Below are positions 1-64,000 of a DNA stretch of 64,000 nt, in pieces. Numbering within the stretch: the stretch's first letter is position 1; each line of letters begins with the position of its first letter. Source of the stretch: Desulfosporosinus acidiphilus SJ4. GTDB taxonomy: Bacteria > Bacillota > Desulfitobacteriia > Desulfitobacteriales > Desulfitobacteriaceae. A program made the translations under genes and the position numbers. The stretch spans positions 186,001 to 250,000 of the forward strand of contig NC_018068.1 of the NCBI RefSeq assembly GCF_000255115.2. Direction: 5' to 3'. Under the pieces are notes generated by a model. It saw only the letters and a list, made by a program, of their open reading frames with translations. It was not told the DNA's origin and made no database searches.

Positions 1-2
1 AT

Positions 3-275
3 ATCTTACTCACAAACTTTTATGATGCAGGTGGGGATTTCTTTTCAATAGCTGTAAAAAATGATTGGATTCTATATTCACAGAAAACTCCAGGTCCTGG
101 AGTCTCATATGTTAATCAAATAGCTATGTTTAATCTTAACAATGGTCAAAAAATGTCGGTTGACCAAAATGATTTAAAAGTTATCCCTGAAAAGAATGTA
201 GTAAATTACTCGAAAAATGGCCAGACACTAACCTTTCAACTACAACTGGGTTCAACCACAACCGCATTTGAATAG
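3..275 (+). CDS. C-terminal part of an unrecognised protein, cut by the window edge
   Basis: An open frame runs from the left edge to a TAG stop at 273-275 and gives about 90 residues (ends ...LGSTTTAFE). It is rich in Asn, Gln and aromatic residues with alternating polar/hydrophobic stretches, as in beta-rich extracellular or repeat proteins. No start lies inside the window, and I do not recognise a family. It could be the end of a secreted or cell-surface protein next to the immunity-type genes that follow; that is only inference. Confidence 0.45.
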   Translation: MLLTNFYDAGGDFFSIAVKNDWILYSQKTPGPGVSYVNQIAMFNLNNGQKMSVDQNDLKVIPEKNVVNYSKNGQTLTFQLQLGSTTTAFE

Positions 276-360
276 TGTTTACTTACTTTCAGTTAAGAAA
301 ATGCCCTTTTATCTTTTATCCCACATTCTAATTGGTACTATATAGCTTCGCCTTCCTTAA

Positions 361-450
361 GCTGCCAATTATTCTTAAACCCATAATAATGCCCCGCCAT
401 TCAGTGTTGAAGGCATGAGTAGGGTAATGAGAAATATTGTATTTTAGTAA
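361..450. repeat. Imperfect repeat copy A with hairpin (partner at 2000-2095)
   Basis: This stretch shares about 25 conserved positions at each side (CCATA near 381 and GGCAT-AGTAGG near 412) with 2000-2095. In both copies ATGCC and GGCAT can pair to form a hairpin. The two copies bracket the small genes at 504-1965. Origin unknown. Confidence 0.5.
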
Positions 451-503
451 GGAATATGTAAATAAGTGCACGAAGACATACTAGAATTAACGGAGAAACA
501 TCT

Positions 504-973
504 ATGGGGCATCTGGGCTTTTCTTATGTTGGATTAATTTTTCTACTGATGTTGACAGTTCCTAACCTGATATGGACAAAGCATCAACCGAAGGAATACA
601 ACACTCAGAATGAGAATAAAGTATTACTTGTTTTGGAAAGAGTCGGACAAGTTTGTGTCACAAGCACAGCTCTTGTGTTTTCCGACATTAATATTCATAG
701 TTGGTCGGCTTGGAGCCTCTTGTTGATTGTGGCGGTTGTACCTATGATTCTGTACGAATGTTGGTGGATACGCTACTTCAAAAGTAAAAAGACGTTGAAA
801 GACTTTTACAATAGTTTTTATGGTATACCTGTTGCAGGTGCGACATTGCCAGTTGTTGCATTCTTTTTCCTCGGGGTTTACGAAAAGTAATTTGGCTAAT
901 GGTTTCTGTCATCATTTTGGGAATAGGTCATATTGGTATCCATTTACAACATCTTAAAGAAATACAATCGTAA
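504..973 (+). pseudogene. Small multi-span membrane protein, broken by a -1 frameshift
   Basis: The intact part (504-890, 128 residues) has a hydrophobic N-terminus (about residues 7-24), a middle span (about 68-86) and a C-terminal span from about 110, ending in a premature TAA after GVYEK. Reading on in the -1 frame from the A-run at 883-886 gives VIWLMVSVIILGIGHIGI and a TAA at 971-973, a natural hydrophobic end for such a protein. One missing A (A5 to A4) explains the break. Homologues as I remember them end in this ILGIGHIGIHLQH style, but the function is unknown. A sequencing error or programmed -1 slippage cannot be excluded. Confidence 0.7.
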
Positions 974-1147
974 ATTATAATTTGCGGTGTGATTTTGGGT
1001 ATAATTAATATTTAAAGATTTTAGATGTATTTCTCACTATCTAAATGGTCTCGTGATTTGAGGATTCGCCCTCCATGGCGACATCTGAGTACGCATTTTT
1101 CTTAAACCGTGACCATGAGGTTGATATAAAGTTATAGGAGAATTTAC

Positions 1148-1477
1148 ATGAACAGCAAAAACCAATATAAGCAAATATGGCTTGAAACTGAAGATGAACA
1201 GGCTATGTGTGCATTGATTAACGGTGATAAGGGCTGGTTAATGTATCTGAGATATAATGGTGATTCGGGTTTCAGTTCAAGAAATCCAAATTATAATGGT
1301 GACCCAAGAGCAGTATTGGAATATTACCTCGATAATGGTCAATGCGACGAATACCCTTTATCTTGGACGCTACCAATAGTAGAAGTAGAGCGTGCATTGG
1401 ATTATTTTAAAAAAGAAAAGAAACCCCCTAAATTCATAACTTGGCACAATGACTCAGGAGATAACGAAACAATATAA
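1148..1477 (+). CDS. Imm1-family immunity protein
   Basis: The 109-residue protein starts at an ATG with a TAGGAG ribosome site 8 nt upstream. The block GFSSRNPNYNGDP, followed by a YYLDNGQCDEYP stretch and a C-terminal WHND, is the pattern of the Imm1 family (immunity proteins of polymorphic toxin systems, often paired with deaminase-type toxins). It would act in the cytosol by binding a cognate toxin. No toxin gene is visible beside it, so this may be an orphan immunity gene. Its last 29 nt overlap the next frame. Family assignment is by motif recall. Confidence 0.75.
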   Translation: MNSKNQYKQIWLETEDEQAMCALINGDKGWLMYLRYNGDSGFSSRNPNYNGDPRAVLEYYLDNGQCDEYPLSWTLPIVEVERALDYFKKEKKPPKFITWHNDSGDNETI

Positions 1478-1965
1478 TATACAGTTTCAGACTATTCTTA
1501 TTACTGTATCAATCGCTGGAGGAATATTTATTTTGAGAAGGTTGAGAGACGTATCCTATATCAATGCTTTTCCAGAGAATAATGAAATAGTGTATTACGG
1601 ATTGCAATTAAAAGAATTCATCAAATATGCTCCTGTAGAACTAAACCAACTACTACTCCTCGAAGCAGAGTATTATGGGAAAGGCGGGCTTAGGTCGGCT
1701 ACGAAGTTCGAAATAGTTGAAAAAGACATACCCTTTTCCACAAGACATAAAGATCAAATTACTGTCCTTGGCGGAAAATGGTTTGTTAATAGATTTTAGT
1801 AATATTCTTAAAGTAAACGGTTCTGTCCAGATACCCGTTTATTCTATTGGGAAGTTTCTCGATATGGATGAAATGTACAATGACTTAAAACGGCACATTA
1901 ACCATTCAAGGTATTCTGCTTATTTAGTACATAAAAATAGAATATGGGAATTGACCGATAAGTAA
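1449..1965 (+). pseudogene. Unrecognised small protein split by a +1 frameshift
   Basis: Frame 1449-1799 encodes an N-terminus with one hydrophobic segment (about residues 16-29). Its last third (after FEIVEK) looks out of frame. The overlapping frame ending at 1965 continues as TYPFPQDIKIKLLSLAENGL... to ...NRIWELTDK. Removing one A from the A5 run at 1720-1724 joins them into one protein of about 172 residues. The start overlaps the Imm1 gene, so the true start may lie later. No family is recognised; it could be another immunity-type protein. It may be an A-run sequencing error rather than a real lesion. Confidence 0.5.
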
Positions 1966-1999
1966 TCAAAGTCTGCTCGGCATTTACAGATATTCACTT

Positions 2000-2095
2000 C
2001 CAGTTGTTCTAAACCCATAGTATAAATGCCGCCCAATCTGTATATTTTAGGGCGGCATCAGTAGGATAAGTGAAATAATTCAGTAGTCTCGGGTG
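2000..2095. repeat. Imperfect repeat copy B with strong hairpin
   Basis: Counterpart of the repeat at 361-450. ATGCCGCCC (about 2026-2034) and GGGCGGCAT (about 2050-2058) form a perfect 9-bp stem, and both flanks resemble copy A (TTCT-AAACCCATA; CAGTAGGATAA). It sits directly beside the broken recombinase gene. It might serve as a terminator or as a recombination-associated repeat. Confidence 0.5.
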
Positions 2096-2108
2096 GAGGA
2101 AAAGTCAC

Positions 2109-3039
2109 TTAATTAAACATCATTGCAAGAGGGTTAGAATTTACAGCAGATTGCAATTGATGCTCGTCAATATGGGTATATATCTCAGTAGTAGCTCTCA
2201 TGCCCAAGAATCTGTTGAAGTGATCGTATATCAACCCGCCCATATTTGTACATAAGTGTTGCGGCCGTATGTCGAAGCTTATGAGTCGATATGGATTTAG
2301 GGTCGAGACCAGATGCAATAACATGTTTTTTAACAACGTTTTGAATAGCTTTGGTTGTCATCCGCCTGTTATTTCTTGAAATAAACAGAGCATTGGTAGG
2401 TATATCGAAGGAGTTCCGTATTTGAATCCATTTATTGATCGATTTTTTGGCCGCCGGAGTCAAATAGATTCTACGTTCCTTATTCCCTTTGCCAACGACA
2501 CTAATAACTTCATTATCTACCTGGTCGATATTTAAACTTGCTAATTCGGATAAACGTAAAGCACAGTTCAGAAAAATGGTTATTATGCCATGATCGCGTG
2601 GAGACTCCTCACATTGAATTAGAAGTCTAACTGATTCTTCTAGACTTAAGTATTTTGGTATTCTTTTAGGGAGTTTTGGGGTTTCCAATTCTTCAGCAAT
2701 ATTGTTATCAATGACATGAGCCTTTGTTTTGAGATATTTCCAAAATTGACGGATAGATACGATTTTTCTTGCTCTAGTGCCAGGCGAAGCGTGTAGTTCA
2801 GTTTGACAATATGCAATGAATGCAAACATATCGTTAAGAGTTATCGTTTTAATGAATTCCAAGTCAACCTCTACAAAGATTTTGTTAGTTATAGGCTTGT
2901 TTCGGGATGCCATTACAAAGCTGAAAAACATAAGTAAATCGGTTCGATATTCCTTAACCGTGTTTTCTGATCTGCCTTTTATAACGACAAGATATCCTAG
3001 GTACTGTTCAACTAGTGGACAAGTTTTATTGGATTGCAT
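2109..3039 (-). pseudogene. XerC/D-like tyrosine recombinase, frameshifted before the catalytic tyrosine
   Basis: Reading from 3039 down, an N-terminal SAM-like core-binding domain (about residues 1-100) is followed by the catalytic domain: the arginine region (CALRLSELASL), the HKLRHT box and LGHE. The frame then ends at SYY (2185). The missing end, TTEIYTHIDEHQLQSA with the nucleophile tyrosine, lies in another frame down to 2109. Relatives usually have about two more residues between GHxS and TT, so a 5-nt deletion is the simplest cause. An AGGAGA ribosome site precedes the ATG. As read, the enzyme would lack its nucleophile and be inactive. Confidence 0.85.
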
Positions 3040-3274
3040 TTGCTAATCATCTCCTTGCAAGTAGTATTGACTTGATTTGCAGAAGACAACAAATGCACAT
3101 AACCAGAAGTTGGAAGATGCCCGCGTATGTTATAATTAGGCTAATAATGCGCATCGCAGCAGAGGCAGAATTATAATATGTAATGCGCCCCGAAAAAATC
3201 CCGAGCCTTGGAATCCAATGATTCCGGACATTGGGAGCTTTTCGAAAGTCCTCATCGCCAGAAGGGAGAACTCA

Positions 3275-4693
3275 GTGGAACTTCGTTTAGTCCTTAAGAA
3301 TGCTGTCGCGTTAAGCGTGGCCAGTGTGCTTTCCAAAGTGATTACTGCTGTTGTGGCAATTGCAGTCGCTCGTTATCTAGGACCGGATACGTTTGGCGAA
3401 TACGGTAAAGCTCTGGCTTTTGTCAGTGTGTTTATCATATTCACGGATTTTGGTTTGAGCAACTACATGGTTCAAGAAGGTTCGCGTGATGAAAGCGTAT
3501 TACCGCTGTTCCTGGGGAATACCCTCTTAATGAAGATGTTTACGTTGCTAGCCATTTACGCGCTCATGCTTGTCTTAATGCATCCTGCCGACTTTAACCA
3601 GTCGATTCAAAGCATGATCATCGTTTTTGGGCTGGCCAGCAGTTTAAACGCCTTAGATAGCACAGTTTATAACTATTTTCAGGCCAAACAGCAAATGTAT
3701 TACGCTGCCATCTACCAGTTTTTATCGACGTTTCTTATTGGGGCCTTGACTATCTTGGTTGTGATCATGAAGGAAGATGTTTTGATGATCACAGTCGCCC
3801 AACTAGTGGCGACCGTTCTGATTTCGCTTATGTTATACGTCCACCTTCGGCGTCACATACGCCTTGAATTTGATCTGCGCCGCCTGATTGAGATGCTTAA
3901 GAAGGGACTGCCCTATGGGATGGCCGCTATATTTTTATATGTCTATTTTCAGATTGACATGCTTATGCTTACCTTAATGAGGTCGTCGTTTGAAGTAGGA
4001 ATTTATAAGGCAGCCTATGGTTTGATTTCTGTACTCTTATTTATCCCTGGGATTTTGACAAGTGTACTTTACCCAATCTTATACCAGCTTGGGGTGGAGA
4101 GTAAGGAAAAACACCAAGGAACTATTGAAAAGATCTTTAAAGTCCTGAGTGCTGTCGGAATTTCCGGCAGCGTACTGTTATTTGTTTTGGCCAATCCTTT
4201 GCTGACTTGGATCTATAATAATCGTTTTCCACAATCGATCCCGATCATGATGCTCTTAAGTTGGTTTTTCGCCCTTGAATGTTTAAGTTTTTCACTAGGG
4301 GATGTATTAACAACAACAAACCGGCAATGGACCCGAGCTAAAATTCAGGGGGGAGCCTCTTTAATAAATATCCTCATTAATCTTTATGCAATTCCTCGTT
4401 ATGGAATTTATGGCGCGAGCGTAGCGACACTGATCACTGAACTGTACGTGTTCGTCATGTACTACGGGATTGTACGGCATCAGGTTTACAAAATTCAGAT
4501 CTGGCGACAACTTCCCGTCATCGTCTTTGCCTCAATGGTTATGGCCCTTACAGCCTATATACTTCGCCATCTTCATCCTCTTGCATCAGCATCCATAGCG
4601 GGAATCCTTTACTTAATTATACTAATTAGTCTTGATAAAGATTTCCAACGTATAGGCGGGTACGTTCTGCGCCAAAAGACACGGCTATTTTAA
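3275..4693 (+). CDS. Polysaccharide / oligosaccharide flippase (Wzx / MATE-like)
   Basis: A 472-residue integral membrane protein with about 12-14 hydrophobic spans. The N-terminal ARYLGPDTFGEYGKALAFVS pattern is typical of the polysaccharide biosynthesis (RfbX/Wzx) branch of the MOP superfamily. Such proteins flip lipid-linked sugars across the cytoplasmic membrane. The GTG at 3275 was chosen because an AAGGGAG site lies 6-10 nt upstream; an ATG at 3218 lacks one. It stands alone on its strand with no sugar-transferase neighbours, so the substrate cannot be guessed. Confidence 0.85.
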   Translation: MELRLVLKNAVALSVASVLSKVITAVVAIAVARYLGPDTFGEYGKALAFVSVFIIFTDFGLSNYMVQEGSRDESVLPLFLGNTLLMKMFTLLAIYALMLVLMHPADFNQSIQSMIIVFGLASSLNALDSTVYNYFQAKQQMYYAAIYQFLSTFLIGALTILVVIMKEDVLMITVAQLVATVLISLMLYVHLRRHIRLEFDLRRLIEMLKKGLPYGMAAIFLYVYFQIDMLMLTLMRSSFEVGIYKAAYGLISVLLFIPGILTSVLYPILYQLGVESKEKHQGTIEKIFKVLSAVGISGSVLLFVLANPLLTWIYNNRFPQSIPIMMLLSWFFALECLSFSLGDVLTTTNRQWTRAKIQGGASLINILINLYAIPRYGIYGASVATLITELYVFVMYYGIVRHQVYKIQIWRQLPVIVFASMVMALTAYILRHLHPLASASIAGILYLIILISLDKDFQRIGGYVLRQKTRLF

Positions 4694-4767
4694 TATATAA
4701 CTCGTGCTATTTGTCATAACTTTCTTTATCGGCCCCAAGGAACCTTTGTGGTATGGAGTGATTTTTG

Positions 4768-5283
4768 ATGGAATTATTAGCCAAACCCGGTGTCGGTGGA
4801 ATCATTGAACACACTTTGAATGGAGTAAATTATATTTTGCTTCAAAAGCGATATAAAGACGATGCTCCATTAGAATCAGGGATGATAGAAATTCCGGCTG
4901 GGAAGATTCGTGAATTCGAAAACATTTTTGATTGTTTAAGACGAGAAGTATTTGAAGAAACTGGCCTTGAGGTAATAGAGATTGAAGGGGAATATGAATC
5001 CATTCTCGTAGAAATGAATGGATATAAAGTAGTGAACTATCAACCTTTTGCGTGTTCTCAAAATATTATGGGTGAATATCCGATAATGGTACAGACATTT
5101 ATATGTAGAGTGCAAGGTAAAATTATCTCTCAAAGTAATGAAACAAAAAATGTTCGCTGGGTTTCTCTGGATACCCTGAAAGAAATGCTATTGAATCAAG
5201 AGGATAGATTTTATCCTATGCATATAACAACTTTAAGGAAATACATAACTTACATGGAATTGCGGAGTAAAAGGGATAGTTAA
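4768..5283 (+). CDS. Nudix hydrolase (ADP-ribose pyrophosphatase-like)
   Basis: The Nudix box is visible: G-KIREF-E followed by REVFEETGLEV (about residues 46-70), with the acidic metal-binding residues in place. The 171-residue length and the preceding IPAGK fit the ADP-ribose pyrophosphatase (NudF) branch, which cleaves nucleoside diphosphates linked to another moiety. The ATG at 4768 has a GGAG site about 9 nt upstream. It is a single gene with no operon partner. The exact substrate is not deducible. Confidence 0.85.
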   Translation: MELLAKPGVGGIIEHTLNGVNYILLQKRYKDDAPLESGMIEIPAGKIREFENIFDCLRREVFEETGLEVIEIEGEYESILVEMNGYKVVNYQPFACSQNIMGEYPIMVQTFICRVQGKIISQSNETKNVRWVSLDTLKEMLLNQEDRFYPMHITTLRKYITYMELRSKRDS

Positions 5284-5494
5284 ATCCAGCAACCTAACCG
5301 TCCTTCGAAACATAATAGTGCCCTGCGGGTGCTTTTCATAAACTCTTTTATAGGACTCTAATCGCAGGGATTTTCGCTAAAGACCCATTTACCGAACTTC
5401 GCCAAAGGCTAAAAATGCGAAGTGCTCAGAGTTTATCAAGTGACGGGTATTTACGTAATACGAAACGCTATAATAAGCGAAGGAAACTTGGATT

Positions 5495-6265
5495 ATGATT
5501 AATATTTATGATTGGTTTGGCTATGAATTGCCGATTAAGGAACGTTATCAGTTAATAAAAGAAGCGGGATTTGATGGCGTTTTACTATGGTGGAGTGAAC
5601 ACCTTGGTCGGAACGATTACAGAAACGGGCCGAAAATTGTACGCGATGCGGGTCTTTTTATAGAAAATATCCACACTCCATTCCAAATCCAAGACAACAT
5701 CTGGCTGGACAATCTTGACGGCGAATCAGCAATCAATTGCTATTTGCAATGCGTTGCAGATTGCGCCGAATTTGAGATTCCGACAATGGTGGTACACCTG
5801 CCCGACGAAGGCAAGCCTCACAACGCATTGGGACTGGATAGAATCAAGAGAATCGCTGAAAAAGCGGAAAAGCTTGGGGTCAATATTGCGTTGGAGAATG
5901 TACAGAACCTTACCAATTTAGCGGATATGCTGGAGCAAGTGGATTCCCTTCGTATCGGATTTTGTTATGACTGCGCACATCACTATCGCCACTATCCGGG
6001 CGATGATTTATTATCCATGTACGGTTCCAGGATGATGGCCCTACATTTACATGATAATTGTGGAAGTCATACCCACCGGTTACCCTTTGACGGTACGCTT
6101 GATTGGTCTACAATCATGAAAAAAATTACGGAAACGGGTTACTCAGGTGCGACTTCAATAGAGGCCATGAATTGGGATTATAAGGATCTAACGGCAGGGG
6201 AATTTTTACATAAAGCGTTTGAACGAGCGAAAAGGCTGGCAGCATTAAGATTCAATAATCAATAA
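5495..6265 (+). CDS. Sugar phosphate isomerase/epimerase-like TIM-barrel protein
   Basis: The 256-residue protein matches the xylose isomerase-like TIM-barrel / AP endonuclease 2 superfamily: NIHTPFQ, VVHLPDEG, ALENV, YDCAHHYR, LHLHDNCG and SIEAMNWD carry the His, Glu and Asp metal ligands expected at the ends of the barrel strands. These enzymes usually isomerise or epimerise sugars, or act on myo-inositol derivatives. An AAGGAA site precedes the ATG. The gene stands alone, so the substrate is unknown. Confidence 0.8.
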   Translation: MINIYDWFGYELPIKERYQLIKEAGFDGVLLWWSEHLGRNDYRNGPKIVRDAGLFIENIHTPFQIQDNIWLDNLDGESAINCYLQCVADCAEFEIPTMVVHLPDEGKPHNALGLDRIKRIAEKAEKLGVNIALENVQNLTNLADMLEQVDSLRIGFCYDCAHHYRHYPGDDLLSMYGSRMMALHLHDNCGSHTHRLPFDGTLDWSTIMKKITETGYSGATSIEAMNWDYKDLTAGEFLHKAFERAKRLAALRFNNQ

Positions 6266-6357
6266 GGATTCTATATAACTCCGTAAAATGGGAGTTTAGC
6301 GAAGCAAAGATTTTCAAAGTGTTGGGTGTTAGAAGATATCGTCATTTGTCCTAGTGA

Positions 6358-6513
6358 CAAAGTGATGGGGATTATCCTCCGAATCCATCGCCTTGGGCAC
6401 CAGAGCAAAAGCAGGATTTTAGAAATCGTGCAAATGCAGTATATCATAAATTGATATCAGAATTAGGTAGTGATTTTGAAGTAATCAACGAAATAGATAG
6501 ATGTGTGCGGTGA
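6358..6513 (+). pseudogene. Remnant of a small unrecognised protein
   Basis: An open stretch reads QSDGDYPPNPSPWAPEQKQ... to EINEIDRCVR and a TGA at 6511-6513, with coding-like composition but no start codon and no ribosome site. It is probably the 3' end of a gene whose front is lost. It lies in a decayed zone just upstream of the broken AraC gene. Family not recognised. Confidence 0.35.
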
Positions 6514-6550
6514 TTTCCATTATTTTTATCAGGCAAAGGGGGAAGTAGTC

Positions 6551-7284
6551 TATTGGCTGTTTTCATCTTTCATAGGAATTTCTCTTTCAGAGTAAATCCG
6601 TCGCAGACGCCTTACAAAAGCGGCCTTTGATATTCAAACAAGCAATGCTAAAATCATTGATATTGCATTGAAATATGGTTATGACTCATCTGACGCTTTT
6701 ACAAGGGCATTTAAGAAATTACATAGTGTTACGCCCAATGCCGTCAGAGAGAATAGTGTGCAGTTAAAAGCCTTTCCTCGAATCTTCTTTCAAATTACAA
6801 TAAAAGGGGATGTTGAGAAATGGAGTATCGTATTGAGAAAATTGATTTTGTGGTGCGGTTTGTTGGAAAACGGCAAGGTGTGAAAACTTCTTGTGCATTC
6901 AAGGAGATTCCTGCCTTGTGGAGAAAATCCAATAAGGATGGCTTCAAGCAAGAATTGATTGACATGTCTTGGGTAAATCCGAAATGCAAGCTTGAGAGCC
7001 TTGTAGGTATTTGTGGCAAAGAGGCGGCAATCATGGATGAGAAATTTGATTACTTTATGGGAGTACGATATGACTCTGAAGTACCTGATGGTATGGAGGA
7101 ACTAATAATTTCACCATGCTTATATGCCGTATTCCCTAATGTTGTTGATGCTTGGAAAAGGCTATATTCAGAATGGCTCCCTGCATCAGGTTATGAACTT
7201 GCAGACCAACCTTGTATTGAGCATTTTCTCGGACCAGGACATAAAATCAAACATGAGTTGTGGGTGCCAATCGTTGAAAAATAA
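6551..7284 (+). pseudogene. AraC-family regulator with GyrI-like effector domain, broken
   Basis: Frame 6551-6592 reads YWLFSSFIGISLSE, then a TAA at 6593-6595 where relatives have Tyr, then IRRRRLTKAAF...KYGYDSSDAFTRAFKKLHSVTPN, the second helix-turn-helix of AraC proteins. After KGDVE the frame is lost. A -1 change in the A-run at 6818-6820 restores MEYRIEKIDFVVR, a GyrI/Rob-like ligand-binding domain, which stays open to 7284 (6820-7284 could still be made as a 154-residue free domain). The first helix-turn-helix is missing. At least two lesions indicate a true pseudogene. Confidence 0.8.
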
Positions 7285-7359
7285 ATTGTATATTAAGTAA
7301 CTTGCTTCGCAGAATTTTTCTTAATATAGAATTGTTGGTGATGTTAGGAGTGAACTAAA

Positions 7360-7569
7360 ATAACCAGGAAGGTTTACACGATTATATCTATCAGTTTGAT
7401 ATTGATTGCGACCATGTTTTTTATTAGGGCAACATATATGGAAAACCTTGAAAAGACTTCACGGATTTTAATTGGGTCTGGGTACGTCTTAATCTTATTT
7501 ATTACAAAGCTTTTCGAGGTACTTAATAAAATTCAAAGATTAATGGTCTTTATATTACTTACCTGCTAA
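7360..7569 (+). CDS. Possible 69-residue two-span membrane protein with an AUA in place of the start codon
   Basis: The frame ITRKVYTIISISLILIATMFF... has two hydrophobic segments (about residues 5-25 and 38-62) and ends in TAA at 7567-7569. An AGGAG site at 7346-7350 is correctly placed for the ATA at 7360, suggesting the ATG was lost by one substitution or that AUA is used. The first in-frame ATG would remove most of span 1. No family recognised. It may be a decayed gene, in keeping with this zone. Confidence 0.35.
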   Translation: MTRKVYTIISISLILIATMFFIRATYMENLEKTSRILIGSGYVLILFITKLFEVLNKIQRLMVFILLTC

Positions 7570-7735
7570 GAAATTTCTTGCGCAATTCTTCGTTCGATTA
7601 TGTGATATTAAGTCGGGTAATTCATTATGTAGAGATATTTGATCTGTTTTGTTGGAACGACTCTGTGAATAGCGATTTCACCTATCAAAGATAATCCAAT
7701 ATATAGGTCAAATCTGGATTTGAGAGGAAGATAAT

Positions 7736-8707
7736 ATGATTGAAATAGTGTTTAGCGATAGTGCTTGTGGAAGTCTCAAAGTGGCACAGCACTATGGCGA
7801 GGGGGAATATCGAGATGGGGGCATTGGTGTTATCGTTAGTCACGAGGATGGAAGCAAACCAACCAAAGAGGAAGTTGAAGCTGCCCGACGAAAAGCTAAG
7901 GAGAAGGCACGCTTAGCATGGGAGAGTGCTACCCCCTTGGGTGGAAATACAGCAGACATTTATGGATTCAACTTGATGCTAAGCGTTGGAGATATTTCGG
8001 AGAATCAGCCCGGTATCAAGCGGCAGCAGACTTTGGAACACTTATACAGCGTTTATCCGAATGACGTGGGTTATCAGGCAGCTCAGAAAATGTTTAAAAG
8101 GGTAAAAGAAGATCTGAAAACGGTTCAAGAACGCGCAGCGATGGGAGAATCCCTTCGAATCTGGTACAGCAATCACCCTGATGAAATGTGTGGACTCTAT
8201 TGGTTCATGGGGCAGTTGATTCACTGGAAGGTGCATGTTAAACAGGTTTCTATTGTCAAGCTCCCGGAATGGGAAGCTGACGAAAAGGGAAATATCGTGC
8301 AGAAAAGAGGTTGGGGTGAAGTTGCTCCCGGAGAATGGCATCGGTATATTGCCTTGCAAAAGCCGGTGCTGCCGATATTTGTACAAAGCTGTGCATCTCA
8401 TTGGCAAGGACTTCAAAGGGAGAACACACCTTTGCGGGCCACACTTAATGGACAGTTAGTCAGTGCACCGGAACCCCTCTATGATGACTTTATCTATCGT
8501 GAAATCGAAGCAGAAGGTGAGGAATTTCGGGAGGTAAAGGTTATCGGGCGAGTGATGAGTAAATATCAACTTGGAATTAGCGATTCCTGGATTGCACTCC
8601 GTATGGAAGAAATGATTCGTGAAGGAAAACTTGAGGTTACGTCTGTAGTTGCCGAAGATATGCCAGTCTATCATCGAGTCTTGAAAAAGTGTACCTACAG
8701 ATTATGA
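7736..8707 (+). CDS. DUF1835 / DUF3658 domain protein
   Basis: The 323-residue cytosolic protein starts MIEIVFSDSACGSLKVAQHYG, the typical opening of DUF1835 proteins. The C-terminal part (from about residue 235, with helix-turn-helix-like DSWIALRMEEMIREGKLEV) matches DUF3658. A GAGAGGAAG site precedes the ATG. The function of this family is not established. It is the first intact gene after the decayed zone. Confidence 0.75.
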   Translation: MIEIVFSDSACGSLKVAQHYGEGEYRDGGIGVIVSHEDGSKPTKEEVEAARRKAKEKARLAWESATPLGGNTADIYGFNLMLSVGDISENQPGIKRQQTLEHLYSVYPNDVGYQAAQKMFKRVKEDLKTVQERAAMGESLRIWYSNHPDEMCGLYWFMGQLIHWKVHVKQVSIVKLPEWEADEKGNIVQKRGWGEVAPGEWHRYIALQKPVLPIFVQSCASHWQGLQRENTPLRATLNGQLVSAPEPLYDDFIYREIEAEGEEFREVKVIGRVMSKYQLGISDSWIALRMEEMIREGKLEVTSVVAEDMPVYHRVLKKCTYRL

Positions 8708-8887
8708 GCGTAATGACATTTAAAAAACAATACTGGTTTGGCTAATAATTCGAAGTTCCAATAAACTTATTTAAAGATGTTTTTTGGTAATAAAAATAAA
8801 CTATAGTTAACATCGTTCCTTGTGTCTTAAGCTGTTTGTAGCTAGTTTAATAATTTATAAGCGGAAAAGTTAGTTATACTACTAAAT

Positions 8888-9979
8888 TCAATCGCATTTT
8901 GATGGCATTTGAGGTCCGATGAAAAGCTTCCCACTTAATACTCCTCTAACGGTATTACTAAAGGTATACACCCAAAGAAGGATTAAAAGGATGGTTAGGA
9001 ATTTAGAATAGCCAACTGTAAGAGGGGATATAAATATCCGTGCTATTTTTTGGCTTGCGATGGTATAGGAAGCTAAAGGAAAGATGAAAGCCCACCACCC
9101 CATATTAAAGGGAATTCCTCCATTTCTAATTTGATAAATACTGATAATCACGATAATGCCAACAATCCAGGTTCCGAATCCCCAGATAGCCATAGACATA
9201 AGATTTGAAAGTTCTGTTGATCCTAAGAACCCCATTGTATGGGCATTTTTCGCAATATCAATAATTGCACTTACGGCCAGTCCGATTGCACTGATGAAAA
9301 TACCGAAGGATGGGATTTTATCCCCTGGGGGTAGTGGATGATTGGCAAGTCGGACAAAAACTATAGCACTAATAAACATGAAAAGAAAAAAACCAATACC
9401 AAATAGGGCTGTATTGATGACTAGGAAGGATAAACCCCACATCGGTCGAATTTTAATCGTCAGTTCGAGTACCGGGTTCCCGATCAATAAAACAGCCATA
9501 TTGGCAATGGGTGCCATAATCCAAGAAAAGTTAATTACGTCTGGACTTGGACTTTCTTTAAGTCGTATAATCAAAAACGTTGAATAAAAGGTAAAAAAAC
9601 ACACACCAATGATTGAAATAATCCATAGGCCAAGAATAACATGATAAACTGTAGCTTGACTGAGATAATGACTCCATATAAGGTAAATATTAGTTCCTAA
9701 GATGGTTGTTGCCACTGGCATGGTCACGAAGAAATTGCCGGTGTGAAGGTGATTCAGATCGCGATAAGCATAATCAAAAAAACATATCCAACGAATAACC
9801 CAAGGGACTAAAACAACAAAATAGAGAAGGTCTGCAAGTATGGCAAAAAGTGTACCTAAAAGGTTTCCGGCAGGAAAAGAGTTCTGCCATTGAAAGAGAA
9901 TGTTTGCTAATCCGCCAGTGCCCATGATTACGGCAAACCATGCTGGGGCCAGATGCTTAATGAGATGTCTTTCTAGCAC
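8888..9979 (-). CDS. TDT-family (TehA/SLAC1-like) transporter
   Basis: A 363-residue membrane protein with about ten hydrophobic spans. The opening HLAPAWFAVIMGTGGLANILF is characteristic of the tellurite-resistance/dicarboxylate transporter (TDT) family, which includes malate permeases, sulfite exporters and TehA anion channels. The GTG start at 9979 has an AAGGAG site 9 nt upstream. It is monocistronic and convergent with the DUF1835 gene. The substrate cannot be chosen from sequence; sulfite or C4-dicarboxylate are family options. Confidence 0.85.
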   Translation of the reverse strand: MLERHLIKHLAPAWFAVIMGTGGLANILFQWQNSFPAGNLLGTLFAILADLLYFVVLVPWVIRWICFFDYAYRDLNHLHTGNFFVTMPVATTILGTNIYLIWSHYLSQATVYHVILGLWIISIIGVCFFTFYSTFLIIRLKESPSPDVINFSWIMAPIANMAVLLIGNPVLELTIKIRPMWGLSFLVINTALFGIGFFLFMFISAIVFVRLANHPLPPGDKIPSFGIFISAIGLAVSAIIDIAKNAHTMGFLGSTELSNLMSMAIWGFGTWIVGIIVIISIYQIRNGGIPFNMGWWAFIFPLASYTIASQKIARIFISPLTVGYSKFLTILLILLWVYTFSNTVRGVLSGKLFIGPQMPSKCD

Positions 9980-10181
9980 ATTAAAAACTCCTTATTTAGG
10001 ATTTGGGTTAGTTAATAAGTTTGCTGAAAATAGGATTACATGTTTAAGAGGAAGTATTTAAGATTAGAGTTTAACCCTCTAATCCTGCGGAAAGTCTATA
10101 TGACAACGAAGTTAAATGATTTCACGTTAGGCTTTTGTTGAGCAGATAATTTGTATTTAAGTAGGCAACCGGAGAATAAGC

Positions 10182-11705
10182 ATGAAGAACAGAACCTATA
10201 TCGCAATTGATTTAAAATCCTTCTACGCTTCGGTCGAATGTGTGGAACGAGGGCTTGATCCGCTGACCACCAACCTTGTTGTCGCTGACGCAAGCCGCAC
10301 CAAAAAAACCATCTGTCTCGCCGTCTCGCCCTCCCTCAAAGCATACGGCATTCCCGGTAGGGCGAGGCTGTTTGAAGTTGTACAGAAGGTCAAAGAAGCA
10401 AATGCAGCACGGCTGCGCAAAGTACCAGGACGAGCCTTTTCCGGCGTTTCCTGCAACGATATTGAATTGAAATCTTCACCGGGTCTCTCGCTGGACTACA
10501 TTGTTGCTCCACCGAGGATGGCGTATTATATAGAGTACAGCACGCAGATTTACAATATCTATTTGAAGTACATCGCGTCCGAAGATATTCATGTCTACTC
10601 CATTGACGAGGTATTCCTTGACGCCACCGATTATCTCAACACCTACAATCTTTCAGCCCGTGAGCTTGCCACGAAAATGATTCTGGATGTACTCAAAAAA
10701 ACTGGCATTACAGCAACGGCGGGAATTGGCACAAACCTGTATCTTTGCAAGATCGCTATGGATATTCAAGCAAAGCACATACCTGCAGATAACAACGGTA
10801 TGCGGATCGCCGAGCTGGACGAAATGAGCTACCGTCGCTCCCTGTGGTCGCATCGGCCTCTAACGGACTTTTGGCGCGTTGGAAAAGGATATGCCAACAA
10901 GCTGGAGGAAAAAGGTCTCTTTACAATGGGGGATATTGCAAGATGCTCTCTCGGTAAACCTACCGATTACTACAACGAGGATTTACTGTATAAGCTGTTC
11001 GGCATCAACGCTGAACTGCTGATCGACCATGCGTGGGGGTGGGAGCCATGCACAATTGCCGATATTAAAGCGTTTAAGCCAAGCACAAACAGTATTGGAT
11101 CGGGGCAGGTGCTGCACTATGCCTATACTTTTGACAAAGCGAAGCTGATCGTGCGGGAAATGACGGATCTGCTGGTTCTTGATCTGGTAGATAAAAGGCT
11201 TGTGAGCGACCAGCTTGTTTTGACGGTCGGATATGATATCGATAATCTAACAAATCCAGAGATAAAGAAATCATATCACGGGGCAATCACCACTGACCAC
11301 TACGGACGCGCCGTTCCGAAATCCGCGCATGGTTCGGTAAACCTTGGCAGACAGACCTCCTCTACAAAGCTAATCATGGATGCCGTCACAGATCTGTTTG
11401 AACGCATCGTTGATAAAAATCTTCTGATCAGAAGAGTCAACATCACTGCGAATCATGTCGTTGATGAGGCAACTGTTCAAAAGACGGGCGACGTTGAACA
11501 GCTTGATCTCTTTACGGATTTCGCGGCTGCGCAGGCGAAAAAAGGAGATGAAGAAGCTGAGCTTGCACGAGAAAAAAAGATGCAGCAAGCAATGCTTGAA
11601 ATAAAAAAGAAATACGGCAAGAATGCCATTCTAATGGGTATGAATCTGGAGGAAGGCGCTACCACTGTAGACCGGAACAGGCAGATTGGAGGGCACAAGG
11701 CATGA
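10182..11705 (+). CDS. UmuC/DinB-like Y-family DNA polymerase
   Basis: The 507-residue protein has the Y-family palm motifs: YIAIDLKSFYASVEC (first catalytic Asp) and YSIDEVFLD (catalytic Asp-Glu), then helix-hairpin-helix DNA-contact residues (FWRVGKGYANKLEEKG) and a little-finger domain. These enzymes copy past damaged bases. The gene overlaps the YolD-like gene by 4 nt (ATGA), the usual pairing in Firmicute UvrX/YolD-type loci on chromosomes, plasmids and prophages. I saw no clear LexA box upstream. Base composition is somewhat more GC-rich than the flanking genes, hinting at transfer. Confidence 0.9.
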   Translation: MKNRTYIAIDLKSFYASVECVERGLDPLTTNLVVADASRTKKTICLAVSPSLKAYGIPGRARLFEVVQKVKEANAARLRKVPGRAFSGVSCNDIELKSSPGLSLDYIVAPPRMAYYIEYSTQIYNIYLKYIASEDIHVYSIDEVFLDATDYLNTYNLSARELATKMILDVLKKTGITATAGIGTNLYLCKIAMDIQAKHIPADNNGMRIAELDEMSYRRSLWSHRPLTDFWRVGKGYANKLEEKGLFTMGDIARCSLGKPTDYYNEDLLYKLFGINAELLIDHAWGWEPCTIADIKAFKPSTNSIGSGQVLHYAYTFDKAKLIVREMTDLLVLDLVDKRLVSDQLVLTVGYDIDNLTNPEIKKSYHGAITTDHYGRAVPKSAHGSVNLGRQTSSTKLIMDAVTDLFERIVDKNLLIRRVNITANHVVDEATVQKTGDVEQLDLFTDFAAAQAKKGDEEAELAREKKMQQAMLEIKKKYGKNAILMGMNLEEGATTVDRNRQIGGHKA

Positions 11706-12130
11706 CGAGGACATATGACGACATCATTAATCTACCTCACCATGTCTCTACGACACACCCTCATATGGCTGCTATTGACCGGGCGGCTCAGTTTTCCCCT
11801 TTCGCCGCACTGACTGGCTATGATGCCGCCATCAAAGAAACCACAAGACTGACTGACGAGAGAGTAAAATTGGACGAATATATGAAGGACGCTTTGAGTG
11901 ATAGACTGCAAATCATAGCAGATCGGATTAAAGAGTATCCCGAAATCGCAATTACCTACTTTCAGCCGGATGCGAAGAAGAATGGCGGCACCTATGTTAC
12001 TGCTATCAGTACGGCTAAAAAGATAGACGAATATGAACGGATTGTCGTTATGACCGATGGCACAGCGATCCCCATTGATGAAATAATCAGCATAGATGGG
12101 CAAATATTCGAATCTATGGAGGTATATTGA
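11702..12130 (+). CDS. YolD-like protein
   Basis: The 142-residue protein has the DRAAQFSPFAALTGYDAAIKE block near residue 27, the hallmark of YolD-like proteins that accompany Y-family polymerases. Its start overlaps the polymerase stop (ATGA), so the two are translationally coupled. YolD-like proteins are proposed UmuD functional analogues; the mechanism is not proven. Convergent with the next gene, with only 32 nt between. Confidence 0.85.
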   Translation: MTRTYDDIINLPHHVSTTHPHMAAIDRAAQFSPFAALTGYDAAIKETTRLTDERVKLDEYMKDALSDRLQIIADRIKEYPEIAITYFQPDAKKNGGTYVTAISTAKKIDEYERIVVMTDGTAIPIDEIISIDGQIFESMEVY

Positions 12131-12162
12131 ACCGATAGCAAGAACGCTGGGGCTAGAAACAA

Positions 12163-13113
12163 CTAAACTTTTAATAATAGGATAATGATTGATATTAAGC
12201 TAAAGCATACACTTATTAAACTTATAAATGCTACTGTTTGTTTTTGGGTGAGACCAGAAGAAAGTAATCTGTGATGTATTTGAGTTGCATCGGCTTTATA
12301 AATAGATTCCCCACGAGAAAATCTTTTCAAAACAACTATAATATTATCAAAAATCGGTACTCCAAGTGCTAATACAGGAATAGATAATGATATCAGCGTT
12401 GCTTGCTTAAAAGCCCCATTTAGAGCAATTATAGACAAAATAAATCCTAAAAAATTTGCTCCTGAATCGCCCATAAAAATCCTAGCTGGATGTTTATTAT
12501 ATCTCAAAAATCCCAAAGACACCCCAACAATAAGTGCTGAAAGTAATGCAGAATCGTCTTGCCCTTTTGCTAGAGCGACTACAAATAAAGTTGAGCCAGC
12601 GATTGCAGATAATCTTCCAGCAAGTCCATCAATTCCGTCCGACCAATTTATGACAGTTGTAACGCCTACAATCCACATAATACTTAAAACAAATTGAATT
12701 ATGTACGGTAAAATTATATATTTGTGTGTTACTGGATTCGTAAAACCATAAAAGACGATTCCAGATGAAAAGACAATAATGGCAGAGATTATGTGAACTA
12801 ATAATCTGGGGAGTGCTGGAAATTCTTTGCCAAGGGTCTTATACCAGTCGTCAATAATACCAATTATAAGAATTAAAATAGAAGCAACAATTACAGAGAC
12901 AGATTGTTTATCAATTGGTCTTATAAAAGTGATATAACCACTAATAAAACCAAAAAACATACCTATACCGCCTAATAAAGGAATAGGGCGTTGATGCTTT
13001 TTTCTTTCGTTTGGCTTATCAACAAAATTCCACTTTATTGAGAGCTTTTCAAAAAAAGGTATAGTTAAATAAACAATTAAAAAAACAAAAGAAAAGGCAA
13101 ATAAAAAATTCAT
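12163..13113 (-). CDS. WecA/TagO-type undecaprenyl-phosphate glycosyl-phosphate transferase
   Basis: The 316-residue polytopic protein carries the MraY/WecA/TagO motifs: DDWYK (about residue 88), INWSDGIDGLAG (about 155-166), FMGDSGANFLGF and the HHRL motif of the cytosolic loop. Family enzymes transfer a sugar-1-phosphate (usually GlcNAc-1-P) to undecaprenyl phosphate, the first step of teichoic acid or surface polysaccharide synthesis. A GGAGG site lies somewhat far (about 13 nt) from the ATG. It is monocistronic; the exact sugar is not deducible. Confidence 0.88.
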   Translation of the reverse strand: MNFLFAFSFVFLIVYLTIPFFEKLSIKWNFVDKPNERKKHQRPIPLLGGIGMFFGFISGYITFIRPIDKQSVSVIVASILILIIGIIDDWYKTLGKEFPALPRLLVHIISAIIVFSSGIVFYGFTNPVTHKYIILPYIIQFVLSIMWIVGVTTVINWSDGIDGLAGRLSAIAGSTLFVVALAKGQDDSALLSALIVGVSLGFLRYNKHPARIFMGDSGANFLGFILSIIALNGAFKQATLISLSIPVLALGVPIFDNIIVVLKRFSRGESIYKADATQIHHRLLSSGLTQKQTVAFISLISVCFSLISIIILLLKV

Positions 13114-13270
13114 GAGAAAGGTATGCCTCCTCCAAATATCGATCTGTAAATATTATAGCATCTTGTCTCCAAAAACATAAATGTTGTTTGTAGATTAGCT
13201 CCAATTCTTAAACCGTGACGCAATCGTAACAATATATTGAGAATCAAAAAGGTGCGGTCAGCCCGAAATG

Positions 13271-13310
13271 AAATTAGCCACGATTTGATTGACAAGTCGT
13301 GGCTAATTTT
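13271..13310. terminator. Strong hairpin, possible bidirectional terminator
   Basis: AAATTAGCCACGA (13271-13283) pairs perfectly with the complementary arm at 13297-13309, followed by TTTT. It lies upstream of the TagO-like gene and downstream of no plus-strand gene, so it may be a relic or may insulate the region. The 284 nt between it and the kinase gene show no gene. Confidence 0.6.
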
Positions 13311-13594
13311 CTGCTAATAACATGCAATTTTACATGCTAACAAGTGCTAAAAATCTGCAATTTTCGTGTTATTTTATCTTTTCAACTCCAAAAACCCCTA
13401 CTGAATTTACTGCCGGATAATCTGGAGGATCTTGAAGCGTTAAGTCAACTCCATAAATTGATTGGTTAATTACCCAGTTATATCAAGGGTTTATTCGCAC
13501 AACAAGTGTGCAAAAGTTGAGTAATTCAGTTCGAGAATTATCAACGATATAGGATATATGGAGGACTGCTGTTATACCTGATAAGACGTAGGTG

Positions 13595-15430
13595 TCAATC
13601 CTCTTTAGTTTCGAACTTCACTTTAAATGTAGTTCCTGATGAATTTGTGTCAACTTCAATGTATGCATTATTTCGGTCCGCTATATTGTAACAAACCGCC
13701 AATCCTAAGCCCGTGCCGGTTTCCTTTGTTGTTATGAATGGAGTACCTATTTTATCCAGAATGGCTTTATCAATTCCTGGACCTTGATCCTGGATTGAAA
13801 GGATGATATTTTTATTTTCCATGTATGTCCTTATCCAAACGATACCGCCAGATGACATAGCCTCCAAGGAATTTCGAACGAGATTAAGAATGAGTTGTCT
13901 GATTTCTTTATCATCAACTTTGGTTTCGAGAATGTTTCCCCTTTCAAAAATCAATTGTTTTTCTTCTTTGAGAGTCTGTGCTAATATCAATGGATAAACT
14001 GTATCAATAATGTTATTAAGGTTATGTAATTCAGCATCGACAGCCTTATCTCTTGCAAGCGATAAGAATTCAGAAATTATATTATTAGCTCTATCTATTT
14101 CTTCAATCATTATCTGATAATAAGTCTTTTTCGTGGAATCAATCTCTTTTTCATCCATGAGTTGGAGAAACCCCTTAACTACCGTCATTGGATTTCTAAC
14201 TTCATGACTTATACTGGCTGCCATTTGTCCAACAAGATCGAGCCGATCTAAGCGAGCTAATTCCTTTTCGATTCTTCGTTGTTGTGTTAAATCTTTGGAT
14301 GAAGAGATTAGATATTCTTTACCTCCAATTGAAACTTTTTCAACGGAGACGACTAACTGAAGCTCATTATGATCCTTTGTTCTAAAAGTTAAAGGCACAT
14401 TTGTTATACTTCTTCCAGTGATAACCTCATTGCAGAGGAGGTCACTCATTTCAGGGGTATAAAAAAGTTCTTCTGAAGTTCGGCCAATAACTTCTTCGCG
14501 GGTATAACCAAAACATTTAAGAAAGGCTTGATTCACTTCAAAATATTTTCTCGTTTCGGGGTCAAACAGTATCATAATATCAGGGCTGTTCATAAAAAGT
14601 TTATAAAATCTTTCTTCGGATAGTCTTAGTTCATGCTGAAGTTGATTTTTTTCTAATAAATGGTTTCTGATTTTATTAATCGCAGGAATAAGTTCAGATA
14701 AAATATTTGAATCGTGTGAATCAAACGTTTCTTTTGTTACCCCATCGGCAAACGTAGAAAGTCCCTGTCGTATTATTTTTAGTCTTTGACTAATAGTGTA
14801 TAAGATAATTCCCAAGACCAAGATCCATATGAGTAATTGAATGATTGCTGCTTTGAAAGCATTAATATAGATATCCTTCATTTTCATATTTGCCCAAGTG
14901 TGCCCAATAATAAATCCATCTAAGTAATAAGGAACGTTCACATAAATAATGGGTTCCCCCATCCATCCAATAGAGGTATTATTTATAGCGAAGTCAGGTT
15001 TTCCTGTGGTATAACATCTGAAGTATCCATATGATTTAGGAACATCTTCTAGCATAGACTCCTTAAAAATCGGTCCAATGGCAATAATAGACTTTAGCCG
15101 TCTATCATAATAACCTAATCCATAATTAGGATTTTCATTAGAAAATTGCATCACGATAGGTTGTATTAGCTTATTTAACTCAATAACTTGTTGCTTATTA
15201 GGGTAAGGATTAACAGCCCGAAGTTTATCGTTCACATGTGAGTGAAGGGTAATATTAAGCTGCGAGGCGATGGATTGGATTTCCACCTTCCGTTTATTAA
15301 TTTGATTTTGGATAATATAATTATAAAGAATAATACTATTGATACATGCGCCAACAAGAATCAAAATTGTAATAAGTATTTGTGTCTGTAGTATGAAACT
15401 TTTAGGTCGAATTTTTCGTTTACGATTCAT
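13595..15430 (-). CDS. Membrane sensor histidine kinase with extracytoplasmic sensor and PAS domain
   Basis: The 611-residue protein has TM1 (about 12-37), an extracytoplasmic domain (about 38-192), TM2 (about 193-213), a linker, a PAS domain (about 268-380), a dimerisation/phospho-acceptor domain with His409 in ASISHEVRNP, and an ATPase domain with N box (NLVRNSLEA), DQGPGI and GTGLGL. No response regulator is adjacent, so it is an orphan kinase; in Clostridia such kinases often feed Spo0A, which is inference here. Its kinase core closely resembles the broken kinase at 58204-60013. Confidence 0.9.
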   Translation of the reverse strand: MNRKRKIRPKSFILQTQILITILILVGACINSIILYNYIIQNQINKRKVEIQSIASQLNITLHSHVNDKLRAVNPYPNKQQVIELNKLIQPIVMQFSNENPNYGLGYYDRRLKSIIAIGPIFKESMLEDVPKSYGYFRCYTTGKPDFAINNTSIGWMGEPIIYVNVPYYLDGFIIGHTWANMKMKDIYINAFKAAIIQLLIWILVLGIILYTISQRLKIIRQGLSTFADGVTKETFDSHDSNILSELIPAINKIRNHLLEKNQLQHELRLSEERFYKLFMNSPDIMILFDPETRKYFEVNQAFLKCFGYTREEVIGRTSEELFYTPEMSDLLCNEVITGRSITNVPLTFRTKDHNELQLVVSVEKVSIGGKEYLISSSKDLTQQRRIEKELARLDRLDLVGQMAASISHEVRNPMTVVKGFLQLMDEKEIDSTKKTYYQIMIEEIDRANNIISEFLSLARDKAVDAELHNLNNIIDTVYPLILAQTLKEEKQLIFERGNILETKVDDKEIRQLILNLVRNSLEAMSSGGIVWIRTYMENKNIILSIQDQGPGIDKAILDKIGTPFITTKETGTGLGLAVCYNIADRNNAYIEVDTNSSGTTFKVKFETKED

Positions 15431-15559
15431 ATTATGCTCCGTAATAGTTTATCTTCTAAACATTCTACAAATTGTATTGTTTGTCCTTCTTTTATTATGG
15501 AAGCTATTTATTACTGAAATATCCTTATCTCTGTTAAAAACATATCGCAGGAGGTACTT

Positions 15560-15805
15560 ATGGAACCTAGAAAACCGGTGATCGGCGGCAAGTACCGTCA
15601 TTTCAAGAATAAAATGTACCAACTACTGGCAGTTGCCACTCACAGCGAAACTAAAGAAAAGTATATCGTTTATCAGGCGCTGTATGATGATTTCAGGGTA
15701 TATATCCGTCTCTACGACATGTTTTTGAGCGAAGTAGACCATGTGAAATACCCGGAGGTCAAGCAAAAATATCGCTTTGAACTGATGAAGGAGCCGGAGT
15801 GCTGA
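15560..15805 (+). CDS. DUF1653 protein
   Basis: The 81-residue protein contains the DUF1653 pattern: [23 protein letters not shown], then YQALYDD and a LYDMF segment. The ATG has a GCAGGAGG site. The family is small and cytosolic with no established function. Divergent from the kinase gene. A short in-frame leftover (about 18 codons, [12 protein letters not shown]...) follows but is too short to call. Confidence 0.8.
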
Positions 15806-15956
15806 TGATAAAATTTGCACTTGATGAAAAATATTGCTGGGCAGAGCAGTTGGGAGAAGAATAATGCTAGTTTTCAAGCATTGTATTTGAGTAGGTTCGA
15901 TAAATCGGGTCCTTAGCGTAGATCCCTTTGATTAGAGTCCGATAATGAATATTATT

Positions 15957-15996
15957 AAAATAGCACTAGCGTCCTTAGAGATGCTAGTGCTATTTT
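15957..15996. terminator. Perfect 14-bp hairpin, bidirectional terminator
   Basis: AAAATAGCACTAGC (15957-15970) pairs with GCTAGTGCTATTTT (15983-15996) around a 12-nt loop. The A-run on one side and T-run on the other allow termination on both strands. It ends transcription from DUF1653 (+) and from the truncated gene at 16184-16417 (-). Confidence 0.75.
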
Positions 15997-16183
15997 AATT
16001 GAAGTATTGTTTTAGTTTGGGGAGTTCCACTGTTTTAAATTGGGCGCTGCTTTCATTGCTACGGCACTAACCCAGGGTGAACGGAGAAGGCTCGGATATC
16101 AGAGTTCCTGCCTCGCTTGTCTAATTACCGTAGCACTCTGCCACTGCGAGAATTTTAGTGAACAAGTTGAACCACATGATTTC

Positions 16184-16417
16184 TTATGAGGAAGTCCTGT
16201 GGTTTTGCTTTTTATGGAGTATTTCACCCAATATATAATTTTCTTTACGATTAACCCGTTTTGGGGAAAAGAAGAATTGCCCTGTAATTTGAGGATGAGT
16301 TACTTCCGTTTTTTGGGCACGATAGATTAACTTGTTGGATATTTCCATAACAATAGTCCCTAAAAAACCACCAACCATGCCAATAGTAATCGTATCTTGT
16401 AGTTTATTAAGTTTCAT
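16184..16417 (-). pseudogene. Truncated paralogue of the membrane protein at 52922-53527
   Basis: The 77 codons read QDTITIGMVGGFLGTIVMEISN, then a stretch ending in NYILGEILH. This aligns with QDSILTGLLGGFIGTVFMDLSN...NFVLGEILH of the 201-residue protein at 52922. After GEILH the sequence diverges and stops, so the second membrane half is lost. The ribosome site (AGGAGG) is intact, so a short product may still be made. Function unknown. Confidence 0.7.
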
Positions 16418-16527
16418 ATCGATACCTCCTAGCTATTTTATTATTGTGAATATGACAAGAATTAAACTGGAATAATCTGTGCCTATTTGGTATGGTGTTA
16501 ATATGTTGGATTTCTGGAGGAGAAAAG

Positions 16528-16986
16528 ATGTACTTGATAAGTGCTTGCCTGGCAGGAGTTAATTGCAGATATGACGGAAAAAGTACAATTGTAAATGAAC
16601 TTGGAGAATTAGTAAAACGAGGAAAAGCGATTGCTATATGTCCGGAAGTCCTAGGGGGATTAGAAATACCGCGGGAAAGTTGTGAAATAGTAAAATTGGA
16701 CGGGGAACATGCTAAGGTGATGAGTCGGAATGGTAACGATCTCACCGCAGCTTTTATGAGCGGAGCACAAAAGACTTTAGAAATCGCTAAGGTGATCGGA
16801 ATTAATGTGGCAATTATGAAATCTAAAAGCCCATCATGCGGATATGGTAAAATTTATGATGGGACTTTTAGCGGAACTATTACTGACGGGAATGGCTTTG
16901 CGGCGGGACTCTTAGCATCACATGGAATTACCATCTACACAGAAGAGGAATTTAACGCATCTTTTGATGAGATCACGGATAGCTAA
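16528..16986 (+). CDS. DUF523 protein
   Basis: The 152-residue protein opens MYLISACLAGVNCRYDGKS and carries CPEVLGGLEIPRE and KSKSPSCGYGKIYDGTFSG, the conserved cysteine-containing blocks of DUF523. The ATG at 16528 has GGAGGA 6 nt upstream; an ATG at 16492 lacks a site. The conserved cysteines suggest metal or Fe-S binding, but the family role is not established. Monocistronic. Confidence 0.85.
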   Translation: MYLISACLAGVNCRYDGKSTIVNELGELVKRGKAIAICPEVLGGLEIPRESCEIVKLDGEHAKVMSRNGNDLTAAFMSGAQKTLEIAKVIGINVAIMKSKSPSCGYGKIYDGTFSGTITDGNGFAAGLLASHGITIYTEEEFNASFDEITDS

Positions 16987-17310
16987 GAGTTTTTTAAGCT
17001 GCCAGGATAGTGCAGCTGTCCAGTAAATAAGTCTTATTAAGGATAAGTAATTAACGTGTGTTAAAAACATTAGAACCCAAAATACAAAAGTAGTTAAAGA
17101 TAAAGGAAGGATATAGAAAAGAAAGTAAGGGGATAAAACTTTTATGCATAAAGTTTTATCAATAATTTTTATTAGAAAGTAAATAATCAAAGTTATGATG
17201 ATATAATAGACTATAGAACCGATGGATAAAAGTGAAAGACTTGGAACCTAATTTTATGACCTGGTATTAATGAATGTTAAATGTCTCGGAGGATAAAGGG
17301 GAGAAGAGAA

Positions 17311-17841
17311 ATGGCTGCAAAAGTGAAAATGTTGGGTTCGGTTTTAATTTGTATTCTTTTTTTGCTGGGGTGCAGTAATCAAAGCTCGGATTTAGCTAAG
17401 GAAAACAGTCAACTTAAAACTGAAATACAATCCTTGAAACAGCAAGTGGATTCAGCAAACAACAAAGTTAAGCAGCAAGCGGAACTATACGATTTAAGAA
17501 ATAACTTGGATAATGATCTCCATAACACGTTAACAGCCCTTATCAAGGGGGATTATCAAACGGCGGAGAAGAATCTTGCCCCCTCAATGCGTATTCAAGA
17601 TAAAAAATTGATTACCAAAACAGGTTCGGTTGATTACGAATTTATAATTCCCGATCGGCCAATGAATTTAAGACAGAGAACCTATTTAAGGAATGGAGAC
17701 AATTATACGGCGGTCTATGAGATCTATGATGCGGGATATACTTCCGGGAATAAATATGATGATAGAACAAATACCTTGAATGTTGCTTATTCTCTGATTA
17801 ATGGTCAATGGAAATTAAGCAGCTTGATGATTGACGAATAA
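17311..17841 (+). CDS. Lipoprotein with a coiled-coil segment
   Basis: The ATG at 17311 follows GGGGAGAAG. The 176-residue product has a lysine-rich N-terminus, a hydrophobic core and a lipobox FLLGC (Cys near residue 21), so it should be anchored to the outer face of the membrane. Residues about 28-60 form a heptad-like coiled coil (ENSQLKTEIQSLKQQVDSA). The C-terminal half resembles a small alpha/beta fold but I do not recognise a family. Confidence 0.7.
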   Translation: MAAKVKMLGSVLICILFLLGCSNQSSDLAKENSQLKTEIQSLKQQVDSANNKVKQQAELYDLRNNLDNDLHNTLTALIKGDYQTAEKNLAPSMRIQDKKLITKTGSVDYEFIIPDRPMNLRQRTYLRNGDNYTAVYEIYDAGYTSGNKYDDRTNTLNVAYSLINGQWKLSSLMIDE

Positions 17842-17925
17842 TGGTACAAAAATATTCAGAAAAATAAGTCAGGAGAAGAAGGTATTTGTTCCGACATCGC
17901 GAATATAACTTCATTAATTGAAAGA

Positions 17926-17945
17926 TGTTAACCAGAAGGTTAACA
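17926..17945. promoter_or_regulatory. Perfect inverted repeat upstream of cooT-cbiQOM, likely operator
   Basis: TGTTAACC-AGAA-GGTTAACA is a perfect 8-4-8 palindrome about 145 nt before the CooT-like gene. Its place next to promoter-like repeats suggests a metal-responsive repressor site. The cognate regulator is not in the window. Confidence 0.55.
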
Positions 17946-17946
17946 C

Positions 17947-17981
17947 AAATGTTATTGACTAAAATGTTATTGACTAAAATG
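17947..17981 (+). repeat. 15-bp tandem repeat containing -35-like boxes
   Basis: The unit AAATGTTATTGACTA occurs twice in tandem with the start of a third. Each unit carries TTGACT, so the duplication sets two possible -35 boxes 15 nt apart, with TTATTT near 17994 as a weak -10. Confidence 0.6.
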
Positions 17982-18012
17982 CTTTTACTTAACTTATTTA
18001 AATTTTAATAAC

Positions 18013-18065
18013 AAAAAAGACCATGGAGGTCTGACCCCATAAAGAGGGTCGCTCTTTGGTCTTTT
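18013..18065 (+). terminator. Leader hairpin upstream of cooT (terminator or attenuator)
   Basis: AAAAGACCA (18015-18023) pairs with TGGTCTTTT (18057-18065), enclosing an inner GACCC/GGGTC stem. An alternative GACC...GGTC hairpin (18019-18031) uses the same left arm, so two exclusive folds are possible just before the ribosome site at about 18076. This could be a metal-responsive attenuator; it does not match a riboswitch class I know. Confidence 0.5.
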
Positions 18066-18089
18066 CTATTTTCAAAGGAGGATAAAACA

Positions 18090-18302
18090 ATGTGTGAAGC
18101 TAATGCGTATTTCAAGAGTAATGGTCAGGAAGTTTTGTTTATGGAATCGGTAGATGTGATTGAGCCTTATGAAGACGGCCTAAAGTTAGTAGATATATTT
18201 GGAAGGCAAAAGTTTGTTAGGGCTAAGATTAAAGACATGACGCTGCTTAACCATCGCATTGTCTTGGAAGAGACCGTCGGGTTTAAGCATGATACGGAAT
18301 AA
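18090..18302 (+). CDS. CooT-family nickel-binding protein
   Basis: The 70-residue protein begins MCEANAYFKSNGQEVLFMESVDVIEPYEDGL, the pattern of CooT-type small proteins, which bind Ni(II) through the N-terminal Met-Cys and were first tied to CO dehydrogenase maturation. It is first in an operon with CbiQ, CbiO and CbiM, pointing to nickel as the cargo. AAAGGAGG precedes the ATG. Confidence 0.85.
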   Translation: MCEANAYFKSNGQEVLFMESVDVIEPYEDGLKLVDIFGRQKFVRAKIKDMTLLNHRIVLEETVGFKHDTE

Positions 18303-18344
18303 GAAAAGACATCGTTCGCGGCAATAGCGAAGGAGGTTAACCTT

Positions 18345-19283
18345 ATGGAACTGCCCAGTTGGTTAAGTGAAATGAGTCCTGCGTTATGCCGCTGTGGCTG
18401 TGGTGGTCGCAGGAAAGGAAATTTTATCGAGAAGACACTGCGGGATATCGTCAGGATTATCCAAGACGCCGTCTTTTCAGAGGAAATTGCCCGGCGGCCG
18501 GGGCTCTTACAAAGTTTGGACTCACGAGTTAAAGTGACTGCTCTGATATATCTTTTGGTTGTAGTTAATTTATGTTCACACCTTTCTCTATTATGGGGTT
18601 TTTATTTCGTTTTGCTCGCAGTGGCAGTGGTTTCCCGTCTCCCCCTGCGCCAGGTGGTGGTTAGGGTCTGGCTGGTTATTCCCTTGTTTACAGGGATCAT
18701 GGTCCTGCCTTCATTATTTAACTGGGTTCGTCCCGGTGAGCCGTTGTGGGTTATAGCCAATTTTCATCACCCCCTGCACTTGGGCTTCTTAGCGTTTCCT
18801 TCAACCTTGTCGGTCACCAGGCAAGGATTATGGGGGGGGATTATGCTGGTAAGCCGGGTGGGAATCTCAGTGTCATTAGCTGTCATACTCACCTTGAGCA
18901 CCCGTTGGATGGATTTTCTGCGTGCTTTGCGTGCCTTCTTTGTCCCGAAGATTTTCATTATGACCCTCGAAATGACTTATCGTTATATTTTTGTCTTGGT
19001 TACAGCTATGGAAGAAATGTTCTTAGCTCGTAAGGCTCGTGATGCCGGTCAATCGGCACCCAAAGAAGAGCGGCGATTTGTAGCATCAGCAGTGGGAGGA
19101 TTATTTGGCAAGTCGCTGCAAATGAGTGAAGAAGTATATTGGGCCATGACTGCCCGGGGTTATTCCGGCGAAATACGACTTCTGCAAAGTTCCCGGCTGA
19201 ACTGGAGAGATGCCATAATTTTGTTGCTGGTGATTCTGGCAGGATTGATTTTGATTGCTGCCAACCAAGTCATGGGCGGATGA
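18345..19283 (+). CDS. cbiQ: Ni/Co ECF transporter T component (CbiQ family)
   Basis: The 312-residue protein has a T-component transmembrane core and the conserved cytosolic motifs of CbiQ: AEEMFLARKARDAG-like ALFLARKARDAG region at about 225-235 and AMTARGYSGEIR near 265, which couple to the ATPase. It has an N-terminal extension with Cys15, Cys17 and Cys19 (ALCRCGCGG) that could hold a metal ion. Its stop overlaps the start of the CbiO gene. Confidence 0.88.
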   Translation: MELPSWLSEMSPALCRCGCGGRRKGNFIEKTLRDIVRIIQDAVFSEEIARRPGLLQSLDSRVKVTALIYLLVVVNLCSHLSLLWGFYFVLLAVAVVSRLPLRQVVVRVWLVIPLFTGIMVLPSLFNWVRPGEPLWVIANFHHPLHLGFLAFPSTLSVTRQGLWGGIMLVSRVGISVSLAVILTLSTRWMDFLRALRAFFVPKIFIMTLEMTYRYIFVLVTAMEEMFLARKARDAGQSAPKEERRFVASAVGGLFGKSLQMSEEVYWAMTARGYSGEIRLLQSSRLNWRDAIILLLVILAGLILIAANQVMGG

Positions 19284-20080
19284 AAGGAGATCTTTATTTG
19301 GACACCATTTTTGACATCCTTGATGTATCTTACTCATATCTGCCCGGTTATGCCGTGCTGTCAGGTATTAACTTAAGTATTCAGAAAGGTGAAGGTTTAG
19401 TGATCCTCGGGGCTAACGGGAGCGGTAAGTCCACTTTGCTTAAAATGCTCTGTGGACTCATCCATCCTGAGAAAGGTGAAATTTTGGCTTTTGGCCAAAA
19501 ATTAACCGAAGATGCTTTGCGTGATCCTAAGTTTCTGCAGGATTTCAGGCAGCGAGTGGGTTTTGTTTTTCAAAACTCTGATGCGCAGCTCTTTTCGGCG
19601 ACGGTCCGGGATGAGCTGGCTTTCGCTCCCTTACAGGCCGGTTTTCCGAAGGAGACAGTGCTTAAGAGGGTGGACGATATCGCCGGACTGGTAGGTATTC
19701 GCAGCCTTCTGGACCGGGCTCCATATAGACTAAGCGGAGGTGAAAAGAAAAAGGTCGCCTTAGCCTGTGTTCTAACAGTGAATCCCGAGGTCTTATTCCT
19801 GGATGAACCGACGAACGGTCTTGATCCGCGCACCCAGTTCTGGCTGGTTGAGTTTCTTCAGTCCTTGCAAAAGGCGGGCAAGACGGTTATTATGGCAACC
19901 CACGATCTGTCCCTTGTTGAAGAATTAGCTCAGCGTGTCATTATTTTTCGAGAGGATCACACAATAGCGGCGGATGGCAGACCGCTGCAAGTGCTCTCGA
20001 ATCGTGAACTGCTCTTAGAGGTGAACTTAATTCATGAGCGGTCTCATTTCCATCTGGGTGGGAATCGACAGCACAGTTAA
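19280..20080 (+). CDS. cbiO: Ni/Co ECF transporter ATPase (CbiO family)
   Basis: An ABC ATPase of about 266 residues with Walker A GANGSGKST, a Q-loop (FVFQNSDAQLFS, typical of the CbiO/EcfA family), signature LSGGEKKK, Walker B VLFLDEPTNGLDP and the H-loop ATHD. The ATG at 19280 overlaps the CbiQ stop (ATGA); a TTG at 19298 has a better AAAGGAGA site 7 nt upstream and may be the true start. It powers uptake by CbiM/CbiQ. Confidence 0.9.
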   Translation: MKGDLYLDTIFDILDVSYSYLPGYAVLSGINLSIQKGEGLVILGANGSGKSTLLKMLCGLIHPEKGEILAFGQKLTEDALRDPKFLQDFRQRVGFVFQNSDAQLFSATVRDELAFAPLQAGFPKETVLKRVDDIAGLVGIRSLLDRAPYRLSGGEKKKVALACVLTVNPEVLFLDEPTNGLDPRTQFWLVEFLQSLQKAGKTVIMATHDLSLVEELAQRVIIFREDHTIAADGRPLQVLSNRELLLEVNLIHERSHFHLGGNRQHS

Positions 20081-20128
20081 AGTTTAGGTGAAGGGAAATT
20101 TATGTAACCGTAGGAGGAGGAATTTGTA

Positions 20129-21154
20129 ATGCATATTCCTGACGGATATCTCAGTCCGCAAACCGATGCAATTCTAGGTCTTACCAGTGCGATTGCTGCT
20201 GCAGGGGCAGCTTACAAAACGGCTCATACGCTGAGAGCCAAATACATCCCCATGCTTTCTATCGGAGCAGCTTTTTCGTTTACAATTATGATGTTTAATG
20301 TACCTATTCCTGACGGCACAACAGCCCATGCGGTGGGCGGGAGTCTCCTAGCTGTCCTCCTTGGACCGTGGGCTGCTATGATTAGCGTGTCTATTGCTTT
20401 GATTATTCAGGCTCTCTTTTTCGGAGACGGGGGCATTTTGGCTCTAGGGGCCAATATTATGAATATGGCAGTTGTTCTGCCCTTTGTGAGCTATGGTATT
20501 TACCGGCTTATAGCGGGAAGAAGTTCCCTTGGCTCCAAACGTCAATGGATTGGAGCGGCTCTTGCAGGGTATATCGGTCTCTCGGCGGCTGCCCTTTGTG
20601 CCGGCATTGAGTTTGGATTACAGCCTATACTCTTCCATGCAGCCAATGGAACTCCGCTTTACAGTCCTTATAGCCTGAATATTGCCGTTCCCGCCATGCT
20701 CTTCGCTCATTTGACAGTTGCAGGTCCAGTGGAGGGCTTGGTCAGCGCTCTGGTGCTTACTTATTTGCAGCGTACCAATCCGGGAATGTTGCAACTGAAG
20801 TCCAGTCCGGAAAAATCAGCCGGCGGCTTCCATTACCGAAAGCTGATCATAGGCTTAATAATCCTAGCCGTACTCTCTCCTTTGGGATTGTTGGCTTCAG
20901 GTACGGCCTGGGGCGAATGGGGCGGAGAAGAACTGCAAGATAAAGTGGGATTTATTCCCGGTGGTTTACAGAAATTTGGAGATTTCTGGCGACATACTCT
21001 TCTAAAGGATTATGGCGTTTCAGGGTATGATCACACCTTTTGGCAGCAAGCTCTGGGTTATCTTCTCTCCGCGTTTTTTGGTCTGTTGGTTATTGGCTTG
21101 ATTACGTTAATTATTCAACGACTTCTGCGCAGATCTCAGGAACGAATCAGTTAG
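20129..21154 (+). CDS. cbiM: Ni/Co ECF transporter substrate component (CbiM with C-terminal PDGLE/CbiN-like part)
   Basis: The 341-residue protein begins MHIPDGYLS; the N-terminal Met-His is the metal-binding signature of CbiM/NikM. It is followed by PIPDGTTAHAVGG with the second metal-site His, then about seven spans. From about residue 230 a second part (two spans with a loop) resembles the PDGLE/CbiN domain, so CbiM and CbiN are fused. With CooT upstream, nickel is the more likely substrate, cobalt the alternative. GGAGGAGG precedes the ATG. Confidence 0.9.
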   Translation: MHIPDGYLSPQTDAILGLTSAIAAAGAAYKTAHTLRAKYIPMLSIGAAFSFTIMMFNVPIPDGTTAHAVGGSLLAVLLGPWAAMISVSIALIIQALFFGDGGILALGANIMNMAVVLPFVSYGIYRLIAGRSSLGSKRQWIGAALAGYIGLSAAALCAGIEFGLQPILFHAANGTPLYSPYSLNIAVPAMLFAHLTVAGPVEGLVSALVLTYLQRTNPGMLQLKSSPEKSAGGFHYRKLIIGLIILAVLSPLGLLASGTAWGEWGGEELQDKVGFIPGGLQKFGDFWRHTLLKDYGVSGYDHTFWQQALGYLLSAFFGLLVIGLITLIIQRLLRRSQERIS

Positions 21155-21159
21155 GGTGC

Positions 21160-22347
21160 CTAGCGTGCTGCAGCACGTTGGGTACGAGCCGCAGGATGGC
21201 TTTTCATAAAGAAACCGAAGAGGCCTGCTAAAATTGGGAGGAGAAAAATAACGTCGACTGCCGACGTAAGTCCCCAAGTGTCAGCGATGCTGCCGATGAA
21301 TATGACGGCCAGCCCGCCTAATCCCCCGGCAAATCCCATGGTCAGACCCGCAGCCAAAGCCTTATTTTCCGGAATCGCTTCCTGAGCAGCTACAACGGTT
21401 ACCGAAAAGCTGGACAATAGGGCCGCTCCGGCTAAAGCCAGAAAAAGAGTGCTAACAGCGCCTTCGGTATAAAGAAAACCAAAGAATAGGGGAGTTGAGA
21501 GAATAAGAGAGCCGACAATCAGCGGCTTTCGTCCGTAATAATCAGATATAAATCCGCCGATCACTCCGCCGATTGCTCCGGAAGCAAGCATGATAGTTAC
21601 CAGATGACTTCCGGCAATATTTGATAGGTTTTCAGATTTAAAATAAAGCGGCAGGATCGTTAACATCGCAGTATAGGCCAGAGAGCGAATTGCAATGACA
21701 GCAATAATAGCTAAAAGTTCCGGACCGGCTGTTTTCAGGGAGCGAACTACGACATTAAACGGAGTATTGGCGCCAACCAAGAGATTGTTGCGCGGTGCAT
21801 AAAGCAGCAATAGGATTGCTACGAGAATACCAGGGATTACTGTCACGAGAGTAGCCCGTAATCCGTAAGCTTGAAATAGGGGTACTAGAAGTAGTGGACT
21901 TAAAGCAAAACCGAAATTTCCGAAAGCTACAAATCCGGACAATAAGACGGCTTTACGGTCGCCGCTTAAAACATTGACCATTGTGGAAGCCTGGGGATGA
22001 AATGCGGCCGTACCGAGTCCGGCTAAGGCGGCTAAAGTGACAAGCAAGAGGTAATTATGGACAATTCCGGTTAAACTTAGCATGACTCCCATCCAAAGAG
22101 TACCTACATAGACAAGCCAGCGTTTTCCTTGACGATCGAGAAAATATCCGAAAAGCGGCTGAACCAGCGATGAGGATATGGTAAAGGCTGAAACTAAAAT
22201 GGCTGCCCGGGTCGCTGTAAAACCTGGCGTTAAGGCAACCAGGAAGGGAAGCATTTGGGGAAGATAATTGCTGTATAAGTCATTTAAAAGATGGGCTAAA
22301 GAGAGCACACCGATTTTTAAATATTCAATCCCTTGGTTCTGACTCAT
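21160..22347 (-). CDS. MFS transporter, fosmidomycin-resistance (Fsr)-like
   Basis: The 395-residue, 12-span protein opens with LSLAHLLNDLYSNYLPQMLPFLV, the recognisable N-terminus of Fsr-type exporters, and has GYFLDRQGKR between spans 2 and 3. It likely exports small hydrophilic or antibiotic-like molecules by proton antiport. GAGAGGAG precedes the ATG. It converges on the CbiM gene with 5 nt between the stop codons. Confidence 0.85.
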   Translation of the reverse strand: MSQNQGIEYLKIGVLSLAHLLNDLYSNYLPQMLPFLVALTPGFTATRAAILVSAFTISSSLVQPLFGYFLDRQGKRWLVYVGTLWMGVMLSLTGIVHNYLLLVTLAALAGLGTAAFHPQASTMVNVLSGDRKAVLLSGFVAFGNFGFALSPLLLVPLFQAYGLRATLVTVIPGILVAILLLLYAPRNNLLVGANTPFNVVVRSLKTAGPELLAIIAVIAIRSLAYTAMLTILPLYFKSENLSNIAGSHLVTIMLASGAIGGVIGGFISDYYGRKPLIVGSLILSTPLFFGFLYTEGAVSTLFLALAGAALLSSFSVTVVAAQEAIPENKALAAGLTMGFAGGLGGLAVIFIGSIADTWGLTSAVDVIFLLPILAGLFGFFMKSHPAARTQRAAAR

Positions 22348-22473
22348 GGGAAGACTCCTCTCGAAACTAAATTCTTAAATTAACTTACCTTGATAATAGT
22401 TTATTTCATTAATGCGGGCGTTTTAACCACATGGAGGTCTCGATGGAAGAAGGACATTAATGGAACTAAAGTT

Positions 22474-22519
22474 CCAGGATAGTGCAAGAATAAGCATACT
22501 TATTCCCGCACTATCCTGG
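22474..22519. repeat. Long inverted repeat (12 + 7 bp stem)
   Basis: CCAGGATAGTGC (22474-22485) pairs with GCACTATCCTGG (22508-22519), with a further AGAATAAG/CTTATTC inner stem. The same CCAGGATAGTGC word recurs near 17004 after the DUF523 gene, so it may be a dispersed repeat rather than a plain terminator. No T-run follows. Confidence 0.6.
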
Positions 22520-22648
22520 TTAAAACAGTATTACTAATAATTTAATCTCCTGACCTATAACAGTCAAGCAAATTTTTTGATCTCAAAATACTCCCCCGAA
22601 GAAATCGAAGGAGTAAGGAGCCGTTCCATAATATGTATTTAGACGTTT

Positions 22649-22699
22649 AAAACCCTGCATATTAGTGGATGATTTAAACCACAATTTATGCAGGGTTTT
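22649..22699. terminator. Hairpin after the ferredoxin gene
   Basis: AAAACCCTGCATA (22649-22661) pairs with TATGCAGGGTTTT (22687-22699). The ferredoxin stop codon is 8 nt away on the minus strand, so this is its probable terminator. Confidence 0.65.
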
Positions 22700-22706
22700 A
22701 TTTTTT

Positions 22707-22892
22707 TCATTCTATCGTAATAGCTTCCACTGGGCAGTTGTTTGCTGCATCTTTAGTCAATTTCTCCAATTCTTGAGGAATAGGATTAATATAGGCTTCG
22801 GCAATCCCGAAACCGTTCATTCTGAAGACCTGAGGACAAATTGACTCACAGGCAGCGCATCCAATGCAATCAGAACTCACAGAAGCATACAT
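22707..22892 (-). CDS. Ferredoxin, single [4Fe-4S]-type
   Basis: The 61-residue protein has C-IGC-AAC-ESICPQVF and a later NNCPVEAI, giving the CxxCxxC...CP ligand set of monocluster ferredoxins. It acts as a soluble low-potential electron carrier. The ATG at 22892 was chosen because AAAGGAG lies just upstream; an ATG 18 nt earlier overlaps that site. Monocistronic; the partner is not evident. Confidence 0.9.
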   Translation of the reverse strand: MYASVSSDCIGCAACESICPQVFRMNGFGIAEAYINPIPQELEKLTKDAANNCPVEAITIE

Positions 22893-22933
22893 AGGTTTAT
22901 CTCCTTTCATGAGTATCGGGAATATAATTCGAT

Positions 22934-22973
22934 ACTAAAGTTAGGATAACTAAAGTTAGATAACTAAAGTTAG
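22934..22973. repeat. Three copies of an 11-bp word upstream of ferredoxin
   Basis: ACTAAAGTTAG occurs at 22934, 22949 and 22963, spaced 15 and 14 nt. The array lies 40-80 nt upstream of the ferredoxin start, where a regulator could bind on successive helical turns (spacing is not an exact multiple of a turn). Confidence 0.55.
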
Positions 22974-23278
22974 GGCAACGAAAAATACAATTACTAAAAT
23001 CAGAATAATAAATCGCCATAATAAAATTCTAATGCAGGTAGAAATATAACTAGAATTAAGATAGCGTAATTATCCCATCAGAGTCAATATTGTTTTTCAC
23101 TTTCGTTAGCCGGCTGGAAATCAGAATCAGCCTTGGCAACCCCCGCTAGCACAGCAGGATTAAGGTTGAGTCAGGAGAACTGAGGGATTCTGCAGTGATG
23201 TTGAACTCGTCAAGAAAAATGATATAATCAATCAAATATTGAAATATATACTATTTTTGAGAAATGGAAGGGAAAACA

Positions 23279-23851
23279 ATGGCTCATAAATTTAATCCGG
23301 CGAACAAAAAGAAACTCGATGATCCGTGGCGGCGGCAGAATCTCCCGCCTATCTCTACATTACAGGAGCTGGGTCTCAGTCCTGATGATACCGTCGCTGA
23401 TATTGGGTGTGGGATCGGATATTTTACCATTCCGGCTGCCGAATTCATCGCATCATCGAACAGCACTTTTGCCTTGGATACTTCAGAAGAGATGCTGGCT
23501 GAAGTCGAAAAAAGGTCCGGTGCTGCCGGAGTATTAAATATCGTTTTAGTTAAGACTGAAGAATATGACTTGAAACTTCCCAATGAATCCGTAAGTTTTG
23601 CAATTCTCGTCAATGTGCTTCATGAGATTGACAACAAAATACAATTTCTTGAGGAAATCAATCGTATCGTTAAAACCGGAGGAAAAATAGCACTGATCGA
23701 CTGGGAGAAAAAGAAAACGGAAATGGGTCCGCCTCTTGATCACCGATTAAGCAGTGAGGACGTTAAAGGTCTATTGCAAAGGACAGGATGGGAGCTTATA
23801 AAAGAGGTTTCCTTGGCAGAGGTATTTTATGGTTTAGTTGCTGTCAAATAA
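23279..23851 (+). CDS. SAM-dependent methyltransferase
   Basis: The 190-residue class I methyltransferase has motif I VADIGCGIGYFT (about residue 42), an acidic residue at the end of strand 2 (ALDTSEEML) and motif post-I VNVLHEID. The ATG at 23279 follows AAGGGAA. The substrate is unknown: members of this UbiE/Methyltransf_11-type group act on quinones, metals or small molecules. Single gene. Confidence 0.85.
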   Translation: MAHKFNPANKKKLDDPWRRQNLPPISTLQELGLSPDDTVADIGCGIGYFTIPAAEFIASSNSTFALDTSEEMLAEVEKRSGAAGVLNIVLVKTEEYDLKLPNESVSFAILVNVLHEIDNKIQFLEEINRIVKTGGKIALIDWEKKKTEMGPPLDHRLSSEDVKGLLQRTGWELIKEVSLAEVFYGLVAVK

Positions 23852-23891
23852 TAAGAAATCCATATACCGTAAGTAATGAACTAGATTTATT

Positions 23892-23908
23892 TGGGATACG
23901 GTATACCA
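23892..23908. promoter_or_regulatory. GntR operator upstream of its own gene
   Basis: TGGGATA-CGG-TATACCA is a near-perfect inverted repeat about 76 nt before the GntR gene. It matches the palindrome at 24747-24769 before the chromate transporter genes, so it is probably the regulator's binding site (autoregulation). A further half site (ATACCGTA) lies near 23864. Confidence 0.65.
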
Positions 23909-23983
23909 TTTTTCTCTTGCCTTTTTAACAGAAAAAGATTTATAATGAGGTTGCTGCAGAGATAAATCTAAGGGGAGAAGTCA

Positions 23984-24667
23984 ATGGACTATCGATTTTC
24001 ACCGATTAAATATAATGATTCTGGACATATCCGTGATTCAGTGTTTTCCATCCTCAGGAATGCCATTCTTGAGAAAAAACTGGAACCTGGGGAAAGACTC
24101 GTAGAACGAAATATTGCGGAACAATTAGGAGTTAGCAGGACTCCTGTACGTGAAGCAATACGTAAGCTTGAATTAGAGAGACTGGTGACCCATATTCCGC
24201 GCAAAGGAGTTGTGGTTTCCGAATTTACGAAGGCCGATATTATTGAAATATTGCTCATCAGGGCTTCTTTGGAAGCGCTGATGAGCAATATAGCAGCGAC
24301 CAAAATCAAAACCAAAGAGGTAGAACGTTTGGCCTCTCTCGCTCAGCACATTTCCGATGAGCAAAAAAGTGGAAACATGAAAAAATCAAATCAGTTAAAT
24401 GATACGTTTCATGAGATTATCTATAAGGCCGCAGAGAGTCCGAGATTGTATAACTTATTCAGCACTTTGAGGGAATATATTACGAAGTTTACCCAAGTGG
24501 CCTACTCTAAGCCAGGGCGTCCCGAAGAGGTTTGGCAAGAACACAACGAGATTATCGAAGCCTTACGTGCGCAAGATAGTTTCAGAGCCGAAACTGCTGC
24601 GAAACGACATGTCGAGAACTCGAATAAAGCCTTTCTTGAAATGGCATTTTCCCAAGATGAACCTTAA
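23984..24667 (+). CDS. GntR-family (FadR/FCD type) regulator
   Basis: The 227-residue protein has an N-terminal winged helix (about 20-85: ERNIAEQLGVSRTPVREAIRKLELERLV) and an all-helical FCD ligand domain with metal-binding-type residues (Asp and His in NDTFHEIIYKAA; His in AKRHVENS). It lies between two matching palindromes, one before itself and one before the chromate transporter pair, and likely controls both. GGGGAGAAG precedes the ATG. The ligand is unknown. Confidence 0.9.
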   Translation: MDYRFSPIKYNDSGHIRDSVFSILRNAILEKKLEPGERLVERNIAEQLGVSRTPVREAIRKLELERLVTHIPRKGVVVSEFTKADIIEILLIRASLEALMSNIAATKIKTKEVERLASLAQHISDEQKSGNMKKSNQLNDTFHEIIYKAAESPRLYNLFSTLREYITKFTQVAYSKPGRPEEVWQEHNEIIEALRAQDSFRAETAAKRHVENSNKAFLEMAFSQDEP

Positions 24668-24689
24668 CTACTTTGGACTTCGATTTAAA

Positions 24690-24740
24690 GGTTTTATGTT
24701 AAGGGTTTTATGTTAAGGGTTTTATGTTAAGGGTTTTATG
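24690..24740. repeat. 14-bp tandem repeat, about 3.6 copies
   Basis: GGTTTTATGTTAAG repeats exactly at 24690, 24704 and 24718, with a partial fourth copy. It lies between the GntR stop and the operator of the chromate transporter genes. A short array like this is prone to slippage and could change promoter spacing. Confidence 0.85.
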
Positions 24741-24746
24741 CAATTA

Positions 24747-24769
24747 TTTTGGTATACCGTATACCAAAA
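24747..24769. promoter_or_regulatory. GntR operator upstream of the chromate transporter genes
   Basis: TTTTGGTATA (24747-24756) and TATACCAAAA (24760-24769) flank a CCG centre in a perfect 10-3-10 palindrome, about 80 nt before the first transporter ATG. It shares the TGG(T/G)ATA-N3-TATACCA core with 23892-23908. Confidence 0.7.
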
Positions 24770-24849
24770 TATTCAAATAGATAAAAGGGTAAGCTTGTAA
24801 AGGAACCTTCGATTTCTGAGGCAAAATTTGATAAGTCAGGGGAGATAGT

Positions 24850-25416
24850 ATGGGAATATATCTAGAGATGTTTATTACGTTCTTTAAAATCGGCTGTCTG
24901 GCCTTCGGCGGGGGTTATGCTGTAATAGCCATATTACAGAAAGAAGTGGTTGAATTAAAACAATGGGTCACGAATGATGAATTGACAGATATTATGGCTA
25001 TTTCTCAGACTCTGCCGGGAATTATTTTTGTTAATTCAGCAACGATGATTGGCTATCGGAAGAAAGGGCTTTTAGGGGCAACCGTTGCCACCATCACATC
25101 CTGCCTTCCGACCTTCTTACTGATCCTGCTTCTGACCTTTGTAATTTGGGGAGTTACGGATAACCCTATCGTCCATAAAGCTTTTATAGGAATTCTTCTT
25201 GGCGTCACAGCTCTAATACTTAATTCAGTGAAGAAAACCTGGAAAACTGCAGTGAAACATTATTCAGATGTAATCTTGGCTCTTCTCTCTGCTGCTTTAA
25301 TGCTCTTTACAAACATCAATGTTGTTATTGTTCTTTTGCTTTTAGCGGCTTTGGGCTTTGCCAAGAATATCTACTTTCTGAAAAAGGAGGAGGGGCAGCA
25401 TGGCAACGCTCATTGA
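24850..25416 (+). CDS. Chromate transporter, N-terminal-type half (ChrA family)
   Basis: The 188-residue membrane protein has the ChrA pattern KIGCLAFGGGYAVIAILQKEVVELKQWV followed by SQTLPGIIFVNSATMIGYRKKG. In many Firmicutes ChrA is split into two short proteins that act together; the second half overlaps its last 17 nt. ChrA exports chromate, but short-chain members next to regulators may carry other anions. Probably under the GntR protein. Confidence 0.87.
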   Translation: MGIYLEMFITFFKIGCLAFGGGYAVIAILQKEVVELKQWVTNDELTDIMAISQTLPGIIFVNSATMIGYRKKGLLGATVATITSCLPTFLLILLLTFVIWGVTDNPIVHKAFIGILLGVTALILNSVKKTWKTAVKHYSDVILALLSAALMLFTNINVVIVLLLLAALGFAKNIYFLKKEEGQHGNAH

Positions 25417-25954
25417 TTTGTTTCTTGTATTTCTGAAGATTGGAGCCGTTAGCTTTGGCGGCGGCTATGCCATGATTCCCTTTTTTGAGACAGAAATGGT
25501 CTCCCATCATTGGGTATCATTAGCTGATTATGTAAAGGTTATTGCAATTGCGCAAGTCGTACCGGGACCTTTCGCCGTGGATTCATCTTCTTATATTGGT
25601 TTTAAAGTAGCGGGTATCGTTGGCGCTTTGATTGCGACGATTGCCCTTTGTATTCCCTCATTCGTTGCTTCGGTAATTATTACTAAGTTTTATACCCAGT
25701 TCAAAGCCAACCGATATGTCAATGCTCTTTTGAAGGGGGTTAGACCTGCTGTTCTTGGCTTGCTCCTCAGTGCTGCTTACATCATTGGCCTAAAGCCTTT
25801 ATACCAAGTCACTCATACCTTTATGTCAATAACAATGCTGAAAGCTATTATTATGACACTTGCGGGATACTTTGTGCTCAACCAGAAAAAGGTTAAGGTT
25901 GGGACATTCACGTTTATCGCTGCAACTGCAGTCGTTGGCATTTTATTATTTTAA
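25400..25954 (+). CDS. Chromate transporter, second half (ChrA family)
   Basis: The 184-residue protein repeats the ChrA pattern (KIGAVSFGGGYAMIPFFETEMV, then VVPGPFAVDSSSYIGFKVAG), homologous to but different from its upstream partner, as expected for a two-gene transporter. AAGGAGGAGG precedes the ATG, which lies inside the upstream gene, so translation is coupled. Confidence 0.87.
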   Translation: MATLIDLFLVFLKIGAVSFGGGYAMIPFFETEMVSHHWVSLADYVKVIAIAQVVPGPFAVDSSSYIGFKVAGIVGALIATIALCIPSFVASVIITKFYTQFKANRYVNALLKGVRPAVLGLLLSAAYIIGLKPLYQVTHTFMSITMLKAIIMTLAGYFVLNQKKVKVGTFTFIAATAVVGILLF

Positions 25955-26000
25955 AATGCCTTAAAAAGTTGAAAACCGTCCTTAGCTTTATTAGACAGAC

Positions 26001-26034
26001 AAAAAACGTGCGATAAAAACTTCGCACGTTTTTT
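26001..26034. terminator. Bidirectional terminator between the transporter genes and ung
   Basis: AAAAAACGTGCGA (26001-26013) pairs with TCGCACGTTTTTT (26022-26034), followed by more T. It sits between convergent genes and serves both strands. Confidence 0.9.
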
Positions 26035-26040
26035 TTATAC

Positions 26041-26706
26041 CTAATCAATTTGCCAGTCAATCGGATCCCTGCCCTTAGAAGTTAAGAAAGCATTAGTTCG
26101 CGAAAAAGGCTTGCTGCCGAAGAAACCTCTGCTGGCCGATAATGGGCTGGGATGAGCGGATTCAATAATTAGATGCTGGGGATTCGTTATAATAGTTTTC
26201 TTGGAGCGTGCATTGTTGCCCCAAAGGATAAAAACAACAGGTTCTGGCTTTTCGTTGACTAGAGAAATGATTCGGTCGGTGAATATTTCCCAGCCTTTGT
26301 TTTGGTGGGAATTTGGTTTTCCTTCTTCTACGGTGAGCGCCGTATTGAGGAGCAAAACACCCTGTTCTGCCCATTTCTTCAGAGAGCCATGACGGGGTAT
26401 AGAACAGCCTAGGTCGGATTGGAGCTCGGCAAAGATGTTTTGCAGGGATTTGGGGAAAGGTACCCCAATATTAACAGAAAAACTAAGTCCCATTCCCTGT
26501 CCAATATTGGGATAGGGGTCTTGTCCTAAAATCACTACCTTAGTGTTCTCATAGGATGTATAGACCAAAGCGTTAAAAACATCTTCCTTCTTAGGAAAAA
26601 TTCGTTTGCTGCGATACTCATCCTTGACCCACTCCAATAATTTAAGATAATAGTCCTTATGTATTTCATCCTCAAGTAGCCGTTTCCAATCTGCTTGAAC
26701 TGCCAT
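26041..26706 (-). CDS. ung: Uracil-DNA glycosylase
   Basis: The 221-residue protein (family 1 UDG length) has the water-activating motif [21 protein letters not shown] and the [17 protein letters not shown] loop with the catalytic His. The usual GQDPYH reads GQDPYP here. It removes uracil from DNA to start base excision repair. The ATG at 26706 has an AAAGGGG site; longer upstream reading lacks one. Single gene. Confidence 0.95.
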
Positions 26707-27197
26707 AACGCTTGCCCCTTTCTTATCAATCATCCTTATTTTCACAAACATAAGCCGGAAAAGCAAACTAAAGTTTTTATCAGAATGAATAAGGAGAAAT
26801 ATCTTTAAAATCAATTATTTAAATGATGGCCTGTTTGCATCCACTTGCAAAGGGGGTTCCTGCGACGCACAGGTGCAAAGGAAAGGACAACACCCTCAGG
26901 TGATAAAAAGATAATCGCCGGTAAGGGATTTGCTTAGCCTCGAAGGCCGTTATGTGGTGAGAGAAAGATATTACACTCTTTAAAAGTATAAAATAATAAG
27001 ATCTTATATTGCGCCGGGCAGCCTTTTGTCCGAGACATGCTTTATAATGGTAGTTAAAGTACTTAATTAAGTGACGTTCACTAAAATAAACTGAAACCAT
27101 TGACCAGAAGTGAACCCTTTCCTACTTCTGCCTTGCCGGAAGGGATGGTTAAATTAGGGTCGGCCAAATCAAATCATTAAGGGGCGGATTTTTATCC
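26707..27197. other. 491-nt intergenic region without a recognisable gene
   Basis: Between the divergent ung and sbcD genes I see no convincing coding frame or known RNA class. AACCCTTTCC (about 27113) can pair with GGAAGGGATGGTT (about 27137) to form a hairpin about 50 nt before sbcD. The stretch around 26830-26960 is GC-richer than the flanks but unassigned. Confidence 0.4.
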
Positions 27198-28496
27198 ATG
27201 AGGATTTTACATACTTCAGATTGGCATCTCGGGCGTATGCTTGAAGGACGCAGCAGAATTGAAGAACAAATTAAGTTTATTGATGAACTTTGTTTGCTTG
27301 TTGAAGATGAGGGCATAGACCTGGTCCTGATTGCCGGGGATATTTTTGATACGGTGAACCCGCCGGCAATTGCCGAGGAGCTCTTTTATGATGCTTTAAA
27401 TCGTCTGACGGCTGGGGGAACACGAGGGGTAGTTGCGGTAGCCGGAAACCATGATAACCCGGAAAGGTTATGTGCAGCCAGTCCTCTGGCAGTACGGCAG
27501 GGTATTACGCTCTATGGCCTCCCCAAAGACGTTTTAACCCCTAGCTTTCCGGGGTATTCTCCTGAAGGCCGAGTAGTGCGCAAGGCTGCAGGCCAAGGCT
27601 GGGTTGAGTTACAGATACCCAAGTGCCCGGACCCTGTCATATTAACTCTCCTTCCTTATCCTTCGGAATCACGTCTCAATGAAGTTTTGAATTCCAGCTT
27701 AGATGAGGAAAGCTTAAGGCAAGACTATTCCAAGCGAGTTCAAGAACTATTTGCTTTATTCGGTCAGGCTTTTCGTCCGGAGGCTGTGAACTTGGCTATG
27801 AGTCATCTCTTTGTGCGTGGAGGAATGCAGTCTGAGTCCGAGCGTCCCATTCAACTTGGCAGTGCACCTACCGTTGAAGTTGAGGCAATGCCTGCCGGGG
27901 CACAATATGTGGCTTTAGGACATTTGCACCGGGCTCAGGTTGTCAAAGGGACATTGGTGCCCACCAGGTATTCCGGTTCGCCTTTAGCTTACAGTTTTTC
28001 AGAAACCGGGTATGCCAAATCTGTAGTCTTAATTGAAGCGTTTCCCGGAAAGCCTGTTGAGACTCATGAAATATTTCTTAGTTCCGGGTATCCTTTGGTA
28101 AAATGGCAGGCCAAAGAAGGTTTAGCTCAGGTACAACGCTGGATCGATGAAGGGAGAGACAGTCAAGCCTGGATCGACTTGGAAGTTCATGTAACGAATG
28201 TGATTAATCCTCAGGATATTCACAGCTTGCGTCGTCAGCGTGAACGGCTCATAAATATTCGGCCGGTCTTCCCGGAAACAGAACAAATAACTTCAGAGGC
28301 CCGTTCTAAGTTGCCTCTTGACGAACTTTTCCGCAAGTTCTATCAGGATAAAACCGGTGGAGCAGAGCCGGATCAAGAATTAGTCTCTATGTTTTTATCG
28401 TTAATTGATCAGGACAAAGCCGACAGTAAAAGGAATGTCTCCGCAAACTTGGATTGCATCGGTGAATCAGCTGGGAAGGAGGCAGAGACGGCATGA
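27198..28496 (+). CDS. sbcD: Nuclease SbcCD subunit D
   Basis: The 432-residue metallophosphoesterase has HTSDWHLGR, AGDIFDT, AGNHDNPER, MSHLF and LGHLHRAQ in order, the Mre11/SbcD metal-site motifs. With SbcC it cleaves DNA hairpins and processes double-strand ends. It overlaps sbcC by 4 nt (ATGA), the standard pairing. The C-terminal cap and coiled-coil-binding helices (about 340-410) are present. Confidence 0.95.
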   Translation: MRILHTSDWHLGRMLEGRSRIEEQIKFIDELCLLVEDEGIDLVLIAGDIFDTVNPPAIAEELFYDALNRLTAGGTRGVVAVAGNHDNPERLCAASPLAVRQGITLYGLPKDVLTPSFPGYSPEGRVVRKAAGQGWVELQIPKCPDPVILTLLPYPSESRLNEVLNSSLDEESLRQDYSKRVQELFALFGQAFRPEAVNLAMSHLFVRGGMQSESERPIQLGSAPTVEVEAMPAGAQYVALGHLHRAQVVKGTLVPTRYSGSPLAYSFSETGYAKSVVLIEAFPGKPVETHEIFLSSGYPLVKWQAKEGLAQVQRWIDEGRDSQAWIDLEVHVTNVINPQDIHSLRRQRERLINIRPVFPETEQITSEARSKLPLDELFRKFYQDKTGGAEPDQELVSMFLSLIDQDKADSKRNVSANLDCIGESAGKEAETA

Positions 28497-31400
28497 GACC
28501 TATTAAATTAAAGATTGCCGGTTTAAATAGCTTTCGTGAGGTTCAGGAGATTGATTTTACGAAGTTATGTGAGACAGGAGTGTTCGGTATTTTTGGCTCA
28601 ACGGGGAGCGGAAAATCAACAATCCTGGACGCCATGACCCTTGCCCTCTACGGCACTGTGGAGCGAGCGGCGAATAACACTCAAGGGATACTCAATCATG
28701 GTGAAGAAAAACTGACCGTAGAATATACATTTGCTTTAGCAGCAGGCGGCCGGAGAATCACTTATCGCGCAGAGCGTGCTTATCGTCGCTCGGGAGATCG
28801 TACCGTTAAATCTTCCGCTTGCAGATTAGTTAAAATCGAAGGGGATCAGGAATCAGTCCTGGCATCTAAGGCAGATGAGATGACCCAAAAAGTCGAAGAA
28901 ATGCTGGGTTTAACCGTAGAAGATTTTACTCGGGCGGTTGTTCTGCCCCAGGGCAAATTTGCCGAATTTCTAACGATAAAACCCAAAGACCGACGTTTAA
29001 TGCTGGAACGCTTGTTTTCACTAGAGGCCTATGGACGGAACTTGACAGCTCGCCTTTCCGAAGACCTTGAGGACACTCGTTTCCACCTTAATGGTGTGGA
29101 GCAGCGGCTGCAAGGGTTGGGAGATGCCTCAGCGAAACAAGTTAATCTAGCTGAGAAGGAGCTTTTGGATGCTGCGATGGCTTCGGAGAAGACTCTCGGC
29201 AACTTGAACTATCTAAAGCAAGAGTTCGAAAAGGCTAAGGAACTATGGGGTCTGCAAGAACAGCTGCATAAGGTTCAAGAAAAGGAAACTCAACGGTCTG
29301 CATCGCAACCAGAAATGGACAAACTTGCGGAACGCCTCAGCTTAGCAGAACGTGCGGAAATTCTGCGCCCAATTTTAGAAGATCTAAACCTGGCCGAAAT
29401 AAAACTACAAGAAGCCCAAGAACAAAAAGAAACGATAGGAAGCAGACTTGAGAAAGCAAGAGAAAAAAAGGACCGCGCTGAGGGACAGTGGCTGGAAATC
29501 AACAGGCAGCGACTGGAGAAAGAACCAAACTTTCTTCGTCAATTAGAGCAATTAGAACAAGCAAAACGCCTGGAAACAGATATTCAAAGCCGCAGTTTAA
29601 AATTAACAGAGACAAGGCAACACTATAGTGAACTTGATCGGACACGTAAAAGACTGGAACAAGCTCTTCAGGAAGCTCTAGAAAAGAAAAAGGTCTTAGA
29701 AAACCGTTGGCAAGAGGGAAAGATCCGTTTAAATCAAATAACCGTTGATCCAGCTCAGCGTGAGAAAGTTAGTTCTTCTATCCAAGCGTTAGAAGCTTAT
29801 GAGATAGTCTCTAAACAAGTGAATGACTTACAAAGAGACTATAAGAAAAATGAGGCGGAAGCAAAGTCTGTCCAAGACAGGGAAGCAACTCTGAAACTGA
29901 ATGTCAAAACACTTCAGGAAGCTGTGGAAAAGCTTAAAGAAACTCTGGCCAAACGGCAGCAAGATCCTTCGTTGAGGGAAGAGATTCTCAGCAGGCAGGC
30001 TCAGGAGTTAGAACGCTACCGCCATAGGATTGCTGACATCGAAAGAGCAGAACGGGAGGAACTTGAGGTACGGGAGCGTTTAAAGGTTATCTCTCTGGAG
30101 TGCCAACAAGCCCGGGAAGTTTTGGGCCGTTACGAACAGGAACATGCATTCGTATGTCAGGAAATTCAAAAGGTTAGAGAGTCTCTTGAGCGAAAGAAAA
30201 GTCTGGTGGCAGATCTGGATCAGAAAAATACTGCCCGGATGCTTGCCGAGTCATTGGTAGAAGGAGAGTCTTGTCCCGTCTGCGGTTCCGTTCATCACCC
30301 TGCCCCAGCCTCCAAGTTCGAGGATGGGATTAGGGAAGAAGCTAATAAGGATCTTGAGCAAACCGGCAGCCATCTGCAAACTCTTGAAAAGCAGGAAGCA
30401 GAGAGCGCAACAAGGCGGGCGGTTGCACAAACTCAGTTAGCTGCTAAACAGGAACTTGAACAGACCCAGTCACAGCTCTTGACAGACAAACAAGCAAAGG
30501 TTGTTGAATATCGCGAAGAACTATTATTAGATGATAAGGACTTGGTGATGGAAGAATTAACCCGATCTTTGGGAATGCGGGAGGAGAATTTACAGATCCA
30601 GCGCCGGCAATTTGACGAATGGAATCGAGAACAAGAGCAGTTGAAGCTTCAGTTAGAGAAGGCCCAGCATGAACTTAACATGGCAGAAGAAGCGTGGCAT
30701 AAGCTTGGGGCACAAGTCGCTGCAATCACAGGTATGGGTTCGGAGATCCAAAATAGGCTTAGCTATTTTTTGCAAGAACAGTCGGAACGGCAAAAGAGAT
30801 TAGACAACTTGCGGGGGGATATCTCTCCGTCGGAGATTCGAGTCTTACAAAACCAATATTCTCTTTGGGATCAAGCCGCCGGAAGCTTAAACCAAGAGTT
30901 AGCTAATCTTGAAAAAGAGCAGAGAAAAACAGATGAAGATCAGCAGAAATTTCTCCACGAGAAGAATGCTTGTGAGCTTGAGCTTGAGAAATTAAAAACC
31001 TTGGGCAGTGAAGCAGCTCGTACCTTGACAGAGCTTAAAATGCAGTGTGACAATTTAACAGAAGGCAAACCTGCTCAGGAACGAATAGAGATGGTAAAGC
31101 AGGAGTTAGACCAAATTGTCACAGCAGAGGAACGGCTTAAGAAGGATTACGAACTGTTGAAAGAAGCTTTAACTCAGGCGGAGCAAAGCTTAGCAGTAAG
31201 TAGAAAGACGTTGGAACTTGCCCGCGAGGGGGTGGATTCAATCCGGCTTAAGTTAGTGCAGGGCCTTAATACATCACGTTTTTCAACAGTAGAAGACGCA
31301 AGAAAAGCCCTTTGCGATCCCGGAGATCGTATAAGCATGGAGCAGAGACTCTCTGCGTTTCAGCAGGAGGGCAAACTCCTTGAACAAAAGCGAGGGGATA

Positions 31401-32107
31401 TTGAACGACTGCTTCAGGGGCGAGGTCTCCCGCCGGAAGAATGGCTGGCTTGGTCGGTGAGGTTAAACGATGCAGAAAAGGTCCATACGGAAGCCATTGA
31501 GAAGCGGGGTGCCAGCCTGCAGAGACTGAATAAGCTTAAAGAGGAACATGAAGAATGGGTACGTTTGGAAGATGAACGACAAACTTTAGGCCATCGAATG
31601 GGCTTACTTAAAACGTTGCAAACGGTGTTTAAAGGCAATGGGTTTGTGGAGTTTCTAGCCCAGGAACAGCTGGCAAATGTCTGCTGCGATGCTTCAGAAC
31701 GCTTGAAACAACTGACAAATCAGCGTTATGCTTTGGAGATAGATACGGAGGGCGGTTTTATCATGCGGGATGATGCCAATGGGGGAGTACGCCGTCCGGT
31801 AAACAGCCTTTCAGGTGGAGAAACGTTTCTCACAGCCCTTGCGCTGGCGTTAGCTTTATCTACCCAAATCCAGCTGCGCGGGGAATCCCCCCTGGAATTC
31901 TTCTTTTTGGATGAAGGATTTGGAACTCTTGATACTCATTTGCTGGAGACCGTGATGAATACGCTGGAAAAACTGCGCTTTCAAAATATAGCGATTGGAA
32001 TAATAAGTCATGTTCCCGAGCTGAGAAATCGTCTAGCCAGACGCCTTATTGTCACACCTGCAGAAGCAGGCGGAGTTGGCAGTAGAGTTAAGATGGAAAT
32101 GGAGTAA
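28493..32107 (+). CDS. sbcC: Nuclease SbcCD subunit C
   Basis: The 1204-residue Rad50-like ATPase has Walker A GSTGSGKST (about 35-43), two long coiled-coil arms (about 190-590 and 620-1040) joined by a zinc hook CPVCG (about 594-598), signature LSGGETFLTALALALALS (about 1105) and Walker B FFFLDEGFGTLD (about 1137). It drives SbcD in double-strand-break and hairpin processing. Typical length; no anomaly seen. Confidence 0.96.
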   Translation: MRPIKLKIAGLNSFREVQEIDFTKLCETGVFGIFGSTGSGKSTILDAMTLALYGTVERAANNTQGILNHGEEKLTVEYTFALAAGGRRITYRAERAYRRSGDRTVKSSACRLVKIEGDQESVLASKADEMTQKVEEMLGLTVEDFTRAVVLPQGKFAEFLTIKPKDRRLMLERLFSLEAYGRNLTARLSEDLEDTRFHLNGVEQRLQGLGDASAKQVNLAEKELLDAAMASEKTLGNLNYLKQEFEKAKELWGLQEQLHKVQEKETQRSASQPEMDKLAERLSLAERAEILRPILEDLNLAEIKLQEAQEQKETIGSRLEKAREKKDRAEGQWLEINRQRLEKEPNFLRQLEQLEQAKRLETDIQSRSLKLTETRQHYSELDRTRKRLEQALQEALEKKKVLENRWQEGKIRLNQITVDPAQREKVSSSIQALEAYEIVSKQVNDLQRDYKKNEAEAKSVQDREATLKLNVKTLQEAVEKLKETLAKRQQDPSLREEILSRQAQELERYRHRIADIERAEREELEVRERLKVISLECQQAREVLGRYEQEHAFVCQEIQKVRESLERKKSLVADLDQKNTARMLAESLVEGESCPVCGSVHHPAPASKFEDGIREEANKDLEQTGSHLQTLEKQEAESATRRAVAQTQLAAKQELEQTQSQLLTDKQAKVVEYREELLLDDKDLVMEELTRSLGMREENLQIQRRQFDEWNREQEQLKLQLEKAQHELNMAEEAWHKLGAQVAAITGMGSEIQNRLSYFLQEQSERQKRLDNLRGDISPSEIRVLQNQYSLWDQAAGSLNQELANLEKEQRKTDEDQQKFLHEKNACELELEKLKTLGSEAARTLTELKMQCDNLTEGKPAQERIEMVKQELDQIVTAEERLKKDYELLKEALTQAEQSLAVSRKTLELAREGVDSIRLKLVQGLNTSRFSTVEDARKALCDPGDRISMEQRLSAFQQEGKLLEQKRGDIERLLQGRGLPPEEWLAWSVRLNDAEKVHTEAIEKRGASLQRLNKLKEEHEEWVRLEDERQTLGHRMGLLKTLQTVFKGNGFVEFLAQEQLANVCCDASERLKQLTNQRYALEIDTEGGFIMRDDANGGVRRPVNSLSGGETFLTALALALALSTQIQLRGESPLEFFFLDEGFGTLDTHLLETVMNTLEKLRFQNIAIGIISHVPELRNRLARRLIVTPAEAGGVGSRVKMEME

Positions 32108-32180
32108 ACAATAGTTATCAAGTTTCCTCAAAGAGTCCGATTATTTAAATAATGGAGCCGATTATCCCAATATTTAATGC

Positions 32181-32244
32181 TTGACTATATAATTTAAAGA
32201 AGTCATACTATTCAAAGTAAGGAGATATTTGAAACAGGATTTCT
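32181..32244 (+). promoter_or_regulatory. Promoter and operator-like repeat upstream of the IclR gene
   Basis: TTGACT (32181-32186), a 17-nt spacer and CATACT (32204-32209) form a plausible sigma-A promoter. TGAAAC-AGG-ATTTCT (32230-32244) lies 20 nt after the -10; its left half is identical to the operators at 33277 and 38110, its right half matches in part. This suggests autoregulation. The remaining intergenic DNA to 32407 holds nothing else I recognise. Confidence 0.5.
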
Positions 32245-32407
32245 TAATCTTCAAAACGGGGTTTTACAAGTTAATAGTATTTAAGTAGTGGTATTGAGAA
32301 AATTGATTAAATCTATAGTTGGTTCTTTGAAAACATAGGGTTTCGGGACCATAGCTGCACTACTTTAAAGAGTGCTGATAAATAGATATACAGAAAGGGG
32401 ATCTACC

Positions 32408-33184
32408 GTGACAGAAAAATATGTGCAAACTCTTGAACGTTCGTTGGATGTTTTGGAGGTTCTTGCTCATGCAGAAGAACCCTTAGGTGTGACGGAAATA
32501 GGAAATCGTATTCAATTGCATAAAAGCACCGTTCATCGAATTTTGCAGACCCTGTGTTATCGAGGTTACGTCGAGAGAACAAAAGGGAACGAACATTATC
32601 AATTAGGAATTAAAATAGTGGAACTGGGGATTCGCTTCTTCAATGATCTTGAAATTCGCAAAGTTGCGGGACCTGTTCTTAATGATTTAGCAAAATTATT
32701 GAATGAGGTTGTGCATCTAGTGCTGCCTGATGACGGTGAGATTGTATATATTGATAAGGCTGAAAGTTCCCATGTCGTGAGTATGCATTCTAAAGTGGGG
32801 CGAAGAGCTCCTATGCATTGTACTGCTGTGGGAAAGGCTATTCTTTCAACCCTGCCTGAGGAGGAAGTTCGGCATATTTTAGAGGTCAAAGGTATGACTC
32901 GTTATACGCCGAATACCATCGTTGACCCGGAGGTTTTGTTTAAGGAGCTTAAAGGTATCAGAGAAAGCAAAATTTCTGTGGAGAAAGAAGAAAATGAAAT
33001 CGGAATCATTTGTTTGGGAACACCTGTTTTTGATTATTCGGGTCGTGCCATTGGCGCTATCAGCGTCTCCGGTCCTGCCAGCAGGATTCAGGAAAAGGGT
33101 ATCGAGCGGATTGGCCAGGAAATGAAAAAAGCCGGGGAAGAAGTTTCTGCAAAATTAGGATTTAACTATTTCCAAAAACTATAA
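32408..33184 (+). CDS. IclR-family regulator of the glycolate / malyl-CoA cluster
   Basis: The 258-residue protein has an N-terminal winged helix (about 10-70: SLDVLEVLAHAEEPLGVTEIGNRIQLHKSTVHRILQTLC) and the IclR effector domain (HSKVGRRAPMHCTAVGKAILS; later GIICLGTPVFDYSGRAIGAISVSGP). GTG at 32408 was chosen because AAAGGGG lies 7-8 nt upstream. It precedes the dehydrogenase and CoA-ester genes and probably senses glycolate, glyoxylate or a related acid, as other IclR regulators of glyoxylate metabolism do; that ligand is inferred. Confidence 0.92.
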   Translation: MTEKYVQTLERSLDVLEVLAHAEEPLGVTEIGNRIQLHKSTVHRILQTLCYRGYVERTKGNEHYQLGIKIVELGIRFFNDLEIRKVAGPVLNDLAKLLNEVVHLVLPDDGEIVYIDKAESSHVVSMHSKVGRRAPMHCTAVGKAILSTLPEEEVRHILEVKGMTRYTPNTIVDPEVLFKELKGIRESKISVEKEENEIGIICLGTPVFDYSGRAIGAISVSGPASRIQEKGIERIGQEMKKAGEEVSAKLGFNYFQKL

Positions 33185-33232
33185 TGACTTTTCAGACTTG
33201 AGTTTGGAGACGAACTTTTCAGAAATTGGTCC

Positions 33233-33291
33233 TTGACGATTTTACACCTCAGGTAGATAATAGAGTCATAAAATTTTGAAACGTGGTTTCA
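33233..33291 (+). promoter_or_regulatory. Promoter and IclR-type operator of the dehydrogenase operon
   Basis: TTGACG (33233-33238), a 17-nt spacer and GATAAT (33256-33261) form a good promoter. TGAAAC-GTG-GTTTCA (33277-33291) is a perfect 6-3-6 palindrome 15 nt after the -10, placed to block transcription, with a second half site (GTTTCAA) near 33304. This also shows that the coding start lies further down (33408). Confidence 0.75.
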
Positions 33292-33407
33292 CTTGTAAAA
33301 ACATGTTTCAACAATTGAAATATCCTTGTAACCTGGCAACGGGTGTTGTAAAGGTCAATCTATCCGGCCTGTGGTCTGATAATCTGGCAGAGAAGGGGGA
33401 AATATCA

Positions 33408-34658
33408 GTGGGGGTTTTGACAGAAGTATACGAGATGTTAAACACATGTAACAAGTGTGGTGGATGCCATACAGCTTGTAAGACCTACAAATTGACTGGG
33501 GCAGAGGAAATGTCTACACGTGGAAGAATTCAGCTCATTAAAGCTGTCGCCGATGGAAAGTTAGAACCTAATGAAGAGTACGAAGATGCAATTATGAGCT
33601 GTCTGTTGTGTGGAGAATGTGCAGTTACCTGCCCAAATGGTGTACATGGCAATGAACTTGTCATGGCTGCGCGGCGAGATCTAAAACTCAGAAAAGGAAT
33701 TAAGCCATTTGCTAAATCGTTTGCTTTAAACACCTTAGCGAGTTCGAAGAGGTTGGGTATGGGATTCAGGCTTTTCGGAGGAATGGGCAAAAGTGTCTTG
33801 AATAAAATTGATGGAATGGACTATTTTCGTGGTATTGATATTCGGAACTTCCCTACAGCCAAAAAACCATTTTTGGAACAGGTCCCGGAGAAGATTACGG
33901 TGCAGCATCCGAAGCATAAAGTCGGGTTTTATGTTGGCTGTTTTCTCAATTACTCCTTAGATCAAACTGCTCATTCTGTTGTTAAAGTCTTAACCAAGAA
34001 TGACTGTGACGTTATTATTCCGAAAGATCAAGTGTGCTGCGGTCTTCCGCAATATTGCTATGGCGACTTCGAAACTGCAAAACGTAACGCCCGCAAAACG
34101 ATAGATACCTTTTTAGATAAATATAAAGATGTGGAAGTTGTTCTCTCCGCTTGTGCGTCCTGTGCCTCGATGCTTAAACATGATTATTTAAAACTCTTTG
34201 CTGATGAGCCTTCATACCTTCCAAAAGTTGAACGATTTTGTGAAAAAGTGGTTGAATTCTCGGAATACATGGCAAAGATTGGCGTTGATCAGAGCAAACT
34301 TCATAATTCAAGCCCGCTGACAGTTACCTATCATGATCCTTGTCACATGGTTCGGGGTCTAAAGGTAACGAAGCAGCCCCGGCAATTATTGCAAATGGTT
34401 CCTAGGGTTGAATATAAGGAGATGTTTGAAGCCAACCGCTGCTGCGGGGCAGCCGGTTTAGTGCAGGCCTTTTATCATGAGGTATCAACCGATATCACGG
34501 ATCAGAAGACACAAAACATCAAGGATACCAATGCCGATTTAGTGGCTACAAGCTGTCCGGCTTGTATGTTGAGACTCCAGGGCGGCATCAACAAAGCAGG
34601 TCAAAAACAAAAGGTTGTGCATGTTGCTGATTTAATGGCTAACGCCTATGAAGATTAG
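33408..34658 (+). CDS. Glycolate/lactate dehydrogenase Fe-S subunit (GlcF-like)
   Basis: The 416-residue protein has two N-terminal [4Fe-4S] motifs (CNKCGGCHTACK and CLLCGECAVTCPNG) and two CCG-type cysteine domains (VGCFLNYS...CCGLP; CCGAAGLV...SCPACMLRL). It matches GlcF of glycolate oxidase and related lactate dehydrogenases, which pass electrons from the FAD subunits to a quinone or ferredoxin-type acceptor. The GTG start has a GGGGGA site; an upstream ATG at 33276 falls in the operator. First of three dehydrogenase genes. Confidence 0.9.
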   Translation: MGVLTEVYEMLNTCNKCGGCHTACKTYKLTGAEEMSTRGRIQLIKAVADGKLEPNEEYEDAIMSCLLCGECAVTCPNGVHGNELVMAARRDLKLRKGIKPFAKSFALNTLASSKRLGMGFRLFGGMGKSVLNKIDGMDYFRGIDIRNFPTAKKPFLEQVPEKITVQHPKHKVGFYVGCFLNYSLDQTAHSVVKVLTKNDCDVIIPKDQVCCGLPQYCYGDFETAKRNARKTIDTFLDKYKDVEVVLSACASCASMLKHDYLKLFADEPSYLPKVERFCEKVVEFSEYMAKIGVDQSKLHNSSPLTVTYHDPCHMVRGLKVTKQPRQLLQMVPRVEYKEMFEANRCCGAAGLVQAFYHEVSTDITDQKTQNIKDTNADLVATSCPACMLRLQGGINKAGQKQKVVHVADLMANAYED

Positions 34659-34796
34659 GAACATTTGTTAAAACTTTAATTTTGTATCTGGAATTATCAT
34701 TACAACTTATTATGGTCTGGCGGAAAAATCGAAAATTTCCCTTTGCGGAACATGCTGACCGCAAGTTCTAGTAAACGAATGGAAGGGCGGGTAGTC

Positions 34797-36101
34797 ATGA
34801 GTAACGTCAATATCAGTAAGTTAAAGGGGATTGTCGGTGATGAGCATGTCATCGATTCTCCTTCTGAAATGGCTAAATATCTAAAAGGTCAAGGTAAACC
34901 TGCAGTTGTAGTCTTACCCGGAAACACTTCAGAAGTTTCGAACATTGTTAAATTGGCAAATGACCAGAATGTAAAATTAACAGTGGGCGGGGCAGTTGTC
35001 GATACCCAGGGGCTTTCCGGCGGCATCGCCATGGTTATGTCCCGGATGAACCGGATTTTAGAGATGGATATGCAAAATCTTGTTGCCGTCGTGGAACCAG
35101 GACTTCTTCATAAGGATTTTCTTCTTAAAGTCGCTGAAACGGGATTAAACTTCCCTCCCGAACCCTATGAACTGGAAACCAGCTCCATTGGCGGCTGCTT
35201 TGCCATTGGAGATTCAGATTCTAAGTCCTTTGAATACGGTCCCACTCGGACATTTCTTTTAGGATTTGAAATGGTTCTCCCAACAGGGGAAATTATGGAC
35301 ATAGGGAATAAATGTATTAAGAATGTTTCCGGTTTGGATTTTATTCACTTTGCAGTGGGAAGCCAAGGAACATTTGGGATCTTTACCAAACTTCTGGTGA
35401 AACTTTTACCTGCACCGGAAGCTAGGAGAGCAGTGATTGGAACTTTTGCGTCCATGCATAAGGCGAATGAAACCTTTAATACTTTGATTAAGCGGAATGT
35501 TCTGCCGACTCGAATGAATCTCATCAATGGATCCCTTGCGAATATTGCCAAACCCGGAACAGAAGGGCAGCTCGTGATTATCGATTTACAGGGATTTAAA
35601 GAATCGGGTAAAAACATTGCTCATGAAATTGCGGCTGTTCTTACCTTGGGCGGAGGTACTGATGTCAAGATCATTGAAGATGCGGCCGAATATGATCAAG
35701 TGATCAACGGTTGGCTTAAAGTGCGCGCCGATCTTAATTCCAAACCGGAGCAAACCGTGGAGTTTACGGTTGGCCCGATGAAAATGCCTCAAGCCCTGGC
35801 TCAGCTCGAAGCACTGACGGGAGACCTGGGAGCTTATCCCGGCGTCATTGTCGAAGGACTTCTCGGATATGTTTGTTTGGCTCTGCCTGAGGGAACCGAT
35901 AAACTTGCTCTAGCCAGAAGTTTGAATAAACTGGCGATGTCCCTGGGCGGGAACGTCAAGGGCCTCTTGGGTCATAAGCTTAAAGCTGAAGTTTATAATG
36001 ATGCGGAAATGTGGAAGCAAACTACAAGTTTGCTCCGAGAACTGCGTCAACAATTTGACCCCAAAGGGATTCTCAGCCCTGGGGTAAGTCTAGAAGCTTA
36101 G
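34797..36101 (+). CDS. FAD-binding dehydrogenase subunit (GlcE-like)
   Basis: The 434-residue protein has the FAD_binding_4 (PCMH) fold: VVLPGNTSEVSNIVKLAN, VEPGLLHKDF, SSIGGCFAIGDSDS and GSQGTFGIFTKLLVKL, then a C-terminal substrate domain ending QQFDPKGILSPG. It is more divergent than the next gene (the usual N-terminal GGT loop reads TVGGAVVDTQG) and fits the GlcE role beside GlcD. At 434 residues it is longer than the roughly 350-residue GlcE of enterobacteria. It ends 18 nt before the next gene. Confidence 0.85.
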   Translation: MSNVNISKLKGIVGDEHVIDSPSEMAKYLKGQGKPAVVVLPGNTSEVSNIVKLANDQNVKLTVGGAVVDTQGLSGGIAMVMSRMNRILEMDMQNLVAVVEPGLLHKDFLLKVAETGLNFPPEPYELETSSIGGCFAIGDSDSKSFEYGPTRTFLLGFEMVLPTGEIMDIGNKCIKNVSGLDFIHFAVGSQGTFGIFTKLLVKLLPAPEARRAVIGTFASMHKANETFNTLIKRNVLPTRMNLINGSLANIAKPGTEGQLVIIDLQGFKESGKNIAHEIAAVLTLGGGTDVKIIEDAAEYDQVINGWLKVRADLNSKPEQTVEFTVGPMKMPQALAQLEALTGDLGAYPGVIVEGLLGYVCLALPEGTDKLALARSLNKLAMSLGGNVKGLLGHKLKAEVYNDAEMWKQTTSLLRELRQQFDPKGILSPGVSLEA

Positions 36102-36119
36102 GAAGAAGGAGGTCTGAAT

Positions 36120-37496
36120 ATGTTAAGCCAAACGGTTGTTAAGCGATTGAAGGAAATTGTCGGAGAGAAAAACGTCGTTACAGACAAAGTTGGCCTGTTG
36201 ACCTATGGATATGACGGTACGTTATTATCTGGTGAAGCGTTAGGTGTTGTTTCACCAAAGACAACGGAACAAGTCGTTGAAATTGTTAAACTGATGAACG
36301 AGCACAATATTAAACTTGTTCCCCGGGGTGCCGGTACGAATGAGAGTGGCGGAACCATTCCTTCTCAAGATTCAGTGGTAATCAGCTTTTCTAAAATGAC
36401 TAAAATTCATGAGATAGATACAGAAAACTTTGTCGCAGTCGTTGAGCCTGGAGTCATCAATTTTGACCTTCAAGTTGAGCTGGAAAAGAAAAAGTTCTAT
36501 TTTCCTCCCGACCCGTCTTCCTATAAGGCCTCAACCATAGGAGGTAATGTCGGTGAATGTTCCGGCGGGCCGAAATGCTTTAAATATGGGGTTACTCGCG
36601 ATTATATCCTGGGCCTGGAGGTTGTTCTCCCAAATGGACAAGTCATTCAAACGGGGGGGCGCAATTTCCAAAGTGAACCGGGTTATGATTTGACTCGAAT
36701 TATTGTAGGCGCGGAAGGAACTCTCGGCTTAGTTACCAAAGTTTTTGTCCGCATTATACCGATGCCCAGAGCAAAGAAAACTATGTTGGCTATCTACGAT
36801 AAAGTAGAAGATGCATCCCGAACGGTTGCGGATATCGTTGCCGCCGGCATTATTCCGACAACTCTGGAATTGATGGATAATTTGCTGATTAATACCACTG
36901 AAGATTTTACCCATGCCGGTCTTCCACGTGATGCCGGAGCTGTTCTCATTATTGAGGTTGACGGGTATCCGGAAGATATGGATGCACAAGTCAAAACCAT
37001 TGGTGAAATAGCCAGCAAAATTGCCAAAGAATTTAAAGTTGCTCAATCGGCCATTGAAGTGGATCAGGTCTGGACTTCAAGGCGCAGTGCTTTCGGATCA
37101 GTGGCTCGCGTTCGTCCCTCTTATGGTGTTAACGATATTACGGTTCCGAGGAGCAATTTCCCCAAAGCCATCGAAGGAGTTCTTAAAGTAGCCAAGGATT
37201 TCGGTGTAACCATCGGAGTCGTGGCCCATGCCGGTGACGGGAATCTTCACCCGTTGATTCTTTTCGATCAAAGGAATAAAGAGGAAGTTGAAACCGTCCA
37301 CGCCGCGGAGCAAGCCCTCTGTATGATGGCTCTTGATCTGGATGGAACAATAAGCGGTGAGCACGGAATCGGGCTCGTCAAGAAGAAATATCTTGATTCG
37401 GAGTTTAGTCCTATTGCTATGGAGGCTTTCAGAAAGGTTAAGAGAAGCTTCGACCCAAGCAATCGCTTTAACCCGGGAAAAGTCATCGAACTATAA
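36120..37496 (+). CDS. glcD: Glycolate oxidase / D-lactate dehydrogenase FAD subunit (GlcD-like)
   Basis: The 458-residue flavoprotein has PRGAGTNESGG (FAD pyrophosphate loop), VVEPGVINFDLQ, GGNVGECSGGPKCFKYGVTRDY, GAEGTLGLVTKVFV and the C-terminal HAGDGNLHPLILFD plus SGEHGIGLVKKKYL motifs of GlcD. It oxidises a 2-hydroxy acid, glycolate being favoured by the downstream malyl-CoA genes; D-lactate is the alternative. AAGGAGG precedes the ATG. Third gene of the dehydrogenase operon. Confidence 0.92.
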   Translation: MLSQTVVKRLKEIVGEKNVVTDKVGLLTYGYDGTLLSGEALGVVSPKTTEQVVEIVKLMNEHNIKLVPRGAGTNESGGTIPSQDSVVISFSKMTKIHEIDTENFVAVVEPGVINFDLQVELEKKKFYFPPDPSSYKASTIGGNVGECSGGPKCFKYGVTRDYILGLEVVLPNGQVIQTGGRNFQSEPGYDLTRIIVGAEGTLGLVTKVFVRIIPMPRAKKTMLAIYDKVEDASRTVADIVAAGIIPTTLELMDNLLINTTEDFTHAGLPRDAGAVLIIEVDGYPEDMDAQVKTIGEIASKIAKEFKVAQSAIEVDQVWTSRRSAFGSVARVRPSYGVNDITVPRSNFPKAIEGVLKVAKDFGVTIGVVAHAGDGNLHPLILFDQRNKEEVETVHAAEQALCMMALDLDGTISGEHGIGLVKKKYLDSEFSPIAMEAFRKVKRSFDPSNRFNPGKVIEL

Positions 37497-37589
37497 CTGT
37501 CTAGTAATCCCAGCTTATTCTTGGATGAATTCAAGATCGGGGACAAAAGGCATAATTTACAATTCTATGGTTATCTTAATTATAAGAAT

Positions 37590-37626
37590 AGCAGGCAGTA
37601 GGTAATAATCTAACGCCTGCTTTCTT
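37590..37626 (+). terminator. Weak terminator after the dehydrogenase genes
   Basis: AGCAGGC (37590-37596) pairs with GCCTGCT (37615-37621), followed by TTCTT. The 18-nt loop makes it weak, so some read-through into the cupin gene is likely. Confidence 0.5.
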
Positions 37627-37649
37627 AATAAGGTTTGAGGAGGCTTCAC

Positions 37650-37997
37650 GTGGAGACAAGAGTATTTTCACTCGAAAAGTTGGCCCGGTTTGATGCGAAC
37701 GTTCCCCAGAAAGTGTTGGTTTACCAGTCGGATAAAACCCTGGGTGCTATGTGGTGTCTGGAACCCGGTCAGGAAGTGTTCCTCCATCAGCATCCCAACG
37801 CGGACGATGTCTGGATTTGTCTTGAAGGAGAGTCCGGCCTTTATTTTGCCGGTGATGGGCAAGAGGTTAACATAAAAAAAGGTATGGCAATTCTCGCCAA
37901 AGCAGGAGAAACTCACGGAATGCGCAATACAGGTACAAATCGCTTTGTATTTATTGGTATCGCTGGGCCGGTACCCGTGGAAACCGTTAAGTTATAA
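37650..37997 (+). CDS. Cupin-domain protein
   Basis: The 115-residue single-cupin protein has HQHPNADDVWICLEGES (first cupin motif with the metal-binding His and Glu positions) and GETHGMRNTG (second motif). GTG at 37650 was chosen for the TGAGGAGG site upstream. Small cupins of this kind bind a metal and may sense or isomerise small acids. Its place between the dehydrogenase and CoA-ligase genes suggests a role in the same pathway, but the function is unknown. Confidence 0.8.
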   Translation: METRVFSLEKLARFDANVPQKVLVYQSDKTLGAMWCLEPGQEVFLHQHPNADDVWICLEGESGLYFAGDGQEVNIKKGMAILAKAGETHGMRNTGTNRFVFIGIAGPVPVETVKL

Positions 37998-38064
37998 ACA
38001 AAACAGTGTTTCAATTCATAAGTTTATTTTATTATAAGTTGATTTAAGAGCGTCAATTAAATGG

Positions 38065-38125
38065 TTGACTAATCTTTAAATTCGTAAGATAATAGGATAG
38101 AAGAAAAAATGAAACTCGGTTTTGA
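38065..38125 (+). promoter_or_regulatory. Promoter and IclR-type operator of the CoA-ligase operon
   Basis: TTGACT (38065-38070), a 17-nt spacer and GATAAT (38088-38093) match the glcF promoter layout. TGAAAC-TCG-GTTTTGA begins at 38110, 16 nt after the -10, and shares the left arm and GTTT of the perfect palindrome at 33277. The remaining leader (38126-38310) holds no gene that I can see; it includes a short GGTTCGAACC palindrome. Confidence 0.65.
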
Positions 38126-38310
38126 ATAGTAAAACAAAGAGTGAGTAATTGTGGATAATCACGTTGTTTATTCGCAGCATTTACAGAGCAGCTCTAAACA
38201 CCAGCGAACACTGCGCAGAAGGGAGGGGATTCCTTTCATTGTAATTGAGTAGCTATTCCAGGTTCGAACCCAAGTAGTTACAGAAAATTTCAGTATGGAA
38301 GTGATAACGA

Positions 38311-39588
38311 ATGGCAAAATTTCTTGAATACCAAGGAAAAGAATGGCTCAGAAAAGCCGGACTTCCGGTACCCTTAGGAAGAGTAGCTTCTAATCCTGAA
38401 GAAGCACGCCAGATTGCTGAGGAAATCGGCAAACCTGTAGCAGTAAAGGGTCAACTCCAAGCGGGTGGACGCGGTAAAGCCGGAATCGTTAAATTAGTGA
38501 ATACACCAGAGGAGGCAGCGGCCGCCGCCGCAGAAATTCTGGCTAAAACGGTTAAAGGCATGCCAATTCATCAGGTTCTCATAGAAGAAAAATTAAATAT
38601 TAAAAAAGAGTTCTATTGTTCGTTCGTTATAAATGGGGCAAGAGAAGCCCGTTCGCCCATGTTGATGTTCAGCACCGAAGGGGGCATGGACATCGAAAGT
38701 GTTCCCGAAGAGTTGTTATATAAAGTAAATGTAGACCCAATTAATGGGTTACAGCCCTATGACGCTGTTGATCTTTGCGCTCGAGCCGGGATCCCGGCTC
38801 AGGACCTTAGTAAGTTTTCCAGTTTCCTGACGAAACTTTCTCAAACCTATAAAAAGTATGACTGTCAGACCTTGGAGATCAACCCCTTCATTATGACTGG
38901 CGAGGGAAATCTGGTTTGTGCTGACTGCAAAATGGAGATCGACAACAGTTCAGTAGGACGTCATCCTGAGTTTGGTATTGCCATTGCTCGTGATTTGCCG
39001 GGTGCACCGACTGAATTAGATCTCATCGGCTGGAGCATCGAGGAAACAGATGCTCGGGGCACAGGATTTCTGATGAATATGGGTTATGATGAAGTAAGTC
39101 CCGGTTACATCGGCTATCACCCCATTGGCGGAGGTTCCGCTATGATGGGACTGGATGCATTAAACCAAGTTGGTCTTAAGCCGGCAAACTATGCAGATAC
39201 GAGCGGTAATCCGGTGGGTTCGAAAATCTACCGGGTTGCAAAATGTGTGCTGTCCCAGCCAAACATTGACGGTTACTTGCTTGGCGGATTTATGATGGCC
39301 AACCAAGAACAGTGGCATCACGCCCACGCGATTGTTAAGGCACTGAGAGAAATACTGCCCACTAAAAAGCCTGGCTTGCCTTGTGTCTTATTGCTCTGCG
39401 GCAATAGGGAAGATGAATCGCTCGAAATTCTCAGAACAGGTCTCGCAGATCTGATGACCCCGGATGGTCCGGGTAAGAGAATCGAGATTTATGGCAAAGA
39501 GCATGTCACAGATACGAAGTTTATCGGCGAAAGACTCTTGGCCCTCAGTAAAGAATATCGAGCTGAGAAAGAAGCTCAAGGAAAGTAG
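38311..39588 (+). CDS. Acyl-CoA ligase beta subunit (SucC-like; probable malate-CoA ligase)
   Basis: The 425-residue ATP-grasp protein opens MAKFLEYQGKEWLRKAGLPVPLGRVA and has KGQLQAGGRGKAGIVKL and LEINPFIMTGEGNLVCADCKMEIDN, as in succinyl-CoA synthetase beta chains. The C-terminal CoA-ligase half departs from SucC: where SucC has IFGGIVRCD it reads LLGGFMMANQEQWHHA. The protein is about 35 residues longer than typical SucC. With the lyase and malic enzyme downstream it fits a malate/malyl-CoA ligase making ATP from malyl-CoA; succinate cannot be excluded. Confidence 0.82.
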   Translation: MAKFLEYQGKEWLRKAGLPVPLGRVASNPEEARQIAEEIGKPVAVKGQLQAGGRGKAGIVKLVNTPEEAAAAAAEILAKTVKGMPIHQVLIEEKLNIKKEFYCSFVINGAREARSPMLMFSTEGGMDIESVPEELLYKVNVDPINGLQPYDAVDLCARAGIPAQDLSKFSSFLTKLSQTYKKYDCQTLEINPFIMTGEGNLVCADCKMEIDNSSVGRHPEFGIAIARDLPGAPTELDLIGWSIEETDARGTGFLMNMGYDEVSPGYIGYHPIGGGSAMMGLDALNQVGLKPANYADTSGNPVGSKIYRVAKCVLSQPNIDGYLLGGFMMANQEQWHHAHAIVKALREILPTKKPGLPCVLLLCGNREDESLEILRTGLADLMTPDGPGKRIEIYGKEHVTDTKFIGERLLALSKEYRAEKEAQGK

Positions 39589-39598
39589 GGGAAAGCTA

Positions 39599-39886
39599 AT
39601 GCTGGAATTCGCAGAGAAAAGTATTACAGTCAAAATTGATACCAGCAAGTGTGATACATGCGAAACAAAAGCATGTGCTGACGCGTGCAAAAAGTATGCC
39701 AGGGGGTTGCTTGGCATCAATGATCAGGGAAAGGCATCCGTTGAACATCGCTCTGAAGAAGAGTGTTTGCGTTTGGGTACGGAGTGTTTGTCCTGTGAGT
39801 TTGCTTGCAGGACTCGGGGCAATAACGCCATTACTATTGAAATTCCTGTTAAAGGTTTGGATGAGTACCTTAAGAAACGTCAATAA
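39599..39886 (+). CDS. Small eight-cysteine Fe-S-type protein between the ligase subunits
   Basis: The 95-residue protein has two cysteine groups, CDTCETKACADAC (about residues 18-30) and C-x6-CLSCEFAC (about 57-71), eight cysteines in all, resembling a divergent two-cluster ferredoxin that lacks the usual CxxCxxCxxxCP spacing. GGGGAAAG precedes the ATG, 10 nt after the beta-subunit stop. Its position between ligase beta and alpha genes suggests it binds the ligase or couples it to redox state. I do not recognise a named family. Confidence 0.75.
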   Translation: MLEFAEKSITVKIDTSKCDTCETKACADACKKYARGLLGINDQGKASVEHRSEEECLRLGTECLSCEFACRTRGNNAITIEIPVKGLDEYLKKRQ

Positions 39887-39958
39887 CTGCAAATTTAATT
39901 GATTGAATAGGTATGGTTAAGGTTTAAACCTAGCAAATTGTTAAATGAGGGATTTATA

Positions 39959-40855
39959 ATGGGAATTTTAATCAATAAGCAGACCAGAGTCATTGTTCAA
40001 GGGATTACCGGCCGTGAAGGCTCTGTCCGCACGAAGTATATGAAGGAATATGGAACCAATGTCATTGGCGGAACAAGTCCAGGAAAAGCCGGCGAACTAG
40101 TTCATGAAATACCTGTCTTCAATACAGTAAAAGAGATTGTTCGCGAACAAGGCGAGATTGACTTCAGTGTTATTTTTGTACCGGGGCGTGCTCTGAAGAC
40201 CGCAGTCTATGAAGCGGCTGATGCAGGGGTTAAAAATATAATTCCCTGTGTCGAAGGAACCCCAATTCATGATATTATGGAAATGATAGCCTATGCTGAG
40301 TCCAAAGGATCCAGAGTCTTGGGTCCTGGTTCCATTGGAATTATTACTCCCGGTGAGGCCGTTGTTGGCTGGCTGGGAGGGAATAAGGAATGGGCTAATA
40401 AATTCTTTAAAAAGGGGAACATTGGTGTGTTCTCCAGAAGCGGAGGACAGTCCGGGACGATCCCTTGGCTGCTGCGCGAAGGAGGATTTGGAGTTAGTAC
40501 CGTCATTCATACAGGTACTGAACCCGTACTTGGAACCTCTATGGCCGATTTGCTTCCTATGTTTGAAGCGGACCCGGAAACAGCCGGTGTAGCTGTATAT
40601 GCGGAAATCGGCGGATCCCAAGAAGAAGAGTGCGCCGAGGTTATCGCAGCCGGTAAATTCACAAAGCCTTTTGTTGTCTATGTGGCAGGTGCTTGGGCTC
40701 CGGCAGGTCAGAGATTCTCTCACGCTTCGAACATTGTGGAGCGCGGCCGTGGTTCAGCTAAGAGCAAAATGGAAGCTATCACGAAGGCAGGGGGATTTGT
40801 CGCTGAAACTCCCACAGACATTCCAATTATCTTGAAAGAAAAAGTCAAGGCTTAA
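39959..40855 (+). CDS. Acyl-CoA ligase alpha subunit (SucD-like; probable malate-CoA ligase)
   Basis: The 298-residue protein has the CoA-binding Rossmann start ([24 protein letters not shown]), [27 protein letters not shown] and, at about residue 254, the phospho-histidine segment RFSHASN in the place of SucD MGHAGA. So the His needed for phosphoryl transfer is kept. The ATG at 39959 follows GAGGGA. It pairs with the beta subunit upstream. Confidence 0.87.
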
Positions 40856-40929
40856 TTACTTAATCAATCTTTCCCGGAACTTTCCGAGAATCAAATAATA
40901 AATCATATTAATAGGGGGTAGAAAACACA

Positions 40930-41823
40930 ATGGCTATTATGAGATCAATTCTGTATATTCCTGGTAACAACCCGAAAATGGTTGCCAAGGCTCCTGAGTT
41001 TGATGCTGATATCATTACTCTCGATCTTGAAGATTCCGTTCCACCGGCAGAAAAAGAAGCTGCCCGCAAATTAGTGTCTGAAAACCTCAAATACGCAGGC
41101 TCCAACGGAGCACAAGTATTTGTTCGTATTAACAACTGGGAAACAGAATTAACCAACGATGACCTTGAAGCTGTTGTACATGAGGGACTTGCCGGGGTAA
41201 CCTTAGCTAAAACGGGCTGTGCTGCAGACGTACAGCGTCTCGACTGGAAGCTGGAAGAACTTGAGCGCCGCCGTGGATTAGAAGTAGGCAGCGTAAAAAT
41301 TTCCATGCTTTTGGAAACTGCTAAAGGGATTATCCATGCCGCAGAATGCTGCTTAGCAAGTAAACGTAACGTCAATGCTATCTTCGGCGCAGTCGATTAT
41401 TGCCGTGATATGCGTGTAAAATTAACCAACGAATCTGTTGAGCAACAATATGCCAGAGCTCATATGGCAGTTGCCTGCCGTGCTGCTGGAATTGTAGCAA
41501 TTGATGCGCCGTTTGTCGATTTCAAAAACATCGAAGCGTTTGAGAAAAATGTTGCTGAAGGCCGTCAAATGGGTTATGAAGGCCGTATGATTATTCATCC
41601 GGGACAAATTGAGCCTTCCAACCGCATGTATTCTCCAGATCCGGCTGACGTGGAATGGGCGCGCGGCGTTGTAAAAGTCTTCGAAGAAGAAGGAATTGCT
41701 AAAGGTAAAGCCTCCGTATCCTACAATAACAAAATGGTTGATACCCCGGTTTACCTCAATGCTAAAGATATCTTAGCTGCCCAGGCAGAAATCGACGCTA
41801 AAAACGCATCAAAAAAAGCCTAA
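40930..41823 (+). CDS. CitE / malyl-CoA lyase family enzyme
   Basis: The 297-residue TIM-barrel protein of the HpcH/HpaI-CitE family has RSILYIPGNNPKM, DIITLDLEDSVPPAEKEAAR (metal-binding Glu/Asp), FVRINNW (CoA-contact Arg), ISMLLETAKGI and GRMIIHPGQIEPSN. It would cleave or form malyl-CoA (acetyl-CoA + glyoxylate). A lone citrate lyase beta chain is unlikely since no CitD/CitF genes are nearby. It is the key link between glycolate oxidation and the CoA ligase. GGGGGTAG precedes the ATG. Confidence 0.87.
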   Translation: MAIMRSILYIPGNNPKMVAKAPEFDADIITLDLEDSVPPAEKEAARKLVSENLKYAGSNGAQVFVRINNWETELTNDDLEAVVHEGLAGVTLAKTGCAADVQRLDWKLEELERRRGLEVGSVKISMLLETAKGIIHAAECCLASKRNVNAIFGAVDYCRDMRVKLTNESVEQQYARAHMAVACRAAGIVAIDAPFVDFKNIEAFEKNVAEGRQMGYEGRMIIHPGQIEPSNRMYSPDPADVEWARGVVKVFEEEGIAKGKASVSYNNKMVDTPVYLNAKDILAAQAEIDAKNASKKA

Positions 41824-41832
41824 GGTAAGTGA

Positions 41833-41866
41833 GGCCTGGTCACTTATTTGAGTGGCCAGGCTTTTT
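41833..41866 (+). terminator. Terminator/attenuator between lyase and malic enzyme genes
   Basis: GGCCTGGTCACT (41833-41844) pairs with AGTGGCCAGGC (41851-41861) with one G-U pair, followed by TTTTT. It will lower but perhaps not stop expression of the malic enzyme gene 36 nt downstream. Confidence 0.8.
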
Positions 41867-41901
41867 CTCACTAATTTATTTTTAGAAAGGATCGTGTTAT
41901 T

Positions 41902-43131
41902 ATGGGCCTTCGTGAAGATGCTCTTGCTCTGCATAAAGACAATAAAGGCAAAATTGCCGTTGTAAGTAAAGTCCCCGTTCGCAATGGAGATGACTTAAGT
42001 CTTGCATATTCCCCGGGAGTTGCCGAACCATGTCTGGAGATCGCCAAAGATCCGGCAGTGGTTAACGTTTATACAAACCGCGAAAATTTAACAGCGGTTG
42101 TATCAACCGGCTCCGCAGTTTTAGGACTAGGAAACATTGGGGCTCGTGCTGCCATGCCCGTTATGGAAGGAAAGGGAATTCTCTTTAAGACCTTTGGTAA
42201 TGTAGATGCTTTCCCTATTTGCTTAGATACTCAAGACAGTGACAAAGTCGTCCAAACCGTAAAGCTTCTTGAGCCGACCTTCGGTTCCATTAACTTGGAA
42301 GACATTAAAGCACCTGAGTGCTTCTACATTGAAGAAAAGCTTAAGGAAATTTACGACGGACCGATTTTCCACGATGATCAACACGGTACCGCAGTTGTTA
42401 CCATGGCAGGTTTGGTTAATGCTCTGAAAGTTGTTAAAAAAGAGCTGAAAGATGTAAAGATTGTCGTTAACGGTGCCGGAGCTGCCGGTATGGCCATCGT
42501 TAAACTCTTAATGAGCATGGGACTTCAAAAAGTTATCATGCTCGATACCAAGGGTACAATCTATGAAGGTCGTCCCGAAGGTATGAATAAATACAAAGAT
42601 GAAATCGCCGCTAAAACAAACCGTGAATTACTCAAGGGTAATTTAGCGGATGCCTTAAAAGGTGCCGATGTTTTTGTCGGCGTATCAGGGGCTAATCTTG
42701 TTACTAAAGAAATGGTTAAATCCATGGCACCCAATCCCATCGTTTTTGCCCAAGCAAATCCTGTTCCTGAAATATGGCCTGCCGAAGCTAAAGAAGCTGG
42801 GGCTGCCGTCGTGGGAACCGGCCGTTCGGATTACCCGAACCAAGTCAATAACGTCTTAGCCTTCCCTGGAATTTTCCGTGGTGCTATCGATGCCGGCGCC
42901 AAAGTGATCAATGAAGAAATGAAAGTTGCTGCAGCTTATGCTATTGCTAACATAGTCAGTGCTGAAGAACTTAACGCTGATTACGTAATACCAAAAGCCT
43001 TTGATCTGCGTGTAGGACCTGCAGTTGCTGCTGCAGTTGCCAAAGCAGCTATGGATACCGGGGTTGCAACCCATAAAGTTGATCCCGAGCAAGTCGCTGC
43101 CAACCTGCGCAAATATTACGAGAGCAAATAA
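41902..43131 (+). CDS. NAD(P)-dependent malic enzyme
   Basis: The 409-residue malic enzyme has SLAYSPGVAEPCLEI, GNIGARAAMPVMEGKG, FPICLDTQDSD, FHDDQHGTAVVT (metal and catalytic residues) and the Rossmann loop GAGAAGMAIVKLL. This is the short bacterial type (about 400 residues, no phosphotransacetylase domain). It turns malate into pyruvate and CO2 with reduction of NAD(P). Next to malyl-CoA genes, it completes the route from glyoxylate to pyruvate. Confidence 0.93.
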   Translation: MGLREDALALHKDNKGKIAVVSKVPVRNGDDLSLAYSPGVAEPCLEIAKDPAVVNVYTNRENLTAVVSTGSAVLGLGNIGARAAMPVMEGKGILFKTFGNVDAFPICLDTQDSDKVVQTVKLLEPTFGSINLEDIKAPECFYIEEKLKEIYDGPIFHDDQHGTAVVTMAGLVNALKVVKKELKDVKIVVNGAGAAGMAIVKLLMSMGLQKVIMLDTKGTIYEGRPEGMNKYKDEIAAKTNRELLKGNLADALKGADVFVGVSGANLVTKEMVKSMAPNPIVFAQANPVPEIWPAEAKEAGAAVVGTGRSDYPNQVNNVLAFPGIFRGAIDAGAKVINEEMKVAAAYAIANIVSAEELNADYVIPKAFDLRVGPAVAAAVAKAAMDTGVATHKVDPEQVAANLRKYYESK

Positions 43132-43195
43132 TATAGGTTTTAAGTTCTTCAATGAATCGTTCAGCTAAGTCTGAACATAGTACAAAAAGACCAAG

Positions 43196-43227
43196 CGGGG
43201 TGCTGCATTTATGCAGCATCCCGTTTT
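43196..43227 (+). terminator. Terminator after malic enzyme
   Basis: CGGGGTGCTGCAT (43196-43208) pairs with ATGCAGCATCCCG (43211-43223), followed by TTTT. It ends the malyl-CoA gene block. Confidence 0.88.
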
Positions 43228-43338
43228 GAAGTTTTAGGGTATATGAAATTCCCATAGGGTTATCCATGAACGTTCATTGACCATACTTTGGACAACTGAT
43301 AATATTAGAATAAATACAAATAACGAGGAGGAACATGT

Positions 43339-43842
43339 ATGTTTACGTCCATTGCTGTATTTTTAGAGACTTGGAAGAAAGAATCCGAATCAACTCTGCG
43401 GATTTTGAAGGCCTTAACGGATAATTCACTGGAACAAAGAGTTACCAAAGAGGATCGTACTCTTGGACGATTAGCATGGCATATTGCTACAACGATTCCT
43501 GAGATGATGTCTAAAACCGGTTTAGCGTTTGAGGATTTTAAGGAGGATGCTCCGGTTCCGAATTCAGTCAATGATATCGTTAATTATTATGTGAATGTCA
43601 ATAAGCAGATGAAAATGGGAATTATAGACCAATGGAATGATCAAACCCTCTTGGAAGTGCGGAATATGTATGGAGAGAACTGGACAATTACTATGGTCTT
43701 AGACTCTTTGGTTAATCACCAGATTCATCATCGCGGGCAAATGACCGTTTTAATGAGACAAGCAGGTTTGAAGGTACCGGGAATATATGGACCTGCCCGG
43801 GAGGATTGGAGTCAGTTTGGCATGGAGCCGCCATTAATATAA
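43339..43842 (+). CDS. DinB-family protein
   Basis: The 167-residue four-helix protein has the three metal-binding histidines of the DinB/YfiT fold: LGRLAWHIATTIPEM, then NHQIHHRGQMTVLMRQAG (two His on the last helix). Family members include thiol (bacillithiol, mycothiol) transferases. It ends with PGIYGPAREDW, typical of the group. GAGGAGG precedes the ATG. Single gene; substrate unknown. Confidence 0.85.
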   Translation: MFTSIAVFLETWKKESESTLRILKALTDNSLEQRVTKEDRTLGRLAWHIATTIPEMMSKTGLAFEDFKEDAPVPNSVNDIVNYYVNVNKQMKMGIIDQWNDQTLLEVRNMYGENWTITMVLDSLVNHQIHHRGQMTVLMRQAGLKVPGIYGPAREDWSQFGMEPPLI

Positions 43843-43965
43843 GGGTTCTTAATAGAGATTTCTTTAGCCGGCAGAAATAGAAAGGTAATTTGACCTTAGG
43901 GGAATAGCTTCATCCGAAAATCCTCAACTTAATAAAGGAACCATGACAATTTAAAGCTTGAAGTG

Positions 43966-44070
43966 AACTCGTTCAGCTAAAGCTGAACATCGGGGCTTCA
44001 GGTGGGGACTCTACCCCACTGAAGTTTACGAAGGACCCACCCCCACTTATAGAAGTGAGGGTCTTAAAAA
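43966..44070. repeat. Hairpin-rich element (possible relic of an IS200/IS605-type end)
   Basis: Three hairpins follow each other: GTTCAGCT/AGCTGAAC (about 43971-43989), CTTCAGGTGGGGA/CCCCACTGAAG (about 43997-44024) and ACCCCCACTT/AAGTGAGGGT (about 44040-44064, ending TCTTAAAA). A related CGTTCAGCTAAG-TCTGAACAT hairpin lies at about 43159-43178. The whole 43843-44117 gap has no gene. Such serial hairpins occur at transposon ends and omega-RNA ends; no transposase remains here. Confidence 0.45.
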
Positions 44071-44117
44071 CAGGATAAAATGACTTAGGAAAGTAGCTCA
44101 AAAGGGGGTTGAGGATA

Positions 44118-44435
44118 ATGTCAAAGCCTTTAGAATTTCAGAGAGATACAGTAAAAACGATGCTTAGATTATATTGTAAAGGTAATCATCATCCTGAAGA
44201 GGAGCTATGCCCGGAGTGTCGGGAACTTGAGAGATATGCCATGGCCCGTCTGGATCACTGTAAATTTGGAGATCAAAAACCAACCTGTGAAAAATGCCCG
44301 GTACACTGCTATAAACCGGATATGCGCAACAGAATGATTGAGGTCATGCGTTATGCAGGTCCCAGAATGGTATTTGTGCACCCGATTATGGCCTTCAGAC
44401 ATTTGCTTGCCGGAGCAAAATCACGGAGGAAGTAA
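44118..44435 (+). CDS. YgbA-like (nitrous oxide-stimulated promoter family) protein
   Basis: The 105-residue protein has the conserved cysteine pattern of the YgbA family: LYCKGNHHPEEELCPECRELERYA, then CPVHCYKPDMRNRM and RYAGPRMVFVHPIMAFRHLL. The cysteines suggest metal or Fe-S binding. In other bacteria the family is linked to nitrosative stress; the molecular role is not known. ATG at 44118 follows GGGGTTGAGG. Single gene. Confidence 0.85.
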   Translation: MSKPLEFQRDTVKTMLRLYCKGNHHPEEELCPECRELERYAMARLDHCKFGDQKPTCEKCPVHCYKPDMRNRMIEVMRYAGPRMVFVHPIMAFRHLLAGAKSRRK

Positions 44436-44519
44436 GCTCCTCGAATATAATCTCAGCCGTCAGCTAAAAGCTGCTTAGGATTCGTGAAACAAAGGACTTA
44501 AGGTCTTGGAGGAGCTGTT

Positions 44520-45257
44520 ATGAGGCAGAAAAAATGGGAGATTTCCCTAGGAATTGGTTTATGCGCTTTATCTTTTATTCTCTATTTTATTAAAGACCTC
44601 TACTTTAATGATGCACGAGCAATTTTCGGTGAAATCCTATCCCAAATTGCCTTTCTTCCTTTGTATATTCTTCTCTCGACCATTATCATGGACAGTTTAT
44701 TAAGTCAAAGGGAGAAAGTGCAGAGACTAAAAAAGTTAAACATGGTTATTGGGGCATTTTTTAGCGAGACGGGCGTCGAACTGCTTCAAAGGCTCTCCGG
44801 GTTTGATCAGACATGGGAGGAGACGGCAGCCTTAATTTTACATCAGGATTGGTCGCAAAAAGTCAAAGCAATGGAGCGGTGGCTGGGAACAGGGGGCATT
44901 CTGGTAAATAGTCACGCCGGAGATCTGGAAGAGGTGAGTACGTTTCTGCTAAGAAAACGGGAATTCCTGCTGAGAATGCTGGAGAATCCCAATCTCCTGG
45001 AACATGAATCTTTCACAGAACTTCTTTGGGCAGTGTTCCATTTGTCGGAGGAATTAAGCAGCCGCCATAATCTCAGTCAACTCAGTGAGGCCGACTTCCA
45101 TCACTTTTCTGGTGATATTAAAAGAGCCTATTGTTTGCTGATCTCAGAATGGCTGAATTACATGATTCATTTGAAGGAAGACTACCCGTTTTTATTTTCC
45201 TTCTATGCTAGGACAAATCCTTTTGATCCGACAGCCCAGGCCGCAATTCCATCATAA
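44520..45257 (+). CDS. Unrecognised membrane-anchored protein
   Basis: The 245-residue protein has two N-terminal membrane spans (about 9-27 and 38-60) and a long soluble, helical, cytosolic part (about 65-245) with a short coiled-coil-like start (SQREKVQRLKKLNMV). No enzyme motif is seen. GGAGGAG precedes the ATG. Its position after the YgbA-like gene (84 nt) may mean co-transcription. Function unknown. Confidence 0.75.
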   Translation: MRQKKWEISLGIGLCALSFILYFIKDLYFNDARAIFGEILSQIAFLPLYILLSTIIMDSLLSQREKVQRLKKLNMVIGAFFSETGVELLQRLSGFDQTWEETAALILHQDWSQKVKAMERWLGTGGILVNSHAGDLEEVSTFLLRKREFLLRMLENPNLLEHESFTELLWAVFHLSEELSSRHNLSQLSEADFHHFSGDIKRAYCLLISEWLNYMIHLKEDYPFLFSFYARTNPFDPTAQAAIPS

Positions 45258-45346
45258 ATAATCTTCCCAGTGGATAAAGAGATATTGAGTGTAAGAGTTT
45301 CTATCAGCTGTCAAAAATATAAACTGTTTTCTATGTGAGACTAGAT

Positions 45347-46564
45347 TTAGGGAACAGAGGGTAATTCATCTATTTGGGAAGCAAGTAAAGGGCGCACAAG
45401 CCTTCCATAGAGAAAAAACATGACCATCGAGGCAGCCATGAAAAAGAGGGCCAGCATCCAAACGTGGGAACCTCCCCCGGAATCAAAGATCACTCCGCCC
45501 AAAAAGGGGCCAATCATACGCCCGCCGGCAGAGGAACCACCTACGATACCTTGATAAGCGCCGGTCTTTCCCGAGGGGGCGAGCTGAGCAGAGGCTGCAG
45601 GAACTCCCGGTAAAATCAGCATTTCTCCCAGAGTGATTATGAGTATAGCAATAACATAGGATGCATAGGGGAGCCTGGCCCATATAATGATGAAACCAAT
45701 GGATATCAGCAAAGCTGAGAGATAAAACTGCCGTTGAAACGACTGAGCGAAAGTTCTGATGATCCAGTTAATAAGAGGCTGCAGGGTAACGATAAAAACA
45801 CCGTTTAGTGTCCAAAGAATGCTGTAGGAAAAGAGAGAAAAACCTATCTGGGTCATGACTACCGGCAGAATTGACACGAGTTGGATATAAGCGCCCCATA
45901 CAAAGAAAATGCCGCCTCCTAAGGCAAGGAGTACTTTAAAGCCGGGGTCTTTGCTCAAGCTTAAGGAAGAACGTTTAGCGGATGCCGAAGAAGGGGACGT
46001 CTTAGGCTCTGAAATACCGAAGGACACTAAGAGAAAATAGATTAAAAATGCTAAGGCATTTAAGGAAAAGGTCAGTCGAAATGAGACTTGAGCGATGAGT
46101 CCTCCAATTGCAGTTCCGATGGCAACTCCCGCATTGTTGGAAACATAGAGCAAATTAAACCCTCGTCGGCCGCCTTCCGGCCAAACAGCATGAAGGAGAG
46201 CATTTAGGGGAACAAAAATAAATGCTTGGGCCAGGCCAAAGAGGATAAAGCCAGGCATATAAACTCTCCAGACAGGGAAGCATCCGATTGATCCTACGGA
46301 TGAAACAGCACCGATAAGGCCAATCAGCATCATTTTTTTATATCCAAACCGGTCGGCAAGAAAACCGCTTAGGAATTGTCCTAAGAGAGAGGCAGCAGAT
46401 TGAAGGGCCAGAAGACTGCCCGCCTCGGTTAAAGTTCGACCGAGAACATTATGCATAAAGAGACTGTTTAACGGCCACATCAAAGAATTTCCAATGGACT
46501 GGATAAATCCTCCAATGATTAAAATCACGACAGCACGCGGGATATCTGAACCTTTAAAAATCAA
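45347..46564 (-). CDS. MFS transporter (drug-exporter type)
   Basis: A roughly 405-residue, 12-span protein with GFLADRFGYKKMMLIGL between spans 2 and 3 (MFS motif A) and a matching second half. It is probably a proton-driven exporter; the substrate is unknown. TTG at 46564 is preferred because AAAGGTGG lies 7-8 nt upstream; the GTG at 46576 overlaps that site. Divergent from the UspA gene. Confidence 0.85.
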   Translation of the reverse strand: MIFKGSDIPRAVVILIIGGFIQSIGNSLMWPLNSLFMHNVLGRTLTEAGSLLALQSAASLLGQFLSGFLADRFGYKKMMLIGLIGAVSSVGSIGCFPVWRVYMPGFILFGLAQAFIFVPLNALLHAVWPEGGRRGFNLLYVSNNAGVAIGTAIGGLIAQVSFRLTFSLNALAFLIYFLLVSFGISEPKTSPSSASAKRSSLSLSKDPGFKVLLALGGGIFFVWGAYIQLVSILPVVMTQIGFSLFSYSILWTLNGVFIVTLQPLINWIIRTFAQSFQRQFYLSALLISIGFIIIWARLPYASYVIAILIITLGEMLILPGVPAASAQLAPSGKTGAYQGIVGGSSAGGRMIGPFLGGVIFDSGGGSHVWMLALFFMAASMVMFFLYGRLVRPLLASQIDELPSVP

Positions 46565-46744
46565 AAAAGAAACCACCTTTTAATAGTATGCTATTTCTAA
46601 CTACTTCGACATACGAACCAAAAACCCTTTACTACGTCGTTTGGTATAATTTTTTACCAGCTTGAACTATAGATCGTATTGCGAGTTGTGAGAATAGGAT
46701 ATAATAAAGGAAGGAAGACCATATTTTGTAAGGGAGTGATAGGA

Positions 46745-47173
46745 TTGTTTAAAAGAATTCTCGTCCCTACCGATGCCTCTGAATTTTCACGGCGTGCTCT
46801 GAAAGCTGCTATTGACTTAGCTCAAACCGTAAAGGCTGAGATTGAACTCTTACATGTTAGTTATACCCCCCAGGCCTTTTGGGGATATACGATTTCATAT
46901 GGGATTACTGTAACTCAGGATCAATTGGACCAAAGTGGAGAACTGGCCTTAGAAGCAACTCTCACGGGTATTGACAGTTCAACCGTAGTTATCAAGAAGA
47001 AAATTGAATCAGGTCACCCTGTGACTGTAATCTTAGATGAGATTAAAAATGAAGGAATTGATCTTGTTATTATGGGCAGTCATGGCTATGGACCAATCAC
47101 TGGGTCAGTCTTAGGCAGCGTCAGCCAGAGAGTGCTGCAAAGGGCTAATTGTCCGGTATTGATTATTAAGTAA
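46745..47173 (+). CDS. Universal stress protein (UspA family)
   Basis: The 142-residue protein opens MFKRILVPTDASEFSRRALKAAIDLA and has the ATP-binding-type motif IVMGSHGYGPITGSVLGSVSQRVLQRANCPVLI (G-2x-G-9x-G-S/T). The TTG at 46745 was chosen for its GGGAG site; it restores the canonical start. Cytosolic; role in stress survival by family. Single gene. Confidence 0.92.
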   Translation: MFKRILVPTDASEFSRRALKAAIDLAQTVKAEIELLHVSYTPQAFWGYTISYGITVTQDQLDQSGELALEATLTGIDSSTVVIKKKIESGHPVTVILDEIKNEGIDLVIMGSHGYGPITGSVLGSVSQRVLQRANCPVLIIK

Positions 47174-47297
47174 GGATAGGTTAGGTTAATATTTCGAGTA
47201 CGCTAGATGAATGATGTCATATTGTGAGAGCAGATAGCGACAAAGAGAAATTCCAGGTAAGGTTTTGAAAGGTTAAAGCGACATTTTGGTCTGAAAA

Positions 47298-47321
47298 CCC
47301 TGCATTCATTGCAGGGATTTT
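47298..47321 (+). terminator. Terminator after the UspA gene
   Basis: CCCTGCA (47298-47304) pairs with TGCAGGG (47310-47316), followed by ATTTTTG. Short but well formed. Confidence 0.65.
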
Positions 47322-47441
47322 TGCTCTAAGCGCGAATAGCAGAGGTAAGGAATTAATGATTCGGGTCTTGCGCAATAAATTAACGATATGGAGGTGCCGG
47401 CGAGGTCCTTTAATGAGGTAAGGATTTGTCGCTTTACGTTC

Positions 47442-47747
47442 ATGAGAGAGCATAATAATATTTGGCTGAGTCCGGAAGAACTCCAACAGATGCTGCAGGG
47501 CTCTTTGCTATGGATGGATGTGGCATCACGTTCAACATCGTCTCAGATAGGGATGAGAAAACTGGGAGACCTGACCTTGCAATCACGACCGATTTTCGAA
47601 GAAACGGTTCAACTTCCCAAAACGGAGTTTTTCGAGAAAAGTGATGAAAGCAGGTGCCTGGAAGGACAGCCCGTCGTTTGGCTTCTAGCCAGTATTAGCC
47701 TTTTGACGTTGTCATCCTGGTTTTATTTTGTTTTGTTTGCCAAATGA
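47442..47747 (+). CDS. Small unrecognised protein with a C-terminal membrane span
   Basis: The 101-residue frame starts MREHNNIWLSPEELQQML and ends with one hydrophobic span (about 80-98). A clear ribosome site is lacking (a weak AAGGA lies about 20 nt upstream), and no family is recognised. A terminator follows directly, which favours a real gene. An upstream ATG at 47388 in the same frame is possible. Confidence 0.4.
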   Translation: MREHNNIWLSPEELQQMLQGSLLWMDVASRSTSSQIGMRKLGDLTLQSRPIFEETVQLPKTEFFEKSDESRCLEGQPVVWLLASISLLTLSSWFYFVLFAK

Positions 47748-47788
47748 GCATCACCAATCATGAATATAATAAGTTTTTCCTGAATTTG

Positions 47789-47815
47789 AAGGCCGTCTGA
47801 AAAGACGGCCTTTTT
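47789..47815 (+). terminator. Terminator upstream of the ctsR operon
   Basis: AAGGCCGTCT (47789-47798), GAAA loop, AGACGGCC (47803-47810) and TTTTT. A strong, compact terminator. The 100 nt that follow (47820-47925) are unusually GC-rich and hold no gene that I recognise. Confidence 0.92.
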
Positions 47816-47947
47816 GTACTATTACCCACCATGCCACCGCGCCGCATCGTTCACTCCGCAATCCGAGGCTCGCTCACTTGCATGCGCGGGAGCTGTCATC
47901 TCAAGCTCGGCACGAGTCAAATTTTTTTGATTTTTTTAAAAAAGCCT

Positions 47948-48002
47948 TTGCAAATTAAGTGAAAAATGGGTATCATATAGTCAGAAGGTCAGGGAAGGTC
48001 AA
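47948..48002 (+). promoter_or_regulatory. ctsR promoter with CtsR heptad operator
   Basis: TTGCAA (47948-47953), 17 nt and TATCAT (47971-47976) make the promoter. AAGGTCAGGGAAGGTCAA (47985-48002) is a direct heptad repeat close to the known CtsR box (A/GGTCAAA-NAN-A/GGTCAAA), so CtsR should repress its own operon. Confidence 0.8.
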
Positions 48003-48056
48003 TGTTTAATGGGTTAGGCTTATGTGAAGATTATTGAAACAAGGAGTACATCAAAT

Positions 48057-48527
48057 ATGGGAAATCTTGCGGATCGCATAGAGGAATATCTTAAAAGAAT
48101 TCTGGAACAAACGTCAGAGGGTTATATTATATTACAACGTAGTGAGCTGGCGGGAGAATTTGACTGCGTTCCATCTCAGATTAACTATGTATTGGATACT
48201 CGGTTTACCGTTGAACGGGGTTATTTAGTGGAAAGCCGCCGGGGAGGCGGAGGCTACTTGCGTATCATCCGTTTGGGATTAGGGTTGGAAGGCCAATATC
48301 AACAGGTCATGCGCCAGTTAATAGGTGATCAGCTTACGCGGGAGCGCTGCAATGGCTTAGTTGATCGATTGCTGGATGAACAAATCGTAACACCTCGAGA
48401 AGCAGCTCTGATTAAAGGGATTCTCTCGGGAGGATCTTTAAGCGGCGAGTTTAGAGATTGGGACCTGCTGCGTGCTCACTTGATGAAGAACATTTTAACC
48501 ACGTTGAGCAGGGACGATTTGGTTTAA
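48057..48527 (+). CDS. ctsR: Class III stress repressor CtsR
   Basis: The 156-residue protein starts MGNLADRIEEYLKRILEQ and has FDCVPSQINYVLDTRFTVERGYLVESRRGGGGYLRI, the winged helix with glycine-rich wing that is diagnostic of CtsR. It represses clp genes and is inactivated by heat and by McsB. ATG at 48057 has AAGGAG 10 nt upstream. First gene of ctsR-mcsA-mcsB-clpC. Confidence 0.95.
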   Translation: MGNLADRIEEYLKRILEQTSEGYIILQRSELAGEFDCVPSQINYVLDTRFTVERGYLVESRRGGGGYLRIIRLGLGLEGQYQQVMRQLIGDQLTRERCNGLVDRLLDEQIVTPREAALIKGILSGGSLSGEFRDWDLLRAHLMKNILTTLSRDDLV

Positions 48528-48540
48528 AGGGGGATTTAGT

Positions 48541-49056
48541 GTGCTTTGTCAGCATTGTCAACAAAGAGAAGCGAAAGTTCAAATAACGAAAACTGAAAAT
48601 GGAGAGACTCATGAAGTTTATCTTTGTGAAGTCTGTGCAAAACAAGCCAAGGAAGTCAGTTTTATTTTTCATCCGGTTATCGTACCGGAGTTTCTTCAGG
48701 CTTTATTTGGTTTAAATCCGAAATTGCCGGAACAGCCTTCGGAGAAGGTTTGCCCTAAGTGCGGCATATCCTTTTCGAAAATTACCCAAGCCGGTAAGCT
48801 GGGCTGCAGTACCTGTTACGAAACCTTTGAGACACAACTGGAACCTTTGCTCCGGCGAATTCATGGCGGGGGACAGAATGTCGGTAAGATTCCAGCCAGA
48901 CGGGGAATTGCTATCAAAAGCCGGTTAGAAGAACGAAAGCTTAAGGAAAAGCTTCAACTTTTAATTCAACAGGAAAACTTTGAAGAGGCTGCCCTGGTCC
49001 GGGATCAAATTCGCAAGATCGAACAGCTCAAGGGAGGGGAACAACTTGACACGTAA
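48541..49056 (+). CDS. mcsA: McsB activator / zinc-finger protein McsA
   Basis: The 171-residue protein has the zinc-binding pairs CQHCQQREA, CEVCAKQ, CPKCGISF and CSTCYETF (four CxxC), then a C-terminal UVR motif (QLLIQQENFEEAALVRDQIRKIE). McsA activates the arginine kinase McsB and links it to ClpC. GTG start at 48541; its end overlaps mcsB by 11 nt. Confidence 0.93.
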   Translation: MLCQHCQQREAKVQITKTENGETHEVYLCEVCAKQAKEVSFIFHPVIVPEFLQALFGLNPKLPEQPSEKVCPKCGISFSKITQAGKLGCSTCYETFETQLEPLLRRIHGGGQNVGKIPARRGIAIKSRLEERKLKEKLQLLIQQENFEEAALVRDQIRKIEQLKGGEQLDT

Positions 49057-50086
49057 AGAACTGCTGCTGCAAAACAGCGCTTGGATGGTGGAATCTGATT
49101 CACCAGTTGTTATCAGCAGTCGAGTACGGCTGGCACGTAATTTGGAGAACTTTCCCTTCCCGCACGTTTTAAATACCGAAGGCGCCAGGCAGGTGGAACA
49201 AACCTTATCTCAAGTTTTTAACGATATAAATGTTGACCAAGAATCTTTACAATATATGTCCCTGACCAATCTGACCACTATTGAACAGCAGGTGCTTATT
49301 GAGAAACATTTAATCAGTCCGAGTTTGGGAGGAACCTCAGGTGCCAGCGGAGTGGCGCTCGCAAAGGATCACAAATACGCCATCATGGTCAATGAAGAAG
49401 ATCATTTGAGAATTCAGGTACTTCTGCCAGGGAAACAACTCCTGGAGAGCCATCGTTTAGCAATGGCTTTAGATGATGCTTTAGAGGAAAAACTTGACTT
49501 TGCCTATCGGGAAAACCAGGGGTATCTTACCGCTTGTCCGACGAATGTTGGAACAGGTCTTAGAGCTTCGGTGATGGTCCATTTGCCGGGGTTGGTAATG
49601 ACCAAACAAGTGCAGCAAGTTTTGGGAGCTTTGGCAAACTTGGGTTTAGCCATTCGGGGCTTATACGGTGAAGGATCTCAAGCCTATGGCCAGATGTTCC
49701 AGGTATCTAATCAAATCACCTTGGGGAAAAGTGAAGAGGACATTCTTACGCATTTGGAAGCAGTGACAGGACAAATCTTAGAGCATGAACTTCAGGCTCG
49801 TGACTATCTTCGTCGTCAGATGCCCTTATTTCTGGAAGACAAGGTCTGGAGAGCCCGCGGTATTTTGAAAAACGCCCGGCTGCTTACCTCAGAAGATGCC
49901 ATGCAGTTATTGTCCCAAGATCGCTTGGGTACGGATATGGGAATATTGCCCAAGAACAAAGATAGTTTTGCAACGATGATTGTTGATACTCGACCAGGAT
50001 GTTTGCAATATATCCTTGATCGGGAACTGGACCCCAGTCAGAGAGACGGGGAAAGAGCTCGCTTGATTCGCGAACGAACCACGTAG
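49046..50086 (+). CDS. mcsB: Protein arginine kinase McsB
   Basis: The 346-residue phosphagen kinase-like protein has VISSRVRLARNLENFPFP, NEEDHLRIQVL and GLYGEGSQAYGQMFQVSNQITLGKSEEDI. It phosphorylates arginine on substrate proteins, marking them for ClpCP and inactivating CtsR. TTG at 49046 follows GGGAGGGGAA and overlaps the mcsA stop, so translation is coupled. Confidence 0.95.
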   Translation: MTRKELLLQNSAWMVESDSPVVISSRVRLARNLENFPFPHVLNTEGARQVEQTLSQVFNDINVDQESLQYMSLTNLTTIEQQVLIEKHLISPSLGGTSGASGVALAKDHKYAIMVNEEDHLRIQVLLPGKQLLESHRLAMALDDALEEKLDFAYRENQGYLTACPTNVGTGLRASVMVHLPGLVMTKQVQQVLGALANLGLAIRGLYGEGSQAYGQMFQVSNQITLGKSEEDILTHLEAVTGQILEHELQARDYLRRQMPLFLEDKVWRARGILKNARLLTSEDAMQLLSQDRLGTDMGILPKNKDSFATMIVDTRPGCLQYILDRELDPSQRDGERARLIRERTT

Positions 50087-50141
50087 TTGAATAAACGAAA
50101 AAGCAGTTTTGAATTCACTTTATCTAGAAAGGATGAAAGCA

Positions 50142-52583
50142 ATGAAAGGACGTTATACAGAACGCGCCGAGAAAGTTTTGACGATAGCCGAGAACGAAGC
50201 CAAACGCATGGGTCACAAAGTTGTAGGCACTGAACACATTTTGCTGGGGCTCATTGAAGAAGGAGAAGGAATTGCAGCTCAGGCATTGAAAGGCTTGGGT
50301 TTGGATCCGGTAAAAGTTCGAACCATGGTAGAAGAAGTCACAGGTGTAGGTCAACCTAATACCGGAACCGTGGAACTGACACCTCGGGTAAAAAGGGTCT
50401 TGGAGTTAGCCAATGAGGAAGCACATCGTCAGGATGTCAATTATATCGGGACAGAGCACATTCTTTTAGGCCTTATCATGGAAGGAGAGGGGATTGCCGC
50501 CCGAATCCTGGCTAATCTTAATGTCAATCCGGAAAGGGTTTGGAAGCAAGTAGTTAAGCTCTTAGGAGGAGAATTGGAGGAATCTCCAGTCCCACCTTCC
50601 AATTCAGGTCCGGTTTCCAAAAACGGCGGCCCAGCCAATACTCCCTCCTTAAATGAATTTGGGCGAGACCTCACCCAGCAAGCGCGTGAGGGCAGACTTG
50701 ATCCGGTGATAGGCCGGGAAAAGGAAATAGAACGAGTGATCCAGGTCTTAAGCCGGCGGACAAAAAATAATCCGGCTTTAATTGGAGAGCCGGGTGTAGG
50801 GAAAACAGCTATTGCCGAAGGTTTGGCTCAAGGAATTATCAATAATAGGGTACCGGAGATTCTTATCAACAAACGGGTAATAACGCTTGATCTTTCGGCG
50901 ATGGTTGCAGGCAGCAAATATCGTGGCGAATTTGAAGAACGATTGAAAAAGGTCATGGATGAAATACGGGCTGATGGAAATATTATCCTCTTTATTGATG
51001 AATTGCATACACTCATTGGAGCGGGTGCAGCCGAAGGAGCTATTGACGCAGCCAATATTTTAAAACCGGCTTTAGCCCGCGGCGAATTGCAATGTATAGG
51101 AGCCACAACATTAGAAGAATATCGTAAGTATATTGAAAAAGATTCAGCCTTGGAACGTCGTTTCCAACCTATCACAGTCAGCGAACCAACGGTTGAGGAA
51201 GCCATTTTAATTCTTCGTGGTCTGAGGGACCGTTATGAAGCTCACCACAGGGTAAAAATTACTGATGAGGCCATTGAAAGTGCCGTTCGCCTGTCCGACC
51301 GGTATGTATCCGATCGCTTCCTGCCTGATAAAGCCATTGACTTGATGGATGAAGCTGCTTCCAAAGTTCGCCTCACCAGTTATATCGCACCTCCCGACTT
51401 AAAATCCCTTGAAGGGGAAATTGAACGCCTGAAGAAGGAGAAGGAAGCAGCTGTCGCCGGTCAGGAATTTGAAAAAGCAGCCCAGTTAAGAGATTCTGAA
51501 CACAAACTCAAAGAAGAACTGGCGAAACAACGGGAAGAATGGGAAAGCAAGCGCCAAAAGGAAAATTCGATGGTATTAGAGGATGATATTGCTCAGGTTG
51601 TGGCCAGCTGGACCGGTATTCCTGTCAAGAAATTAGCTCAGGCTGAAAGCGAACGCCTCCTGAACCTAGAGGAAATTCTTCACAAAAGAGTGATTGGACA
51701 AGATGATGCCGTGACTGCCGTTGCCCGGGCAGTTCGCCGAGCGCGCGCAGGCTTAAAAGATCCCAAGCGTCCCATTGGCTCATTCATTTTCCTTGGCCCC
51801 ACAGGTGTTGGAAAAACAGAACTTGGTCGTTCTTTAGCTGAGGCGATGTTTGGAGATGAAAAAGCTTTAATTCGCATTGATATGTCGGAATATATGGAGA
51901 AGCATGCAGTCTCTCGTTTGGTAGGAGCTCCTCCGGGATATGTTGGACATGACGAAGGCGGACAACTCACGGAAGCCGTAAGAAGAAAACCCTACAGTGT
52001 TATTTTGCTGGACGAAATTGAAAAAGCCCATCCCGAGGTGTTTAATATTTTGCTTCAAGTGCTGGAAGATGGACGGCTTACGGACACCAAAGGGAGAACT
52101 GTTGATTTCCGCAATACGGTGATTATCATGACCTCCAACGTCGGTTCCTCCTTCTTACGCAAGGAAGCCATGGGGTTTGCTGCTCAGAAAGATGAGAAAA
52201 CAGAGTACAAAAACATGCGCGGTCAGGTCATGGAGGAGTTAAAACGAACGTTCCGTCCTGAGTTTCTGAATCGTATTGATGAGCTTGTGGTGTTCCATTC
52301 CTTGAAGAAAGAACATTTGGCGAAAATCACGGAAATTCTTGCTCTGCAAATGAATAAACGTTTGAAAGAGTACGGGTTGGAACTTCAAATCGATTCCAGC
52401 GTAATTGAACTCATTGCCAAGGAAGGTAATGATCCTACCTTTGGAGCACGACCATTGCGCAGATCAATCCAACGTTTAATTGAAGATGCATTATCTGAGA
52501 AGATTCTTCAAGGAGAATTCAAAGTTGGAGATAAAATCTGTGCCCAGGCGGAGCAGGATAAGATAATCTTTACTAAATGTTAA
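50142..52583 (+). CDS. clpC: ATP-dependent Clp protease ATPase subunit ClpC
   Basis: The 813-residue Hsp100 protein has the double Clp N-domain ([20 protein letters not shown] repeated as [10 protein letters not shown]), two AAA modules (Walker [10 protein letters not shown] and GPTGVGKTE; Walker [10 protein letters not shown] and ILLDEIEKA) and a middle UVR segment ([18 protein letters not shown]). It unfolds arginine-phosphorylated proteins for ClpP. ATG at 50142 follows AAAGGA at 9 nt. Last gene of the ctsR operon. Confidence 0.95.
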
Positions 52584-52676
52584 TTAGTTAAAAGAACTTT
52601 AAATTAATTAAGGTTTGTAATTCGTGTTGAATTGCAAGCATAAAACGTTTGTAACATGACAAACTAATTTAGATAC

Positions 52677-52710
52677 GTGAGGTTGTAACGTAAGATTACA
52701 GCCTCACTTT
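52677..52710 (+). terminator. Terminator after clpC
   Basis: GTGAGGTTGTAA (52677-52688) pairs with TTACAGCCTCAC (52696-52707) with one G-U pair, followed by TTTTATTTT. Confidence 0.88.
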
Positions 52711-52730
52711 TATTTTATTAGAGTGTATAA

Positions 52731-52805
52731 CTCTCGGTTAAATACGAGAAGAGTTAATACATGCTAAGACAGTGTCTTCGAGCACCAGATGAGTTTTTTT
52801 ATTCA
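52731..52805 (+). ncRNA. Structured RNA element, copy A
   Basis: Stem 1 AACTCT/AGAGTT (52729-52756) is followed by AATAC, then stem 2 GTGT-C-TTCG-A-GCAC. The same layout recurs at 55291-55362 with compensatory changes in stem 2. It ends near a T-run (52793-52799). It lies 120 nt before the membrane protein gene at 52922, as a leader RNA would. Class unknown. Confidence 0.45.
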
Positions 52806-52921
52806 TAGAAGAATAGTTATGCCTCTTGTTAACTATTAACATCGGTGATAAATAGTGGCTAAATTTATATGAACGAAGTGAACATACTAAACTTACTAAA
52901 TTAATCAAGGAGGCGTCTATA

Positions 52922-53527
52922 ATGTTCTTGAGAGCAATAAGTTTAGCAAGTAGTCTTCGTAATAGACTAGGCAAGACACAAGACTCTATTCTGACCGGAT
53001 TATTGGGAGGGTTCATAGGTACAGTCTTTATGGACTTATCTAATGAATTGATCTTCAGGGCAGGGAAAACAGAGGGGCGTTATGCCACAACGGCCGGTCA
53101 AATGTTCGTAAGTCCTTTGAGAACAAAACAAAAAAAGAATTTTGTTTTAGGGGAGATATTACATTTGGCCACAGGTTCGATTTTTGGCCTTCCCTTAATG
53201 TTTATTTTAAAGAAGACAGGAAAAGATCATTCTGTGGCCAAAGGGTTAGTTACGTCTATTTTATCATGGGGCGTTCTATATACAGGGGGACAAAAAATAG
53301 GCTTATATAAAAAGAACCGTTTGACGAAATCTCACTATTCGGCAATGTTTAATAACGTAATTTACGGGGTTACCGCTGCCAAAACCATGATAACCATAGC
53401 TGATCCCGCTATTTTTGAAAACCGAAAACAGAAAAACTCCAATACCTTTAATTCAAAAGGTGAGTACAATTATCTAATTGGCACGAATATGAATACCGAT
53501 CAGGAAACTCCAACCTATCTGCATTAA
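52922..53527 (+). CDS. Unrecognised membrane protein
   Basis: The 201-residue protein has a short amphipathic N-terminus, a glycine-rich hydrophobic span (about 20-38: ILTGLLGGFIGTVFMDLSNELIF), a second span (about 80-98) and a third (about 110-130), then a polar tail. A truncated paralogue lies at 16184-16417. AAGGAGG precedes the ATG. It is inserted between clpC and radA, which are often adjacent in Firmicutes. Function unknown. Confidence 0.7.
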   Translation: MFLRAISLASSLRNRLGKTQDSILTGLLGGFIGTVFMDLSNELIFRAGKTEGRYATTAGQMFVSPLRTKQKKNFVLGEILHLATGSIFGLPLMFILKKTGKDHSVAKGLVTSILSWGVLYTGGQKIGLYKKNRLTKSHYSAMFNNVIYGVTAAKTMITIADPAIFENRKQKNSNTFNSKGEYNYLIGTNMNTDQETPTYLH

Positions 53528-53597
53528 AATTTTGATTAAATAAAGTAAACAAAGCCGAGTCACCCACATTAAAAAGTATTAGCGCCTGTGAATATTG

Positions 53598-53636
53598 AAG
53601 GTTAAAAAGGGACGGGGGTGTTCCCTCTTTAACCTT
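53598..53636 (+). terminator. Long hairpin before radA
   Basis: AAGGTTAAAAAGGGA (53598-53612) pairs with TCCCTCTTTAACCTT (53622-53636) with one mismatch. No proper T-run follows, so it may be a terminator of the upstream gene or an RNA-stability hairpin. TTTAAC (53628-53633) with TATAAT (53650-53655) could be the radA promoter inside its right arm. Confidence 0.5.
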
Positions 53637-53766
53637 TGAAATAATGCATTATAATAAGAGTGAGATTATGCTAGTCTTAGGAATTCATAGAAACAGGCTG
53701 GGAAATTATGCGCGCTCAGGGTTTGAAAGCCTGCAAACAGATCGGATCACAGAAGTGAGGTTGGTT

Positions 53767-55155
53767 ATGAAAGTTAAGATTATTTATCGATGTTCGAGTT
53801 GTGGCAGCGAAAGCCCAAAGTGGTTAGGAAAATGCCCGAATTGTGAAGAATGGAACACCTTTGAAGAACTAGTTAGTCAACCGATAGTGGAAAAACAAAG
53901 CGTGAAACGGGCGATTTCCGTCAAGAAGTTATCGGACGTTTTAGCAGGCAATAGTGACAGAATCGTTACCGGCATTCTTGAATTTAACCGAGTCCTGGGC
54001 GGAGGAATTGTTAAAGATTCTATCATTATACTCACAGCCAGACCGGGAGCAGGAAAGTCAACCTTGCTTTTACAGGTGGCTGATGATGTCGCCTCTCAGG
54101 GTTATAAGGTGCTCTATGCCTCGGCAGAAGAGAGTGATGCTCAAATTAAAAAACGAGCAGACAGAATTTTAAACGGAAGCAACCACAACATTTGGGTATA
54201 CTCCGATACAAGTATGGATCATGTCTTGCAGGCGGTAGATGAATTAGACCCAGATTTAATTATTATAGACAGCATTCAAACCTTCACTTTGGAAGAACAT
54301 CATTCACGTCCCGGTTCTCCTATTCAGACTATGGGGTGCGCCAATGAACTTCTGAAAATTGCCAAGAATAATGAGCGTCCCAGGGCAGTTATTATGGTAG
54401 GACAGATGACAAAGGAAGATGAAATTGCCGGGTTACGGGCCTTGGAGCACCTAGTTGACGCAGTGTTAATTTTAAATGGAGAAAATGGCGAAGAATTACG
54501 GGGAGCCTGGTGCTCGAAAAACAGGTTCGGGAGTACGGGAGAAATGGGCTTTTTCTCTATGACCGAAAAAGGGATGCTTTCCATTGATAATCCTTCTGAG
54601 TTCTTTATGACTCAGAGGTCGGAAGGGCAAATCGTTTCCGGGAGCGCTTTAGCGGTTATCAAAGAGGGGACACGTCCTATCATTGTGGAGGTTGAAAGTC
54701 TTGTTTCAAGATCCTTTACTCCCTATCCCTCAAGAATTGCCGAATGTCTAAGGCGTGATCAGCTAAATACTTTAATCTCAATTCTCGAGCAGCGGGGGAA
54801 GATAAACCTCTACGATAAAAACGTGGTGATCAAAACTACGGGGGGACTTCAACTTAAAGAACAAGCGGTTAATTTGGCAATTATTATGTGTATTGTATCT
54901 TCAGTCAAGGATAAAGCAATTCCTAATGACACAGTGTTTGTAGCTGACGTAGGATTGACAGGAGAGCTTAAGAAGGTCCCGGCCATTGAAGCTAGGATTC
55001 GGGAAATTGACCGCATGGGATTCAGGCGCGTTTATGTACCAAGAAATACTGTGCGAGAACCGTCGAGATTCAAAAACCTGGAGATTGTTGAGCTAAATAC
55101 GCTCTACGATGTAATATTAGATTTAAATATGAAGGCCGGGGAACAATATGCCTGA
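53767..55155 (+). CDS. radA: DNA repair protein RadA
   Basis: The 462-residue protein has an N-terminal C4 zinc finger (CSSC...CPNC), a RecA-like core with Walker A TARPGAGKST, the RadA-specific KNRFG motif (SKNRFGSTGEMGFF) and a C-terminal Lon-like domain (VFVADVGLTGELKKVP). It is a branch-migration helicase in recombination. ATG at 53767 restores the canonical start. disA, often just after radA in Firmicutes, is absent here. Confidence 0.95.
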   Translation: MKVKIIYRCSSCGSESPKWLGKCPNCEEWNTFEELVSQPIVEKQSVKRAISVKKLSDVLAGNSDRIVTGILEFNRVLGGGIVKDSIIILTARPGAGKSTLLLQVADDVASQGYKVLYASAEESDAQIKKRADRILNGSNHNIWVYSDTSMDHVLQAVDELDPDLIIIDSIQTFTLEEHHSRPGSPIQTMGCANELLKIAKNNERPRAVIMVGQMTKEDEIAGLRALEHLVDAVLILNGENGEELRGAWCSKNRFGSTGEMGFFSMTEKGMLSIDNPSEFFMTQRSEGQIVSGSALAVIKEGTRPIIVEVESLVSRSFTPYPSRIAECLRRDQLNTLISILEQRGKINLYDKNVVIKTTGGLQLKEQAVNLAIIMCIVSSVKDKAIPNDTVFVADVGLTGELKKVPAIEARIREIDRMGFRRVYVPRNTVREPSRFKNLEIVELNTLYDVILDLNMKAGEQYA

Positions 55156-55230
55156 TTTTTAAGCCAGTTCCTAATGATTGGTGGCTTGGGTACGAAGTGC
55201 CGGCCAAGTTTTGTTAATATTTCTGAAGTA

Positions 55231-55265
55231 AGCCAGAATGCATCTTATAATGCGCTGGCTTTTTT
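55231..55265 (+). terminator. Terminator after radA
   Basis: AGCCAG (55231-55236) pairs with CTGGCT (55255-55260), extended by an inner ATGCAT/ATGCG-type stem, followed by TTTTT. Confidence 0.8.
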
Positions 55266-55290
55266 GCGCTATTAGAAAGAATAACCTTCG

Positions 55291-55362
55291 GTTGTATACA
55301 GCAAGAAGAGTTAATACGTGCGGAGACAGTGCCTTCGGGCGCCCGCCAAGTTTTCGTTATCT
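55291..55362 (+). ncRNA. Structured RNA element, copy B
   Basis: Same layout as 52731-52805: stem 1 AAC-CTTC/GAAG-A-GTT, shared AGTTAATAC, then stem 2 GTGCC-TTCG-GGCGC. Relative to copy A the stem-2 pairs change T-G to C-G and C-A to C-G and keep a UUCG loop, a sign of selection for structure. It lies about 110 nt before the DsrE-like gene. Confidence 0.45.
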
Positions 55363-55468
55363 GTGAGAATCCCTAGTAAGGGCGAAAAAGGGAAATAGAA
55401 TTACACTTCCATCCATAGATTTTTAGTGATAATATATAATAAGTATATAGTTATGAGGGGGGAACATA

Positions 55469-55807
55469 ATGTCTTTCACTTATTTTGTCAGCTCGGATAC
55501 AATCGGGCACCAGGATCCAGAATTAGGTAAACGTTTGATGCACAGTTTCTTTTTGAAGCTTGCGGAGGCGGTCGAAAAACCATCTCATATTGTTTTTCTG
55601 GAAAAAGGAGTGCATCTTTTGCTGCCGGAATTTACGGCCTTTGATGCTTTGGAGATTCTGGAAAGAGACTGGGGTGTAACCTTGTTGGCTTGTGTGACTT
55701 GTTTGGATTATTACGGTATCAAGGATAAAATCAAGGTTGGTAAAGTATCGACTATGTCGGAGATTATTGCTGTAATGCACGAAAGCGATAAAGTAATACA
55801 TATTTAG
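55469..55807 (+). CDS. DsrE/YedF-like sulfurtransferase-fold protein
   Basis: The 112-residue protein resembles the C-terminal DsrE-like domain of YedF: HIVFLEKGVHLLL, then ACVTCLDYYGIKDKIKVGKVSTMSEI with a CxxC whose second Cys matches the conserved one. Such domains carry sulfur or selenium persulfides or act structurally. GAGGGGGG precedes the ATG. It is 56 nt before the double-cubane protein gene and probably in the same operon. Confidence 0.75.
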   Translation: MSFTYFVSSDTIGHQDPELGKRLMHSFFLKLAEAVEKPSHIVFLEKGVHLLLPEFTAFDALEILERDWGVTLLACVTCLDYYGIKDKIKVGKVSTMSEIIAVMHESDKVIHI

Positions 55808-55863
55808 GACAAAGCTTTTTAATTAATTTATTTGGAAAGAAAATTAGGAGGAGAAGAGGAACA

Positions 55864-57132
55864 ATGGATAACAGAGAACTATGGACTGCCTTGGGTATGG
55901 ATTTAGAGAAACACGATGATTTTTTAGCTCCTGTCCCGGCGCTATTCACAAGCCTGTTTTTAGAACGTCCTAATCGGCCCAAAGCAATGGGATATTTTGA
56001 TGCAGTTGTCGGAGATGTACACGGTATTCGGGTGCATGAACTTTATGCCAAAAAGCAAGCCGGAATGAAAGTGTTTTCAACGTTTTGTGTTTATGTTCCA
56101 GAGGAAATCGTTGTCGCAACAGGAAGTGTCAGTATCGGTTTATGTGCCGGGGCCCAGTATACGGTTTCTTCAGGGGAAAAGGTCTTACCCCGGAATCTTT
56201 GCCCTCTGATTAAGTCTACGATGGGTTTTAAACTCGATCGAATTTGCCCCTATTTTCAGGTCTCTGATTGGGTTATTGGGGAGACCACTTGCGACGGCAA
56301 AAAGAAGGCGTGGGAAATTCTTAATGAGCACATCCCCACCTATGTGATGGAACTTCCACAAAAGAAAGAAGCCAAAGACGTTTCTCTCTGGGAAGAAGAA
56401 GTTCGAGAATTTGCTTCTTTTATTGAACGTGAGACTAAAGTAAAACTAACTGCTGAGAATCTCGCTCAGGGAATTCAGACGATCAACAATAAACGGCGAG
56501 CCCTTCAAAGACTGGCGGATTTGAGAAAACATAAGCCGGCGCCGATTCATGGTTTAGATGTCCTCTTAATCAACCAGCTCTCTTTCTTCGATGATCCCGT
56601 TCGCTTTGCGGCTCAAGTTAATGCATTATGCGATGAACTGGAAGAGAGAACTAAAGAGGGAATCGGTGTCGCACCGACTGATGCGCCAAGAATTCTGGTG
56701 ACGGGAACTCCCCAGCCGCTTCCGGCCTGGAAACTTCACGCCTTAATTGAACAAGCGGGGGCTGTAGTAGTCGGAGAAGAAACCTGTACAGGGGAGCGTT
56801 ATTATAAGGATGTCACTGAGCCGGCGGATAACGTAAGCGATATGCTTTCGAATATTGCCAAACGTCCTCTAAAGGTAAATTGTGCTTGTTTTACTCCAAA
56901 TCATGGACGCTTTGAAGATATTGCTCACATGGCTGAAAACTTAAAAGCAGATGCTGTGATTGATTTCTCTCTTCAATTCTGTCAGCCCTATGGAGTGGAA
57001 AGTTATTTTGTGGGTAAAGAAATGGAGAAAAAACAAATCCCTTATCTTCGTCTGGAGAGCGACTTTTCAGAAGAGGATCAAGGACAACTCTTAACTCGGA
57101 TTGAAGCTTTAATCGAGATGATTCGCGCATGA
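55864..57132 (+). CDS. Double-cubane-cluster protein (2-hydroxyacyl-CoA dehydratase-like)
   Basis: The 422-residue protein belongs to the HgdB/HgdC-like D-component family (FCVYVPEEIVVATGSVSIGLCAGAQYT; CPLIKSTMGF; VIGETTCDGKKKAWE; VTGTPQP; CTGERYY). A single such polypeptide next to its own activator ATPase is the arrangement of the double-cubane-cluster proteins, which carry an [8Fe-9S]-type cluster and reduce small molecules at very low potential. The physiological substrate is unknown. Overlaps the activator gene by 4 nt. Confidence 0.85.
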   Translation: MDNRELWTALGMDLEKHDDFLAPVPALFTSLFLERPNRPKAMGYFDAVVGDVHGIRVHELYAKKQAGMKVFSTFCVYVPEEIVVATGSVSIGLCAGAQYTVSSGEKVLPRNLCPLIKSTMGFKLDRICPYFQVSDWVIGETTCDGKKKAWEILNEHIPTYVMELPQKKEAKDVSLWEEEVREFASFIERETKVKLTAENLAQGIQTINNKRRALQRLADLRKHKPAPIHGLDVLLINQLSFFDDPVRFAAQVNALCDELEERTKEGIGVAPTDAPRILVTGTPQPLPAWKLHALIEQAGAVVVGEETCTGERYYKDVTEPADNVSDMLSNIAKRPLKVNCACFTPNHGRFEDIAHMAENLKADAVIDFSLQFCQPYGVESYFVGKEMEKKQIPYLRLESDFSEEDQGQLLTRIEALIEMIRA

Positions 57133-57869
57133 AGCAAGCGGGGTTAGATCTCGGCTCGGTTAATACAAAGCTCGTCGTCTTAGAAAATGGGGAACAGATT
57201 TACCGGCAAGTTATCCCCTCTCGATTCGATTCGGTACAGGCAGGTATTATTTTACTTAAATCTTATGTAGAGGAGCAGGGAGAAAAACCCGAGAAGCTTG
57301 TGGTCACGGGGTATGGACGGGTAAACTTTCCCGAAGGGCGGGTAATCACTGAAATCTCTTGTCAGGGCAGAGGTTGTCATCATTATTTTCCTGATTATGA
57401 GCTAATTCTTGATTTAGGAGGCCAGGATGCTAAAGTCATCAGGAAAAATAGACAAGGCAAGGTTATTCAGTTTATTATGAATGATAAGTGTGCTGCCGGA
57501 ACCGGGCGCTTTTTGGATGTTATCCTCAAGGGATTAGATCTGACGACGGAGGAATTGAGTTTAGCGGCAGAAGCGACTCCAATGCCTATTAATTCCATGT
57601 GCACGGTGTTTGCTGAATCGGAAGTAATTACCATGCTGGCGAAAGGAACTCCTAAACCTGAAGTCATTGCCGGGCTTTTCAAAAGTACAGCTAAACGTCT
57701 TGCTAATTTTGTCGAGTCAGTAGGGCATCCTGACCCTCTGATTTTCACAGGTGGGGGCGCTCATTATGATCTTCTGGTCCGCTTCCTCGAAAGAGAGTTA
57801 AAGGTGAATATTGTGATTCCCCCGGAACCAGAACTCACCGCGGCTTTTGGTGCCGCCCTGCTCGCCTGA
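57129..57869 (+). CDS. BadF/BadG/BcrA-type ATPase activator of the double-cubane protein
   Basis: The 246-residue protein has the ASKHA fold motifs AGLDLGSVNTKLVVL and ILDLGGQDAKVI and the Fe-S cysteines NDKCAAGTGRFLD and SMCTVFAESE, as in HgdC-type archerases. As a homodimer with one bridging [4Fe-4S] cluster it fires electrons into the partner protein with ATP hydrolysis. Translationally coupled to its partner (ATGA). Confidence 0.93.
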   Translation: MKQAGLDLGSVNTKLVVLENGEQIYRQVIPSRFDSVQAGIILLKSYVEEQGEKPEKLVVTGYGRVNFPEGRVITEISCQGRGCHHYFPDYELILDLGGQDAKVIRKNRQGKVIQFIMNDKCAAGTGRFLDVILKGLDLTTEELSLAAEATPMPINSMCTVFAESEVITMLAKGTPKPEVIAGLFKSTAKRLANFVESVGHPDPLIFTGGGAHYDLLVRFLERELKVNIVIPPEPELTAAFGAALLA

Positions 57870-57877
57870 CCATAGGA

Positions 57878-57915
57878 AAAGATAGCACTTGCCTTGCTGG
57901 CGGGTGCTATCTTTT
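57878..57915 (+). terminator. Terminator after the activator gene
   Basis: AAAGATAGCACTTGCC (57878-57893) pairs with GGCGGGTGCTATCTTT (57899-57914, two G-U pairs), followed by TTTCT. Confidence 0.85.
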
Positions 57916-57984
57916 CTGTACATGAATTATATTATGCAATTAATCTTATTTAGTGATAAAATTAAATTAGGAAGGTGAGAAGAT

Positions 57985-58161
57985 ATGAGTGAAGAGTGTA
58001 AAATGTGGCAATGCCAAATGCAAAGTTGTGGTTATATCTATAATTCTGAAAAGGGTTGTAAGAAAAGTAAAATATCTGCGGGTGTACCTTTTGAAGAGCT
58101 GCCAGACACCTGGAAATGTCCATTATGCGGTGCCAGCAAGAAAGCGTTTAAACCGGTGTAA
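57985..58161 (+). CDS. Rubredoxin with a CX4C first cysteine pair
   Basis: A 58-residue protein with CQMQSCGYIYN (first pair C-x4-C), PFEELPDTWKCPLCGA (second pair CxxCG) and a conserved Pro/Trp core, as in rubredoxins. It is a one-electron carrier with a single Fe. Most rubredoxins have CxxC in the first pair; a CX4C form is known from Desulfovibrio rubredoxin-2. AAGGTGAG precedes the ATG. An earlier cysteine (Cys5) is extra. Confidence 0.9.
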   Translation: MSEECKMWQCQMQSCGYIYNSEKGCKKSKISAGVPFEELPDTWKCPLCGASKKAFKPV

Positions 58162-58203
58162 GCTTAGTATAAGACAATCATAAAGTAAGAATATCAACGA
58201 AGT

Positions 58204-60013
58204 TCATAAATGCTTTTTGCAAGAGTCTTTAAAACGAACAATAAATCTTGTGCCGGTAGGGGAAGAGGTTACCTCAATTTTAGCATTATGCCGTTCGGCA
58301 ATATTGAAACAAGTCGATAGGCCAATACCTGTTCCGCCTTCTTTCGTTGTTTGAAAAGGGGTGCCTAAACGTTCCAAGATTACCTGACTGATGCCCGATC
58401 CCTGATCCAGTACCTCCAGTGCAATACTATCTCCTGTTTGATATGTTTTTAGAGTTAAAGTCCCTTTAGGCTGCATTGCTTCGGAAGCCGTTTCTGGTGA
58501 GATTAAGAATAAGCTGCCGAATTTCACGTTCATCTACCATCAGTTCAGGGACTTCCTCCGTTTCGAGTACAACGAGTTTGTCTTGGTTAGTAGCATCTGC
58601 CATGATGAGTGGGTATAAAGAGTCTACTAGGTGGTTGAGTTTTATTCGTGTCAGCGGCTTACTATTTGATTTCGCCACAGATAAGAATTCATTGAGAATA
58701 CTATTTGCCCGATCAAGTTCACTAATCATGAGATCAAAATACTCTGTGTTTTCCTTAGTTATGTCCCTGCTCTTTAAGATTTGCAGAAAGCCGCGGACAG
58801 TTGTCATTGGATTGCGAACCTCATGGGCAATGCTTGCTGCCAGCTCTCCTACGAGATTTAACCTGTCTAAACGGGCTATTTCCTCTTCGGCAAGCTTGCG
58901 CTTGGTGATATCCAGGAGCTGCATGAGAAATAATTGTGTTCCGTCAAAGTCCTCGAAAGGATGCTGGTACACCTCATAGATAGCATCTCTTATAACACAT
59001 TGCCATTGAATTGGGCCGGTTGCTTCTTCATTCAACCCCATACGACAGTAATCACAAGGCATCTCTCTGTTAAAGAGGAGTTCGTGGCATTTTCGGTTTT
59101 CCGGTTCGCCATGAATCTCCTTAAATTTCTGATTGGCAAAAAGAATTTTCCCTTCAAAGGTTCGCAAATAGACTAAACCGGGGAGCCCATTTAAAATCCC
59201 ATAGAGACGTTTCCGCTCATCATCTAAAGATTTCTCTAAATTCTTCTGATCGGATATATCTCTAAAATAAACGGAAAGGCCTCCCGGAGATGGATATACG
59301 TTAACCCTGACCCAACTTCGCGTTAGGACAGAGAAGGCTTCAAAATAGATATGCCTTTGAGTGATTTTTGCCTCTGTAAATTTTAGGAAATATAAGTCAT
59401 CCGCTTCAGGAAAGACATCCCAATAATATTTTCCTAGGGTTATTTCGTTCTTGAATGTTGAAAATAGCTGGGCGGCAGAATTATTAAAATATACAAATTG
59501 CCACTTGTTATCTAGAACATAAAAGTAATCTGAAATATTATGAAAGATATTATAGATTTTAACATCACGTTTTTCAGAAACGCTGTTAATCATAATCCTA
59601 TCTTCGGCAGCCGGGCAAGCAATGGCGTAGATAACTTGATCCTTAATAATGGGGATCAGCATCCAGGAGAATCGCTGATAGCTGCCGTCAGGAAGATGAT
59701 AACGATTCATGAACCCATGGATATGGTTTCCTTGAATTGCTTCTTTAACGGCTTGAATTGAAAGTTCCTGATCATCAGGATGAACAAATTGCAGAATGAT
59801 TTCTTGCGCTGTTTTATTCTTGAAATTTTCCGGAGTTAATCCAAGGAGAGATGGCAAAACAGGATTACTGTATTTGATATGTCCGTCCAAATAATTAATA
59901 ATAAACACATAATTAAAATTCAAAAAAACATTTTTAAGCTTATTAAGCTCTTCTGGTGAAACCTCTGAAATAGAAACATTCAAACCCAAACCCGACTTGT
60001 GATTAATTTTCAT
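58204..60013 (-). pseudogene. Cytosolic PAS sensor histidine kinase, frameshifted in the ATPase domain
   Basis: From 60013 down: three PAS-like domains (about 30-140, 155-255, 268-370), His397 in ASIAHEVRNP, then LILNLTRNG. Here one extra G on the plus strand (58483-58484) shifts the frame to a stop at 58466. The other frame continues with EAMQPKGTLTLKT, DQGSGIS and GGTGIGLS to 58204. No membrane span is seen. As read, no ATP-binding site is made. Its kinase core resembles that of the intact kinase at 13595-15430. Confidence 0.85.
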
Positions 60014-60114
60014 CGTATCAACTGCCCTTATGTCAAAAGTATTTGCATAAAAAAGAGTTCTACAAATTAATCCTAATACCTTTATAATAACTATTATTTA
60101 ATTGGATGAGTTAG

Positions 60115-61664
60115 TTTCATAATTCATACCCCTTGATATAAGCGGGCTTTTTACCCGTAAAAAAAGGAGTACCTCCCCAAAATCTCGAAAGTGTAAGTGA
60201 CCAAACAAACACCGAGAGGTTGAAAGGAGAACTCCCAATGTTTAGTATTCGCCAAGAACGTCTATTTTCCTTGGAAGAAATCTTAGAAATGTCACCGAAA
60301 GAATCGTATCCGCTTCTATTGGATCCGCTGAATATTACTCCTTTGTTGAGAGTGGTTTCAAAAAAGGCATTTTTGGGAGCTCCAACCACGCTTAACTATT
60401 CAGCCATGATCTATTCTTTATTCATTCGAGTGATCGAACGAATTCCTACGATCAAAGATTTACGAAAACGATTAAAAAACAGCTTGGAATTCCGTTTCGA
60501 CTGCGGCTTTACGATGGCTGATGCAGTTCCTAGCGAGTCCTCTTATACTCGAATGATTCAAAAAATCAAGGGTTCTTCTGCTTTGGAAAAAATTCAAAAT
60601 GAACTAGTCTCTCAGGCGTTTCAAGAAGGCTTCATCGATGGGGATGTTATAGCCATCGATGCTACTCATATTGAAGCGAGAGACCGTAAACCTGAGAAAA
60701 AGAAAGACGAAGAGGTTCCAGTCAAGCAAACCTCCAAAAAACGCGGACGAAAACCCAAATCGGAACGGGAGAAATGGCTCAAAGAACAACAGGAACTGGA
60801 AGAGAATCGACCCCTCTTTGAGAAGAAAATTGAAGCTCAACTTCCTCTTGATTTCAAGACGATCGAACAGCAAATCCCGCAAGATCCTCACTGGGGAATT
60901 AAGAAAAACTCCGAGGGCAAAAACGTCTTTTGGTTCGGGTTCAAAGGTCATCTTCTCGTGGACTGTAAAAGCCAATACATTTTAAAGTCCTTACTTTCCT
61001 CGGGAAATGTCAATGATGGCAAAATGGCGATTCCTCTACTCAAGGCTCTTCATGAACTTCACCCCCAGCTGAAGCCTTCCTATTCGCTTTTGGATGCTGG
61101 TTACGATTACAGCCCAATTTACCAACAAGCAAAAGCCATGGGGTCAAGGGCCCTGATTGATTACAATCCACGCAATGAACAACTACCCGAAGACAAGGAC
61201 AAATACTTTTGCCCTAAGTGTCAAGAAGGTCATTCCTACCGATATGATAGCTATGATTCCCGATACGACACGTTGAAATATACTCAACCCAAGAAGTGCA
61301 AAGAGTGTCCTCTGAAAGAAAACAACCAGTGTCAAAAGGTATTCAAGGTTAAGGTTTCCTCAGACCCCAGAAAATACACCGTTCCAGCCAGAGGAAGTGG
61401 GCGCTACTTTGAACTCTATAAACAGAGAACAGCCGTAGAACGTGTTAATGCTTATCTCAAAGAGTACTTTCAGTTAAACAACATTCGACATCGAGGAAAC
61501 GTAGCCAAAATCGACTTCGAGTTTTCTATCCTGACCTATACCCTCTGCAAATTAGCCGTAGACCGATTGAACAAGTTCAAACGTATAGCTGCAGCATAAA
61601 TCTTCAAAAAATGTTACTAACGAAATTCTGAAGGTCTGAGCTTTAACAATTAAACATTATGAAA
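60115..61664 (+). mobile_element. Insertion sequence (DDE transposase, IS1182-like)
   Basis: TTTCATAAT (60115-60123) and ATTATGAAA (61656-61664) bracket the transposase as a possible short terminal inverted repeat. No clear target duplication was identified, so the ends are tentative. It lies between the broken kinase and the citrate synthase promoter, without disrupting a visible gene. Confidence 0.6.
60238..61599 (+). CDS. Transposase (IS4/IS1182-type DDE)
   Basis: The 453-residue protein has an N-terminal helical domain (about 1-110; KKAFLGAPTTLNYSAMIYSLFIR), the catalytic Asp in DVIAIDATHIEAR, a second in YSLLDAGYDYS, a zinc-type cysteine cluster (CPKC...CKECPLK...C) and the Glu in RTAVERVNAYLKEYFQL. 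The full DDE triad is present and the frame is intact, so the element may be active. AAAGGAGA precedes the ATG at 60238. Confidence 0.9.
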   Translation: MFSIRQERLFSLEEILEMSPKESYPLLLDPLNITPLLRVVSKKAFLGAPTTLNYSAMIYSLFIRVIERIPTIKDLRKRLKNSLEFRFDCGFTMADAVPSESSYTRMIQKIKGSSALEKIQNELVSQAFQEGFIDGDVIAIDATHIEARDRKPEKKKDEEVPVKQTSKKRGRKPKSEREKWLKEQQELEENRPLFEKKIEAQLPLDFKTIEQQIPQDPHWGIKKNSEGKNVFWFGFKGHLLVDCKSQYILKSLLSSGNVNDGKMAIPLLKALHELHPQLKPSYSLLDAGYDYSPIYQQAKAMGSRALIDYNPRNEQLPEDKDKYFCPKCQEGHSYRYDSYDSRYDTLKYTQPKKCKECPLKENNQCQKVFKVKVSSDPRKYTVPARGSGRYFELYKQRTAVERVNAYLKEYFQLNNIRHRGNVAKIDFEFSILTYTLCKLAVDRLNKFKRIAAA

Positions 61665-61725
61665 TTGACTCGGATAGAAAAGTAATTGGATAGAAAAGCG
61701 TTCAATGGCAATCTGATCCATAACA

Positions 61726-61755
61726 TTGACTAAATGCGCCTCTATGTAATATAAT
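61726..61755 (+). promoter_or_regulatory. Promoter of the citrate synthase transcript
   Basis: TTGACT (61726-61731), an 18-nt spacer and TATAAT (61750-61755) form a near-consensus sigma-A promoter about 60 nt before the riboswitch and about 300 nt before the coding start. It lies 60 nt after the IS end. Confidence 0.82.
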
Positions 61756-61814
61756 AACAAGAAACCTAATAATTTGGTCTTAGATCGTAATTGCTTAACA
61801 ATTACCTATACTGA

Positions 61815-61937
61815 ATCGCTTAATTCTTTTGGAAGCGGAGGAACCATTTTTCTGGGGTGAATCTTTCACGGGTAATTTTCTTGTGAAAGTAGGGTTACTT
61901 TCGACCCGAATCCGTCAGCTAACTTCGTAAGCGTTAG
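61815..61937 (+). promoter_or_regulatory. Cyclic-di-AMP riboswitch (ydaO/yuaA type)
   Basis: CGCTTA (61817-61822) pairs with TAAGCG (61928-61933) as P1. Between them lie the conserved blocks GCGGAGGAACC, GGGGTGAATC, and CCCGAATCCGTCAGCTAAC, which are near identical to known ydaO riboswitches. Ligand binding by this class usually favours termination. It is followed by a terminator and then citrate synthase, so it probably turns citrate synthase down at high c-di-AMP. Confidence 0.93.
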
Positions 61938-62008
61938 AAGGAAAGAAAGTTGAGCTTAGCTGTTTTTGCCTAGCTTTATTTTGTTTTTGCCTTTTTCGAC
62001 TTAGCTGA

Positions 62009-62040
62009 CCCCAGACGTGTTCGTCTAGGGTTTTATTTTT
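62009..62040 (+). terminator. Riboswitch expression-platform terminator
   Basis: CCCCAGACG (62009-62017), TGTT loop, CGTCTAGGG (62022-62030), with one C-A mismatch, then TTTTATTTTT. Placed between the riboswitch and the citrate synthase ribosome site. Confidence 0.82.
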
Positions 62041-62059
62041 TAACTCAAGGAGGATAATT

Positions 62060-63424
62060 ATGACAAATTTTAAACAGATTGACAGGAAAATTCTTGCCGA
62101 CTTAAGTAAGGTTTCTGAAAAAAACAGTTTTATTAATCCGGAATTATACAGCAAATATCAAGTCAAACGAGGACTTAGGGATTTAGATGGGAGAGGTGTT
62201 CTTGTCGGTTTAACAGAAATCGGTGAGGTGCATTCCTATATCCTGGATGAAGGTGAAATTATTCAAGTCCCGGGCCGTTTAATTTATCGGGGGTACGACA
62301 TATCGGATTTGGTCAAAGGATTTACTGAGGATGACCGTTTTGGTTTCGAAGAGACCGCCTATCTGCTGCTTTTCGGACATCTTCCAAACCAGAAAGATCT
62401 AGAGGAGTTTAACCAGGTTTTGGCAGGTTATGAGAAGCTGCCTGAGGACTTTGCTCGTGATTTTATCCTGAAATCCCCCAGTAAAGATATCATGAATGCT
62501 CTTGCCAGGAGTGTTCTGGCCTTGTATTCCTTTGATACAAACCCTGACGATACATCCATTAATAATGTACTGAAACAATGTCTGCATCTGATTGCCTGTT
62601 TCCCATCCCTAGCGGTGTATGGATATCAAGCATTGTCCCATTACCATGGCAACCAAAGCCTTTTTATTCATAGTCCGCGCCCGGAATTAAGAACTGCAGA
62701 GAACATCCTGTCTATGTTAAGGCCAGATAGTAACTATACGAAACTTGAAGCCAAACTCCTTGATCTTGCTCTGGTGCTTCATGCCGAACATGGCGGCGGA
62801 AATAATTCAACCTTTGTCACTCATGTCGTAACTTCAACCGGTACCGATACCTATTCGGCAATGTCAGCAGCCATTGGCGCTCTCAAAGGCCCGAGGCATG
62901 GCGGGGCAAATATTAAGGTGGTTAGGATGTTCGAAGATATTAAAAATCAAGTTAAGGATTGGGAAGATGATGAAGAGATAGAGCGTTATCTTACTCAGAT
63001 CCTCACTAAGGATGCTTTTGACCGGTCTGGGTTGATATATGGGATCGGTCACGCCGTCTATTCTATTTCGGATCCGAGAACTGTCATTCTTAAAGATTAT
63101 GCTGCTAAACTGGCCCGGGAAAAGGGCTTAGACAATGAGTTTAACCTGTACACTTCGGTGGAAAGACTTGCTCCGGGAGTCATTGCTAAGTTTAATAAGA
63201 TGTATAAAACAGTCAGCGCTAATATCGACTTTTATTCCGGATTTGTTTATAAAATGCTTAATATCCCGGTGGAAATGTACGCGCCAATGTTTGCTATTGC
63301 CCGTATAGCAGGTTGGAGTGCTCATCGAATTGAGGAAATCGTTAATGCCGGAAAAATTATTCGGCCGGCTTATAAAAGTGTGGCCCAAAGACAAAACTAT
63401 CTTGATTTGTCAGAAAGAATCTAA
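62060..63424 (+). CDS. Citrate synthase
   Basis: The 454-residue protein has LIYRGYDISDLV, ALVLHAEHGGGNNSTFVTHVVTSTGTDTYSAMSAAIGALKGPRHGGAN with the catalytic His positions, and YGIGHAVYSISDPR. The catalytic Asp segment near SANIDFYSGFVY is kept. It has an N-terminal extension (about 60 residues) common in clostridial forms. It condenses acetyl-CoA and oxaloacetate; 2-methylcitrate synthase is less likely. AAGGAGG precedes the ATG. Preceded by a c-di-AMP riboswitch. Confidence 0.93.
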   Translation: MTNFKQIDRKILADLSKVSEKNSFINPELYSKYQVKRGLRDLDGRGVLVGLTEIGEVHSYILDEGEIIQVPGRLIYRGYDISDLVKGFTEDDRFGFEETAYLLLFGHLPNQKDLEEFNQVLAGYEKLPEDFARDFILKSPSKDIMNALARSVLALYSFDTNPDDTSINNVLKQCLHLIACFPSLAVYGYQALSHYHGNQSLFIHSPRPELRTAENILSMLRPDSNYTKLEAKLLDLALVLHAEHGGGNNSTFVTHVVTSTGTDTYSAMSAAIGALKGPRHGGANIKVVRMFEDIKNQVKDWEDDEEIERYLTQILTKDAFDRSGLIYGIGHAVYSISDPRTVILKDYAAKLAREKGLDNEFNLYTSVERLAPGVIAKFNKMYKTVSANIDFYSGFVYKMLNIPVEMYAPMFAIARIAGWSAHRIEEIVNAGKIIRPAYKSVAQRQNYLDLSERI

Positions 63425-63454
63425 ATTTCGTTATAAGCAGTTTGCAAAAAACTC

Positions 63455-63485
63455 TTTACATTGACGTAACGTAAAGGTGTATAGT
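63455..63485 (+). promoter_or_regulatory. MerR-type promoter with 19-nt spacer and inverted repeat
   Basis: TTTACA (63455-63460), a 19-nt spacer and TATAGT (63480-63485) have the long spacing of MerR-activated promoters. CTTTAC (63454) and GTAAAG (63471) form an inverted repeat over the spacer. It fits autoregulation by the MerR/TipAS gene that follows. Confidence 0.78.
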
Positions 63486-63508
63486 GATCTTGCCTGGAGG
63501 TGAGCAAC

Positions 63509-64000
63509 ATGGAATACACTGTGCAAAAGCTTGGTCAGTTGGCGGGTGTGAGTTCGAGAACCTTGAGATATTATGATGAAATAGGAATTCTAAAGCCGGC
63601 AAGAATTAATTCATCAGGATATCGGATTTATGGTGATTCTGAGATTAATCGACTGCAGCAAATTCTCTTTTATCGCGAGCTGGGATTAAATCTCGAAAAG
63701 ATAAAGGAGATTGTAACTTCGCCTTTCTTTGATGAAGCCAAAGCACTGAGGGAACACCGTGTGCAGCTTCTGGACAAACGCAGGCAATTGGATTTATTGA
63801 TAGCTAATCTTGATAAATCTATTGCCTTAAAAGAGGGGAAGATCACTATGATGGATCATGAAAAGTTTGAAGGTTTTAAGCAAAGGCTGATTGAGGATAA
63901 CGAAGCAAACTATGGTCAGGAAGCACGCGAAAGGTATGGGGACAAAGCAGTTGACCAGTCTAATCAGAAAGTAAAAGGAATGACTCAAGAAGAATATAGC
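63509..64000 (+). CDS. MerR-family regulator with TipAS-type domain (incomplete at window end)
   Basis: The first 164 residues are present. The N-terminal MerR winged helix reads MEYTVQKLGQLAGVSSRTLRYYDEIGILKP, followed by a long dimerisation helix (about 75-110). From about residue 118 (MDHEKFEGFKQRLIEDNEANYGQEARERYG) the sequence matches the TipAS drug-binding domain. Such proteins bind thiopeptide or other antibiotics and activate their own promoter. GGAGGTGAG precedes the ATG. The C-terminus lies outside the window. Confidence 0.9.
   Translation, partial: MEYTVQKLGQLAGVSSRTLRYYDEIGILKPARINSSGYRIYGDSEINRLQQILFYRELGLNLEKIKEIVTSPFFDEAKALREHRVQLLDKRRQLDLLIANLDKSIALKEGKITMMDHEKFEGFKQRLIEDNEANYGQEARERYGDKAVDQSNQKVKGMTQEEYS

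Follow-up and report, generated by a model that had tools for sequence, protein, structure and literature searches.

To our knowledge, the succinyl-CoA synthetase (SCS) family represents the textbook two-subunit enzyme without a metal cluster. Its ligase reaction transfers phosphate and CoA, and no electrons. In SucCD the beta subunit is an ATP-grasp protein, and the alpha subunit is the CoA-binding, phosphohistidine subunit with the catalytic His motif. The malate–CoA ligase of methylotrophs (malate thiokinase, MtkAB) is encoded with a malyl-CoA lyase-type gene alongside. Small ferredoxins that serve as dedicated subunits of larger enzymes are represented by FixX and EtfX, which belong to the FixABCX and EtfABCX complexes. 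In archaea, the D subunit of RNA polymerase carries a ferredoxin-like domain, and that enzyme does no redox chemistry.

The window analyzed here is a 64,000-nt stretch of the Desulfosporosinus acidiphilus SJ4 genome, in which a small gene, here termed fdX, lies between the two subunit genes of a CoA ligase. The features of the locus are, in order:

33276..34658, + strand: glcF-like Fe–S/CCG protein (PF02754, PF13183)
34743..36101, + strand: FAD-linked glycolate dehydrogenase subunit, GlcE/GlcD-like (PF01565)
36120..37496, + strand: GlcD-like FAD-linked glycolate dehydrogenase (TIGR00387, 495 bits)
37635..37997, + strand: cupin-domain protein (PF07883)
38311..39588, + strand: beta subunit (ATP-grasp) of an ADP-forming acyl-CoA ligase, probably malate–CoA ligase (PF08442, 6e-51)
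39587..39592, + strand: Shine-Dalgarno-like AGGGGA for fdX, overlapping the beta stop codon (from the sequence)
39599..39886, + strand: FdX, 95-aa ferredoxin-like protein (ATG ORF; conserved Cys 18, 21, 26 and 30, and 63, 66 and 70)
39959..40855, + strand: alpha subunit (CoA-binding, phosphohistidine) of the same ligase (PF02629, PF00549)
40930..41823, + strand: HpcH/HpaI (CitE-like) lyase, probably malyl-CoA lyase (PF03328, 5e-47)
41902..43131, + strand: malic enzyme (PF00390/PF03949)

The ligase gene cluster and its third gene

The gene order glcF-glcE-glcD-cupin-beta-FdX-alpha-lyase-malic enzyme fits a malyl-CoA route of glycolate and glyoxylate breakdown. In such a route, glycolate would be oxidized to glyoxylate, which would condense with acetyl-CoA to malyl-CoA; this would be converted to malate with formation of ATP, and malate to pyruvate and CO2. 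Work cited in PMC8092247 suggested a malyl-CoA route for Syntrophobotulus glycolicus and Moorella HUC22-1. An IclR-type regulator (window positions 32372–33184) is located directly upstream of glcF and might control the entire run.

The first-pass annotation took the neighbors of fdX for CoA-ligase subunits, and the domain searches agree. PF08442 (ATP-grasp_2) in beta and PF02629 and PF00549 (CoA_binding/Ligase_CoA) in alpha all score above gathering cut-offs, so features of the ADP-forming SCS superfamily are present. Alpha keeps the active-site His motif: its RFSHASN lines up with GHAG in three paralogues from the same genome. In the NCBIfam models for succinate–CoA ligase, unlike SucCD, both subunits fall below the cut-offs (beta, 242 bits against 370; alpha, 268 against 336). 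The pair resembles MtkAB in its presumed reaction and in its lyase neighbor, but beta reaches only 170.7 against a cut-off of 604 in the NCBIfam malate–CoA ligase beta model.

The 95-residue ORF is a genuine conserved gene, beyond chance. Its ATG is located 10 nt past the beta stop (39588), with the AGGGGA box in front, and 72 nt separate the gene from the alpha ATG (39959); the tight spacing noted at first thus holds toward beta and not toward alpha. Homologues share 56–93% identity with FdX, the most distant members about 31–35%, and the nearest named relative is that of Desulfosporosinus sp. PR (92%). Six homologues gave finite estimates, with dN of 0.04–0.17 and dN/dS of about 0.04–0.09; the low dN combined with synonymous sites near saturation indicates strong purifying selection on the protein. 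The genome has one good copy of fdX. No Rfam elements were found in the region, and promoter and terminator matches there do not exceed the chance level.

Linkage and genomic context

FdX occurs in 46 of 82 Desulfitobacteriia genomes, in 11 of 22 genomes of the class of G419 and G093, which probably includes Moorella, and in genome G189, three classes in total; no further FdX turned up when 398 genomes from all over the phylum were searched with a profile. A scan of all species recovered only close relatives, its coverage past Bacillota being thin, and no plasmid or PHROG relatives were found. The order beta-FdX-alpha, on one strand, is present in 59 of 59 distinct loci (60 rows were listed, with one locus, L067 and L122, counted twice). 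The beta–FdX gap is usually 9–10 nt; the larger gaps listed mostly resemble partial beta matches or broken ORFs. In one Moorella-type genome, beta (L179, G093:C1:311000-327000, about 6486–7475) is interrupted by a single in-frame TAG that reduces the ORF to 329 aa, which could be a sequencing error, a pseudogene or read-through.

The position is also kept in two distant loci, one with 37%, 35% and 47% identity in beta, FdX and alpha (L067/L122), and the other with 40%, 31% and 49% (L071/L121). Conversely, neither FdX nor any Cys-rich ORF lies between the genes of 52 other SCS-type beta/alpha pairs across Bacillota (gaps −35 to 79 nt), which bears out the earlier statement that ordinary SCS has no third subunit gene. 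These 52 include the three other pairs of the D. acidiphilus genome, all directly adjoining. A 53rd locus instead has one long ORF. In L164 (G218:C30:12500-18500), an SCS-type beta has an open frame of 844 aa; a separate alpha was not found, and this is perhaps a beta–alpha fusion.

Loss of FdX coincides with loss of its ligase. None of the 35 FdX-negative genomes of the same classes has an intact FdX-type beta, only paralogues of 33–40% identity and a fragment in G027. The latter was considered as a beta without FdX and rejected, as the gene meets a 10-kb N run at residue 106, an assembly gap. Searches of the sampled Bacillota for free-standing FdX homologues without the ligase, the outcome that would speak against a tie, found none. 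The FdX-bearing betas form one clade (100/96, 100% of bootstrap trees), neighbored by a non-FdX clade represented by L074. Strict order, co-loss and this single clade support a dedicated partner of the ligase.

A free ferredoxin that carries electrons of the pathway (GlcDEF, malic enzyme or hydrogenase) and shares no more than a transcript with the ligase would be the main rival to a subunit. The ferredoxin-like domain and the glcF-E-D genes in the same run in Desulfosporosinus are consistent with such a carrier, and operon position and co-inheritance would also be possible for one encoded with the ligase. It is weakened because dehydrogenase genes are absent from most loci. The glc genes adjoin the ligase as a set only in Desulfosporosinus, and FdX is kept without an adjacent glcDEF set in Syntrophobotulus-, Dehalobacter-, Desulfitobacterium- and Moorella-type loci, an observation that counts against the electron delivery from glycolate dehydrogenase suggested initially. 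The Syntrophobotulus-type genome G042, for example, has beta-FdX-alpha-lyase-malic enzyme, and two Desulfosporosinus genomes (G014 and G008) retain only beta-FdX-alpha at the locus, with the lyase elsewhere.

The divergent members have other enzymes alongside. The FdX ligase of L121 (G189, 2122–6552) is accompanied by a citryl-CoA lyase and a fumarase-type hydro-lyase, and that of L122 (G419, 2238–8752) by an HMG-CoA-lyase-like enzyme, a LeuCD-type hydro-lyase and a PrpF-like isomerase; judged from these neighbors, both ligases are probably for other hydroxy acids. Adjacency of glc only in Desulfosporosinus, together with these citryl-CoA and HMG-CoA-type lyases beside distant members, indicates that FdX tracks the ligase. 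The constant unit across loci is beta-FdX-alpha. We therefore consider the free carrier unlikely, while taking it more seriously than any other rival.

The lyases of G008 (C38:44562-45452, L207) and G014 (C2:46952-47842, L208) are 98% identical to that of the window, whereas the betas are only 87% identical; the lyase may have been transferred or exchanged recently.

In Desulfitobacterium hafniense DCB-2, the five consecutive accessions ACL21108–21112 (malic enzyme, citryl-CoA lyase beta, SCS alpha, a hypothetical protein and SCS beta) belong to a set of 19 proteins whose levels rose on pyruvate alone (PMC9888536). The hypothetical protein ACL21111 increased 11/5/9/9/5-fold, close to alpha (13/6/11/10/7) and beta (15/5/11/9/7) (PMC9888536 Table 1), and is not discussed further in the main text of that study. 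We infer from the gene order, rather than from its own sequence, that ACL21111 is FdX. A DUF224/FAD-oxidase pair was up-regulated together with the ligase cluster (PMC9888536), a point in favor of a free carrier. Our search of the open-access literature found no report that FdX binds the ligase, contains metal or affects activity.

In Dehalobacter, the pair p393 and p395 was given as succinate:CoA ligase, and the gene between them was not mentioned (PMC4751268). The Dehalobacter-type locus L181 (G037:C1:1194000-1212000, 7453–12666) has the order beta-FdX-alpha-lyase-malic enzyme, neighbors that suggest malyl-CoA chemistry, and the published label is likely a mis-annotation. If so, this gene set could give glyoxylate, a candidate source of glycine and serine, whose origin in Dehalobacter was left open (PMC4751268).

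Fold and cysteine pattern of FdX

By profile comparison, FdX is a ferredoxin-like domain that belongs to no named family. The window protein has 4Fe–4S domain matches in Pfam and NCBIfam that are all sub-threshold, the Pfam Fer4 models included (below Pfam gathering cut-offs), and Fer4_7/Fer4_6 matches are found across the members. The FdX profile matches that of FixX with a probability of 97.6% (63 columns, CxxC-x4-C-x3-C spaced identically) and that of simple ferredoxins with 97.2% (37 columns). Among the Fe–S proteins that it matched in the PDB was EtfX (chain 7koe_D, E 0.014, positions 5–79); phmmer with the single FdX sequence gave no PDB match. Structure prediction was uninformative. The AlphaFold2 model of FdX alone is weak (pLDDT 69.5, pTM 0.44), with no Foldseek match in the PDB at E < 4.6, and an FdX–alpha chain modelled for docking, read through with stop codons as residues, was too low in quality for use (pLDDT 48.6).

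FdX is like FixX and EtfX in size, in motif I (CxxC-x4-C-x3-C) and in the C-x2-C-x3-C end of motif II, but it lacks the first Cys of their C-x2-C-x2-C-x3-C motif II as well as their C-terminal YPRGGFG..YRYG segment. FixX proteins adjoin FixC; FdX adjoins no FixC, and the enzyme that would be its partner does no redox chemistry. In our tree, FdX groups apart from FixX (99/98). An origin of FdX as a FixX offshoot was considered and is not shown by this short-alignment tree, which places generic ferredoxins, with weak support, within the side of FdX. Most other profile matches, L072 among them, were FixX adjoining FixC and were set aside, as were the small ferredoxins of G197, G228 and G278 (L068–L070), ordinary 2[4Fe–4S] ferredoxins without ligase genes. 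Classical 2[4Fe–4S] ferredoxins have two CxxCxxCxxxCP motifs and eight ligands, whereas FdX has x4 in motif I and seven conserved Cys. The likeness to the archaeal RNA polymerase D subunit would lie in a ferredoxin fold as a structural or regulatory part of a non-redox enzyme; there, the enzyme is unrelated and the domain lies inside a subunit.

The window protein has eight Cys (18, 21, 26, 30, 56, 63, 66 and 70), as first described, but in the family only seven are invariant (59 of 59 homologues). Cys56 occurs in two of the 59, the position being mostly V, I or T otherwise. Of the two Cys groups proposed, CxxC-x4-C-x3-C is present in all 59, and C-x6-CxxC-x3-C, which begins with Cys56, is thus a trait of the window sequence rather than of the family. 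Position 60, the slot of the usual first Cys of motif II, is Gly in 57 of 59; the two most distant members have Cys there.

By the standard pattern of ferredoxin ligands, Cys18, 21, 26 and 70 would hold one [4Fe–4S] cluster. The usual fourth ligand position of the other site being Gly60 in 57 of 59, Cys30, 63 and 66 would form a three-Cys site for a [3Fe–4S] or open-site [4Fe–4S] cluster; the missing ligand also speaks against a free electron carrier.

A few Cys of the ligase are conserved only in the seven-Cys clade, namely beta C206, C358 and C363 (C185 nearly so), and those in the alpha motifs IIPCVEG and EEEC. The ligases of the two distant eight-Cys members lack them. This single phylogenetic contrast is compatible with a three-Cys cluster located where FdX would meet the ligase, its open site completed by a ligase Cys, the CoA thiol or the hydroxy-acid substrate, such that the ligase would be directly redox-gated (or iron-gated). 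We put this forward tentatively, as a mechanism with a rather small chance of being correct.

The first-pass annotation allowed for either an Fe–S or a zinc subunit. Seven invariant Cys could bind zinc, and the beta-FdX-alpha linkage would be the same for a subunit with structural zinc (or another non-Fe–S metal) or a ligase assembly chaperone as for an Fe–S third subunit. The Cys spacing and the profile neighbors are those of [4Fe–4S] families, which favors the Fe–S option and makes zinc less likely, and the hosts are anaerobes, for which an Fe–S subunit poses no problem. We regard the zinc or chaperone alternative as very unlikely.

A putative third subunit

Least likely, and highly improbable in our view, is a passenger role, in which an old ferredoxin-type gene would have stayed fixed in the operon through common descent and have no ligase-tied function: the homologues come mostly from Desulfitobacteriia and Moorella types, so gene order could partly reflect shared ancestry, but the strong purifying selection, the unchanged location in two ligases with just 37–40% identity in beta, the co-loss with the ligase and the regulated protein in D. 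hafniense all argue against it.

On balance, we think that one subclade of ADP-forming acyl-CoA ligases probably has FdX as a dedicated ferredoxin-like third subunit, or as an obligate partner, with an Fe–S role that is structural or redox-gating. Being always located between beta and alpha and lost with the ligase, it has probably been overlooked as a third subunit; its absence from the 52 other pairs, the single clade and the co-regulated D. hafniense protein lend further support. The ligase of the window would be a malate–CoA (malyl-CoA) ligase, making ATP as glyoxylate and acetyl-CoA are converted to malate. The least certain part concerns the task of the clusters in an FdX subunit. Because no electrons move in the ligase reaction, they might be structural, or a redox, iron or O2 switch deciding when this ATP-forming enzyme is active, rather than electron carriers in catalysis.

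A third subunit of this kind would add iron to an enzyme that is not thought to need it. If FdX is tied to this ligase clade, substrate-level ATP formation in glycolate- and glyoxylate-degrading anaerobes would be built with Fe–S chemistry, and perhaps controlled by it.
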